From positions 62,001 to 126,000 of the forward strand of contig KV748245.1 of NCBI GenBank assembly GCA_001692895.1: 64,000 nt of DNA, written 5' to 3'. A model generated the notes under the pieces. That model saw nothing but the letters and a program-made list of their open reading frames with translations. It searched no databases and was not told the origin of the DNA. The translations under genes were made by a program, and so were the position numbers. Shown piece by piece: positions 1-64,000 of the stretch (positions are counted from its first letter, which is position 1; each line of letters opens with the position of its first letter). This stretch comes from Cenococcum geophilum 1.58. Taxonomy: Eukaryota; Ascomycota; Dothideomycetes; Gloniales; Gloniaceae.

Positions 1-1130
1 ACCTTAATTGCTAAGTTAATATTACCATATCCATAAATTTCTGCCCTAAAATCTCTAGCTGTTAATATAGATATACTTAGCTTAAAGTTACGGAAGTATC
101 TAATATTGTTATAAAAGTAGGTATCTGCTATAGTGTTATACCCCTAGGCATTAATTAAAAATAGATCTAGATAATCCTACGATAATATTAATAATAAAAA
201 GGATATTATTACAGCAGCCGCTATAGCTTGGGGCCTATCTAGATCTTTAATCTTTTTAGTAGTAAATAAAGCTAATATAAACGTCCTTAACCTAGAGCCT
301 TCCCTCTTAATCTGCTTAACCCTTTTATTATAATACTGCTTATTTATTAGGACCTTAAGCCATTCCTAATACCTCCTTAGACACTTATTATTTAGTATAA
401 AGTTTAAACCTTAAAGAGACTAAAATAGTTACTTGTAATTCTTTAACTTATAGGGTAAACTATAAGTAAAGCACTTTACCTTAGGTAATTAAGAAGGTAC
501 TAGGGTAGTAGATGTTATAAAATCTGTAGATAGCTGCTCTAAAAGTATAGCATGGGCGTTATATTCTGTATTTAGATACTTATAGAGGAGGTTAAATTCC
601 TTAATTATTGTCGCCATTTTAGGCTTCTCTAACCTCTTTACTACCTTTTAAATGAAGGCATAATATAGAGCTGGATAGATCTCCTTATAGTTCTAGATAA
701 AGGCTTATATAACGCTGCCTTCTATTACCTCTATTAACCCTTTCTTTAGCTCTTCGCCGTTCTATATAATAGTAATATAAAGCTAAAGCTAAGATTCTAA
801 AGTTTAACGTTTAGGCCCTTGTTTTTGTTTCTTAAGATTATCTAATACTATTTGCTGTAATGTAGCTTAAGATAGCTTTGCTACCTTTTTAGCTGCCTTA
901 AAATCGAATATAGTGTGGTAAGGTTTTTAAGATATCCTAAAAAGTTGGTACCTATAGTGCTATATAATAGTGCTATAAAGGTATAAAGCTTCTCTTTCCA
1001 CTTTATATAGTCTTGTTATTAGAGCTTATAGAGCTTAAAGAGTATTCTTTATATCTCTAGAGACTGCTAAGTTTATTATCCTTATTAACTTAATAACCTA
1101 GGTATAGCTATTCTAGTAGATAATAAAGTT
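1..1130 (-). pseudogene. RIP-degraded ORF relic, unrecognised protein
   Basis: Read on the minus strand, one frame from about 905 down to the left edge stays coding-like for about 300 codons. It is broken only by TAA and TAG codons at places where Gln would be expected, which is the usual RIP outcome of CpA to TpA. The translation is Lys/Leu/Ile-rich with stretches such as KKVAKL and KRLEKPKMATIIKEF. From about 906 to 1130 the frame is lost. The open part runs past the left edge, so the C-terminus is missing. I recognise no domain. The position next to other mobile-element debris suggests a transposon-encoded protein, but that is inference. Confidence 0.4.
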
Positions 1131-1494
1131 ACTGCTAGAGCTACTATAGGTGCTATAGGAGCTGCTGCTATTAAGGGTATGTTTAGCTTAGTATTTTCCT
1201 TAATTTTATCTTCCGTTTTATTTAGGTTAATATAGTCCTAGATCTTTATAAAACTTGCTTTTTAGTAAATAAATTAAAACCATAAAGGCTAGTCCTTTTA
1301 GGTTAGTAAAAGAGGATTAGTAGAGTCTGTTATTATGGGTGCTATAGTGGCTTTTGTTATTTTCTTAAGGTTATATAAGGAGACGCGCTTACGCGTAAAG
1401 TACGTAATATTTCATAACAAACTATACTTAAAGAGGCTTAATGGTATTTGTTTAGCTACTAAGATCTCCTTAATACTTAGAAGGTTACCGGGCT
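1131..1494. other. AT-rich spacer in mobile-element debris
   Basis: No coding frame or motif is recognisable. The sequence is TpA-rich and CpA-poor like its surroundings. It runs up to the terminal inverted repeat of the minisatellite element and probably continues on that element's other side at 3505, since the two flanks meet at a TA dinucleotide. Confidence 0.4.
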
Positions 1495-1597
1495 TACGTT
1501 AGGAAAAAATTTACTAGCATTTTTACAGTATTTAGCAGCATTTGGCGGCTAAATACGCATTCCGCGCACTATAACGTATAGCGTATAATATTAACTA

Positions 1598-1776
1598 AGG
1601 TGCGGTATACTGCTATATTTAATAATATAGTGCGGCATACTGCTATATACTACTGTATTTAATAATATAGTGCGGTATAGTGCTATATACTACTATATTT
1701 AATAATACAGTATAGTATACTACTATATTTAATAATATAGTGCGGCATACTGCTATATTTAATAATACAGTGCAGC
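1598..1776. repeat. Tandem repeat, roughly 40-bp unit
   Basis: Imperfect copies of a unit containing ATATTTAATAATATAGTGCG are joined head to tail. The pieces GTGCGGTATACTGC and TACTACTATATT recur. It is the first array inside the left end of the minisatellite element. Confidence 0.7.
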
Positions 1777-1780
1777 TAAT

Positions 1781-2012
1781 CACGCATTTTATACTTAATG
1801 CGCAATTAATATATAATGCCCTCCTTACGCATTCTATATATAATGCCCTTCTTACACATTTTATATATAATGCCCTCCTTACACATTCTATATATAATGC
1901 CCTTCTTACACATTCTATATATAATGCCCTCCTTACACATTCTGTATATAATGCCCTTTTTATATATTTTATATATAATGCCCTTCTTACGCATTCTATA
2001 TATCTTACTCAC
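1781..2012. repeat. Minisatellite, 30-bp unit
   Basis: About seven head-to-tail copies of a 30-bp unit built around TATATAATGCCCTCCTTACA. Because 30 is a multiple of three, frames stay open on both strands and give artificial short repetitive ORFs. They show no other sign of coding. Confidence 0.85.
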
Positions 2013-2109
2013 TTTAAGTAATAAATAAGTATTACTTTTCCTACGCAGTTAGTGCAAAATAAATTATATTATTTTAGATAATTTAATATAATATAGTAAC
2101 GGTTTTCTT

Positions 2110-2292
2110 CTACCTGCCTACCTACTAACCTACCTACCTGCCTGCCTGCCTGCCTGCCTGCCTACCTGCCTGCCTGCCTACCTACCTATCTACCTACCTA
2201 CCTACCTGTCTGTCTGTCTGTCTATACTTACCTATTTATACCTACCTATCTATACCTACCTATCTATACCTACCTATCTGTGCCTACCTATC
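2110..2292. repeat. Tetranucleotide tract (TACC/TGCC/TGTC)
   Basis: Runs of CCTGCCTACC-type tetranucleotides change into TGTC and then TATACC variants. The reverse-complement tract at 58440-58550 occupies the matching place in the second copy of the element. Confidence 0.9.
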
Positions 2293-2349
2293 TATATTAC
2301 CTTGATTTAATTAATTAATTAAATCGTTTATCGTATTCGCTGGCTGGTT

Positions 2350-2650
2350 ATTTAAACGGTTGTTGTGTGGCTCTGGCAACAGTCGTATAGCGATAACGAC
2401 GGTCGTCTAGCTCTGGCAACGGTTATCTGGCTCCGGCGACGGTCGTCTAGCTCTAACAACGGTCGTCTGGCTCTGACGGTCGTCCAGCTCTAGCGACGGT
2501 CATCTAGCTCCGGCGGCGGTCGTCTAGCTCTAATAACGATCATCTAGCTCTAGCGACGGTTATCTAGCTCCGGCAACGGTCGTCTAGCTTTAACGACGGT
2601 TGTCTGGCTCTGACGGTCGTCTAGCTCCGGCGATAGTTGTCTACTAGCTA
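2350..2650. repeat. Minisatellite, about 20-bp CGGTCGTC unit
   Basis: Head-to-tail units of the type ACGGTCGTCTAGCTCTGGCA vary by C/T and A/G transitions. The same unit, reversed, forms the array at 42705-42978 and 58276-58400. Confidence 0.85.
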
Positions 2651-2784
2651 TCGTTCTAGTGTCTTCCTAGGTAGGGAGAATATAAGAAAGGGTAAAAAAT
2701 AAGGTAGCTACCTAGGTGTATATAGGGGGTATACTTAGCAAAGGCACGTGTAGAGGCTATTGGGAATATAGCGGGGACCTAATA

Positions 2785-3270
2785 CGGAGCTTCGTGTAGA
2801 GCCTCCGTATACAGAGCTTTATATAAAGCCTCTATACGCAGAGCTTCGCGCAGAGCCTTATATAGAGCCTTTATATATAGAGCTTTATATAGAGCCTTGT
2901 ATAGAGCCTTATGTAAAGCTTTATATAGAGCTTTATATAGAGCTTTATATAGAACTTTGTGCAGAGCTTTATATAGAACTTTATATAGAGCTTTGTATAG
3001 AGCTTTATATAGAACTTTATATAGAGCTTTGTATAGAGCTTTATATAGAGCCTTATATAGAACTTCGTATAAAGCCTTATATAAAACTTCATGTAGAGCC
3101 TTATATAGAACTTTATATAGAGCCTTATATAGAACTTCGTGTAAAGCCTTATATAAAACTTCGTATAGAGTCTTATATAGAACTTCGTATAGAGCCTTAT
3201 ATAGAGCTTTATATAGAGCTTTATATAGAGCTTTATGTAGAACTTTGTATAGAGCTTTATATAGAACTTT
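2785..3270. repeat. Minisatellite, 12-bp GAGCTTTATATA unit
   Basis: About 40 copies of a 12-bp unit with GAGCTTTATATA as the commonest form. On the minus strand each unit reads TATATAAAGCTC, so the array carries many TATA-box-like strings. The period keeps several frames open, giving repetitive ORFs that I do not count as genes. Confidence 0.85.
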
Positions 3271-3309
3271 AAAAAAAAATACTAGTATCTAATTTTACTT
3301 TTCTACTAT

Positions 3310-3490
3310 TTTAGCATTTTTTAGCATTTAGCAGTTAAATGCTAATACTTAATTATAAATATAGCATTTGGCGGCTAAATACTAGTACTTAGTAATAAAT
3401 GCAGCTAAATATTAATACTTAATTATAAATATAGCTAAATGCTAGTACTTAGTAATAAATGCCGCATTTAGCTGCTAAATGCTAGTAAAT
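3310..3490. repeat. AT-rich terminal tandem repeats
   Basis: Alternating units around GCTAAATGCTAGTACTTAGT and CTTAATTATAAATATAGC lead into the right terminal inverted repeat. Confidence 0.65.
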
Positions 3491-3504
3491 CTTTTCCTAA
3501 CGTA

Positions 3505-3699
3505 TAACTTTTAGCTAGGTAGGTATTACGAATAATATAAGCTAGCTAGTAAGTAGAGACATAGAATTATATAAGTAATTTCCTTTATTTAAGGTGGCTC
3601 TAAGAGCCCTAATATATATAAGATAATTAACCCCCTTTAGGGGTCTTTAGAGAGTAATAATATACATTTAAACTAATATCGAACAGCACCCGTCGCACC
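3505..3699. other. AT-rich spacer
   Basis: No gene or repeat is recognised. It joins the minisatellite element to the tyrosine recombinase relic. Confidence 0.4.
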
Positions 3700-4822
3700 T
3701 TTATAGTAGGGCTACCTCTATAGCTAATAACTACTAAAGATAATAAGTTTTTAATAGATGCCGTAAACCTAACGGACTACTTATAACCGCCTATAAACTT
3801 TAAAGATAATATTAACGCGCTCCTTTTCTAGAACGGCCTTACGCTAGTAACCTATAAGAACTATTCCTTAGTAGTTAATAGCTAGGAGTTATACTACGCA
3901 CTTAAAGAAGTCTCCCCTTACCTAGCTAAGCCGTATAAACTAGGCGAATAGATTACCTACTATATATTTAGTACTTCTTAGCTATAAATAGGTAGGCTTA
4001 AGGCTAAAACCTTATAAGCCTACGTCTCCGTAATTTACTTACGCTATATAGATTATAGTATTTAAGGATCCTATAGTACACTAATTATTTACTAGAGTAG
4101 CCGCTATCTCTCCCTTAGTAAAAAAAGATAAATAACCTATTACTAAGGATATTTTAGCCTAGATAGTAATATACGGCCTATTACTACTAGATATTAATAC
4201 TAATGCCGTATTTACCCTTATATTTACTAGATTTTTATAAATAGGTAAGATTATATATATTATAGCGAAGCTTAAGAACCAAACGACCTTCTTAGTAAAA
4301 AAGGCCACCTAATACAATATTACCTTTACGCCTAATAGGATAATATTTCGCCTTAAATAAAGTAAAGCTAATAAGCAACACTAGGGCGTTAATATCGCTA
4401 TTATAGCGGTAGGCGGCCTATTATACCTAGTTACTACTATAATAAAGCTATTTAATAGGGACCCTTAACCCCTTAACTTTCCCTTATTTAATCTTAATAG
4501 TAAACTCTTTACCTCTTTAGGGGTTCGCAAGATCCTTTCCTTCCGTTTAGTAGCTACTAGGATTAACTTAAGTAGTTACTTAAACTACTTCTTCTACTAG
4601 GGCGCTACCTAGTTTGCTAAAGATTTAGGGTGTTTATATTAGCAAATTTAGCAGCTAGGTTAATAGTTATTAGAAGCCTTTCGCCTATATATTAAAACTA
4701 AAACCACTAACCTCTGTCGCCTTAACTCTTACTTTTAGCGTAGTATACCGCTCTTAGCGTAAGAATTACTAGGTAATAGGTTAAGATATTAAAAGGGCTG
4801 CTAAGGCGCTAGTAGTAAGCGA
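3700..4822 (+). pseudogene. Crypton-like tyrosine recombinase, RIP-inactivated
   Basis: Tyrosine recombinases of this type cut and rejoin DNA through a Tyr nucleophile and mobilise Crypton-like elements. The translation, ignoring stops at Gln positions, keeps the family order. It has a helical N-terminal region with SLSKKRQITYY-type text, then PITKDILAQIV, then FTLIFTRFL.IGKI. The C-terminal catalytic block ends in I.QLG....EAFRLYI. In this family that block contains a His-x-x-Arg box followed about 30 residues later by the catalytic Tyr of RLYI. Here the box reads NYFFY, so the His is Tyr (CAC to TAC) and the Arg positions are lost or turned into stops, while the RLYI Tyr remains. Many in-frame stops make the gene dead. 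The exact start is unclear. The assignment to Crypton rather than another recombinase group is by motif only. Confidence 0.7.
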
Positions 4823-4871
4823 GCTAATAGCGATTTTCTATACCGGGTATAGAAAATCCTAATTGGTTAGC
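4823..4871. other. Long palindrome (hairpin), copy 1
   Basis: GCTAA and TTAGC bracket a near-perfect inverted repeat with arms GATTTTCTATACC and GGTATAGAAAATC and a one-base centre. A sister sequence sits in an unrelated context at 10434-10477, which makes a mobile or terminal hairpin likely. Its position just after the recombinase relic may mean that it ends that element. Confidence 0.65.
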
Positions 4872-4884
4872 TTATAACTTAGGG

Positions 4885-5030
4885 TTGGCAGAATATGGCA
4901 GAATATAATAATATAACAGAATTTGGCAGAATGCAATAATATAGTAGAATTTGGCAGAATGCGATAAGGTGGCAGAATTTGGTAGAATATAATAATATAG
5001 CAGAATATAGCAGAATACAGTAATATCTTA
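4885..5030. repeat. Minisatellite with GGCAGAAT core
   Basis: Irregular tandem copies of GGCAGAATTT and GGCAGAATAT are separated by ATAATATA. The spacing varies from about 10 to 30 bp. Confidence 0.6.
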
Positions 5031-6459
5031 TTAGGCGTAGGAGCTTCGCTTAGGGACATCTGGCCGCTTTAGGGCAAATCCTTAGTAGATTTAAGTGCTA
5101 GGAACTAGTAAAACTGCTAAAAACTAGCCCTAGAGCGACCTTATCCCTTGTAACGCCGATTTACATCTATCTATTATCGATAAGAACCGACCAATAGAAT
5201 CAATTAAATTAGCTACCCATGATAAGAAATATAAGGTTGGTAATATCTATCAATTGCTATATAGAAGCTCTATATAGACTTAATCCTTAGAGTTAAGTCG
5301 CTTAATATAAGGTAGCCGGCACTTATCCTGCCATAGGCGTGCCCAGGGGTCTCTTCCTTTTATATATCCTCGCGCTATTACTTTGCAAATGTATTTATCC
5401 ACTCCGCCAGCTGATCCATAACTTTATTAGTGAAAAATTAATTAAATATAGCAAAAGGATTGCTCTGTTCAATGCCGGGGAGTAGATTTAACTTACTATA
5501 GTCGTCAAAATCGACAATGTGGAAAGGACTAAGATTAGGCAGCGGCCAGGGCTTTAGGGGGATTCTTTTACGATACAATTCGGTTAAACATTATATTGAG
5601 TCAACTTAACAAGGTCTATATCGTTAGAAGTACATTTAGAAGACGTGGTTAATTGTAATATATTGATCAAATCTATATACACTATACGCGTTGTTTTAAT
5701 TCTGGTGTTCGCGCACGGACTACTTACTAGATAGACGCCGGCGTTGTAAGGGATAGCCCTACGCCTCCCAATTATACAAAAATTAAATATCCCTTTACGT
5801 AACTGCGATAGATAGATACTAGCGTTTATATATTGCTTAGTAGTATCTACCTTAGCAACGCGTAATGCTAAGACCTCCTATAATATTCGTAAATATTAAA
5901 CGCAGTTACTACGTGGCTAATTCGCTTTCCCTACCCGCTATCCCTTATACTTAGTATGCGTTATATATAGATAGCGCTTTAAGGTAATTCTTTAGTAGGT
6001 GCTAGGAACTAGCAAAACCACTAAAAACTAGCCTTAGTGCGACCACTATAGTTAGATAGTCTTGCAGCTATAGGCTTGCGGTTAGGGATATCTGGCCGCT
6101 TTAGGGCAAATCCTTAGCAGATTTAAGTGCTAGGAACTAGCAAAACTATTAAGAACTAGCCCTAGAGCGACCTTATAGCCCTACGCCTCCCAATTATACA
6201 AAAATTAAATATCCCCTCACGTGACTGCGATAGATAGATGGGTACTTTAATATTAAGCATCTTAAACTCTTTACATATATTAATATTTCCTATAATTCTA
6301 TATAAATTGTGTACTATAGTCACTCTTAAATACCTAAGATCTTTACTCTATAAAACTAGGTTTATATCGTGTTATTTATATTAGTTTCGTAAAGAGCCTT
6401 ATTTTATTACGTAATAGAACTGCTTTACTATAGCGCTACTACTAACCTTATACCACTAT
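5031..6459. other. Duplicated non-coding blocks, no gene seen
   Basis: Two blocks occur twice. The block at 5051-5143 returns at 6083-6175, with a partial third copy at 5993-6043 around GTGCTAGGAACTAG. The block at 5753-5816 returns at 6175-6238 around CCTACGCCTCCCAATTATAC. Parts (for example 5330-5440) are less AT-rich than the neighbourhood. The repeats look like remains of nested or duplicated non-autonomous elements. I see no coding frame. Confidence 0.5.
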
Positions 6460-6882
6460 TGTAACGGAACCTTATAGTAGGAACTATAATAGGCTTATTA
6501 TTAAGCTAGGTGTATAGGTAAGCAAGTTAAAGTTAACAACGTAATAATAACTAGTGGAGTGGTTACCTAATAGATTAACTCTAATTATATTCTAAGAATT
6601 ACTATAAGGAAGGAACTATCTAAGTAGGGACTATAGTCCTTTAAATACATAATTAAACTCCTATAAAATCCTTTTTATATATAATATACGTGTGCTTTAT
6701 CTGCTTTATTACGGATTATATAAATTATATAGATTATATAGATTACCCCATATAACCTTAGTTACTATTCCTCGTTATATAGCTCTATTAGCTCCATCCT
6801 AAACTATGCCTAAATTAACTAACTAGCTTCTTCTAACTCTTCCCTAAGTAGTTATAACATTGTACTTAAAGCGTCCGTAATA
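6460..6882 (-). repeat. 3' LTR of Gypsy copy A
   Basis: It has the same length as the right LTR and differs from it by scattered transitions. The terminal CA is now TA. Confidence 0.88.
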
Positions 6883-7478
6883 CTATCTCCCTCCTTTTTA
6901 TCTTTATCCTTAAAGATCCTAAATATCTCTAGGTTATTTACTAGAGGTATAATATCTATCTAATTAATTTGGTTAATATTATTACTTATTATACCTAAAG
7001 CAATTTCTTCTTCTTTGACTGCTCGTCGCATTCGTACCGTCGCTACAATATTGTCTCTTAGTAAGATTATACTATCTCCGTATTCTTACTGTTTAAAAAA
7101 GGGGTTGGTTTATATTACGTTGGCGAACCTATCTTTATAATAACCGTCCTCTTACTTAAAGTATACTAAAGCGAATATTTATTCGTCCTATAATATTCGC
7201 TTTATCTCTAATACTAAATATATATAACCTATTACTCTTAATAGTCGTCTAGTTCCCTAATTAATTTATCTTAGGGTCTTATATTTAATCTATTACTACG
7301 CGGCTAGATAATAAACTGTCTATTGCGTTGGCAGAGTTATATTATTCTCGTGATATAGAACGGGAGGCTGCCGATACTTAGCAACGGGCCCTTAAGTCTC
7401 GTCTTGCGGCGTTCGCTCGGTTAATCCGTCTTAAGAAGGTCTGTAAGAAGGTCCGTTTTAAGAAGTAGAAACTTATAG

Positions 7479-7731
7479 TGTGGTGGGGTAAAATAGGCCA
7501 CTACTTAGTGCCTTGGCATTTTCCTGTATATATCGAGCCTTCGGCTTCTCTCCTTCTCTCGATCACGACCGACCGGGAATACATTCTTTCCTTTCTTCTT
7601 ACTGACTGCTTTCCTACTGATTGATTACGACTGACTGACCGACCGACCGACCGACCGACCGACCGACCGACCGACAGACAGACAGACGGCACTGTGACTT
7701 TCCTATCTGAGAGTGGTTGTACCCTCCCACA
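7479..7731 (+). repeat. 5' LTR of element D
   Basis: It contains a GACC tetranucleotide microsatellite (about 7628-7672) followed by GACA units. The right LTR has the same tract. Confidence 0.85.
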
Positions 7732-8089
7732 TATTTTATGGCATTCCACGTAGGGACAACGGCAAGCTCTTTGGATTAGAAGTCTGGCATTCTATACACA
7801 ACTATATATACAGGAGATACGCAGGAATATACCAGCTGTAGAAGAACGACCAGCTGCAGAAGAACCGCCAGCCAGATAGACGAGACGAAAGCAGAGAACC
7901 AGGCAGTATCGGACAGCAAGGGGAACCAGGTAGTCCCTAAACAGAAAGACAGCGGAAAAGACGGACATTAGACTCGACGCATAGGCCAAAGAGTGGCAAA
8001 AAGAGTGTCTTGGAAAGTTATAAGTAAGGACGTTAGGCGAACCAGTGAGCCAATTAGACAACTTCGACGGCGGCCGATATTTCTTTTAC
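7732..8089. other. 5' leader of element D
   Basis: This is purine-rich non-coding sequence between the LTR and the gag relic, containing AGCTGTAGAAGAACGACCAG and the similar AGCTGCAGAAGAACCGCCAG next to each other. I do not recognise the primer-binding tRNA. Confidence 0.4.
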
Positions 8090-10250
8090 CTGCGTACGAG
8101 CATGGCTAGAGCTTTATTAAAAACGTAGAGATGATAAGCCAAGGACTAATTAATCAGATGGAAACGAGATCTAAGGCATCTGGCGGTAGAGGAAGTTAGC
8201 GCTAGCCTTTAGAAATAGAAGAGAGAATACCAAGCAAGGTCGCAAGCACACGAGATCGGGTCTCTCCTTAAAAGCTTCCTATTTTGGCTTAGCTTTATCT
8301 TCTTTTAAGTTATCCGGATTATATTAGCGGCGGCTCTGGAGGCGTTCTATAAAGAAGTAGATGCAAGCGGAAGCCTAAGGCGTAGCAGTACCCTACCGCG
8401 CGGAGTAACGGTAGGCTAAAATAGACGGACGTATCGAGACCCAGCAGTAGTAGAAGATGGCGATTCTGTGCTCTTCTAGGAAGACCAACCTCTAGGCGTT
8501 AAGAAGCAGCCAGAAGGAACCGAAGCCTATATTTCTTTTACTGAGTATAAACTAACACCAGGACAGCTATCTAGGATACTATTACCTTAGGTGGTAATGC
8601 AAGCAGACCTACCGCAGCATTTACCCGCGATACCTAGGACTGACCCTCTACAGATAAAGGATAAGAACCGTGAGGACCGCCTGTAAGCTCCTAAGGAAGC
8701 GCTAAATGCACGTAACTAGCGGTTAACGACTTAAGATAAGGTCTACGTTATAGTCCAGCCTATGCCAGCCCCAGAAACTATTGGAACTCCGTACTTTATA
8801 GGGCAGGACGTGTTATAGTTTATTAAGTAGTACAAACGGCTATACGTCTAATACTACGTAATAAGTAAGGAGAAGCACTAGGGCCTTCTGGAGTACTGCG
8901 ATTACTAGATAGGGATGTGGATCTAAAGCTTGCCTAAATTTATAGCTGGTGACTGGATGGAGCTTATAAGAAAGCTTAGGGCAGAATACTAAGGAAGTAA
9001 CTAATTTCAATAAATGGAAACGGTAGAATTCTTAGAAGCCTATGTATAGCAGTATAGGGACAATTCGCCAAACAGTATACGCAAGTACTGTAGACAGTTC
9101 GTATTAATCTCTTAAAAGGCTACTAAAGCTAGTAATTTGGACAATGGTTAGCAAGGATACTGGTTTGTAAAAGGACTTCCGCTTAAATATTAAAAATACG
9201 CTATGGCTAAAACGGGAGCTAACCCAGATAGATAAAAGTCCTTTAACTTCTATTAGCTATAAAAAGCCATAGAGAATAGACTTAGTTTATATAAGGGCGT
9301 AGATTATCTATTAAAAATGGACCCCAAGGAGCAGAGCCTTCGTTAGCTAGTTAAACAATTCTGTAATTAGCAGCTAGTTTAAAGGGATAAGGTTAACCGT
9401 AATAGAGAAGGAAGACTTCTTAACCTAGTTAGACCAGGTATACACGGAGGAGCCCTAGTGTAGTAGCAGTCGCCTACTACGAATTAAGCTACAGTTTAAA
9501 GCCTAGTATAAGGATATGGCCTGGCACTAGGATACGAAGACTAGCAGAATAGCACCCGACCTCCGTAAGACTCTTAATATTTACAGGACTTCCGATATCC
9601 GTAAGGTTTTACCGCCTTTGGACTGCCGTAATAGGACGTATGGGGTACACGAGGACAAGGCCGACGGACCTGTTTTGGATGCGGAGGGAGTTACTATTTT
9701 ATTAAGCACAAATATTAAGGCTTAAAGGATCTTATTTAGCAAGGACTTATACATCTATCCAATTAAGGAAGACTGGTAGCCGGGATATGCGATTAACCTA
9801 GACCTAAACTCCCGTGGCTCGGCAATAAAGGACAACTAAAAGGTATTAAGAACTGGCTCCGTACATACTAAAGAGCAGACCTAGACAGACTAAAGAAAGA
9901 ATAAACGCAGCAGCGGGCCTTCTATGACGGAGTAGTGCTAAAGATCAATGACAAGAAAAGTATAAACTGGGGGGACTACTATTAGAATTGCCTAACCCTT
10001 AAAGACAGCCGTGCAACTAGGACAGCTGTAAAGCCGTAGGAGAACAATGTAAGACCAGGAGATTACGTCAAGATTAGGTCACGGCCTACGGATAAGGCAG
10101 CTGAAGCTAGGGAAGACTATTATCAAGTGGTACCTATAGACGGATCGTCCGACCCTCGGCCGCGACCTTAGAAACGACCGTGCAACTAGGCTCCGCAGCA
10201 AGCACCGCAGCAGGCTCCGCAGCAGGCTCCGCCGCAGGTGTAGGATTTTC
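8090..10250 (+). pseudogene. Gag-like polyprotein relic of element D
   Basis: Gag forms the retrotransposon particle and binds RNA. With TAG and TAA stops read through as Gln, a long plus-strand frame shows typical capsid text such as YFIGQDVLQFI, YCDYQIGMW and RQFVLIS (about 8780-9120). Near 9670-9715 it shows a zinc-knuckle relic TCFGCGG....FIKHKY, in which the second half of the C-x2-C-x4-H-x4-C pattern has decayed to Tyr and other residues. The tail is a Pro/Gln/Ala repeat (APQQ). No pol domain follows. Frame changes may occur, and the boundaries are approximate. Confidence 0.55.
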
Positions 10251-10433
10251 GACTAGGGGACAGTCAAGTTCTAAGGTGGGGGAGGGGACGTAGGTAACGG
10301 CCGGTAAAAGATTTCTATTTGTCTGCTTATTTACTATATTTCCTAAAGCTCCTTTCTTGTTTACTTTCTTAATCGCGACGCGTTAACGCGTCCTACTACA
10401 AAGATGTTAGTTCAGCTCACCGCCTGTTACCGA

Positions 10434-10477
10434 GCCAATAGCGATTTTCCATGCCCGGCACGGAAAATCCTAATTGG
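10434..10477. other. Long palindrome (hairpin), copy 2
   Basis: CCAAT and ATTGG bracket GATTTTCC....GGAAAATC. It matches the palindrome at 4823-4871 in arms and flanking bases, apart from substitutions, most of them transitions. Here it lies inside element D, downstream of gag. Confidence 0.65.
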
Positions 10478-10479
10478 TC

Positions 10480-12650
10480 CATTCAGCAGTAGAACCGGCA
10501 AAACTCTACACCGCCCCTGGAATTCGATAATGCGCCAGCTGCACGACGAGAACGGCACTAAGAGCCTTAATTGATTGCACGGATACAGAGCCGATTATAC
10601 GATGCAGAGCCAGATGCAGAGCTGTACGCGGAGCCTTGATCGAACGACTGTACGGAAGCCTTGGTCTCGAATGACCGCACAGAAGCTACGGTCAGTCGAA
10701 GGAACGAATCAAGCCAGAGCCTCGATATCAGCACGTCGCCGTCACTAAATCGTATTAGTCGAATGTCGTCAAATTAGAGCCTTCGACCGGGCCGACTTTG
10801 TTCCTTATTCGAACGACAGCTGATCGCAGCTCTGCCCTGCCACCCAAATTCAGTACTGCACCGGCTGCACGACAAGAACGGACACCGCGACAAGGAAGGG
10901 ACTTATACAAAGGCAGCAGCATGATATTAGTAACAAAGTACCGCGTGCTCAGGCCATCCTTATGCGACCAAAGACAGGACAAAGCCGTATCTGGCCAAGC
11001 CAGTGAAGGACCTTGTCAGGGTTTACAAGGGGAACAGGAATTGGACGTACAGGAGCCAGCGCTTTTCCTTAGAGGTTGTCTGACGAAGGACTGTATTATG
11101 GACGCAAGGGCAAGGGATATACGACGGAGGTAGTCACAACAGCCAAGAAGCTGCCACCGGATGACAAAGAGACTGGAAGCAGAAGACAGCCCCTAGAAGG
11201 CTCTTAAGCTGAAAGAAGATCAAGGACACGTGAGCGTACTGCCAGCAGCGGGGGCAAAGGAGCAGCCTAAGATGCGCCGAAGAAGCTAAGTGCAAAAACG
11301 GCCCAGAAAGAGAAGAAAGCAGCTATCAAGGACGTCCCATAAAAGCGCCAGGCCTGTCGTAGTAGTTCAGAGGAAGCTACCGTTAGTGCTCGCAAAGGAG
11401 GAAGTCTTAAGACAGGTCTCTGGATTGGACGTCTGGAGGATGCCGAGAGCCTTGATTATACGATGCGGAGCCTTGATCGATTGCATGGATGCAGAGCTTT
11501 GACCGAACGACTGCACAGCCAGAGTCTTGATCGGTTGTCCGCAGATGTAGAGCCTACGGATGCAGAGCCTAGGTCATACGTGCAGCAGAAGACACCTTAA
11601 GTCAAGCCAGAGCCTCAGTCAAATCCTGATCAGCCGAACGCCGCCTGTACAATCGATCGTACGTTGTCACAGTCAAATCGAATCAGTCACCGTCGCCGTC
11701 AGACGTCTTGGATCGGCAGTCAAAGATGCATCACCGCAGGCACGCAGGCACGCAGGCATGCGGACACTAGGCCTAATCAGGAAACCAGTACACGGCCGGA
11801 AGAACGTTAGAAGCACAGCCAATCAACGTCTTAGAGCCTTTGCGAGAGCTTCTTCCCTTAGCTGTCCCCCCCCTTATTAATTAATTGCTGCACGTCTTGA
11901 CGCCCACGGATTAGTTAACCAGAACGATCTTTCCTGCAGATATAGATACGGAGCTTTACACGGAGTCTTATATGGACCCTACGGATATGGAGCATACAGG
12001 TGCAGAGCCCCGATTGGACAACAGTACGGCAGCTTAACTGGACGCCTATAGATGCGAAGCCTTGATCGAACGGCAGATGCGGAACCTTGACCGATCGGAC
12101 GTCTACACGGAAGTTTTAATCAACTGTCTACGAATGCAAAGCCCCAGTNGTACATGCAGCAGAAGACACCTTGAGTCAAGCCAGGGCCTTATTAAGTCTG
12201 GATTAGCTGAACGCCGTCTCCACATTTAAATTAGGACAATTAGGGCCTTCGACCGGGCCGACTTTCTACCTTAATCGAACCACCGACCGATTAGTTGCAG
12301 CACGTCGTCGCCGACCAATTAGGCAGTCTTCGTCTAGCCGTCAAAGCAGGCATAAAGGCACGCACGCAGACACGTACGCAGAGACTAGGCCTGTATAGGA
12401 AATCAGTACACAGTCGGTAGATTATTGGAAGCATTGCCAGTCAACGTTCTAGAACCACGGGTGCGAACATGGACGCAGAGTATGCAATGCAGAGCTACTG
12501 ATGCACAGCCTAATGCGCAGCCTAATGCACAGCTAGATGCAGAACAATGCGGATGTAAAGCCTAATAATACAGGACCTGATGCAAAGCCACCGACAGAGC
12601 CTCAATTGAGAGCCGCGTACGATGCAGACTGATGTAGAGCTAGATGCAGA
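10480..12650. repeat. Degenerate long tandem repeats in element D
   Basis: Recurring words include GCAGAGCC, TGATCGAACGACTG and CTTCGACCGGGCCGACTTT (10775 and 12248). A block around CAGCAGAAGACACCTT occurs at 11582 and 12155, and one around AAACCAGTACACGG at 11783 returns as AAATCAGTACACAG near 12400. This indicates a duplication of roughly 600 bp. Open frames here are short and repetitive, and I do not regard them as genes. Confidence 0.6.
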
Positions 12651-12659
12651 GTCCTAATA

Positions 12660-13460
12660 TTAAACGACCAGCCGAACCACCTAGTCGGGCCATAGTCTCT
12701 GCCAGTTTGATCGACTGGCCTGCCGTCACCGCTGCTGCTGCCGCTATTCCGTCTAGCTATTTCGTCCTTGCTGTCTTAACTAACTGCTGTCTCTACCGTC
12801 CTAGATCTGTACCGCTGCTAGGTCTATTTACTGCTGGATCTACTAGGTCTGTCATGCCGTTCTATACTGCTATTCTAACTAATCCGTTCTACTACTNCCG
12901 ACCAGCTGTTCTACCGCTGCCACTACTGCTATTGCTATGCCGACTGTTCCGTCTCTACTGTTCTATCTTACTGCGCCGGATCTGTACCGCTGCTAGATCT
13001 GCCGGATCTGCTATATTATCCAACTGTTCCGACCGACCTGTTCTAGGCCTAATGCTGTTTTGGCTGTTCTACTGTGGCTCTCTTAACCGCCAGACCCTAC
13101 CGTTTCGATCGCCCCGCCGCCGCCCGACTAGCTGCCTCCGACTGACTGCTACCGACCGTTCTGTTATTGACCGTTCTGTCACTGCTGCTACTGCTACTGC
13201 TACTACTGTATTAACCGACTGCTACCGACTGACTGCCATCGACCGTCTGCCGCTACTGAGATTTCTGCTACCAAAAGTTCTGCTGCCGGATGTCCTACTG
13301 CTTACTAACTATTAGCGAGTTCTTCTGCCGACTATTCTACCGCCGACTGTTCTATTTTATTTTACCGCGCTGACTGTCTACTTTTATTATTATTGCTACT
13401 ACCGTTACCGCTACCGTTACTGCCGTTACTGCTACCGTTATTATTTCTAGTTTACTGCTG
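12660..13460. repeat. Cryptic CTG/CTAC simple-sequence region
   Basis: Mixed tri- and tetranucleotides (CTGCTA, TACTGC, CCGACTG) dominate. A 223-codon plus-strand frame through it is Leu/Pro/Ser-rich low complexity with an N base inside, and is judged an artefact of the repeat. Confidence 0.65.
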
Positions 13461-13661
13461 TCCTAGTTGCTGGATTAGATCTTAGCTATGGGTAACGGAA
13501 GGACGCCATNGAACAGTTCTATAGGAGGGCTGAGGANGAGGTTATCTGCGTTCTCTTAGGGATGCGCTTTCCTTTTTCTATTCTGCTTTTGCTATTCTTT
13601 TGTTTGGCTATTCTTCTATAGTATAGAATGTTAGGGGACAACGTTCTTGGTAGGGGAGGTA

Positions 13662-13917
13662 TGTGGTGGGGTAAAATGGGCCACTACTTAGTGCCTTGGC
13701 ATTTTCCTGTATATATCGAGCCTTCGGCTTCTCTCCTTCTCTCGATCACGACCGACCGGGAATACATTCTTTCCTTTCTTCTTACTGACTGCTTTCCTAC
13801 TGATTGATTACGACTGATGACTGACCGACCGACCGACCGACCGACCGACCGACCGACCGACAGACAGACAGACGGCACTGTGACTTTCCTATCTAAGAGT
13901 GGTTGTACCCTCCCACA
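13662..13917 (+). repeat. 3' LTR of element D
   Basis: Nearly identical to the 5' LTR. A three-base insertion (ATG) lies just before the GACC tract. Confidence 0.85.
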
Positions 13918-14170
13918 ATAGAATAAGGTCTATAAGAACTTAGTAATAAGAAAACTGACTCTCTTTTAAGTAAGAAGGAAACAGATCTAAGTAGTTTGGT
14001 AACTACTCTTCTTAGGTCCCCCTTAGGTAACTTATTCTTTAGCGATTCTTCTTTATTAATACTACCTAACCTAATCTCTTCTAATACTCCTATACCTTTC
14101 CTATAGCATTTTTTAAATTTTCTAGTGGCTCCTAAGTAGTTTTAGTGTAGCCTATCTACTTAACCTTGTA

Positions 14171-17100
14171 CTATATTTTATCGTTAACGTCCTTATAACT
14201 AACGATCTTTAAAACTTACTATTTATCTTCCTCCTATCCTCTATACGTGTCTACCTTATAGGCTAATAGCTTAACATTTTTATATACTAGCTTTAGCATT
14301 ACAATATGCTATATAGGGTAAATCTTTATTTTAGCTAGTAGGTTTAACTTAAACGTAACTGGTAAAATCCTTTATATAATTTTAAAAGGTTCTAGTTTAA
14401 CGTAGTCTAATTTCTTACTTAGTTGTTAATTCTTAAAATTTTTATATAGTAGCTATACTTTATCTCCCTCCTTAAGATCTGGTCCCTTAGATCTCTTAGC
14501 GTTATAATACTTTTTTATTTTCTTTTATACTTTCTTTACTAATTCTATAAGGTATATATAAAAATTTATTAACGTCTTTATCCTTTCTTTAGCTATACTA
14601 CTTGTTTTCTTTACTTGCTATAGTAATAATAATATTCTTAGCTTATATNTGTAATTTGCCTTAAATAGTAATATACCTATTCCTTCTTAAGGTGTTATAT
14701 TATATATAAACTATATAATTAGTAATAGCGATACCTAATTATTCTGTGCGTAATTAATATAGTATCTTAAATATTACTCTAGTATCTAATTTAATCTTTC
14801 CGTTTAACCGTCTGTCTATAGATAATATACGGTAAAAGTTACTGCTCTAACTCCTTGTTCCGCTAAGAATACCTTTTAAAATACTGTTATAAATCTTAAA
14901 TCTCTATCTAATATAATCTTACTTAGTACTTTATGTCTTATAAACACTTCTTTAATATAGATTTTAGCGATATCTTCTACTAATATCTCTTCTATATATG
15001 CTATAAAGTATTCCCACTTTATAAGCTTATTTACTATTACTAAGATTACGTTATAATCTTATTTAGTAATAGGGTCTTTTAACTTTAGCAACTTAATAAT
15101 AAAGTCCTATAATATAACTTCCCATAGTCTTTTTGGTATTTTAATAGGTTATAGCCCTTTATATAGCTTATGCCTTATTAGTTTATTTCTTTAGTAATTT
15201 AGATATTCCTTTATAACTTTCTATATTAGTTTTTAAATTCTATTATTAATATACTCCTTTTAGAGTCTTAACACTAAGCCTATAGCTCTATTATATCCTT
15301 AAGTTATTCCCTTATAAAAAATCTTCTATAAAATGCTCCGCTATACTTCTTAGGATATACTTAGCTTCTTAATTCTTATATACATCCGTCTATAGATCTT
15401 TTAGCTATACTTCTAAAATTCTTTATACCTAAAAGCTTTTTAGTGTTTTGTAAACTCTCTCTAGTTTTTTATTTTCCTACGTTACTATAATCTTTAGATA
15501 ATTATACCTAATTAATCCGTCTATATCTTTTCGTAGTAAAGCCCTTAATGGCTTTTTATTATTTTATAGTTTAGCTTTCCAACTTAGAGTATCTACTCGC
15601 GTGTTGTCTATACCCTTAGTATACTAAATCTTAAAATAGTATTCTATAAGCATCTCTACCTATCTAACCTATCTTTAATTAAGTTCCTTTATAGTTAGGA
15701 ATCCTATTAGGTTTTTATAATCTGTCTTAACTATAAATAGTTTCTCTATACCTTATAAGAATGCTCTCTATTTCTTTAGTGCTGTAACTATACCTAATAA
15801 CTCCTTGTTATAAATGTTATAGTTTAACTTTAGTAGTATTATCTTCCGACTATAGTATACTACTAGGTGCTATCTATTTTAATATTTCTATATAAAGTAT
15901 GCCCCTAGTATATAGTCTAATATATCTATTTCTATAACCGTTTTTAATCCTAGTTAATAGATCTTAAGAACTAGCTCCTAGGTAAATAACTCTTTAACTT
16001 TCCTAAAGAGTTCCTTCTATTCCTTTCCCTATGCCTATAGTTCTTCTTTCTTTATTAACCACGTAAATGGCTTAATATCTTTTAACTACTACGCTATAAA
16101 CCTCTTATAGTAATTACAAAACCCTAGGAACGATCTTAACTATATAATATTCTCTAGTTCTTACTAATTTACTATAACCTTAATCTTTTTTAGATCTATA
16201 CTAAGTTGGCCTAGTTTAATAATAAATTTAACAAAATCGGTCTTCCTAGTAGAAAACTTATATTTCTTAATTACTACTAGCATCTATTCTTCTTATAGTC
16301 TCTTTAAGACCTATTTAATATATTCCCCGTGTTCTTCCTTAATTATTAAGTAGATAATAATATCGTTAAGGTATACTATAATAAATTTATCTAAGTGTTC
16401 TCCTAATATATTATTAATACGCTTCTAGAACGTCGCTAATGCGTTTATAAGCCTAAATTATATAACTAATAGTTTATATAGTCCTTTCTTTAACCTAAAG
16501 GCTGCCTTCTATTTATCGCCTTCCTTAATTTTAATCTAATAGTACGCCTATCTTAGATCTATCTTTATAAAGATTTACGTATTACCTATCCTGTTTTAGA
16601 TTTCGCTAATTAAGGGTAAAGGATACCTATCCTTTCTAATAATGCTGTTTAACTGTCTGTAGTTAATATATAGCCGTAATTTACTATTCTTCTTTAGTAC
16701 GAATAGTACTAGATAACCCGCCGATGACTACAATAGTCTAATATATCCCTTTTGTAAATTTTCTTTAATAAATTCTTTTAGTGCTCTACCTTCTTCTTTA
16801 GTAAGCTTATAGATTAGAAAGAACCTTAAACTTGTTCCTGGTTCTAATTCTATCTTATAGTCCTATACTATATACTCTAACAGCTTCTCGCTCTTTAGTA
16901 ACTATAGCTTCTTACTATACTTATAGTATCTCTTTAGTATATAACTTAGTCCTTTTTCCGTTTCTTTATAAGTTGCCCCTACTTAGTACTATATTAACTT
17001 AGCTTATTATTATATCTTATAGCGTTAAGTATTCTTAATATCGACCTAACCTGTAACCTAATCAATCCTTAGGTTATATTCCTATAACTAAGGCATTTCT

Positions 17101-17480
17101 AGTACTGCCTTATTATTCCCTAATAGTAATATATTAAAAGATATCTTAATTTATCTCCCTTTAATGGTTAACTAAATAGGTCCTATTTTAAGGTTAATAA
17201 TACCTCCTCTATAGGCTATCGGATCTCCTAAAATCGTTACTAATAGATAAGGGTACTCCTTTTTCCTATATAGTAATCCCATTCTTTTAACTACTGCTAG
17301 TAAGATATAGTTCCTTATTACTCCACTATCTATTAATGCTTTAAACTATTAATCTTGCTATTTAACTTATAAATTTAGGTATTGTCCTTAAATTCCTTTA
17401 AGGGTCTAAGGCTCTACTACTAGCTCCCTCTAGTCCTATAGGCCTCTACTTTTCCTAACTATTAGCTACTTAATCCTATT
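14171..17480 (-). pseudogene. Pol of Gypsy copy A (protease, RT, integrase), RIP-inactivated
   Basis: Reading the minus strand from high to low coordinates gives three landmarks. First is an aspartic protease with ALIDSG intact (DSG codons at 17322-17330). Next is a reverse transcriptase with F.KIDLRYAYYQI followed by the catalytic box. Last is an integrase end containing TDG.TERLN near 14800-14850. The RT box, YLDD in the family, reads YLND: the first Asp codon is AAC (16362-16367 covers Asn-Asp). Many TAA and TAG codons replace Gln. This is the standard PR-RT-RH-INT order of Ty3/Gypsy. The element cannot encode an active polymerase. Confidence 0.75.
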
Positions 17481-20428
17481 TATACTTAGTCTAACTTAGG
17501 CTAATACTTAGTTCGCTTTTTATCTTTAATATACTATAGATACGTATTCTCTAGGCATTCCCACCACTATTATTTATTTAGGTATTCTTCTATAAGGAAT
17601 CTTTCTAGCTAAAGTATTAAATCTCCTAACTCCTAAACTTCTACTAGATGCCAGCTATATATATACTTAGCATTCCGGTATTTCTATTTCTTAGTTATCT
17701 AATATATTTTTATAGGATATTTTTAATACTTATCTTTTGGTGCTTTGTGCATGTTATATATATTATCTATATACGCAATCTATACTAATATATAATATAC
17801 TTAGTGCTTTAGGTTAACTCTTAGTTTATCTTTATCCTTAAGTTTAAACCTCTATTATGTTAATCTAAACGTTGCGACTTTATTTATAGGTACTAAGATA
17901 CGCCTCTTACTTCTCTAGTCCTCTAAACGCTCCTTTAAATCTTTTAATGTTATAATTAAGGCTCCCTTAATGTGACTTATTGCTTTTTCTATAATTAAGT
18001 GGTCCTAAATAACTTTCTCGTTTAACCATATATAGAAATCTTTCCACTTATTATTATGCCTTTGCCTATACTACTTTTAGTATAGCTACTAAAGTATATA
18101 CAGTTCGTCCGTAAGGAAGTATCTTCTTATTACTGTATTATAACAGCCCTTTATATATCGTTCTTTAAACCTAGTTAGAATCCCTAAATCCTCTTCTTAT
18201 TCCAGTTTGGTAAGCTACTTAGCTTTTAATATGCCTACCCTAAGCCTATTAGTGATTCTTTATATAGGTGCTCTGTCTCTTATATGTCCTAATATACTAG
18301 ATTTCTTATCTAGTTTCTATTCTTGCTATATGGTAATTCTTGCTCTAAATTCCTCTATAGTTTCTTTCTTTTTACGTCTTATAAGTGGATTCTTAAAGTC
18401 CTTCTGCTTCTTAATCTTAGTATTAAGTTTTTAATCTTTAGGCCGAATACTATATTCCCTTAGTAAGTCCTCTAGGTCTATATATCTGTCTCCTAGTTTA
18501 GTTACTATTTATACCGCAAATTCTCTAATCTAGTTGGTGGTCCTTATTTATATCTTAAAATCTTAGTCCTATAGAATTCTTAATCCTAAGCTTGCTTCTA
18601 ACTTAAGCTTTACTCCTACCTTAGTCTAACTAGGCTTACTTAGTATTCTTATCTCGTCTTAAGAGTCTTAAATCTCACTTATTTTATCTTAAGAGTCTTA
18701 TACCTATAGAAAACTCTATCCCAAGCTCATTTATATATCTTTAAACTGAGCTACTGCCCTACTTTATCGGTTTCTATCTATTATAGGTCCTTAGGTCTAC
18801 CTTATCTTATCTTAAGAATCTTAGTTATCTCTTATCTTATCTTAAGAATCTTAAGCCTTTAGCTTCTTGCCTTTATTAAGTACCGAAGTAGTTTACTATT
18901 CTACTTCTCTTACGTCTTATAAAGCGATAGATATTATATCTAGTGGGGTCTTAATCCCTACTAATGTTCCCTATTCTGTAGTGGAATTATCCTCTACCTC
19001 TATCATAACATCTTTAAGGTCTACGTACTCCTAGTAAGCCGCCCTTATTACCTTATTATTATAGAATATTTCACCTTTATTAAATTTATTGTCCTTAATA
19101 TCCAATCTGTAAACTAGTTTATTAGTTTCTCTATATACTATAGATTTTAGCTTCTATAGCTAATAGCTTACGCCATACTTAGCGTCCTTATAAATTTGGT
19201 ATACGTTATTATAATAAAACGCGAAACTTCTAGTTAAACACTCTTTTGTTCCTCGCAGTACACTATTATTCCTCTATATATATATATCTTCTACTATTAG
19301 TCTTATTCCCTTTATTACATAGTAACTCTAACCATCTTTATAATCCCTTATAAAATAACCTTGTTTCCTATAATTTATATAAGCTCTATCTTTAAACTAT
19401 TAACTTTACTATAGAGTCCACCTAAACGTCTTTTACTACTAAGATCCCTAGTTTAGCCTCTACTCCTTAGTCCTATAATTACTAAATCCTTAACCTTTAG
19501 GTTTCTATAGTTTCTTACTCCATCTCTTATAGGCTTCTTTAGTACTACTTAGGTCTATTAGCTCTACGCCATACTATAGTTTTTAACTTAGCTTTAGTTA
19601 ATGCGTACTCTACGCCTTATATAACTATAGAACTCTATCCTAACCTCTTTTAGTCTATTCCCTTTAGTAGATCTAATTATTAATCTTAATTACTTAATCT
19701 ATTAAATCTCTTAGGGTGTCCGTATCTTCTATTAGGATAATTACATCCTAGACTTTAGCCTTAAGTCCTTACTTATACTATGCTATAAGCGCCCTATTAT
19801 TCCACTCTACTTATATTGCTAGCGTCTAGAACTATATTGTATACTTAATTACTAAAGTTTACTGCGTAATATCTTAGAGTTTTCTTTCCGCCGTAGTTGT
19901 TAATTCTAGGTCTTTAAATATTTGTATAAGTCGCTCTGCAAATCCTTCCTAGCTTAAGAATATAAATTACACGTCTTAATTAGTAGTCGTTATTCCGTTT
20001 ATCTATATCTCTATAAGATAAGGTTTAAATTACTCTAGTGCTCTTCCTAATAAGAATAGTCCTGTATAGGCTATTCGATCTATAGGTGTTAGTAGCTTTA
20101 CCCCTTCCTATAAAACCTTAAAGTGCATTTACGTAAGGAATCCTTTAAGCTTTAATCTCTCTCCTAAGAATTTCTTAATAGATAGTAACTTAACCTTCGC
20201 CGCTCTAATCCCATTAACCCTTTCTTTCAATGCTGCATTGTTAGCTGTTAACTAGTTAATTACCTCTTATAACTATCCGACCATTACAGGTTGTTATAAA
20301 TTAGTATCTGCCATACTAATATCACCTAACCTTAAAGTAGTTACTACCGTTAATAGCGTTATAGTGGCTGCTTTTAGTGGCATGTTATTTAACTTCCTGC
20401 ACTTATAACCGTAACTAGGTAGTAATTA
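17481..20428 (-). pseudogene. Gag region of Gypsy copy A, degraded
   Basis: This stretch lies between the 5' LTR on the right and the protease motif, where gag is expected. It is dense in RIP-type stops and low in complexity (repeats of ATCTTAAG near 18650-18870). I assign gag by position only, with no clear zinc knuckle. The plus-strand frame at 18207-18434 is taken as chance. Confidence 0.4.
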
Positions 20429-20851
20429 TATAACGGAACCTTATAGTAGGAACTATAATAGGCTTATTATTAGGCTAGGTATATAGGTAAGTAAGTTAAA
20501 GTTAACAACGTAATAATAACTAGTAGAGTAGTTACCTAATAAATTAACTCTAATTATATTCTAAGAATCACTATAAGGAAGGAACTATCTAGGTAGGGAC
20601 TATAGTCCTTTAAATACACAATCGAACTCCTATAAAACCCTTCTTATATATAATATACGTATACTCTATCTGCTCTGTCACGGATTATATAGATCGTATA
20701 GATTATATAAATCACCCCACGTGACCTTGGTTACCATTCCTCGTCATATAGCTCTATCGGCTCCATCCTAGACCGTGCCTAAATTAACCAACTAGCTTCT
20801 TCCGACTCTTCCCCAAGTAATCGTAACATTGTACTTAAAGCGTCCGTAACA
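20429..20851 (-). repeat. 5' LTR of Gypsy copy A
   Basis: 423 bp; ends GTCCGTAACA and is followed by the duplication ACCAT. Its outer end marks the sharp change from AT-rich mobile DNA to the gene island. Confidence 0.88.
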
Positions 20852-20856
20852 ACCAT

Positions 20857-21193
20857 TAGAACTTATTAGTGCTAACATCTTGATCCTCAGACTTCTATAG
20901 TAATGCTCGGAGTTATTATCAACCTTGTGGTTGCTATAGTGCACGAATTTATATAAGGTCGCCACGCGGACTAGTACTACGAATTTTTGCTTTCGGCTAT
21001 AGCTGCCCACTTTCTGATTTTGAAGCCTTAGGCATAAAGAACTATACCACATTCTAGAAGATTCTAGTGGCTGGATAGTTATATAGATTGCCATAAAGGA
21101 TTATGCTCCCCTAGGACCCTCTATAAAATATAGAAAAAAGAAGATAATTATACTTAAAGCTCCTAGAATATACATAACATTTAGTAAACTAGT
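20857..21193. other. Downstream region of the NLR gene
   Basis: Balanced composition and no supported gene. A 100-codon minus-strand frame starts here but ends inside the LTR, so it is probably chance. The short distance puts the NLR 3' end about 340 bp from the retrotransposon. Confidence 0.5.
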
Positions 21194-24100
21194 TTATATT
21201 ATAATGCTTTCAACCTGTCCTGAAAATCCAAAAAAAGAGAGTCGTCCTGATGTATATCCTAAGACAAGGTTCCTATTCCAAAAAGCTTTACAATTTGGTG
21301 ACCGATAATCATAAGGTAGCCAGAGAATTCTTGTGTCCTTTTCTACTATCCATTCACTTGATACACGCAGAGGAGTATTCACCACTTTATCGTCGGGTGA
21401 GAAGGCCACGGACGAGACCGAGCCAGAGTGGCCTTCGAGCGTCTGCAGCAGTGCTCCCGTGGCAGCGTCCCAGACCTGTACCCTATCCTTAGAGCCAGCG
21501 TCCCAGGGCGGTAATACTATAACGTGGGACCTAGAGACGACCTTGCCGTCGGGTAAGAACGCCACGGACCTGAACGAGTCAGAGTGGCCCCCGAGCTTCT
21601 GCAGCAGTGCTCCCGTGGCAGCGTCCCAGAGCAGTACCCTATCGTGGGAGCTAGAGACAACCTGCTTGCCGTCGGGTGAGAAGGCCACGGACAAGACCGA
21701 ACCAGAGTGCCCCTCGAGCTTCTGCGGCGGTGCCCCCGTGGTCGTGTCCCGGACCCGTACCATATCGTGGGAGCTAGCGTCCCAGAGCCGCACTGTCTGA
21801 TCTTTAGAGCCAGAGACGACCTGCTTACCATCGGGTGAGAACGCCACGGACCTGACCGTGCTAGAGTGGCCCTTGAGCGTCTGTAACAGTGCTCCCGTGG
21901 TAGCGTCCCAGAGCTTTACCGTCTGATCGTTGGAGCTAGAGACAACCTGCTTGCCGTCAGGTGAGAACGCCACAGACTTGACCGAGTCAGAGTGGCCTTG
22001 GAACTTCTGTAGCGGTACTCCCGTAGTAGTGTCACAGAGTCGCACTAGCCAATCGCGAGAGCCAGAGACGACCTGCTTGCCGTCGGGCGAGAACGCCACG
22101 GACCTGACCGAGCCGGAGTGGCTCTTGAGCTCCTGCAGCAGTGCTCTCCTGGTAGCTTCCCAGATCCATTCACTATCGTGGGAGCCAGCGTCCCAGGGCA
22201 GTACCCTATCGTGGGAGCTAGAGATGACCTGCTCGCCTTCGGGTGAGAACGCCACGGAAACGTCCCAGAGCAGTACCCTATCATGGGAGCTAGAGATGAC
22301 CTGCTTGCCGTCGGGTGAGAACGCCACGGACCTGACTGAGCCGGAGTGGCCCTCGAGCTCCTGCAGCAGTGCTCCTGTGGCAGCGTCCCAGAGCCGCACC
22401 GTCTGATCGTTGGAGCCAGAGACGACCTGCTTACCGTCGGGTGAGAACGCCACGGACCTGACCGTGCTAGAGTGACCCTCGAGCTCCTGCAGCAGTGCTC
22501 CCGTGGCAGCGTCCCAGAGCCGCACCGTCTGATCGTTGGAGCCAGAGACGACCTGCTTACCGTCGGGTGAGAACGCCACAGACCTGACTGGGCTAGAGTA
22601 GTCCTCGAGCGTCTGCAGTGCTGCTCCCGTCGCAGCGTCCCAGAGCCGCACCGTCTGATCGTTGGAGCCAGAGACGACCTGCGTGCCGTCGGGTGAGAAG
22701 GCGACGGAGTTGACTGAGTCAGTGTGGCCCTCGAGTATCTGGAGCGCTGCACTCCAATCTGCTTGCACTTTGGGCTTTATGTGGATCCAAGCAGGGATAT
22801 CCTTCTCAGATGCTGCTCGAATAACACTTTTCTCTGGGGCGAAGACAAGGGCTGAACAATATAATTGAAGAGGTGCCTGTTCAATCACTACTCGGTTATA
22901 TAGGGCGAACCTCATTGCATCAAGTACAAATATATATATATCTGTACTTGTATCGGCCTTATTATATTAGTAGGGTTTCTCTGTAACTACTACCAATGAA
23001 TGTAGACACTTACCCGAAGCCAACTCTCGAGCTTCCTAATCATAAGTATACCATCTGATAGGCCGTCCACTAAGCTAAGTGCCTCAAGCCAGTAAAGATA
23101 ACTCTGGCGTAAAAACTTGAACACTGAGCCACTGTCCTTGAGGTTATTAATCGTGTTCTCTTTGGTACCACAGTCAAGTAGATGATCAACCCAATAGAGA
23201 CAAGAGTACCGTACTGCGGCCAGTGGATCTGGATTAGGCGCTTCGACTTGGTCAACAGAGATCCCAGGAGCGCGTAGGCTATAAATATCGCGTCGAAGTG
23301 TCTGGGACATGGCTTGTAACGATCGCGAGAATAGAGTATGATGTACAGCTTTTACCCCAAAGGGATAGATCTCATTGTATGCCTCTTTGATTAGAAAGTC
23401 CTTTGCTGACTGGTGAACGAATGAAATTGTATGTTCTCGGAGCGTTAGAAAAGAGCCACAAAGCCCTATGATATCCGGTAGAGCCTTGTCATCGCCAGCA
23501 ACCTCGTCAGGCATGCTAATAAGAGACGACAGCTCGCCCAACGTGACGGGCCGGTACACAGCCGAAACGACAGCCAGTATCTGTGTGCAAAGCTCTCCAT
23601 CCTCTGCGTCCTCTACACCCCTGATCTGATCCATCATTCGCCTGTAGAAGGGATTAAGTTCAGGCGGAAATGCGGTCACCTTCCTCTTAGCTTTCCATCC
23701 GGGGATCTTGAAGAGTTCTTTGCATACCAAAGCCACCCAAAGAAATGTGCCGTTTGCGTTTAGCGACAAGTAACTCTGGACGGACTCACGTGTTTCACTA
23801 CTGTATTCGTTTCGCTCCGCTAGCCAATCGACCTTAAACTGGATGTATTTTGCAATAGCCGCAGCGACGGAACTGTCATTAAGTTCAAGGCTCAGTCTCA
23901 CTCCGTGCGCTGCAGTGTTGAGACTCCTCTCGATATTCGACCAGTTTCGACTCGAGACGATCCACTTGGCACGCGATGATACTGGCGACGTGCATACCAC
24001 AAGGTTTAGCAATTCCGGCAAACCATTCACGCATTCGTCAAGCGCATCGACAATAAGATAGATGCCATCCAAGCTCGAGTCTTGCAGTATATTGGTAAAG

Positions 24101-25284
24101 ATCTCGGACAAAGCGGTCCAGGCATTTGCATCTTCGAACAGCGCTTTGCCTACGTTCTCGTATTTCTTCTGGATATGTGACACGAGCGATGGCTGCTGAT
24201 CGACAAGCATGTATATTAGACCTCGTAGTACGGCAGTGGCGTTGTTAATTCTCAAATCGGTAGCCTGGCAGAAGAAGTAGGACAGAAGAGCCGTATTGAA
24301 TGTCGACTTGCTCAGCTCGTTGATTATGCCGCAGAGCAGCATTGTCTTGCCTTTACCGGGATCGCCCTTGATCCACAGAAGTGGGCTCAGCTGGGTGTAA
24401 CGCCATTGCTTGAACTCAGAGTTCGCAATGATCCAGCGGTAGGAATCCTCTAGCAAGCCACCCTTTGTGTCCTCAATACGCTTCTTGTCATCGCGGGGAT
24501 TAGTAAGGTGTAAATCTTGGATACATGTTTGCATCTTGTCGAACTCGTCCTTGAGTCGAGCGTGTGCACGTACCGTCCCTTCGCCATAGAGAGGGAGTAT
24601 ATAGACGCCGAAAACACCTAGCAATGAGTACGCTATATCTTCTTCGAGCTTGGTCTGGCGGTGTTGTATCCACCGCAATCGCTCCTGGAAGCTGAACCGA
24701 GATAAAGGGTTTCCTTGAAGCGCAGAATGAGGAATGTTTGTTATCTGGCAAATCAGTTGCCTTAGAGTACTCTTGTCACCCAGTCGTTTGCGTTCCTGAG
24801 AGAAGAATTCGACCGAAGCTGGGGCAAGGAGCTCTTGGAGCGTCCAGCCTCGAGTGAACCATCTGCTTTTCCGAAAATTCGATTCCCAAGGCGGCTGTGG
24901 AGACTCGAAGTCAATGTCGCAGGCCAGGCTCGAAACATCTGATAAATAGACGTAGCATTTGGCTGACTTCTGGTACCAGCGAAACATGGAATTGATAGAG
25001 CGCGAAACTTCGGCGCCATTTCTCTTGTTAATACAGCAGGTGTCAATCCAAAAGTATAATAGACAATCTTGTCTGGCCTGCTCTTCACAGAACCAGATCT
25101 TCCTATAGCCAGGCTTTTCCTCCCCAGCGCCATTTCTTATATCCTCGAAGGTAACCTCTTCTGTGTCCGCGCCCCATGTGTGTGAAAGGATAGCATATTT
25201 GGGAATGTCATCGCCATTCAGGTCCTCGGTTAGGCTGAACTGGCCAGCGCTGTTCCGTTGCAGAAGACGCATTAGCAAGGTCAA
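21194..25284 (-). CDS. HET-NACHT-WD40 NLR (HNWD-type), intact, one intron
   Basis: Predicted cytoplasmic NLR receptor of the type that controls heterokaryon incompatibility in Podospora. Exons 25284-23014 and 22957-21194 give 1344 residues. The 56-nt intron has donor GTAAGT, branch CTAAT and acceptor AAG, keeps phase 0, and bridges the stop at 22990. The HET domain is about residues 30-165 (YAILSHTWG, WIDTCCINK, RGWTLQELLAP), followed by EDIAYSLLGVF. The NACHT P-loop GDPGKGKT is at about 307-314 and Walker B YLIVDALDEC at about 409-418. A linker with QAPLQLYCSALVFAP leads to about ten WD40 repeats of 42 residues (about 832-1280), each around SVAFSPDGKQVVSGS.DQTVRLWD. Repeats are nearly identical except a few fused or shortened ones. 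Met5 (MRLLQ, 25272) is the more usual start for this family. No stops or frameshifts are seen. The closeness to incompatibility genes is family knowledge; the actual specificity is unknown. Confidence 0.9.
21400..22740 (-). repeat. 126-bp WD40-coding tandem repeat
   Basis: About ten in-frame copies of a 126-bp unit, each encoding one 42-residue WD40 repeat. Full copies share most bases, for example GTCGGGTGAGAACGCCACGG in nearly every unit. Shortened junctions at about 22190-22270, 21740-21830 and 21480-21540 look like products of unequal recombination. Confidence 0.85.
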
Positions 25285-26468
25285 ATTTTGACAATCTCAG
25301 GAAATATAGCTTGCCGTGAATCGTCGCAGAGTCGGCACGTAGGTGGGAGTTGTTTATCGAGTTGGATTGAAGGTTGATGTAGGCTGGTTCATGTTGGCTC
25401 AGCTGAACTGCAGCCCTGTGATATTCGTGGCATCGAGCATCGCAGCTGTATGTGAAGCTTGCCAATCGCTAGTGAGCTGCTGGAGGAGGCCATGATTGAC
25501 TAGACTGTTTAACGTTTATGCGCGATTGTGCAATGATTTGTTATTGTCGCTGATGGTTTGACGCTTTTGTAAACACACGCAAAGTGTTATTTCCGTATTC
25601 TCAGACACGTATTCAAAAGATGGCTAATCGTCTAGCAGCATTTTTCCGGCCTAAGGCAGAAGAATCTATTTTACATGCACAGTTGATCTACTATATGTGC
25701 CTAATGTACGGGCTTGTACGAGAATATGGCGAGACTAAAGGAAGCGTAATTATGTAATATAGTACTAGTGCCCTTTAGGCTTAGTGCCTCCGGGCGGAAT
25801 AAACTTCATCATCATCATATGTGCCTAAGGCTTCAATCAGGAAAGGTAAATATAGCCGAGCAAATATTTTGTAAGTACCGATCTACGTAACGATCCTACT
25901 TGAATTTGCGAGCTATAGCAGCCACAAGGCTAATGACAATTTCCTACTATTACTATAGGATTCTGGGGCCGGCTATAAGATCGTTTATAAAATTCCGATA
26001 GTGCAAAGGCTTTATGGGTGGTGCTATGCTAATGGAATTTCGTTACCCCGCGAAAGGAGACTCTCCGCAGAACAGGCGCAAACGCGACGATGCGAATGTA
26101 ATTTTCTGGTTAGGAGGGATTAAAATACGTAGAGCTGGCCATAAAATAAGTCTTACAATGAAACATAAGAAAGACCGATATATGCACAGAGTGTGAGTTG
26201 TTTAAAGTCAAAGTACCCATCATTTTTTTCGGCAGGGTGGGTTTTTCGCCACGTAGGGATGGACGTTAAGTACATAAACTATTAATACTTGCCTCTACTT
26301 GAATGAGGCTGGATTTATGCATAGTGTAGATGTGTTGGCAGCAAAGATGCATAAAAACAGCTGCATGCAGCAAGAAAATGCACTCAGATATTCAGACTAT
26401 TCCATTTCAAGGTGCCTGCGGTAAGGCTCTAAGATATTGGGTAGTAGCCTTGCAGGTGTTACCAACTG
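25285..26468. other. Intergenic region upstream of the NLR
   Basis: Presumed promoter of the NLR gene. It has normal composition, no repeat family and no convincing coding frame. A 60-codon plus-strand frame at 26014-26196 is unsupported. A short CATCATCATCAT tract lies near 25808. Confidence 0.5.
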
Positions 26469-26720
26469 GTGAACATGGATCCTTTCACATCTCAGACATC
26501 AACATCTAGTAATGCTACCTCTAAGTCAATGTCCAAAACGCAGCGAAAGCGACAGTATCCTGTAAATAAAATGAAGCAGGGGCGCCAAGCAGGCCATTCC
26601 CTTGTCAAGCCCCGCTCTTTCTCCATCGGCTGTCACGTGCAGTTTATCGGGGCTGAGGCTGTCAAATTAGAATCACGAGACGCTGGAGCAAACGCACCAG
26701 ATGTGGGAACCCTATGGTAG
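26469..26720 (+). CDS. Possible small ORF, unrecognised
   Basis: An 83-codon frame starting MNMDPFTSQTSTSSN is Ser/Thr-rich, then Lys/Arg-rich (KTQRKRQYPVNKMKQGR). There is no known domain and no visible intron, and composition does not separate it from intergenic DNA. It could be the first exon of a gene that I cannot complete, or chance. Confidence 0.15.
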   Translation: MNMDPFTSQTSTSSNATSKSMSKTQRKRQYPVNKMKQGRQAGHSLVKPRSFSIGCHVQFIGAEAVKLESRDAGANAPDVGTLW

Positions 26721-27331
26721 AAATAGACCTCTAGGCTAAAAATAAGAGCACCATCTCAAAACTGTGACATTTCTAAATATCTATCATTACCGCCGTCTCT
26801 TCCGCACAGCAGTTTCGTCCTTCAACTCAGTAGGCAGCGCGTCTCTCTAGCGCTAACTTGGGCCTTAGTTATTGGGACTACTTAATAGGTTAACCTGAAG
26901 TTAATGATAAAGGTTGTCTAGAGGAAACTATATGGTGTATGACCCGTTTTTCTTGCGTTTGAGGACTCCTTGGATCAACTATTCTTCCGGGTTAGCATTT
27001 AACGCTACTTTCGATGTCGCTCCATCAGAGTCGGGGGTGGAGTCTGTACATGAAGTTTTCGGGCACGACGGCGACCTTGTGTAGGAGTTTGCTGGGAGGC
27101 GTAGCGCTCCGGTTGGGCTTGTGCATGGATAACCTCTCGCCGATTGCGCCCACGAAGGCGGCGGATGCGGCGTCCAAGCAGGAGATGCTGGACAGAGGAC
27201 ATCCTCTGTATTGAGCTGCATATTGTTTATGCACAGCCTTATGAATAGCGTCCCAGCACCCATTGTCTTCTAATGGGCATCCATGTTAAGAGGGAAGAAC
27301 CAGTAGACTGCCTGGCTCAGACGGAGACCTT
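26721..27331. other. Intergenic, overlapping short frames on both strands
   Basis: A GC-richer patch at 26979-27263 is open in several frames on both strands, none longer than 94 codons and none with a recognised motif. It may be a gene fragment. It lies just downstream of the Myb/SANT-like gene and could include its 3' UTR. Confidence 0.4.
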
Positions 27332-29408
27332 CTATACTTTCCCTTGCAAGAGGTGATAGCGCGTGCGTACTGCACCCTCGGTCCTGTGAGGAAATTGGCG
27401 AAATATCCACCTCCATGGCCTTAGATATTCACCCCCCCTATATGCAAGTAAGCGCTCGTCGTCCGATGCCAACCATCGGCTATGCCCCTTAGTGCTCGCA
27501 GACTCATCATCCTCTCTGGAATATTCACCACCGTGGCTGCGATCAACGTCACTATCGCTCAAACCATCCTCATCTTCGGCTGAGCGTCCATCATTCATCA
27601 AGGGAACGACCCCAATACTAGTAGCTTTACCGCATGAAGTATACGTATCGTCCTCGGAATCGCCACAGATGCCGCTTACTTGCATGGCTGTTGGCTTTGC
27701 CGCAAGGCGGGATGTATCCTAAAGGGCATAGAGAAAACCAGTCAATAGCCATAAGTTGAGCGCCAGCGGCATAATGTTGACGCCATCAATATGCCCTACA
27801 TCGCCGAGCACATCCTCTACGAGTGTTACCGACTGACTATAAGAGAACGTCGGTACCTTGCGATCATCTTGGATAATTGTCCCCAAGAATGACACCCCTG
27901 AGGAGATAGGCCGCAGCGTAATATGAGTCAGTTGCTGTCGACTTAGTCTAGGTGATCTATCACCATTACTGTTGCACGATGGCACTCCAATTTTTGTAAC
28001 TGAGGGTCGTGTAGGGACAGCTGAAGAGAGAAATCCACCTTGGGCACTTAGAGGCTTCGCAGGCTGTGCTGTAACTCCTACAGTAGTAGATGAAGGCTGT
28101 TGTCTCGATTTTTTCCTAGGCCGTTCACACCCCCTATCGGCACGATTCTCGGCAGCATCTTGTGGGAGAGCGTCTTCCGTTATTCTTTCCTGACGAGGTT
28201 CGGAATCAGTAAGGTCTGGCTGTGGAATCACCGCACTCGCTTTTGCCGGGGTTCTATTATCAGCAATACCTCCATCCTCGTCGTGGTTAACTCTCGATTC
28301 TTTATTGCTGGCATTGCCATCGCCGCTGACTCGGCCGTTAACATCGTTGCCATCATCATGACTACTGTTTTCACTATTAACACTATCGAATTGCGGATGT
28401 GTGCTGCTGTGAGACGCTGAAGCCTGTTCACGTGTAGATATGCTGTCAGAAACCGAATTATTACGAGAAGAGAGCGAGCCGTGTCGCTTCGCCACATGCG
28501 TATTATCTGGACACTGTTCCAAAGTTGGATCCGACGTTTGCCCAGTGTAAGTTTCAGTGTCGGTGGACCGAGAGCGCTTCCGCTTCCTTTGGGTGGACAG
28601 ATATGGGCTCGCCACGTCTAGATCGTCGTTGGGATTTTCCTCGTGTCCCAAGACAGTTTCTATTGGTTGTAAGTAAGATGCGCTCTTCCAATCTTGGACG
28701 CGAGGGCTACTTACCTTGACTTGTGCCTCTGTTGTCCCTTAGATGCACAAAATGCTGCGCTATAGCTAGTGATATATCCTCCCCTCCGAAGCTATACGTT
28801 TGATCACCGACGATTCTAGGAAGGCCCTCGTTCTGGCGCTCCGGTTGGTCGCCATCTAATTCGTCATCTGCTGCCCCATCATTAAGCTCTTCATCGGCAG
28901 AGTCATCCTCAATGACCACCGGATCCTCTAGTAAATAATTATTAGGACTACGTTTGTGCAATGAGCTGGTCAGCAGAGAATTTACCTGGACTACTTCTCT
29001 CAAAAAGATAATCTGGGCTTGCATCCATTTGCTCAACGTTTGGGGCCTGAAGAGACTCCTCGCGGCTTAATTGGCAACTCTGCTGTTCTTTCAGAATCAA
29101 AGTGCCATCTTCACGAGCATCTTCGTTATCTGTGTACATTGGTTAGATAAACGTCTGCTCAAGCTCATTGTAAAAACCATACCTGAATAAGTCCCCGTCA
29201 TAGGTATGACTGATTTCTTGTTCTTCAATGCAGCCTCCGATTCTAGTGCGGTCTCTAGAATTCGGTTAATATCAGGCCACTCATCCGAAGTGGACCGGGT
29301 GTCTTTGCGGGTACATTGTCGCATATGTTTGGGCTTTGGGGGACCATGATAGGGTACAAATTCAGGGAAAGAGCGAGGGAACCGGAAGGTATCAAGAGTG
29401 GTCGCCAT
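27332..29408 (-). CDS. Myb/SANT-like nuclear protein, five exons
   Basis: Proposed exons are 29408-29183, 29129-28986, 28927-28715, 28659-27800 and 27718-27332, totalling 610 codons including the stop (609 residues) with consistent phases 1, 1, 1 and 0. The introns are 53, 58, 55 and 81 nt with GT...AG ends. Branch-like CTAAC and CTAAT occur in the first two. The N-terminus begins MATTLDTFRFPRSFPEF. The middle is acidic and Ser-rich, with basic nuclear-import-like clusters RKRKRSRS (about 219-226) and RPRKKSR further on. The last 49 residues form a Myb/SANT-like helix-turn-helix: RWLASDDERLLAYR, then W..IFRQFPHRTEGAVRTRY. This suggests DNA binding in the nucleus. The specific function and targets are unknown. 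The 81-nt intron has the weakest donor (GTAGGG); without it the frame ends at 27719 and loses the DNA-binding domain. Confidence 0.75.
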
Positions 29409-30760
29409 TACTGCAGCTGCTAAACTCCGTTACCGGCAGTGTTCGTCAGCATTACATTTCCCAACACAATTGGCCAGTCACGAACGAGGATGAAGTGCAG
29501 AACCTGTATGTTCCCCTTTTTTCCCCGGGGGGGGCGGCAAGCAAGGTTCTCTCCTGCGCCCCATAGTCTGCCTTGCTCTTCCCGTTATATCCTTGCCATC
29601 ATCGTCTCCGTGATCCCGCGCCTCCCCAGCTGACCAAGAACTCCATCGATCTGAGACTCGAGGTGAATCACCGATTACCATATGATTCTGTGATCATCGG
29701 TAGAGATAGGATTAAGAGGGTGACGCCGAAGGATTCAGGAGTACCCACATGCGTGGGGTGTTGCTTTACTCGAACCAAGTGATTGGCTCGTGGCTTCAGC
29801 TCCACCCGGCTGATCACGTTGCAACACAGCGCTGCAACCTTCCAAACTATTCATGCGAAGTGACGCGTCCTGCAAGCCGCTGTCATGGAGTTGCTGCGCT
29901 ATCTCGCTCCAAAGAGGTGCCTAGCATAGCCGCACGGCCGTTTACATCTATGCTCCGCCTGTGACCGAGCTGAGGTTGCAATCTTGCTCTGTATTGCCGC
30001 AAGAATGCCAGACTGCGTGACTGGGATACAGATAGCAGCCTAAAATTAGGATGACGCATCCCAAGCAGGAGTGGTCGTATGACCCAGCGAGGCATCCAGC
30101 TGAAAATTCATGAAAGCACTGGCCAGTCGATCTATGCAACGGGGTAATACCGGGACGCCGGACGAGTTGGGGCGGCTTAAGGATTTCAAATTGTCCCTTT
30201 ACGGAACTTGCTGATACAGAGTTCCCTTAAGGACTGAAGGGGCGATGCAGGTCTAAGTCAAGTGTAGGTTGCTCGAAAAGAGTGCTTCTCGGACAGTATA
30301 GGTCGTTCGGGTAATTTGTGGAATAAACAGCTACCGATGCGTGGAAGCATCGTCTTCAGGCGAGAATCCTGGAGGCAGCACGAGAGCGCCCATCGGATGC
30401 CGGAATTAAACTATGGGTGCGACATTGGGAGAGGCCGAAGCACGCCTGCTCTGCGCTATCGTTAGTATGAGACACGGGATATTGGGAATACGAGGGCAGT
30501 GCAGCGCTTGCATTAATGCTAAGTTGGTGAAAAATGCCTCACGGTCGGGGTTGCGATCCAATAAAGAGATAGCAGGGCGTTAGGAGATTTAGGATGAGGA
30601 AGAGGATTGAAAGATAAAATACAGAGATTGGGGGATGACTGCCCTTTTATGGTTGAGGTCGACGCACGGGTTTGGCTTAGCGAGAGCTGACAAGCGAGGC
30701 GCTTTGCCCGCAAAAGGGAACCTCCATTTCCTGTTGCAGTTTTGCCGCCAGGCGGTTTAT
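29409..30760. other. Intergenic region with promoter of the Myb/SANT-like gene
   Basis: Balanced composition, no repeats and several short frames under 77 codons on both strands without motifs. A C/G run occurs near 29520-29535. I see no supported gene. It ends abruptly at the AT-rich block. Confidence 0.5.
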
Positions 30761-31128
30761 AAAATTTAAATTTTTAAATTTTAAAGCTATATTATATATT
30801 GTTTTATTTTATATATAATATTAAAATATATTTATAAAATACTTATAACTTAATAACTATAATAGTTATTTATATAAAAATTTTAATATAGCTTATTAAT
30901 TAATAAGTCAACCTTTTTATAAAGTAAAAATATTTAAATTACTATTTTATATAATATTTAATAGCCTTTTTTCTAATTAAATATTTTATTTTATATTTAT
31001 ATTTATATTTTACAATTTTTATTAAAAAAGTTTAATAAAAAGTTTAACTTACTAATTGATAAGCTATATTAAAATTTTTATATAAATAACTATTATAGTT
31101 ATTATTATTATTAGTTCTATTTATTGCC
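30761..31128. repeat. AT-only block with inverted arms (left)
   Basis: Almost pure A/T. The stretch at about 30853-30910 is inverted at about 31040-31105 (AATAACTATAATAGTTATTT type). About 30795-30910 also reappears in inverse at 36350-36430 and 36470-36520, on the other side of the LINE. Confidence 0.75.
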
Positions 31129-31299
31129 CAATACGGTCCCTTTTTCAGGTCCATACAGGCTACTACCTATCTATATAGGAAAAATCCCTATAAGGGGGAA
31201 AAACCTAAGTATATCCTTACAGCTAGTCTTACGCGTTCCGCCTTCGCCTAGCTAGTGTATCCTTATATCTTTTGTCTGCCTTGCGTACTATACTTCTTA

Positions 31300-34200
31300 G
31301 GTATATTAGAAGATCTAGGGGGGAGTAGTAGGAGGGTTTGGCGATACGCTAGTATGCCGCCTATAGCTTAGCGGGGGGTAACTAGTCCTTAGGGGGCTGG
31401 AACGGGGCATATCCTATAGTGTCCTCCTGTTAGATCTTATATGCTATTTAGAACTACTAGAGGATACCTTATCCTATAAGCCATTTTGCTGCTGCTTATA
31501 AGCCCCTACTTATAGAGAGCATCTAGGTAATATCGTTTGTGCTAGCGCTGGCGAGTAGCTAGTCCCTTGCTAATCGGTAGCTGTAGAATAGTAGTATATA
31601 GTGTACTATCTAAACAGGCTATCCGCATGTGCATTAAGGTATAGTATTTAGAACATAGATACTTATAAGCCATGCGTTTAGACCTAGGACCTCCGTCTAT
31701 AGTAGGAAGGCGGCTGTAGATTCTGCCTTTATTAGTCCTTCGTATAGGGGGAGAGTTGGTATTAACTATAGGGTGTTCTATATGGCTGCGTCTTATGTTT
31801 TTACTACCTCTTTCTATTGTCGCTTCTATTTAAGATCTACCCATCTTATAATTAGTATAGTAGACCTCTATCTATGCTAGTAGCCTCCTATCCTCTATCG
31901 CCATTATAGCGCTCTGCCGATGTGGCGCCGTGTCTCTGCCTAGTAGGCTAGCAGTTCCTATATTTCCTTTTCTCTCTCTACCGCTTGTAGGTAGAGGGCT
32001 TCCTGGCTAATATGCTTAGGCGTGCCTCCCCTTTAAGGGGCCCTCGCTCCTTATATATATCTTATTCCTTATATATATTTTAGCGTTTAGCGTATTTTTT
32101 CTTCCACTAGGTAACCTTGTACTGTGACTGCTCTTTATATAGCGGTTATGTCGATATAAACGTCTAGTAGTAGGACTGCCGCTTCGCGTTTAAATGCGGC
32201 GCGTGGTGTTCTCCTATAGGCCCCTATAGTTCTACATAGGCACTAGTTTTATAGCTTAGCTAATAGCGCTAGGGAGCTTTTTACTAGTACCTTACCGCCT
32301 AGTCCTAGGCCCCAGATTTAGGAGCCATATAGCATTATTGGCCTTATGACTGCTATATATAGTAGGCGTGTAAGTCTAAATAAGGGTCCCTATATTAAGG
32401 CTATAATTCATAATACTACTAAAAATACGGCTGCTCCCCTATAGGTCGCCTATATAATATGCTTGTTCTAGTTTAGTCTAGAGTCTACCTAGACCCCTAG
32501 GATCTTAAGGGTAGCTTCTGGTTTTACTTCGCAGCCCTAGATATTTACTATTAAGGCTAAATCGCTACTTGCCCTTCTTTTCCTTATAAAGTGGATAAGC
32601 TAGTATTTATCTAGTGCGAATTTAGCGCCGTGCCGTTTTGCCTATGTAATGCACCTATTATACGCCTAGTTTAGCCTAGTGCAGTTTTTTACTACTGTTT
32701 TTCCCTATATAATTAAGTTTATATCGTCTATAAAGCCTAGGGCTATTATATCCTAGCTATTATTAAATATCTCTAGTAGTTTGGATATAAAGAAGAGGAA
32801 TAGGATTAGTAAGAGAGGTAATCCCTATAGGATACCTATAGGTATTAGTATTAATTCACTTTCGTATCCCTCGATTATAATTTTTATAGTACGCCCTGTT
32901 AGGAATACTTAGATAAACTTAATTATCTAATCTAGTAGGCCCTTGTTTTTTAGGATCTATAGAAGTCTTTTATATAATACGTTATTAAAGGCTCCGCTTA
33001 GGTTTAGGCTTAGTATAGATACAGTGCATCCTAGGTAAGCTTGCCATGCCGCTTAGATACTAGAGGTAATTAGGGAGAGAGCTAAGAGGGTTAATCGTTT
33101 CTTCCTTGCTCCTATTTATATCCATAGTAATAGCTCCTATACTTCCGCCGCTTCTTATATACGTTCTATAACTATCTTTTCTAAAAGCTTACCTAGGGTG
33201 TTTTCTAGGGTAATCGGGCGGTAGCTTCCTAGAAGGGAGTAGTCTTTTTTCTTTACCTTTCGTAAGACAACCGTGGTTATTGCTTTAAAGCATTTAGGTA
33301 GTTCGCCTCTCTAGAGGTAGGCGGATACGGCCTTAGTAAGTGGTGTTACTATCGCTTCTACCATAGCTTTAATTGCCTTATTTAGGATCTTGTCTAGCCC
33401 TAGCGCTTTACTAGTAGGGAGCTTTTATATAGCGTCCTTTATTTCTTTTACTAATATCGTATAGCTTATTTTAATGGGTAAGGGGAGGGATTAGCTGCTA
33501 ATATCCTATAGGTCTACTTAGCCCACGCCTAAAAAGAACCTTTCTGCTAGTATTTTAATTTTTTCCTTATTGTTGTTTATATACTGGTCCTATTCTATTT
33601 AGCAAAGTGTAGGTAGGTAGGGGTCCCCTAGCGTCTCTTTGGCGGCTTACCTACTCCACTTTAATATGCGCTAAAGTCCCTTATTGTGTGGTTTAGAGGC
33701 GTCTAAGGTAATTTTTTCTAGAAATTGGCGCTAGTTGTTTCTACCTCTTTCCATATTATCTTTTTAAGCCTATTCTTTAGGGCCTTATAGCTCTATTAGT
33801 AGTAGGCTTCACCCATTACGCTGTACTATCGCCTCGCCCTCTTTACGCCCGCGAGTAGCTAGGCCGCCTCCGGCGACTATTCGCGGCGGGCGTGTTTACT
33901 AGGTTAGGCCTTTAGGCAGTATTCTTCTAGGTAGTTGCTTATAATCCTCTAGATATCCTCTAGCAATACTTATAGTATGGCTGCTAGCCTATTAGTGACT
34001 TCCTAGGTATATTTTTCCTGGTTAAGTTTATTAGTGGCGTATCTCTAATAAGTTTGTTGCGCTAGTGCGGCGACATTAAGCGCTATCTATATAGGTATAT
34101 GGTCTGTAGTAATTGCCTATATATCCTCTAGTCCACAGAACTTTAGTTAGTCTATAAGCGTTTCTTATATAAATATAAGGTTAATTATGCTCTCTTAGGT

Positions 34201-34920
34201 TCCTCTTTTCTAGGTAGGTTTACTAGTTAGGGTAGTTAGGGCAAAGCCCCGCGTTTCTAGCTCGTTTAGTAAGTAGGTTACCTATACTTTATCTATGGCC
34301 TGCTGCCCTCCCTATAATATATAGTGTGCGTTAAAGTCCCCTAGGACTATTACCTCGCCTTTTACTGTGTTAATAGTCTATTAAAGTAGACCCCATATAG
34401 CAATTTAGGGCTTGTTATCCTTTAGGTTATAGATATTAATTATACTAATTTAGCCCCAGTCGGTAGCTAGTTATAATTTGTCTATATTAGGGCTGATGCT
34501 ATAGTAGCTCCATACCTATGTTTTAATGCGTTAACTAACTAAGAAGCATATATAGGTAGCTGGGTTTGGTTCGTATAGGAGGTAGTATCCTTTTAGTTGG
34601 TATATTTTATGTGTTTACTTATTATATGCTAGTTCCTATAAAGCTACTATCTAATATTCTTTTGGGTCTAGGCTGTTAAATAGGGGCCGTGTTGCTCTGT
34701 AGTTTAAGTAACCGTAGTTATATTATACTATTATTAGTCTATTTATAGTGTTAGTTAGTCTAGTAACTTATAGGTGTCTTCCGTTCGCCTCTAGGGCGTC
34801 TTAGCTAGGGCTGTTATAATTAGGATTCTTTGTTGGGATGGGTCTCTAAAGGCGTTAGTGCTGCCTCGCGGGCGTCCCACGCTCCGCTTTGCTGCTGGTT
34901 GGGCGGAGGGTGCCCCCATT
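31300..34920 (-). pseudogene. LINE ORF2: endonuclease and reverse transcriptase
   Basis: The apurinic-like endonuclease motif LGDFNAHY is readable at 34321-34350. The reverse transcriptase palm reads PLLLILFLFFI and then GFIDDINLI, with both catalytic Asp codons kept (GACGAT on the minus strand, 32723-32728). Downstream text such as HGAKFALDKYQLIHF and LKILGVQVD is typical of LINE thumb regions. In-frame stops show that it is inactive. A C-terminal RNase H is possible but not verified. Confidence 0.7.
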
Positions 34921-34999
34921 AGGGTGAGTACCCTAGATCTCTTTCTTTATGCGACTATTCAGCCGCCGTTACCTATCGTGCTTATCTCCTTCTCTTTAT

Positions 35000-36250
35000 A
35001 TGCGTTTCCCTATAGCGTAGCCGTAACCTAATATAGTTCAGCTTATCTTATCCTAATAGCTTCTAGGTACACCTAGAAGGTCTTATATACCGTCTTCTAC
35101 TATACCTTATATTCTTTACCGCAGTTTACGTATCTAGTTCTCTTGTCCTTAGGGCAGTCCTTCGTCTTATATATATTAGCGCACCGCCCGTACCTTTCCT
35201 ATCTCCCGCATACACTCTAAGTATAGCCCTACTACTAGCATCTAAAGTATTAGCGTACTTAGACTGCGCGGTAGTATAGCCAGGCTTTATACTAGAGGCT
35301 ATTTATAACTATTCCTTTATATACTATAGCCGCCTGCATCTCCTAGGTCGGTAGGTTAATTATTAGGGTGCTACATGTTTTAACCTTTTAGAACCCTAGT
35401 AATACTCCTATATATATAGTACATACTTTATAGAGCTATGCAACTCTAGATATTATAATTTCTAAGACTAATTTTTTAGTGGCCTCTGTAATCTTTTAAA
35501 TAAATTATGGGTTTATAGCGCCTCGCCCGCTTTCTACTTGTGTATTAAGGGGTACTCTAATTACTTTAACTAGGTAGTCCTGGCGGAGGATCTTATACTT
35601 AGGGGTATCTCCCTAGGTAATAGCCTAGTCCTTTACCTGTTGGTTAGGGAGTATAACCTCTACGTTATTACTATATAGGACCTTTACTACTACTGCCTTT
35701 AGTATATATATTCTGATTAATATAAGGATCTATTCTAGCTCTGCTCCTACTGCCTCTAGTATTTAGATCCTAACTATAGACCTTACCGGTGCTACGCTAG
35801 GGAGGCGCTAGAGGGGCGCTAGTCAGGCGCTAGTAGCGATATTGGCCTATGAGGGCTTTATTAAGTGCGTAGTTAGTATTCCCTATAATTTTATCGCATC
35901 TTTAATTCGCCTAAGCCTATCCTCTATAGCGTTATAGTTCCTATTATGCCTTGCCCATAGTTCCCAAGCGATCTATCCTGCCTGTTAGGCCGCACGCGCT
36001 ACCCCTACGCGTAGGTGTTCGTTTTCTCCCTTCCCTAGATCTTCCTTAATGTCTTTTAGGATGTCTACGAGTTTCTACCACTTCTGGTCGTTGTCCTTTA
36101 GTTGTTGTGGTTAGGTCGCCCCCTATTGGGTTTGTTGTGGTGTCGCGTTTTTCTATATGTTAACCCACCTTCGAGTCTGTTGCGACCCTCCTATGTCGCG
36201 TAGGCTTTCCGGCTGTAATGCGTACATTAGTTCTAAGGCATGTTATGCCG
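35000..36250 (-). pseudogene. LINE ORF1: zinc-knuckle nucleic-acid-binding protein
   Basis: Minus-strand frames at about 35090-35270 show relics of CCHC knuckles: RCANIYKTKDCPKDKRT followed by VNCGKEYK. His and Cys positions have become Tyr, as C-to-T changes would produce. ORF1 proteins of LINEs bind the element RNA. The N-terminal part is unclear. Confidence 0.55.
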
Positions 36251-36329
36251 TAGATTTAATTGAGAGTGGTTATTTCTTTATTGGATAAGTGGTGGGCGTG
36301 TTCTGCTGCTGTAGCGGCTTTGCACTTAC

Positions 36330-36598
36330 TATTAAATATTATATTTAGATTATTATAGTTATTAAGTTATAAGTATTTTATAAATATATTTTAATATTAT
36401 ATATAAAATAAAACTAGCTTTAAAATTTAAAATATTTATTTTATAAAAAGCTTAATTTACTATTTAATAAGCTATATTTAAAATTTTATATAAATAACTA
36501 TTATAGTTAATAAGTTATAAGTATTTTAGTGGGGGGATATTAGTACTATATATTGCTTTATAAGCGTGTATTGCCTAGCGGCCTCTTCTAGAGCTTTA
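36330..36598. repeat. AT-rich block with inverted arms (right)
   Basis: TATTATAGTTATTAAGTTAT and the following bases are the reverse complement of the left AT block. Two copies of AACTATTATAGTTA lie within it. It ends just before the LTR of Gypsy copy B. Confidence 0.7.
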
Positions 36599-37019
36599 TA
36601 TAACGAAGCCTTATAAGAAATACTATAGTAGACTTGTTAATAGGCTGGGTATATAGGTATAGAATAGTTAACAATATAAATATAACTAGTGGAGTAGTTA
36701 CCTAATAGATTAACTCCAATTATATTCTAAGATTTACTATAAGGAGAGAAGAACTATCTAGGTAGGGACTATGGTCCTTTAAATATATAACTATACTTCT
36801 AAGAAATCCTCCTTATATATAAAGTACGTCTTATATATAAGGTACGTAAGTTCCTCCTATCCCTCTTATTTAATACGTAGTATATTATATAACCTTAGTT
36901 ACTATTTCTCGTTATATGGTTCTATTAGCTTTATTCTAGACTATACCTTAATTAACTAACTAGCTACTTTTAACTCCTCTCTTAGTAGTTATAATATTGT
37001 ACTTAAAGCGTCTATAATA
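36599..37019 (-). repeat. 3' LTR of Gypsy copy B
   Basis: Aligns with the 423-bp LTRs of copies A and C from TATAACG to GTCTATAATA with many transitions. Confidence 0.82.
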
Positions 37020-37429
37020 CTATCTCCTTCCTTTCTATCTTTGTCCTTAAAGATTTATAATATCTCTAAGTTATCTACTAGAGGTATAATATCCGTTTAA
37101 TTAATTTAGTTAATATTATTATTTATTATACCTAAAGCTTTTTCTTCTTTACACGCCTAACGTCATACTCGCACTATTATTACAATATTATTACTTAGTG
37201 AAATTATACTATCTCTATATTCTTGTAATACGAAAAAGGGATTAGTTTATATTATATTAGTAAGTCTATCCTCCCAATAACTGTTTTCTTACTTAGAGTG
37301 CACTAAAGTAAATATTTATTTATCTTATAACGTTTACTCTATATCTAATACTAAATATACGCGCTTTATTACTCTTAATAGTCGTTTAGTTTCTTAATTA
37401 ATCTATCTTAGGGTCTTATATTTAATCTA

Positions 37430-37850
37430 CTATTGCTTATCTTAATAGCGAGTTATCTTAAGCCCTTATTAAGTTAGAATGTTCTTATAATGCGGAATAG
37501 AAAGCCCTAAATGCTTATATTACAGCATCTACTTAATTACTCCATCTTAAGAAGGTTTATAAGAAGGTTTATTTTAAGAAATAAAAACTTATAAAATAAG
37601 ATTTATAGGAACTTAGTAATAAAAGAACGGATTCTTTTCTAGCTAAGAAGGAAATAGATTTAAGTAGTTCGGCAACTGCTCTTCTTAGGTCCCCTTTAGG
37701 TAACTTATTCTTTAGCGATCCTTTTTTATTAATACTGCCTAACCTAATCTCTTTTAATACTCCTATACCTTTCTTATAGCGTTTTTTAGATTTTTTAATA
37801 GCTTCTAGATAGTCTTATTATAGCCTATCTACTTAACCTTATACTATATT
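37430..37850 (+). pseudogene. ORF antisense to pol in Gypsy B
   Basis: It contains SQALIKLECSYNAEQ, then LKKVYKKVYFKK, then SSSATALLRSPLGNLFFSDP, with stops read as Gln. It lies in the same place as in copies A and C. Confidence 0.55.
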
Positions 37851-40800
37851 TTATTATTAATATTTTTATAACTAATAATTTTTAAAACTTACTATTTATC
37901 TTCCTCTTATCCTCTATACGTGTTTACTTTATAAACTAGTAGTTTAATATCTCTATATACTAGCTCTAGCATTATAATATGCTATATAGGGTAGATTTTT
38001 ATCTTAGCTAGTAGGTTTAACTTAAACGTAACTAGTGAAATTCTTTATATAATTTTAAAGGGTCTTAGCCTAACATAGTCCAACTTCTTACTTAGTTATT
38101 AACTCTTAAAATTTTTATATAGTAGCTATACTTTATCTCCCTCCTTAAGATCTGGTCCCTTAGATCTCTTAGCGTTATAGTACTTTTTTATTCTTTTTTA
38201 TACCTTTTTTGCTAATTCTGTAAGGTCTATATAAAGATTTATTAATATCTTTATTCTTTCTTTAGCTATACTACTTATCTTTTTTGCTTATTATAGTAAT
38301 AATAATATTCTTAGCTTATATCCGTAATTTACCTTAAATAGTAATATGCCTATTCTTTTTCATAGTATTATATTATATGCAAACTATATAACTAGTAATA
38401 GCGATACCTAATTATTCTATATATAATTAATATAATACCTTAGATACTGTTCTAGTATCTAATTTAATCTTTTTATCTATTTGTCTGTCTACGGATAATA
38501 TATAGTAAAAGTTACTACTCTAACTCCTTACTCCGCTAAGAATACCTTCTAAAATGCTGCTATAAATTTTAGATCTCTATCTAATATAATTTTACTTAGT
38601 ACTCTATATCTTATAAACACTTCTTTAATATAGATTTTAGCGATATCTTCCGCTAAGATTTCTTCTATATATGCTATAAAGTAGCCCTATTTAGTTAACT
38701 TATCTACTATTACTAAGATTACGTNNTNNTCTTATCCGGTAATAGGATCTCTTAACTTTAGTAACTTAATAATAAAGTCCTATAATATAACCTCCTATAG
38801 TCTCTCTAGTATTTTAATAGGTTATAGCCCTCCGTATAGCTTATGCCTTATTAGTTTATTTCTTTAGCAATTTAGATACTCTTTTATTACTTTTCTTATA
38901 ATATTTTAGATTCTATTAATAATATATTCTTCTTATAGCCTTAACACTAAGCCTATTACTCCATTATGTCCTTAAGTTATTCCCTTATAGAAATCTTCTA
39001 TAAAATGCTCTACTATGCTTCTTAGGATGTACTTTGTTTCTTAATTCTTATATATATCTATCTATAAATCTTCTAGCTGTGCTTCTAGAATTCTTTACGC
39101 CTAAAAGCTCTCTAGTATCTTGTAAACTCTTTTTAGTTTATTATTTTCTTAAGTTACTATTAGTTTAAGGTGGTTATATCTAATCTATCTATCCTTATCT
39201 CTGCGTAGTATTACTCCTAATAGTTTCTTTTATTCTATAGTTTAGCTTTTCTACTAAGTACATCTACTCTTATATTCTCGGTTCCTTTAGTATACTAAAT
39301 CTTAAAATAGTATTTTATAAGTATCTCTGCCTATCTAACTTGTCTATAATTAAGTTCTTTTATTATTAGGAACCCCATTAGGTTTTTATAATCCGTTTTA
39401 ACTATAAATAGTTTCTTTACGCCTTATAAGAATGCTTTCTATTCCTTAAGTACTATAACTATACCTAATAACTCCTTATTATAGACGTTATAGTTTAACT
39501 TTAGTAGTATTATCTTTCGACTGTAATATAATACTAGATGCTATACGTCTTTATACTTTTATAGTAAATATACTCCTAGTGCGTAATCTAATATATTTAT
39601 TTCCACAACTATATCTAGTCCTAGTTAGTAAATTTTAAGGATTAGCTCCTAGGTAAATAATTCCTTAAGTTCCTTAAATAGTTTCTTTTGTTTATCTCCC
39701 TATACCTATAGTTCCTCTTTCTTTATAAGCCTAGTAAATAGTTTAATATTCTTTAACTACTATACTATAAACCTCTAGTAGTAGTTGCAAAACCCTAAAA
39801 ATAACCTTAACTGCATTACATTCTCTAGTTCTTACTAACTTACTATAGCTTTAATCTTCTTTAGGTCTATATTAATATAATCTAGTTTAATAATAAATCT
39901 AATAAAATCGGTCTTCCTTATAAAGAACTTATATTTTTTAATTGCTACTAGCATCTATTCTTCTTATAGTCTCTTTAAGANCTATTTAATATGTTCCCCG
40001 TATTCTTCCTTAGTCATTAAGTAGATAATAATATTATTAAGGTATGCTATAATAAACTTATTAAGGTATTTTCCTAACACACTATTAATTCTTTTCTAAA
40101 ATATTATTAGTACATTTGTTAACCTAAATTATATAACTAATAATTTATATAGTCCTTCTCTTAACCTAAAGACTGCCTTTTATTTATTGCCTTCCTTAAT
40201 CCTAATCTAATAGTACACCTATCTTAGATCTATCTTTATAAAGATTTATATATTACCTATCTAGTCCTAAATTTTACTAATTAAGGGTAAAGAATACCTA
40301 TCCTTTTAAGTAATGCTATTTAACTATCTATAGTTAATGCATAACCTAAGTTTTTTGTTCTTCTTTAGTACGAATAATACTAGATAACCTGCTAATAACT
40401 ATAATAGTCTAATATATCCCTTTTGTAAGTTCTCCTAGATAAACTCTTTAAGTGCTTTAGACTCCTCTTCCGTAAGCTTATAAGTTAAAAAGAACCTTAG
40501 ACTTATTCCTAGTTCTAACTCTATTTTATAGTCCTATACTATATANTNTNCTNGCTTTTTANTTTNTAGNCTCTATAGTTTCTTNCNATACTTATAGTAT
40601 CTCTTTAGTATATAACTTAAGCCTCGCTTAGTCTCTTTATATATTACTCTAACTTAGTACTATACTAACTTAGTTTACTATTATATCTTATGTTATTAAG
40701 TATCTTTAATATTGACCTAGCCTATAATCTAATTAATCTTTAGATTATATTCCTGTAACTAAGTATAAGGGTACTTTTAGTCCCTTACTCGGCTACATCC

Positions 40801-41360
40801 CGGGAGCTCTTAGGGGCTACTAAGGCTAGCCTTCGGCTAGGCCTTGACCACCCCTTATAAGCTCCTCGGGCTTACAGCCTCCTTCCTCCCCTATCGGTTC
40901 GTCTCCGTATGAGGCTATTGCCTACCCTTATTACCATATCGTCCTCTTCTATCGACTCCCTACGTAACTTATGCTCGGCTTACCTGCTCCCTACCGTACA
41001 CCCTAGCAATACTGCCTTATACTAAGGCATTCTTAATACTACCTTATCCTATTCTAATAGTAAGATATTAAAAAATATCTTAATTTATTTTCCTTTAATA
41101 GTTATCTAAATAGGTCCTATTTTAAAATTAATAATCCCTCCTCTATAGGCTATTAGGTCTCCTAAAATTATAACTAATAGGTAAAATTATTCCTTCTATC
41201 TATAAGGTAATTCTATTCTTTTAACTACTATTAGTAAGATATAGTTCCGCATTACTCTACTATCTATTAGTGCTTTAAACTATTAATCTTACTAATTAAC
41301 TTATAAATTTAGGTATTATCCTTAAATTCCTTTAAGGGTCTAAGGCTTTACTACTGGCTC
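37851..41360 (-). pseudogene. Pol of Gypsy copy B, RIP-inactivated
   Basis: Collinear with copy A. The reverse transcriptase box reads YLNN: both Asp codons are AAT (40033-40038), so the polymerase active site is destroyed. A protease relic lies near 41250-41285. N bases at 38725-38730 and 40546-40588 show assembly uncertainty. A 257-bp insertion lies at 40764-41020. Confidence 0.72.
40764..41020. mobile_element. 257-bp insertion with 6-bp target duplication
   Basis: Compared with copy A, this block is extra. It is flanked by ACTAAG on both sides (40758-40763 and 41021-41026). Its ends are TATAAGG and CCTTAT, a very short inverted repeat. It is GC-richer and keeps CpA, so it has suffered little RIP. 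An internal hairpin GGCTAGCC..GGCTAGGCC is present. It has no coding capacity. Confidence 0.65.
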
Positions 41361-41626
41361 CATTAGGATTTTTTTTTTGGGCTCGTTATTGCAAACGAAA
41401 ATCGGGGTCTGCAAAACCTGCGTAAGTCGCAATTTTGGCAATTTGCGGCGATTTGCAGTAATTTGCTATAAACACATAGGCTACCTATATACGCGTCTAC
41501 CCTATCTATGTGTTTGTAGCAAATTGCTGCAAATTGCCGTAAATGTTAAAATTGCGACTTACGCCTGCAGGTTTTATAGACCCCGATTTTTGCTTGCAAC
41601 AATATGCCTAAAAAAAAATCCTGATG
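41361..41626. repeat. Fold-back (hairpin) module, about 266 bp
   Basis: Two arms of about 115 bp are inverted copies: ACCTGCGTAAGTCGCAATTT against AAATTGCGACTTACGCCTGC, and AACACATAGG against CTATGTGTTTG, around a loop of about 25 bp. It starts CATTAGGA and ends TCCTGATG, so it looks like a complete small MITE by itself. Confidence 0.8.
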
Positions 41627-42575
41627 CAGAGGCTCTGCACGAGGCTCTATATAAAGCTCTGCACGAAGCTCTACACGAAGCTCTGTATGAAGCTCTACAC
41701 AAAGCTCTATATAAAGCTCTGCTTAAAGCTCTATACAAAGCTTTGCACGAGGCTCTACACGAGGCTCTATATAAAGCTCTACGTATAGAGGCTCTGCACG
41801 AGGCTCTACACGAAGCTTTGTACGAATTCGTGCACGAAGCTCTGTATGAATTTGTGCACGAAGCTCTATATAAAGCTTTGTACGAATTCGTACACGAAGC
41901 TCTACACGAAGCTCTATATAAAGCTTTGCACGAGGCTCTACACGAGGCTCTATACGAAGCTCTGCGTACAGAGGCTCTGTATAAGGCTCTACACGAAGCT
42001 CTACACAAAGCTCTGTATAAAGCTTTGCACAAAGCTCTATACGAAGCTCTATATAAAGCTCTACACGAAGCTCTATATAAAGCTTTACACGAAGCTCTAC
42101 ATGAAGCTCTATACGAAGCTTTGTACAATACTCTATACGAAGCTCTATGTATAGAGGCTCTACATAAAGCTCTATATAAAGCTCTGTACGAAGCTTTATA
42201 TAAAGCTTTATATAAGGCTCTATACAAGGCTCTACACAAAGCTTTGCGTATAGAGGCTCTGCACGAGGCTCTATACAAAGCTCTGTATAAAGCTCTGCAC
42301 GAAGCTCTATACGAAGCTCTATACGAAGCTCTATATAAAGCTCTATATAAAGCTCTATATAAAGCTCTACACAAAGCTCTATATAAAGCTTTACACGAGG
42401 CTCTATACGAGGCTTTATATAAAGCTTTGCGTATAGAGGCTCTATATAAGGCTCTATATAAAGCTCTATACAAAGCTCTGCACGAAACTTTATATAAAGC
42501 TCTATATAAAGCTCTATACAAAGCTCTATATAAAGCTTTATATAAGGCTCTACACGAGGCTCTACACAAAGCTCC
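41627..42575. repeat. Minisatellite, 12-bp GCTCTATATAAA unit
   Basis: About 79 copies of a 12-bp unit, mainly GCTCTATATAAA, GCTCTGCACGAA and GCTCTACACGAG. A 480-codon plus-strand frame and two minus-strand frames above 300 codons run through it with tetrapeptide periodicity. They reflect the period and are not supported as genes. Confidence 0.88.
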
Positions 42576-42704
42576 GTATATACGGGGTCCCCGCTATATT
42601 CCCGATAGCCTCTACACGTGCCCTGCCAAGTATACCCTATATACACACCTAGGTAGCCACCTCATTTTTTACCCTTCCTTACATCCTCCCTACCTAGGAA
42701 GACA

Positions 42705-42978
42705 CCAGAACGACAGCCAGCAGACGACCGTCCCAGAGCTAGACGGCCGTCGCCGGAGCCAGATGACCGTCGCCAGAGCTAGACGACCGTCAGAGCCAGA
42801 CGACCGTCGTCAGAGCTAGACGACCGTCGCCGCAGCCAGATGGCCGTCGCCAGAGCTGGACGACCGTCGTCAGAGCTGGACGACCGTCGTCAGAGCTAGA
42901 CGGCCGTCGCCGGAGCCAGATGACCGTCGCCAGAGCTAGACGACCGTCAAAGCCAGACGACCGTCGTCAGAGCTAGAC
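42705..42978. repeat. Minisatellite, 20-bp CCAGAGCTAGACGACCGTCG unit (left part)
   Basis: About 14 units with C/T variation. The array is cut by the giant element at a TAGAC and continues after it. Confidence 0.88.
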
Positions 42979-43015
42979 TATGGTGGGCCATACGTACCAA
43001 ACCGCCAATGTCAAA
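42979..43015 (+). repeat. Left terminal inverted repeat of giant element
   Basis: 37 bp, matching the right end in reverse complement through CCGCCAATGTCAAA. The next 130 bp keep CpA and look much less mutated than the interior. Confidence 0.88.
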
Positions 43016-43555
43016 AATTTCGCGAAAAATCCAAGCTTGTATCTCCGCGTTTTCACACCAAAAACCATGAGATTCCAACCATCTACATTTATTTTAATTT
43101 CTACATCTAGCATATAAGTGAAGCTTAAGATTGTATAGCAGGTAAAGTTTATATACTGATTTCTGGTGTTCTAGTAATAAATCTATTTCTNANACGTCTA
43201 CTACCGCTNTGNAGTCTCTATAGNAACTCAAATTTAGCTTCTTTAACGCTCTTCCTATCTACCGCCGTAATGCCACTAGATGTAGTAGAGAGATTTTATA
43301 GGCCTCTAGGTAACGTAGTTACTCAAGCTTTAAGAAATCAAAGTTCTTATTGGTTAGTTATTCTTCTATTATTATAGCAGACGCTAATAGTGCTGTAGCT
43401 ATTTAGATATTCTTCACCTATTACTATAATAGCCATTGTTAGTAGTATATAGATGCCACCTCCTTATATTTAAAGAAGCTAGATCTAAAACACCTACGAC
43501 TTCTTTATTAAGCTCTTTAGGATATCAGATTTTAATAATTTAATCGATAAAATTC
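43016..43555. other. 5' region of giant element
   Basis: Non-coding as far as I can see. N bases occur at 43191-43231. It may contain the promoter of the first ORF. Confidence 0.4.
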
Positions 43556-44425
43556 TTAAGACTCCCTCTCCTCCTTCCTCTCCACGCCTTCCGCCTCTTC
43601 CACAACTACCACCACCACTACTACCGCCCGCGCCCTCCGCCGCTTCTGCGCTCTCTGCGCCGCTGGGCCGCCTATCTCGCCCCTCGCGCCGCCCACCTGT
43701 TGCTTCTTCTGGAGATATTTGGGATGTTCCTTCGTCGGATAAGGATGGGGATGAGGATGGGGATGAGGATGAGGATAAGGATAAGGATGAGGATGAGGAT
43801 GAGGATGAGGATGAGGATGAGGATGAGGATGATAAGGATAATGCACCTGCTGGCAGGCCTGGGTATGTTATAGAGTATATTAGCGCTATGTCTAGTAGCT
43901 CTAGCTAATACTGTTGTATAGATTTACTACCACCATCACCTTTAATGCCCCGGCCCCTACCCCCGCTGCTGCCGCCCTTGGCCTCCCTCCCCCAACCCAA
44001 TATTAGGCCGACTTATAAAATGCTAGCGTTACGGATGCTCCGGCTGGGCAGTTTGGCTACATAGGTCTAATTTGGTGGGGCGCGCTATCGGCTCGTCGCT
44101 GTGAGATGATAGCCCACGCCCGTTTAATAGAGGGTTCATATAGTGAGGTGCAGCTAGTGGCCTATGACCGCTGCGCTGCAAACGGGCTTATTTATAGGAT
44201 ATATCACACGGCTTTCTATAGCCAGAAGACTCTGGGCCATTAGTGTAGTAAGTGCCGTCTAGTAAATAAGAAGTGCTCGCTGCGCCCGCGTGGCCCTAAG
44301 CCATGACTAAGTCGTGCTGGTCGCGGGAAGGGGGGAAGGGGAGGTAGGGGAGGAAAAGGGGGGCAAGGGGGTATAAGAGGAGTAGGGGGGGTAGGGGGAG
44401 GACGTATTAGTATTAGTGTATAGAT
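43556..44425 (+). pseudogene. Giant element ORF1: Pro-rich, acidic, Cys-rich, Gly-rich protein
   Basis: The plus strand encodes four sections in order. A Pro/Leu/Ser-rich part (TPSPPSSPRLPPLP) comes first. An acidic run of alternating Asp-Glu and Asp-Lys follows, from a GATGAG repeat (43736-43835). Then comes a Cys cluster, YDRCAANGLI...GH.CSKCRLVNKKCS, with C-x2-C-x6-C spacing near its end (about 44175-44280), resembling a zinc-binding or zinc-cluster module. The tail is Gly/Arg-rich (GRGKGGRGGRGGKGGQG). Stops fall at Gln or Trp places. At least one frame change is needed between the acidic and the Cys-rich parts. A DNA- or RNA-binding accessory factor is a guess. Confidence 0.45.
43736..43835 (+). 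repeat. GATGAG hexanucleotide tract
   Basis: GATGAG, GATAAG and GATGGG units in tandem; encodes the acidic run of ORF1. Confidence 0.9.
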
Positions 44426-44436
44426 ATCTTAAAGTT

Positions 44437-44640
44437 AAAGCTTATTTAAAATTAAGGTGTCTTAGTTACTGCAGTAAAAGCCTATTTAAAACTAAGGCGT
44501 CTTGGTTACTGTAGTAAAAGCCTATTTAAAACTAAGGCGTCTTAGTTACTATAGTAAAAGCCTATTTAAAACTAAGGTGTCTTAGTTACTATAGCTAAAA
44601 GCCTATTTAGAATTAAGGCGTCTTGGTCGCTATAGCTAAA
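44437..44640. repeat. 40-bp tandem repeat, five copies
   Basis: The unit contains AAAGCCTATTTAAAACTAAG followed by GCGTCTTGGTTACTGTAG. Copies differ by C/T and A/G changes. The same word returns at 46195-46245, and its inverse (AGACGCCTTAATTTT) at 46270-46285. Confidence 0.85.
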
Positions 44641-46180
44641 GTCTATTTATAGTTACCTTTTTTAAAATAAAAAAAAGCNAATTAATTATAGAAATTTACT
44701 AAATCCTTATTATTTATACTTTTTAATACTAAAAGGTAAAATTTAAGAGATATAACTATAGATATATATAGTTTGTTTTTATTAATAAATTAGCTTNTAA
44801 TAAAAAGATAATAAATAGAAAGTATAAATAAGTCCTTATTAATAAGCCTATTAAAATAATTTAAAAGATAAAGCTTAATACTAATAATGCCTTAAAAAGC
44901 TATATACTTAGCCACTTAATATATTAAGGTGCTATTAATAGGCTAATATTTATTTAGTAGATAAAAAATAAGGTTTTTACTTATATATAGCATTATTTAT
45001 TAAATTATTATAAAAAGACATTTAAAGACTATATAATATTAATATATTAATATTACTAATTTCTATATAATTCTNGAAAATTTAATGCCTTTATAATACT
45101 ATTAATATTAGGCTTAAATATCTTCCTCTTTACCTAATTTTAAGCTAATTAAACACTTTTATAACTTAAAGTACTAATTATATTTATTAATTTAAAGTTA
45201 AATTATAAAATAACTTTAGAACCTTTTTAATTTATATAGTAAAGTAATAAATGTTTAATAAGAAAGTAAAAAGCTATTTCTTATAAATTAAAATTAAGTA
45301 GTAATATATATATTTAATATATAAAAAAGGGGGGGGAATAAGTCAATTATAATATAGAGCGCCTTCTAATTTAGCTATTAAGTAAGGCCTTTACTATAAT
45401 GCTATAATATTACCAATCTATTTTAAAGTACTCTAAGTTATTTACTATATAACTAAATGGCTTATATATTAAACTAATCCTATAGGGCCTTATATAGCTT
45501 ATATTATTATAAAGTAGTATATACTTAAGTATTTTAAAAGTATAGTACTTATTAACTAAAATTAACTCTGCTTTAATAAAGACTTAAGTAAAAGTTAAAT
45601 AATAACTTTATAGTTATTTAATATAAGCGCTATAATTATTAAATTATTTAATATTACTATAAATAGGACTATTAAGTAGTAAAGTAGTAAGAGGTATATT
45701 TAAAAGTAAAGAATAGGGATTAGTAGGTATTTTAAAGGATGAAATAAATTTAAATAAAACGCTCTATAAAGAATGTTATAAAAAAGATATTATAGCTTAT
45801 ATATTATTTTATACCTATTATAGTATCTATATTATTACTATTAAATAGAATTAATTAGCAATTATATAACTATAGTATAAGCTTTTTACTACTATTATTA
45901 TTAAGGAAAAGAGTTTATTAATTTATTAGTACTATAAAAATTATATTAATAATATTTATAACTACTTAAAGGNAACTTTATATTTTTTTTATTCTTTTTT
46001 TTTATAAATATTTATTATATTTAATTATTAATAATAAGGATAGATTTAGTAAATTCAACGTAGATTTCTTTTATTTTATTACCTTTAATTAATATACTAA
46101 GTAATAAGGCTATATTAAGTAGTATTTTAATTTTAATTTAAAATAATATATATATATTTATTTATCTTTAAAGTAATTAT
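44641..46180. other. Extremely AT-rich core of giant element
   Basis: About 1.5 kb with almost no C or G. No coding frame survives and no motif is recognised. It lies between copies of the GGCGTCTTGGT word. It may be a separate, heavily RIPed insertion or the shared control region of ORF1 and the transposase. Confidence 0.4.
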
Positions 46181-46189
46181 AAAATTAAG

Positions 46190-46290
46190 GAGTTTTAGTT
46201 ACTATTTAAAATTAAGGCGTCTTGGTCACTGTAGTAGATCTTATCTAATTTAAAGGATCTACCGCGGTGTCTAAGACGCCTTAATTTTAG
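46190..46290. repeat. Inverted repeat upstream of the transposase
   Basis: AAAATTAAGGCGTCTTGGTC and, about 70 bp on, the inverse GTCTAAGACGCCTTAATTTT form a hairpin-capable pair 70-100 bp before the transposase start codon. It could be a binding site for the transposase or a transcription factor (inference). Confidence 0.6.
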
Positions 46291-46360
46291 AACTTAAAAA
46301 AATCCATCTAAGCTCCAATACTTCCTCTACTCCCCCTACTTATCCGTCCGTCGCACTACT

Positions 46361-48200
46361 ATGCCTCCATCTATCGACTACCAATCTTATCGCGACGAGA
46401 TCTTACAGCTCCGTGAGTAGTATACTGTCGACGATATTATTAAGGTCTTTTGTGACCGTGGGGTGTAGCTTTCTAAACGAACGCTTGAATGAAATCTTTA
46501 ATAGTAGAATTCCTCTTAATATAGCCCGCGTGTTAACTACTAAGACCCTATCCTATAAAGCAAAGTTATAATCTTATTCTTTAATTACGCCTTTAGTGAC
46601 GCTGATATTATCCTTGCTCTAAAGCGAGAAGGCTATAAGATACTACCCCGGGCGCTAAAACGTCTGCGTAAAATGCTAGGCCTTCCTTGCAGATTTGATA
46701 TAAAGAATATCGACGTAATAAATAATGAGCTTAGGCGGGTTGTTTAAGAGGAGCTTAATAAGGGTATAATAGGCTTATATGGGAAGAGCTTCCTCTATAT
46801 ATACTTTTAATTGAGGCATTATAATGTATTTTAGTAAGCTTGTACTTCCTGGCCTTATAATTTATACTAATCCTTATAGTGTAGGAACCGACTTTTTCGT
46901 ATAGTAAAGGAGCTTGATCCTAAAGGAGTTGCAGCCTAAAAGTACCGCCTTGATCGCCGTTGTAGAGAGTATATTACACCTAGGCCGAACTACCTGTGGT
47001 CGATTGACGCTTATTATAAACTGGAGAGGTTTAGTATACAAATATACGCTATAATTAACGCCTACTCGCGTTGTATAGTCTGGCTCTACTGTTCCATTAC
47101 AGCCTGTTTAGGCGTAAGCGTCGTTAAGCAGTATATAAGAATAGTGAAGGCACTAGGTGCTTAGCCGGAGCTGCTACATTCTAACCACGGTAGTGAGACT
47201 TACATAGTAGCAGATTACCACTTTTAGCTCACGCAGCTCTTTTGCGATAACTACGTTAATAAAGATACTGGGGAGCCTATTGCTAGAGAAGATATATTAT
47301 TCGTATATGCGTTTATATTTGGTATAAGTGTTATAAATTAGAGGATTAAATCCTAGTGGGCATATATAACACGCGGTGCTTTAAAGTAATAAAGAGTAAG
47401 CCGTCTATGTCCTATATAGAAGGCCTAGTTAATAAGGATACTCTAGGAATATTTTATTAAACTTAAGCGAGAAGGGAATTGGAATAAGTTCTCTATATAT
47501 AATTGAATTGCCTTACTTGCTGTCTATATGCCTATTATTTAAACTAAGCTTTAGGATTTTTGTAGATTATGGAACCTCTATAATATTTGTAAGCAGCCAA
47601 ATCGCCTAAATAGTGTGTCTGGTTAGCCTCTTAGAAATTATATATATTTAGAGGCTACCGATACTATAGACTATAGGTACGCAGTACTAGAGGATATAAT
47701 AATGTCCTTTGTAGATATAGTTAATAATATTAGTATATAAGCCTCTTTATAGAACTAATGCAGTGCTAACTAATCCCGTGTAGAGATTGACCAGTATCTT
47801 TTAGAGGATACGTTTTAGTGGTGTAAAGCTATACTTATTAAATTAGGCTTTCCGGATAGCAAAGTCTCTAGTACTAACTTTAGTACGGACGATCTGAGTA
47901 GTAGGCGTGTTTATTATAAGGCTTACCTTTAACTAAGAGTAGCGGTGAGTATATATATATAGGAAGGAACCCTCCCTAAGTTAGGGGAGCTTAAGGATCC
48001 TCCGTAGTTTGCTAACTATAAATAGTTACGTAAATATAAACAAGCACTATAAGATATAGGCATAAACGTTGACAGGCTTGACCGAGAAGGCGGTGGTGTT
48101 GTGGTAGATAACGGATTGCCTCTTGCGGATAGGGGCGTATAGGACGCTGCAGAGCTAATTATATAAAAGTGTAGAGTGGCCCTAGGTTATAAGATTAATT
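46361..48200 (+). pseudogene. Giant element ORF2: rve-integrase-like transposase, RIP-inactivated
   Basis: From ATG at 46361 (MPPSIDYQSYRDEILQLRE) one frame persists to about 48150, interrupted mainly by stops at Gln or Trp positions. The N-terminus resembles a helix-turn-helix (TVDDIIKVF..RGV). The catalytic core follows the integrase-core pattern seen in many fungal and animal transposon proteins: WSIDAYYKLERF, then AYSRCIVWLY, then a D-x-G-x-E box, then I(N)QRI-E-S-W-W. The first Asp is kept (47006-47008). The D-x-G box reads SNHGSE (Asn, 47183-47185). The presumed catalytic Glu reads Lys (47348-47350). All are G-to-A changes. Function by family: strand transfer at element ends. The family resemblance is from memory, without an alignment. 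Confidence 0.68.
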
Positions 48201-48339
48201 GTTATACTAATTAAGTAGCTTTCTAATAACTCTATTCTAGTCCTCTGTATACTCTTATCTACCTCTTTTAAATACCGCTTATAATATTGCATTTATCCAT
48301 CTCACTAACTATTTATTTTGTGGTGCTGTTAATCCCGCC
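48201..48339. other. Spacer between transposase and ORF3
   Basis: Short non-coding stretch with no recognised signal. Confidence 0.35.
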
Positions 48340-48651
48340 CTAAACGCGGGATCGCTAATACGGGTATAGGCTTAAACAGATCCAGCTTAAGAATTAAGAA
48401 AGTCACGCGGTCTCTCTAATAATGACTTTAATCTAGCGAGTACAGATGCTCTTATTACTACGCCTAGTAGCAGTAGTAGGACTGTAACTCCTACTGCTAT
48501 AGTATAAAGCATACTATTAGTGGACCGCTCGTAATTAGTTACTCGTAAAATAAGCAGCTAAGTTGGTATTCCACGACCTAACTCTAGCGTGGTAGCAGCC
48601 GCCAGGAGTATATTACTTAATAACCGCGTTCGCCAGATGCCAGTCCGATAT

Positions 48652-48854
48652 TATTAGGACGCCAAGGTCCTTAGGGCATGTAGTAACGTAATAACAGTAA
48701 CGGGATACAAAGAATATCTGGTTCTTAATGAAGTAGAACTATAGAACTAAATTCTGCTGTTCTCTGATGCGGGGCGACTACGTTTTATAGGCGCCTCGCC
48801 TGCGCCTCGCCTGCGCTAAGCCGGTTACGGCCAGTGCGTCTCTATGGCCTAACA
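48652..48854 (-). repeat. 3' LTR of Gypsy E
   Basis: 203 bp. The first dinucleotide is changed from TG to TA. Confidence 0.92.
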
Positions 48855-49429
48855 ATTACCCCCCCCCCTTCTTAAGCGGCTGTCCTTAGCCGACGTTATT
48901 ATACAATAGGAGTGCTATTATTGTCCTTCTCTAAATAAAAAGTTTTTAATAAATTTAAGTAAATTAGATAATGTAATAATAGGACAATGTAATAATAGGA
49001 TAATGTAATAATAGGACCTTATAGAGATCTATAAAGGTAGGAGTTCCCACTTAGGTAGGATATTAGATTTCCCTTCCAATTCTATTTTAATTTGTTTAGC
49101 CTGCGACTCGCCTTCTTTATAACTTTTAATTAACTATAAATCGCAAGCGCCAAGCTGTTAGTCTATTTATTGGTGAACCTTCCGTAAGTATTCTTTATAC
49201 TAGCTTATAGCCGTCGCTAACCCTACTAGACGCCGTTAAAGCTCCTATATTACTCGTAAGCCGCTCCCCTAGCCTTGCTAGAACTAATCTACCTCCGCTA
49301 TACTAAGCGTGTAGCTACCGCTAGGCGGGCTACCTACGGCAAGTAGGCCAACCGTAATTATGGGTACTGCTAATAACTAAATAAGTTATATTAACCAGTA
49401 AGTCTAAGTATATTAGTTTAGGTTCTAAT

Positions 49430-49925
49430 AGCTAATAAACTAGGTCCCTAAGGCCTTCTATAGCCGCCTAAACGAGCTACTCGCCCTTATTAACAGGGCT
49501 AAGCGCCAGCAGGTTACTAGCGGAGACACGGCTAACCTTAACGCTCGCGTTGCTGCCGCCTAGAAGTCCTTTATAAAGGATATTAAGGCCTTAGTACGCA
49601 CCGGCGCCAAGCACGGTCTCCGCCAGCGCCTAAAGGGCGAAGATTTTCCTTTACTCTAAGTGCAGGAATTGCAGGCCATCCGTCATACTTTTAAAGGAAT
49701 TCTTAACGTAATGCGCGCTTTAGTACGTGTTATAGCGCAGGTGTTTTGCCGTTATAGCGTATGCTAACAGTACTTATAGGCTAATATGCCTCCTATTATA
49801 AGGGATAAGGAGGAGGATAAGGGTAAGGAGGATAAGGAGGAGGGAGAGGAGGAGGATAAAGAGGAAGAGGAGGAGGAGGATAAGGAAGGAGGGGAAGAGA
49901 GGGAAGATTCGCTGGAGCTATAGAG
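49430..49925 (+). pseudogene. ORF antisense to pol in Gypsy E
   Basis: Between the 3' LTR and integrase, the plus strand keeps a clear frame: FYSRLNELLALINRAKRQQV, then KSFIKDIKALVRTGAKHGLR, then ELQAIRHTFKGILNVM, then a long Glu/Asp/Lys-rich tail from GAGGAG repeats. The stops are TAG or TAA at expected Gln sites. The first part is predicted helical. No domain is recognised. It occupies the same relative place as the antisense frames of copies A-C but has a different sequence. Confidence 0.6.
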
Positions 49926-50039
49926 TATCTATATTTCTGTCGGCGTACTACTATTACTCTACCATCGTTCCGTTATCGCCCCACTAGTAGGGCGTAATCT
50001 CAGTTATAATTAAAAGTTTTTTATTTTCCTACCTACTTT

Positions 50040-53000
50040 TTCTTCCGTTTACCTCTTAGTATAAAGTAACTATTATATATCTCCTTTACGTCCTTATTAA
50101 TATCCTCTACGGGGACCTATTAGTTATATTCTTTTAGCTATCCTTTCTACTTAACTAGGTACTATAGGGTCTGGTTATGTCCCTTCCTTCTATATACTTC
50201 TTCTACCTTATATCGGTCCTCTTAGTCCGCTTAATCGTCTAGCTTAATAGGCCCTAGTAGAGGGTCTTTAGTAGTGCCCTTATATTATTTATATAGCTCT
50301 AGTAAGCTAATATAGAACACTAGGTGGATACGGTAAGACGTAGGTAGATATAGTTAGTATGCTTACTTTCCGACTAGTTTGGCTATATTAAAAGGTCCAA
50401 TAAAACGTGCTGTAAGTTTCTTACTTAGCCTTTTTAGTTTAAGGTTCTTAGTTAATAGCAAGACTAAATCCCCTACTTTATATACCTATAATTAGTAATA
50501 ACGATTATAGTATTTTACCTACGCCTTAGCGGCGTATTCCTAGCGCTTTGCCAGCGCTTTGCGTTTAAGGGATATTCTTTTAATCCTCTTAGAGGCGGCT
50601 AGAATAGAACTACTATCGTTTACCTTAACCTTATATTCTAGACGTAGGTGAAACCTATAGTAGGCATAGAACGGGCTTATACCCGTCGTGCTATATTTAG
50701 CATTATTATAGGCGAATTCGGCTAGTAATAAAAGGCCTGCTTAGTTACTCTGCTTCTTATTATAGAATATATAGAGGTAATACTCTAGGGTTTAGTTCTG
50801 GCGTTTTGTTTACCTATCCGTTTACGGGTAAAAGGCCATACTTAGCCTACGTTTAATCTTCGCAGCAAAGTATAACTCCAACCAGAACTTACTAGTGAAG
50901 ATACTGCCGTAATTAGATATAATCCCTCTAGGGGCTCTGAAATGGCGTACTACTTCGTTAAGGAAGAGATCCGCAAGTTCGGTTGCAGTAATAGTTTTTA
51001 CTATAGGCAGATATAAGGCCATCTTAGTATAGCGGTCGACTATTACGCATATCGCGTTATATACCTTATCGCCTCGTCTATTAGGCGGTAGGCCTGTAAT
51101 AAAGTTCATTATAATCTCCTACCACGGCTAATCCGGGTAAGGCAGCGCTTAAAGCTCACCATAAGGGCGATGTCGAGGCGTATGTATACGCTGGCATAGA
51201 TTATAGGTAGAGATGTAGCTTATAACGTCCGCATTTATACTGGGCCAGTAGTACTTACGCGTAAGTAGATCTAGAGTCTTTTTCTTACTAAAGTGCCCAG
51301 CTAGGGCATTATTATAGTAGATCTGTAGGAGTTCTATATAAACTGCTAGGTCTAGGGGCATATATAGCCTCCCGCGGTAATAAAGTAGTCCATCGGAATT
51401 AAACTACCACACTGGCTTTGAGCGGGCGCGTTAACGGCTTCTCGCCGTATCTATATTGTCGCTGCGCTTTTGTAGCACAAAGTTATCTATAATTTAAAGT
51501 CCTTTAATAAGCTCGACGACTGTTTCCGTACTAGACTCATAGGCACTCTCTTAAGCGCTTACTACTCTAACTTAGGTCCTCATTACACGCTGCTCGACAG
51601 CATGCGTGCCGGTTGCCCAGTTAAACTATAATGCTACATTGCTCAGGCGTACCTCCGTCGGGTCGCCAGCTTATAGCTATAAAAGCGACACCTCTATAGA
51701 AGGCTCGCTTTCCTATACACCTAATAGGACTTTTACTTCGAGTTAGTAGCCCTATATTCCCAAAGTCCTTTAAAGTAGTAGTAGCATAGTGTCTTCTTCT
51801 AGCGGACCCCCTACGCCTAGGGGTCGCCTTGACGGCGCGTCTACGGGGTTCGTTTTTCCCGCCCTATACTTAATGATAAAGTTATAGGCAGCTAGGGTTA
51901 TAGCCTATCTGGCTTGCCGTCTATTAAGGGCTTTTACTTTTATAAAACCCTTTAGATTATTATAATTTAAGAGCACTTCTAGGCGGCTTAATAGCCCCTT
52001 AATGTAGTGTCTCTAATGCTTAAAAGCCTCTACGATAGCTAGTAGCTCCTAATCGTGGGTCTTATAATTGCGCTTTATTAGCAAAAGCTTTCTAAACTAG
52101 AAGGCTATTAAATACTAAAGGCCATCTTTAAACAGCTGTAATATAATTGCTGCTAGGCCTTATATAGAGGTATTAGTCTCCAACTAAGTTGGTAAGCCTG
52201 GCGTATAGTATTACAGAAGCGGCGCCGTCGTAAAGGCGTTATAGAGCCAGCGTATCGCCTGCTCCGCCTCTTCTGGCTAATTAAAAGGCCTAGCTTTACG
52301 GCCGTTCTTTGCTCCTTTTAGGAGATTAGTAATAGGCTTTATAATAGTAGAGTATTTATAAATAAACCAATAATAGAAGTTGGCAAAACCTAGGAAGACC
52401 TAGATATCCCTATAGGATTAAGGGCTCTCCTATTTGGTAATAGCTTCTACCTAGCTAGGATCCATTGCTATGCCTTTAGGACTAATAATATATCCTAGAA
52501 ACTTAACCTCTTGTACGCTAAACCTACACTTCTTAAGGTTTGTATATAGTTAATATTATTACAACCTACGTAGCACTTCTAGTACGTAGCGCTAGTATTC
52601 CTCTAGATTTTCAGAGAAAATTAGAATATTATTAAGGTAGACTATATAGAAGACGTCTACTAGTTTTAATAAGGCCCGATTAATATAGCCCTAAAAGGTC
52701 GCTAGTCTATTAGTTAGCCTAAAAGGCAAAACCAAGTACTTAAAGTGGCCGTAGCGCGTACGGAATGCCGTCTTTTATTTATCGCCATAACGGATATAAA
52801 GGCGGTGATACGCATGCGTTAGGTCCAGCTTAGTAAAGATCTTAGAACCTACTAAGCGGTCTAAGGTCTTACTAATTAATGGTAGTGCGAGACGATTCTT
52901 AATTATTACCTTGTTAAGGCCTCTATAGTCTATACAGAGCCGCAGCTTCCTATCCTTTTTAGGTACAAAGAGGATAGGTGCCCCTACGGGACTAGTACTT

Positions 53001-54920
53001 AGTCAGATCCAGCCTTTAGCTAAGGCGTCGTCTAAGTACTTCCTTAGGACTTTTAGCTCCTTAGCTAAGAGGTTATAGAGCAGCCTATATAGGGCCTCCT
53101 GTCCCTCTTCTAGGTCAATAGTATAGTCGCCCTAATAGTATTAGGGTAGCTTTCCTGCTTCCTTATAGGAGAAGATATTATTAACTTCCTTTAACTATGG
53201 GGGGAGGACTAGTAAGCTACTGTTGTCTTACTTACTAGGCATTACTCTAGAAGTTAATAGGGTAAAGACCCTAGATTCTATCTAGAGAGACTTTGCGAAA
53301 CCCTTAGGGGTTTATAGTAATAGGGACGAGCTATCTAGCTTTTATTATTACGCCTTTACCTTATAGTCAATAAGAAGTTAGGCCTTCTTTAACCCCGGCA
53401 TACCTAGGGTAATAGTAGGGGATGCGTTAGCTATTCTATAGTAAATAAGGGTTACTTCCCTAATCTTACCCTAGCTGTCCTTTATTCTTAGTGGTATCTT
53501 ATAGGCCTTATAGTAATGTGCCTAAGTCTTATTTAACCAGGAGTAGGTAGGTAGCTTTACGTCTAGCGTTTTAAAGTTGCACTCTATAGTAAATCGCTAG
53601 TTAACTATATTTACTTCAACACTAATATTGAGTATTACTAAGGTCTCCTTCTAGGTCTACTTAGAGAGGACTTTACCTAGGATAGTAATAGCTTCCTTAC
53701 GATCTAGTGGGAGCTTGCGCCCTAGGGCTATAAGGGTGCTTAAGGGCGCTTATCTTTTCCTAGTATAGAGGTAGCGTTTACGCTACTAGGCGGTGGTTAA
53801 TTCTATTACTATACTTTACATTATCGCCACTAATGTCCTAGTTACCTACATTTGGTGCAGTTTCCTTTAGGCTATATTAAACCCCCAATAGTATTGCTTC
53901 GCCCCGCCGTTAAGTTACTAGTGGTGGTTTTGGAGTCCGCTTTTCCTAAGTTACCTAACTAGGTGGTTTTAGTATTTGAGTTTACGGCGCGCCTATTACT
54001 TCTACCCTATAGGGCGCTTACGCTCTTTTGGTTTTCCTTTAATAGGGCAGCTAGGGAAACTAGCTAGTCTTAAGTTTAAGGGAATTTTTAATAGTTGGTA
54101 ATAGTAACCCGTAGCTCTAGCCGCAGCTTTACGAACAGATGTATTATTAGATGCTTTGCATTATAAGGAGAGTTAATTTACGCTTTTAAGGAGGTTAAGT
54201 AAGCAGTAAACTTATTTACTAGTTAATCGGTTCGCTATATTGCCCTTAAATAGGTTAGGGCTATATAGAGTTCTTAATTAATAGGACTTTTAATCTAGTT
54301 AAGTAGGAATTCTATAAGCTCCTCCTAGGTAAACTGCGTGTCTAGATGGTTATCTTCGTACTATAGCCAAAGGGTTCGGTTGGTCCCCTTTATATATTAC
54401 ATAGTAAACGCGACTTTAGTATCCTTATTTATAAAGCTGTCGCGCTCTAGGCGGAATGCTAGCTTTAAGCTATCGCGGAAGTCTTAGTGCTTTTATATAG
54501 TCTTACTATAATACGGAGCAATCTTCTCTATTTTAACGGCCCGTTTTAATAGAGCGCCTAATATGTTAATAGCCCTCCGCTTAAGGCTCGAATGCATTAG
54601 GCTACCCCCTAAGTACTCTAATAGGACTGTTTAAGGTTATAGAGATGGGTTAGGAACGGGAGTTAACGTCGCCTTACCGCGTTAACGCCGTCTTAGCACT
54701 TCCACCTCTTCCCTAAGTAAGTGTAGTTTTCTTTACTCTAGGAGTTGCAGCTTCTTATTCTCTAGCCGTTATATTTCTTCCTATATATCTTCTTTGCCTA
54801 TAACTTCCGGTTCTGTCCGGGATAAGGGTTTGCCTATATTATCCTAGGGCCGATCCCCAGACTTAGTAGTACGTACTACGCTAGTACGCCCGCGTCTCGC
54901 CATTAGGTCGATGGGCTGTG
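50040..54920 (-). pseudogene. Gag-pol of Gypsy E, RIP-inactivated
   Basis: In minus order, gag-like text (about 54900-53800) is followed by reverse transcriptase, RNase H-like sequence and integrase. The RT reads [31 protein letters not shown] and VYLNNILIF. The catalytic YLDD is YLNN (codons at 52628-52633). The integrase has a zinc-binding HH-CC domain relic (51149-51361, LTRKYYWPSI) and a core with NFITGLP and IVDRYTKMA (50822-51109). In the core's D-x-G box the Asp is Asn (IISNYGSIF). The order PR-RT-RH-INT is Ty3/Gypsy. The gag boundaries are inferred by position. Confidence 0.78.
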
Positions 54921-55039
54921 ATATAGTTAATAAATATAGGTCGTCTTCTTAACAGAGGGTTGCCGCTATATAGTCGTGGCCTTCGCAGACCGCTGTGTTG
55001 TCGGGCCACTACCCCTAAAAAGGGATAAGAATTCAGTAC

Positions 55040-55242
55040 TGTTAGGACGCCAAGGTCCTTAGGGCATGTAGTAATATAATAACAGTAACGGGATGCAAAG
55101 AATATCTGGTTCTTAATAAAGTAGAACTGTAGAACTAAATTCTGCTGTTCTCTAATGCGGGGCGACTACGTTTTGTAGGCGCCTCGCCTGCGCCTCGCCT
55201 GCGCTAAGCCGGTTACGGCTAGTGCGTCTCTATGGCCTAACA
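55040..55242 (-). repeat. 5' LTR of Gypsy E
   Basis: 203 bp; keeps the intact TG...CA ends. Confidence 0.92.
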
Positions 55243-56600
55243 GATATATAGGTGTGGGCATTGGTTAGGGTGGAGCTAGATTAAATACTGTTATGCTAGC
55301 ACCGCAGGGGGAGCAGCGACTAGTTCCTCCTTAAGCACTAGATAATATTGCCGTTAATATTAAGTTATATATTATCTAGAGCTTATTTTCTAAAGGGATA
55401 AGTCCTGCTAGTAACCAAGACTATAATAACGAAGTAAAGCCTACTGGTACGTTTATATTTAGCCCTTAGCCTTATAATCTAATCCTATATATATAGAATA
55501 GTGGGCCGTAGTTATAGTTAATTATAATCTTCTTACAGCTAAGGACGATTAAAATCCTCTACTGGAATTAATGCTTAAATAGGTTAATAAAAAGGCTCTT
55601 AAGTATTAGATTAAACACTTAAAGTACGTTAAGACAGTTCTAGCTCCTAGATGGGACCTTAAAATTGTAAATAGCATACCGCGTCTGGCAAAAAGTTAGG
55701 AGTCTAATATTTGACTTTTTAAGGCACTTAGGAACTTTAACGTTATTGGTAGAAAGCCACTGTACCGGTATATAATATACGTCGTTATTATTTAATATAA
55801 TATGGAACGCGTAAAGGAACTTCTACAGACACTAGTAAGCCGGAGAGACTATAACGCACTGATTTCTTAGCAAGAAGAAAGTATACCCTAATACCTACTA
55901 TTACGCATAAAAAGACAAAATATAATTGAGAAAATTTAAGTGAAGGTGGACGATATAGATTCCTGGTTGAATGGCCCCGCATGCTTAGCTCTAAAAGAAG
56001 CTGATAGACCTATACCTTTAAAGGAGGTTATAGAAATCTTAGACTCTCTATAGGGTAAATTACCACTTATAGAGTTGCCGATAGAGATAGGATGGGCTAA
56101 AATAATACAGGCGACGAAGAACAGGATAATGATGATATTATAACTCTAACGCCAACTATAAGAAATAAGCTGACTAAGCTGAGGCTTTTACTAGGAAGGT
56201 TAAGGGAGGTAAGATTTGCATAGTATATAGTTGCTATTAGCGCTAACTATCTATAGACGGAACCTAAATCTTACCTACCGCACGTTCTAAGCTCGTCTCT
56301 TCTCTCTATTTTAGACACCTTACTACTACCAGTAAGCCTAGTAACTAAGCGCGGCCGTCTTAGCGACTTACTATATATATAGTCCTTTGGGACTATACGA
56401 AACACTATAAAGGTAGTAAAGCAAAGAGCCCTTAGACGTAAAGAGTAGAGTAGCTAGGATATATAAAGCGGTAATAAGAGCGCTACTAATATGAGTAAGG
56501 GTAAGAGTAAGAGTAAAGGCAAGGGTAAGAGTAAGGGTAAGGGTAAGGGTAAGAATAAAGACAGCATTATATAGGCCAAGGGACTCTGTAGGAGTAGTCG

Positions 56601-57480
56601 TGGGTAAAATACTATAGGTATTATAGGCAACTGAGTAGCAGTAATTTGGATTCTCTAATTACGCTTTTCCTAACTAGGGAATTATATACTGACCTAGTTT
56701 ATTGACTTTAGAACAGTACAACGACTCGCGATTAAAGCCCTTCTCTTACCTTCTTTACTACCTCTGGCGAAGCTACCGTTGCGCGCTGTACTTGATATAC
56801 TTATAATAAGGGTCCCTATAAACTGGCTTAATTATATTACCAATGTTACTTATATAGCTGGGGGGTAATCGATTTTTAGAAAAAATTTCCTATTAAATCT
56901 TTTAACTGTCCCGCAGTGACTAAGCAACCTTAAATTCAACCATTTTAACGCCTACTTCCTTTGGGCAATTGCAACAATTCCTGACCGAAAGACGTGGTTT
57001 ATACTTCCCCCACGTACGTAATTAAAGCTGTTACCTTATACTGTGTTTAATATGCATATAAGGAAGGCCTCTGTAACTTGGCTTGACCCTACTATAGATA
57101 TTAATGATATTAGTAGGGGGTAATCGATTTTTTGGAGTTGATTTCCTAAGGAGATTTTGGTTTTCCAAGCCAAAAAACCGCATTAAGTAATAACGTTCGG
57201 GAACGCAAATATATAACCCCTCCTACATCTACACTACCACTAAATCTTTTAGATTTTATACTCGGAGCTGCTTACAATAGGTATTCCTGGAAGATCTGCC
57301 GTATTAAAGTTTTAAAATTAAATATTGTTAACGTTTTATATAGGGGTCGTCGCTTAAGCTCCCGGGACAGGATTTTTAAAGTTTAACACCACTACCAAGT
57401 CTCATAACTTCCTCGTAACCATAAGCCCACCCTCTTCCTCCCATCATTCGGCGCCGAGCCTTATTGCGTCACTAAGCCAT
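56601..57480. other. 3' region of giant element
   Basis: No gene is recognised. A word GGGGGTAATCGATTTTT occurs twice (about 56864 and 57116), each followed by AATTTCC or GATTTCC, suggesting an old internal duplication of about 250 bp. Confidence 0.4.
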
Positions 57481-57481
57481 T

Positions 57482-57570
57482 ACATCGTCGCCGAGCCATT
57501 GCATCGTCGCCGAGCCATTGCATCGTCGCCGAGCCATTGCATTGCCGCCGAGCCATTGCATCGCCACCGA
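57482..57570. repeat. Tandem repeat, 19-bp GAGCCATTGCATCGTCGCC unit
   Basis: About five copies, nearly identical, with little RIP damage, followed by a run of ten C. Confidence 0.85.
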
Positions 57571-57597
57571 GCCCCCCCCCCTCTCTTCCAAAAATCA

Positions 57598-57775
57598 AGA
57601 TATACGAGATCCAAAAACGATCAAAAATCAAGGACGATCAAAAATCAAGAACGATCAAAAATCAGGAACGATCAAAAATCAGGGACGATCAAAAATCAAG
57701 AACGATCAAAAATCAAGAACGATCAAAAATCAAGAACGATCAAAAATCAAGAACGATCAAAAATCAAAAAAGATC
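57598..57775. repeat. Tandem repeat, 17-bp GATCAAAAATCAAGAAC unit
   Basis: Ten or so copies. Because 17 is not a multiple of three, the three plus-strand frames are read in turn and all stay open. They are not treated as genes. The array keeps CpA dinucleotides. Confidence 0.88.
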
Positions 57776-57859
57776 AATTTTGGTTCCCTGCGAGAATCGA
57801 CCTCGTTAGCCGTGCAATCGATTGCTCAATTGAGTAGACAGTGAGGTGGGGGACACGAA

Positions 57860-57998
57860 TCAGACGTCGCTACGGTATTCGCACCACCCCCTATGAGGGA
57901 GTCTCGATATACACCTGTATGATCTCATCCTGTAGGTGTAGATTTGAATCAAATCGAGGTAGTTACCTTACCTCAATACCACTGAGCCACATGGCGAT
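57860..57998 (-). repeat. tRNA-like sequence (possible SINE or tRNA relic)
   Basis: On the minus strand TGGCTCAGTGGT matches the pol III A box (57989-57978), and GATTTGATTCA resembles a B box with C-to-T and G-to-A changes (57955-57945). GAGGTA and TACCTC could form an anticodon-like stem with a 7-nt loop. The A-to-B spacing is about 10 nt shorter than in a normal tRNA, and the acceptor ends do not pair, so it is not a functional tRNA. Confidence 0.3.
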
Positions 57999-58233
57999 TT
58001 AGTTATCATGTGACCAAAAAAATTTAATATATAAGGCCTCAAATGAAATCACAATCAATATCTACACTAGCCCAAATATGCACTAAAATCGTGATCAATA
58101 TAATATCTATTGCCTATTAAAAGAAGTATCTAATTGTTACCACAAAGACTCTTCAAATCAAAGCTCGAAATCAAGGCTTCAAATCAAAGCTTCAAATCGT
58201 GGTTCAAATGGGGCGATATTTTGATGAGGCGAA
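57999..58233. other. Subterminal region of giant element, little RIP
   Basis: AT-rich but with many CpA dinucleotides, and repeats of AAATCAAAGCTTCAAATC type near 58150-58205. No gene. Confidence 0.4.
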
Positions 58234-58270
58234 TTTGACATTGGCGGTTTGGTACGTATGGCCCACCATA
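58234..58270 (-). repeat. Right terminal inverted repeat of giant element
   Basis: Mirror of the left end. The outer bases are CATA, followed by the TAGAC duplication. Confidence 0.88.
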
Positions 58271-58275
58271 TAGAC

Positions 58276-58400
58276 GACCGTCGCCGGAGCCAGATGACCG
58301 TCGCCAGAGCTAGACGACCGTCAGAGCCAGACAACCATCGTCATCGCCACACGACCGTCGCCAGAGCCACACGACAACCGTTCGAACGACCAGCCAGCGA
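58276..58400. repeat. 20-bp minisatellite, right part
   Basis: Continuation of the array cut at 42978, with units around GCCAGAGCTAGACGACCGTC. Confidence 0.85.
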
Positions 58401-58439
58401 ACACGATAAACGATTCGATCGATCGATCGAATCAAGGTG

Positions 58440-58550
58440 ACATAGACAGGTAGGCATAGATAGGTAGGCATAGACGGGTAGGTATAGATAGACAGGTAGG
58501 TAAGCAGGCAGGCAGGCAGGCAGGTAGGTAGGTAGGTAGGTAGGCAGATG
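58440..58550. repeat. Tetranucleotide tract (GGTA/GGCA)
   Basis: AGGTAGGCAGGCAGG-type units; inverse of the tract at 2110-2292. Confidence 0.9.
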
Positions 58551-58984
58551 ATTTAGAGCCTCCGCGAGAGGCTTCCCCCTTAACGCCTAAAGTAGATAGC
58601 TCTATATTTTATATAGTTATAATATAAATATATTTAAAAGTATACTATAGAAATCTATGGAAATATGTGATAATTTGGTTATTATGTAATATAATTATAA
58701 TTTATATAGTTACAATTTGTACAGTTTTTATAATTCGTACAATTCGTACAATTCGTACAGTTTGCGCACTATTTATTTATGGGGTAGCGTTTTGCCGTAA
58801 TTTGCTATTAGATGCTGCAAATTTATTATAAAACGCGTAAATTGCTATTAGGGTGCTGCAAACTTGTTGCAAAACGTGCGTTTTGCGTAAATTGCTATCG
58901 ACCATATACATCTGCCGCAACCGTACGGTTTGCGGCAATTTGCTGCAAACCGCAACAACGACCCCAAAAAAAAATTTCCTGATG
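58551..58984. repeat. Right end of minisatellite element copy 2
   Basis: Contains repeats such as AATTCGTACAATTCGTACA and several TTTGC/GCAAA-rich inverted words (AATTTGCTGCAAACCGC) that match the arms of the fold-back module at the other end. Confidence 0.65.
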
Positions 58985-61554
58985 TCCCTTTAGTCTTATA
59001 GGCCTCTACTTTTCCTAACTATTAGCTGCTTAATCCTAGTATACTTAGCTTACTCTTTAGCTAATGCCTAGTTCGCTTTTTATCTTTAATATACTATAAA
59101 CACGTATTTTTTAAGCATTTCTACTACTGTTATCCGTCTAAGCATTTTTCCGTAAGGAATCTTCTTAGTTAAAGTATTAAGTTTTCTAGCTTTTAAACTT
59201 CTGTTAAATACTAGCCGTATATATACTTAGCATTCCTATACTATTGCTTATTTAGCGCCTAATATATCCTTACAGGGTACTTCCAATTCTTTTCCTTTGG
59301 ATTCTTATATATTTTATATATATTATCTACATATATAATCTATAATAGCGTATAATATGCTAGGTACTTTAGGTTAACTCTTAACTTATCTTTATCTTTA
59401 AGTTTAAACCTTTATTATATTAATCTAAACGTTATAACTTTATTTATAGGTATTAAGATACGTCTCTTACTTTTCTAGTCCTCTAATCGTTTCTCTAGAT
59501 CCTTTAATATTATAATTAAGGCTTCTTTAATATAAGTTATAGCCTTCTCTATAATTAGGTAGTCCTAGATAACTTATTTATCTAACTATATATAGAAATC
59601 TTCCTATTTATCGTTATGTCGTTACCTATACCACTTTTAATATAGCTACTAGAGTGTATATAGCTTATCTATAAGGAAGTATCTTCTTATTACTATATTA
59701 TAATAGCCCTTTATATATCGTTCTTTAAATCTAGTTAAGATCCCTAAATCCTCTTTATCTTCTAGTTTAGTAAGCTACTTAGCTCTTAGCGTACCTACCC
59801 TAGGCCTATTAGTGATTTTTTATATAGGTGCTCTATCCCTTATATATTCTAATATACTAGATCTTTTATCTAATTTCTATTCTTACTATATAATAATTCT
59901 TTACCTAAACTCCATTATGGTTTCTTTTAGTTTTTATCTTATAAATAGATCCTTAAAGTCTTCTTACTTCTTAATCTTAGTTTATTTAATAGTCCTTATT
60001 TATATCTAGAAGTCTTAGTCCTATAAGATTCTTAATCCTAAGCTTACTTCTATCTTAAGCTTTACTCTAGCCTTAATCTAACTAGGCTTCTATAGTATTC
60101 TTATCTTGTTTTAAAAGTCTTAAATCTTACTTATCTTATCTTAAGAATCTTATATTCTTAGGAAACTTCGTCCTAAGCTTATTTATATATTACTAAACTA
60201 AGCCGTTGCTCTGCTCTATCGGTTATTGTCTATTATAGGTCCTTAAGCTTATCTTATCCTATCTTAGGGTTCTTAAGCGTTTTATATCTCTTTTTAAGAA
60301 TCTTAAGCCTTTAGCCTTTTGCCTTTATTAAGTGCTAAAGTAGTTTACTATTCTACTTCTCTTATATCTTATAAAGCAATAGATATCGTATCTAGTAGGG
60401 TCTTAATCCCTACTAATGTTCCCTATTTTGTAATAGAATTATCTTTTACCTCTTATATAACATCTCTAAGGTCTATATACTCCTAGTAAGCTACCTTTAT
60501 TACCTTATCATTATAGAATGTTTTGCCTATATTAAATTTATTATCCTTAATATTTAATCTATAAACTAGTTTGTTAGTTCCTCTAAACTTTAATCATTTT
60601 AGCTCCTATAGCTAATAGCTTACGCTATACTTAGCGTCTTTATAAATTCGGTATATATTATTGTAATAAAACGCGAAACTGTTAATTAAATATTCTTTTA
60701 TTCCTTATAGTACACTATTATCCTTCTATACGTATATATCTTCTACTAATCTTATTCTTTTTACTATATAGTAATTCTAACCACTCCTATAGTCTTTAAC
60801 GTAGTAACCCTATTTTCCGCAATTTATATAAACTCCTTCTTTAAACTATTTTTCTTACTATAGAGTCCGCCTAAACGTCTTCTACTATTAAGATTTTTGC
60901 TTTAGCCTCTGCTCCTTAAACCTTTAATTACTTAATTCTTATCCTCTAGGTTTCCATAATTTCTTATTTTATTTCTTAAATTCTTTAGTACTACTTTGGT
61001 CTATTAGCTCTGCGCTATACTATAGTTTTTAACTTTAACTTTATTACTACGTGCTTTGCGCCTTATATAACTATAGAACTCTATTCTAACCCTTCTTAGT
61101 CTGCCCTTATTAGTAAATCCTATTATTAATTTTTATTGCTTAATTAATTAAATCCCTAAGAGTATCCGCATCTTCTATTAGGATAATTACGTTCTAGACT
61201 TTTACTTTAAGTTCTTGTTTATACTATACTATAAGCACTTTATTATTTTATTTAACTTATATTACTAATATTTAAAACTACGTTATATACTTAATTGCTA
61301 AAGTCCTTTATACTAGGTTTTAAAGCTTTTTTTTTACTATAGTAGTTGCCTCTAGGTCTCTAAATATTTATATTAATTATTCCGCGAACCCGTTCTAACT
61401 TAAGAATATATATTATACCTCCTAGTTAGTAGTTATTATACCATACTCCTATACCTCTGTAAGGTAAGGCTTAAACTACTTAAGTGCCCTTCCCGTTAAG
61501 AATAATCCTATATAAGTAACTTAATCTATAGGCGTTTTTAGTTTAACTCCTTTC
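58985..61554 (-). pseudogene. Gag region of Gypsy copy B, degraded
   Basis: Collinear with copy A from 17430 to about 20115. Assigned to gag by position. It stops at CCTTTCTATAAC, where copy C begins. Confidence 0.4.
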
Positions 61555-61977
61555 TATAACGGAACCTTGTAGCAAGTACTACGATAGGCTCGTTAATAGG
61601 CTAGGTGTATAGGTAATGTAAATTAAAGTTAACAACGTAATAATAACTAGTGGAGTGGTTGCCTAATAGATTAACTCTAATTATATTCTAAGAATTACTA
61701 TAAGGAAGGAACTATCTAGGTAGGGACTAAAGGTCCTTAAATACACAACTATACTCCTATAAAATCCTTCTTATATATAATATACGTCTTATATATAAGG
61801 TACATAAGTCCTTCTTATTTCTCTTATTTAATGCGTAATACGTTATATAACCTTAGTTATTATTCTTCGTTATATAGTTCTATTGGCTTTATCTTAGACC
61901 GTGTCTAAATTAACTAACTAGCTTCTTCTAATTCTTCTCTAAGTAGTTATAATATTGTACTTAAAGCGTCCGTAATA
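61555..61977 (-). repeat. 3' LTR of Gypsy copy C
   Basis: 423 bp; keeps GGAACCTTGTAGCAAGTACT, closer to an unmutated state than the LTR of copy B. Confidence 0.85.
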
Positions 61978-62344
61978 CTATCTCCCTCCTCTCTATCTTC
62001 GTCCTTAAAGATTCTAAATATCTTTAGGTTGTTTACTAGAGGTATAATATCCGTCTAATTAATTTAGTTAATATCTTTACTTATTATACCTAAAGTCTCT
62101 TCTTCTTTACACGCCCAATGTCGTGCCCACACTGTTACTGCGATATTATCTCTTAGTGAGGTTATACTATCTCCGTATTCTCGTTGCTTAAAAAAGGGGC
62201 TAGTTTATATTATATTAGTAAGTCCATCTTCGCAACAATTATCCTCTTACTTAAAGTGCACTAAAGCAAATATTTACTCCTTTTATAACGTTTATTTTAT
62301 GTCTAATACTAAATATACGCGACCTATTACTCTTAATAGTTGTC

Positions 62345-62815
62345 TAGTTCCCTAATTAATTTGTCTTAAGGTTTTATATTTAATCTGCTGCTACGCGGCT
62401 AGATAGTAAACTGTCTTAAGCCTTTATTAAGCTAGAACGTTCTTATAATATAGAGTAAAAGGCTCTTAAAGCCCATATCGCGGCGTCTGCTTAGTTACTC
62501 TATCTTAAGAAGGTTTATAAGAAGGTTTATTTTAAAGAGTAGAAACTTATAAAATAAGGTTTATAGGAACTTAGCGATAAAAGAACGGATTTTCTTCTAA
62601 TAGAGAAGGAAATAAATCTAAGTAGTTCAGCAACTGCTCTTCTTAGGTCCCCCTTAGGTAACTTATTCTTTAGCGATCCTTCTTTATTAATACTACCTAA
62701 CCTAATTTCTTCTAATACTCCTATACCTTTCCTATAGCGTTTTTTAAATTTTCTAGTAGTTTCTAGGTAGTCTTAGTATAGCCTATCTACTTAACCTTGT
62801 ATTATATTTTATTGT
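62345..62815 (+). pseudogene. ORF antisense to pol in Gypsy C
   Basis: Reads SQALIKLERSYNIE, LKKVYKKVYFKE, LSDKRTDFLLIEKEI and SSSATALLRSPLGNLFFSDP with few stops, the cleanest of the three copies. Probably a basic, helical protein of unknown role. Confidence 0.6.
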
Positions 62816-64000
62816 TAATGTCCTTATAACTAACAATCTTTAAAACTTACTATTTGTTTTCTTTTTATCCTCTATATATATCTGCCTTATAAACTAGTAG
62901 CTTAATATTCTCATATACTAGCTCTAGCATCGCGATATACTATATAGGGTAGATTTTTATTTTAGCTAGTAGGTTTAACTTAAACGTAACCGGTGAAATC
63001 CTCTATATAATTTTAAAAGGTCCTAGTCTAATATAGTTTAACTTCTTACTTAGTTGTTAACTCTTAATATTTTTATATAGTAGCCATACTTTATCTCCCT
63101 CCTTAAGATCTAGTCCCTTAGATCTCTTAGTATTATAGTACTTTTTTATTTTCTCTTATACTTTCTTTATTAATTCTATAAGGTCTATATAAAGATTTAT
63201 TAACGTCTTTATTCTTTCCTTAGCTATACTACTCGTTTTCTTTACTTATTATAGTAATAACAATATTTTTAGCTTATATCCGTAATTTGCCTTAAATAGT
63301 AATATACCTATTCCTTCTTATAGTGTTACATTATATGCAAACTATATAACTAGTAATAATAATACCCAATTATTCTATATATAATTAATATAATGCCTTA
63401 AATACTATTCTAATATCTAATTTAATTTTTCTATTTAACCGTCCGTCTGTAGATAATATGCGGTAAAAGTTACTACTCTAACTTCTTACTCTGCTAAGAA
63501 TACTTCCTAAAATACTGCTACGAATCTTAGATCCCTGTCCGATATAATTTTACTTAGTACTCCATATCTTATAAATACTTCTTTAATATAAATTCTAGCG
63601 ACATCTTCCGCTAAGATTTCTTCTATATATGCTATAAAGTATCCCTACTTTATAAGCTTNTCTACTATTACTAANATNNCNTNNTAATCTTANCNNGTAA
63701 TAGGATNTNTTAANTTTAGNAACTTAATAATAAAGTCCTATAATATAACCTCCTATAGTCTCTTTAGTATTTTAATAGGTTATAGCCCTCTATATAGCTT
63801 ATACCTTATTAGTTTATTCCTTTAGCAATCTAGATATTTTTTTATAACTTTTCGCGCTAAGCCCTAGATTCCGTTAATAATATACTCCTCTTAGAGTCTT
63901 AATACTAAGCCCGTAGCTCTATTATATCCTTAAGTTATTCCCTTATAGAAATCTTCTATAAAGTGTTCTGCTATACTTCTTAGAATATACTTTACCTCTC
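62816..64000 (-). pseudogene. Integrase-side pol of Gypsy copy C, partial
   Basis: Collinear with 14170-15350 of copy A. RIP-type stops are frequent. No active-site box lies inside the visible part. Confidence 0.55.

Follow-up and report, generated by a model that had tools for sequence, protein, structure and literature searches.

The window analysed here is a 64,000-nucleotide stretch of Cenococcum geophilum 1.58 (contig KV748245.1), in which positions 42979-58270 hold a transposon of 15,292 bp bounded by terminal inverted repeats (TIRs). The left TIR (42979-43015, plus strand), which begins TATGGTGGGCC, and the right TIR (58234-58270, minus strand) are each 37 bp long and 100% complementary, and the ends of the element read TATGG..CCATA. 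A search of the whole window with the TIR, allowing up to three mismatches, recovered only these two sequences (shuffle mean 0.00). An Rfam search of the window at gathering scores produced no match. The TIRs are flanked directly by a 5-bp target-site duplication, TAGAC, at 42974-42978 and 58271-58275.

A Gypsy LTR retrotransposon on the minus strand (48652-55242) is nested within the element and takes up 6.6 kb (6,591 bp) of it. Its 206-nt LTRs are 95% alike, the repeat being detected as 48649-48854 and 55037-55242, and a target duplication, GATAT, is present at 48647-48651 and 55243-55247. Pieces of the retrotransposon match the Pfam families RVT_1 and Integrase_H2C2, the latter at 4e-13. 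The equivalent point in C68, a second full-length copy of the element elsewhere in the assembly, is clean and carries no Gypsy insertion. Without the retrotransposon the element measures 8,696 bp (15,292 - 6,591 - 5), in agreement with an earlier note on this DNA, which had proposed the nesting and a remainder of some 8.7 kb; the same note's description of the element as giant does not suit this size.

Between the TIRs lie the relics of three plus-strand genes, designated A, B and C. The Cys-rich part of gene A occupies 44025-44324, where one CX2CX6C motif is left (two in the C3 copy). It is preceded by an acidic (D/E-rich) open frame at 43489-43908 (plus strand) that may represent the N-terminus of this gene; the two lie in different frames, such that an intron or a frameshift is possible, and a similar arrangement accompanies gene A at C3. 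Only the C3 copy, one of eight, showed a marginal Pfam similarity to Zn_clus / DUF3716. A Tet_JBP match, also in one of the eight (E 0.091), was taken as chance despite the TET/JBP genes of some IS3EU elements. Gene A is followed by an array of 40-bp repeats (44433-44649) and, from the end of this array to about 46.1 kb, by an AT-rich spacer that is common to C68; part of the spacer (44738-45803) is also present in the non-autonomous copy C54, at 69.5%. Gene B (46361-48211, plus strand, frame ends assumed) is a relic of an integrase-type transposase (Pfam PF24764, rva_4) with 41 in-frame stops in 617 codons. Gene C, also on the plus strand, is split by the Gypsy insertion into a first part at 48331-48651 (start approximate) and a frameshifted second part at 55243-56600 (end approximate); the pieces tried against Pfam gave nothing at cut-off. 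As matched by gene pieces, the order A-B-C is kept inside the TIRs in the window, C68, C112 and C59. The three plus-strand ORF relics that the earlier note had read in the window thus recur in the same order within the TIRs of C68 and C112, and its assignment of one of them to an rve-type transposase agrees with the rva_4 match of gene B.

Pfam profile searches placed rva_4 above cut-off in all four gene B copies, the best stretch covering about 80 of the 194 profile positions. Searched by genome, rva_4 was found at four places in this assembly and in none of 14 control genomes. No Pfam match to an H2C2 finger was detected beside rva_4 in any of the four copies (E up to 1, but E <=0.001 for the first 384 residues of C112), and a regular expression for HHCC was likewise negative in all four. 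The nested Gypsy served as positive control: one of its pieces matches H2C2, although its RIP index is stronger. IS3EU/GingerRoot transposases are characterised by an integrase-type DDD/E core that lacks such a finger, with a first catalytic D expected at a distance of 100-300 residues from the N-terminus. In the window copy a WSID motif that may hold this D falls at residue 216, provided that translation starts at the ATG at 46361. Neither alignment A1 of gene B nor the core of the window copy found relatives in protein homologue searches, and among viral contigs 72 pattern matches included no tblastn-confirmed relative of alignment A1, with no match to the TIR. Two matches to solved structures (E 0.16 and 0.25) were taken as chance, and a predicted structure of gene B (mean pLDDT 32) was discarded. 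Starships have as their hallmark a tyrosine-recombinase captain gene; no domain of this type was among the Pfam matches for pieces of genes A, B and C.

The state of the target before insertion can be read from the flanks. When one TAGAC is retained, these join as an uninterrupted 20-bp minisatellite. An unbroken version of the window target occurs at C68, in a paralogous host repeat (91.7% over 398 bp, its single 17-bp gap lying clear of the junction), and another, inverted one occurs in the window itself near 2-3.4 kb (79% over 432 bp). Reciprocally, the C68 target is uninterrupted at window positions 58424-58478 (minus strand; 53 of 55): the host repeat is present in two copies, which the two elements entered at different points. 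As the target is tandemly arrayed, the empty sites are paralogous rather than orthologous. The complementary TIRs, the restored minisatellite and the empty sites together bear out the exact insertion, with matching 37-bp ends and TAGAC, proposed in the earlier note.

We surveyed the family in a single genome, the window's own assembly, where pattern counts are lower bounds. The first 25 bp of the TIR, with up to three mismatches, gave at least 49 genome matches (none for the reversed control), which include at least 17 facing pairs; one divergent pair (C59b) was added to these. C68 is collinear with the window element at 89-94%, right up to the exact ends. All 18 pairs start with TAT, and all 18 carry a 5-bp duplication, exact at 17 and with four of five bases at C59a; an exact 6-bp duplication was found at none of them. 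Two inner matches at C49 and 13 solo matches of the 49 were omitted from this count. The inner C49 pair was considered as a nested insertion and rejected: the sequences that adjoin it on the outside are inverted copies of one another, and it is therefore read as part of a longer TIR. C59b, whose protein B is 43-45% identical, ends TATRGCGGACTG and is flanked by ATTAC (GTAAT on the listed strand); the 5-bp length thus persists in a divergent relative. At C59a and C59b one end each is TATAG, a single transition from TAYGG. Units of about 2 to 39 kb that gave no match to A, B or C are likewise bounded by family ends. The full copies, 5-bp duplications and empty sites that the earlier note had suggested looking for are thus present in this assembly.

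We read the element as an IS3EU/GingerRoot-type class II transposon, a variant with a 5-bp stagger, at a probability of roughly 0.82. This placement is set by the ends, TIR length and transposase type as compared with published descriptions, of which the portions available were used. The IS3EU elements of rust fungi (TET+ families) are described there with TIRs above 30 bp, TAYGG..CCRTA ends, 6-bp duplications and accessory genes for TET/JBP and an alpha-kinase; a TET+ family of Tuber indicum is named as well, the comparison of ends being confined to the rust families (PMC12730594). The window family shares the long TIRs, the type of ends and the presence of internal accessory genes, whereas it has 5-bp duplications, a Cys-rich gene A and gene C where the rust elements have 6 bp, TET/JBP and alpha-kinase. 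Styx of Zymoseptoria, for which a shared origin with IS3EU has been suggested by its authors, is reported with a 36-bp TIR, 7.9 kb, 6-bp duplications and four ORFs including an integrase, the others being GATA, CCHC and DUF3577 (PMC10853768); by description, its ends and size agree with ours, while it differs in having four ORFs and 6 bp rather than three and 5 bp. GingerRoot (mostly TA..TA ends, 6-bp duplications) and IS481EU (duplications of about 4, 15 or 25 bp) resemble the window family in having no HHCC N-terminus, but their duplication lengths differ, and the same source, as far as its available text goes, gives 6 bp as usual, not universal, in IS3EU (PMC10045372). Because published fungal IS3EU, a group absent from the earlier note's comparison, agree with the element in ends, TIR length and transposase type, the note's statement that it fits no known group is unsupported by these descriptions. 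Features that sit less easily with IS3EU are the 6-bp duplications usual there, the short rva_4 stretch and the TATAG ends.

The duplication length raises the question as to whether the family stands apart. It is unlikely, in our judgement, that it forms a deeply separate lineage, possibly a superfamily of its own beside IS3EU, in which an integrase-type transposase with a fixed 5-bp stagger acts jointly with dedicated A and C proteins, and whose ends mobilise non-autonomous units of up to 39 kb. Also unlikely is a separate superfamily, sister to IS3EU/GingerRoot, marked by the stagger and the A/C pair. The constancy of the 5 bp, extending to C59b, would favour such a sister group, as would the lack of Pfam matches at cut-off for the A and C pieces tried, to which the marginal Zn_clus hit was the sole exception; nevertheless, the TATGG..CCATA ends, the TIR length and an rva_4 domain without detectable H2C2 are IS3EU-like as that group is described in the available text, and duplication length is reported there to vary within both hAT and the IS3 family. 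Ginger2, whose members TDD-4 and TDD-5 make 5-bp duplications, offers an integrase-type transposase with the length seen here, but in the portions available Ginger2 is given TGTNR ends and an H2C2 finger (PMC2836005), and the TAT starts and the gene B copies, in which no finger was detected, make membership very improbable. In the comparison with Ginger elements suggested earlier, the integrase-type transposase and the 5-bp length are thus shared with Ginger2 (the length with TDD-4 and TDD-5), and the ends and finger are not; the CCGG or CCGT 4-bp duplications expected of Ginger1 were not seen at the 18 pairs. That unrelated inverted ends have come to surround host DNA and gene relics by chance, which the earlier note would have accepted had copies lacked these ends or had the ORFs lain outside them, has a negligible probability: within this genome the ORFs lie inside the TIRs, and the full-length C68 copy, the recurring gene order, the duplications and the reciprocal empty sites refute it.

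For the IS3EU-like variant, the gene B transposase would bind the 37-bp ends, release them and insert them into the target at joining points staggered by 5 bp; repair would then produce the duplication, which shows no strong target motif. The autonomous unit would include gene A, Cys-rich and possibly DNA-binding, and gene C, and the units without a match to A, B or C may be cross-mobilised. The duplication length reflects how far apart the two strands are joined, and transposons are sorted by it; if our reading is true, this spacing can shift inside an IS3EU-like group, as the available reports state for hAT and IS3, and an annotation requiring 6 bp for IS3EU would overlook 5-bp families. No 5-bp IS3EU family is named in the titles and abstract openings of the literature searched, where an unlisted report is possible; where IS3EU and '5 bp TSD' co-occur in this material, the latter refers to hAT, CMCT, IS2 or IS481EU.

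The window copy is a cut-and-paste element that mutation has inactivated, and its base composition is biased in a RIP-like manner. Three of its parts have RIP indices of 1.51-1.67 (TA/AT) and 0.56-0.60 (substrate), as compared with 0.90 and 1.18 in the window at 21-30 kb. Every gene B stretch found in the assembly carries stops and, together with this bias, these make the family look dead here. The window at 8-13 kb is intermediate (1.49 and 0.89); the RIP-like bias therefore extends beyond the element.

The window transposon is bounded by two fully complementary 37-bp TIRs, at 42979-43015 and 58234-58270, which are the only matches to this motif in the window at up to three mismatches (shuffle mean 0.00). 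TAGAC lies on either side of the element, which measures 15,292 bp from end to end, or 8,696 bp once a nested Gypsy LTR element (48652-55242) is subtracted. The latter is bordered by its own duplication, GATAT, and retains pieces that Pfam identifies as RVT_1 (2.8e-23) and Integrase_H2C2 (4e-13).

This element is a member of a family. When the assembly it comes from (177.2 Mb in 162 contigs) was searched with the TIR's first 25 bp, allowing up to three mismatches, at least 49 matches were returned, the reversed control pattern giving 0. These 49 were sorted into 17 facing pairs within 40 kb (34 matches, window included), an inner pair in the copy on contig C49, and 13 solo ends; copy sizes range from 1.9 to 39 kb. 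Duplications were checked in all facing pairs and in C59b, a divergent pair found later (n=18). All 18 pairs possess a 5-bp duplication, exact in 17 and with one mismatch in C59a; an exact 6-bp duplication was found in 0 of the 18. A single exact 5-bp match has a chance probability of ~0.001. The duplicated bases are without a strong motif, the first base being C in 11 of 18 and A in none (orientation is arbitrary for most pairs). In the C49 copy, of 25.8 kb, the TIR motif recurs in imperfect form 92-94 bp in from either end, which we read as a longer TIR with internal repetition.

A second full copy, inverted, was located on contig C68 (335358-350501) and is collinear with the window element over its whole length at 93.5, 94.2 and 89.0%. 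It is without the Gypsy element, its GATAT site being clean, but a different insertion, a putative LTR element with TG..CA ends and an AATAT duplication, separates its genes A and B. Each of the two transposons sits in its own copy of a host repeat that bears minisatellites, and the points of insertion differ. The window target runs unbroken across the junction in the C68 right flank, where the best alignment reaches 91.7% over 398 bp and its 17-bp gap lies off the junction; it does so too in the inverted copy that the window itself carries near 2-3.4 kb. The C68 target is unbroken at window 58424-58478 (minus strand; 53/55). Such sites, paralogous and located within a tandem array, are weaker evidence than orthologous empty sites, yet they agree both ways.

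Gene B (46361-48211), the integrase-type transposase relic, contains 41 stops in 617 codons and matches the Pfam integrase core rva_4 at 1.4e-15. The same profile exceeds the cut-off in all four gene B copies (C68, 7.5e-10; C59, 3.7e-8; C112, 2.1e-8), the best stretch covering ~80 of 194 profile positions, with a second stretch in the window copy; rve is far weaker (0.14, below cut-off). The rva_4 search identified four places in the assembly and 0 of 14 control genomes. Pfam scans of gene B revealed no H2C2 finger (E up to 1; for C112, the first 384 residues at E up to 0.001), and an HHCC regular expression matched none of the four copies. In contrast, the Gypsy element yields H2C2 although it is more RIP-biased than gene B (composite 1.51 vs 0.96). 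Across the assembly, gene B matches comprise eight stretches on six contigs, all with stops.

The order A-B-C is kept inside the TIRs of the window, C68 and C112 copies, and in C59b (857069-867642; ends TATRGCGGACTGAATGTGCCAAACC; duplication ATTAC), whose B protein is 43-45% identical; C57 holds pieces of B and C only. The Cys-rich gene A (searched as 44025-44324) has 17 matching stretches in the assembly, of which one, on C3, is without stops. Alone among eight gene A copies scanned, this copy places Zn_clus just over the cut-off (21.2 vs 21 bits), with DUF3716 below cut-off; it is either a recent relic or a gene that has been retained. Beside the stop-free stretch (C3:3179139-3179438) lie a short piece of gene B, on the opposite strand, and a left end that has degenerated. 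Gene C has five matching stretches, and the pieces of it that were scanned gave no Pfam match at cut-off.

Complete IS3EU families are described as ending in TA..TA without exception, as usually making 6-bp duplications and as lacking HHCC (PMC10045372), while rust IS3EU elements have TIRs >30 bp, TAYGG..CCRTA ends, 6-bp duplications and accessory genes (PMC12730594). Styx has a 36-bp TIR, 7,927 bp, four ORFs and 6-bp duplications, and a common origin with IS3EU was suggested (PMC10853768); in Colletotrichum lupini, IS3EU is reported as the most abundant DNA transposon (PMC11645255). The window element agrees with IS3EU and Styx in its ends, in the length of its TIRs, in overall size and in the type of transposase, but departs from them in duplication length and accessory genes. 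The Ginger2 elements TDD-4/5 share its 5-bp duplication, but differ in ends and finger (PMC2836005). We therefore regard the window element as IS3EU-type with a 5-bp stagger, placed by published descriptions; full membership is provisional, since the usual 6-bp duplication was tested for and not found. Counted against the IS3EU reading are the TATAG that replaces TAYGG at one of the two ends in both C59a and C59b, the single genome examined, the partial rva_4 coverage, and protein searches with gene B that recovered no relatives.

Several copies of varying length make up a non-autonomous family of ~5 kb that shares the TIRs of the window element and has short repeats close to either end. The C54 copy (5.4 kb), which has such repeats, is covered over 4.4-5.3 kb by C7, C9, C22, C2, C26b, C38 and the left part of C107; it shares sequence with the window element over the terminal 120 bp (88.5%) and again over an AT-rich stretch of 1.1 kb (69.5%). 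Tblastn with A and B gave no match in the 12 other copies compared (C49 and C107 in part; C13 has 3,748 N), and the whole-assembly A and B searches place none there. As the ends are shared, we infer that these copies may be cross-mobilised by a B-type transposase. C38 and C68 have 7.1-7.6 kb in common, perhaps one LTR insertion nested in both.

The left, gene B and right parts of the element have TA/AT of 1.51-1.67 and a substrate index of 0.56-0.60, compared with 0.90 and 1.18 at window 21-30 kb and intermediate values (1.49 and 0.89) at 8-13 kb; we take the high TA/AT and low substrate index of the element to be a RIP pattern, which makes a filamentous ascomycete the probable host.

Minisatellites of 12 and 20 bp surround the insertion (41639-42978 and 58276-58550), with an inverted counterpart at 2370-3271 (within a broader 2110-3271; 78% over 951 bp) and 14-bp and 4-bp arrays farther out on both sides; the repeat also borders the C68 copy. 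From their arrangement, these blocks appear to mark the two extremities of a larger unit, ~2.1-58.5 kb. Long AT-rich direct repeats, 84-87% alike, lie at 13918-17092, 37591-40763 and 62549-63992, and are perhaps a decayed dispersed element. Finally, tandem repeats of ~126 bp occupy 21391-22755, their consensus presumably resembling WD40 repeats.
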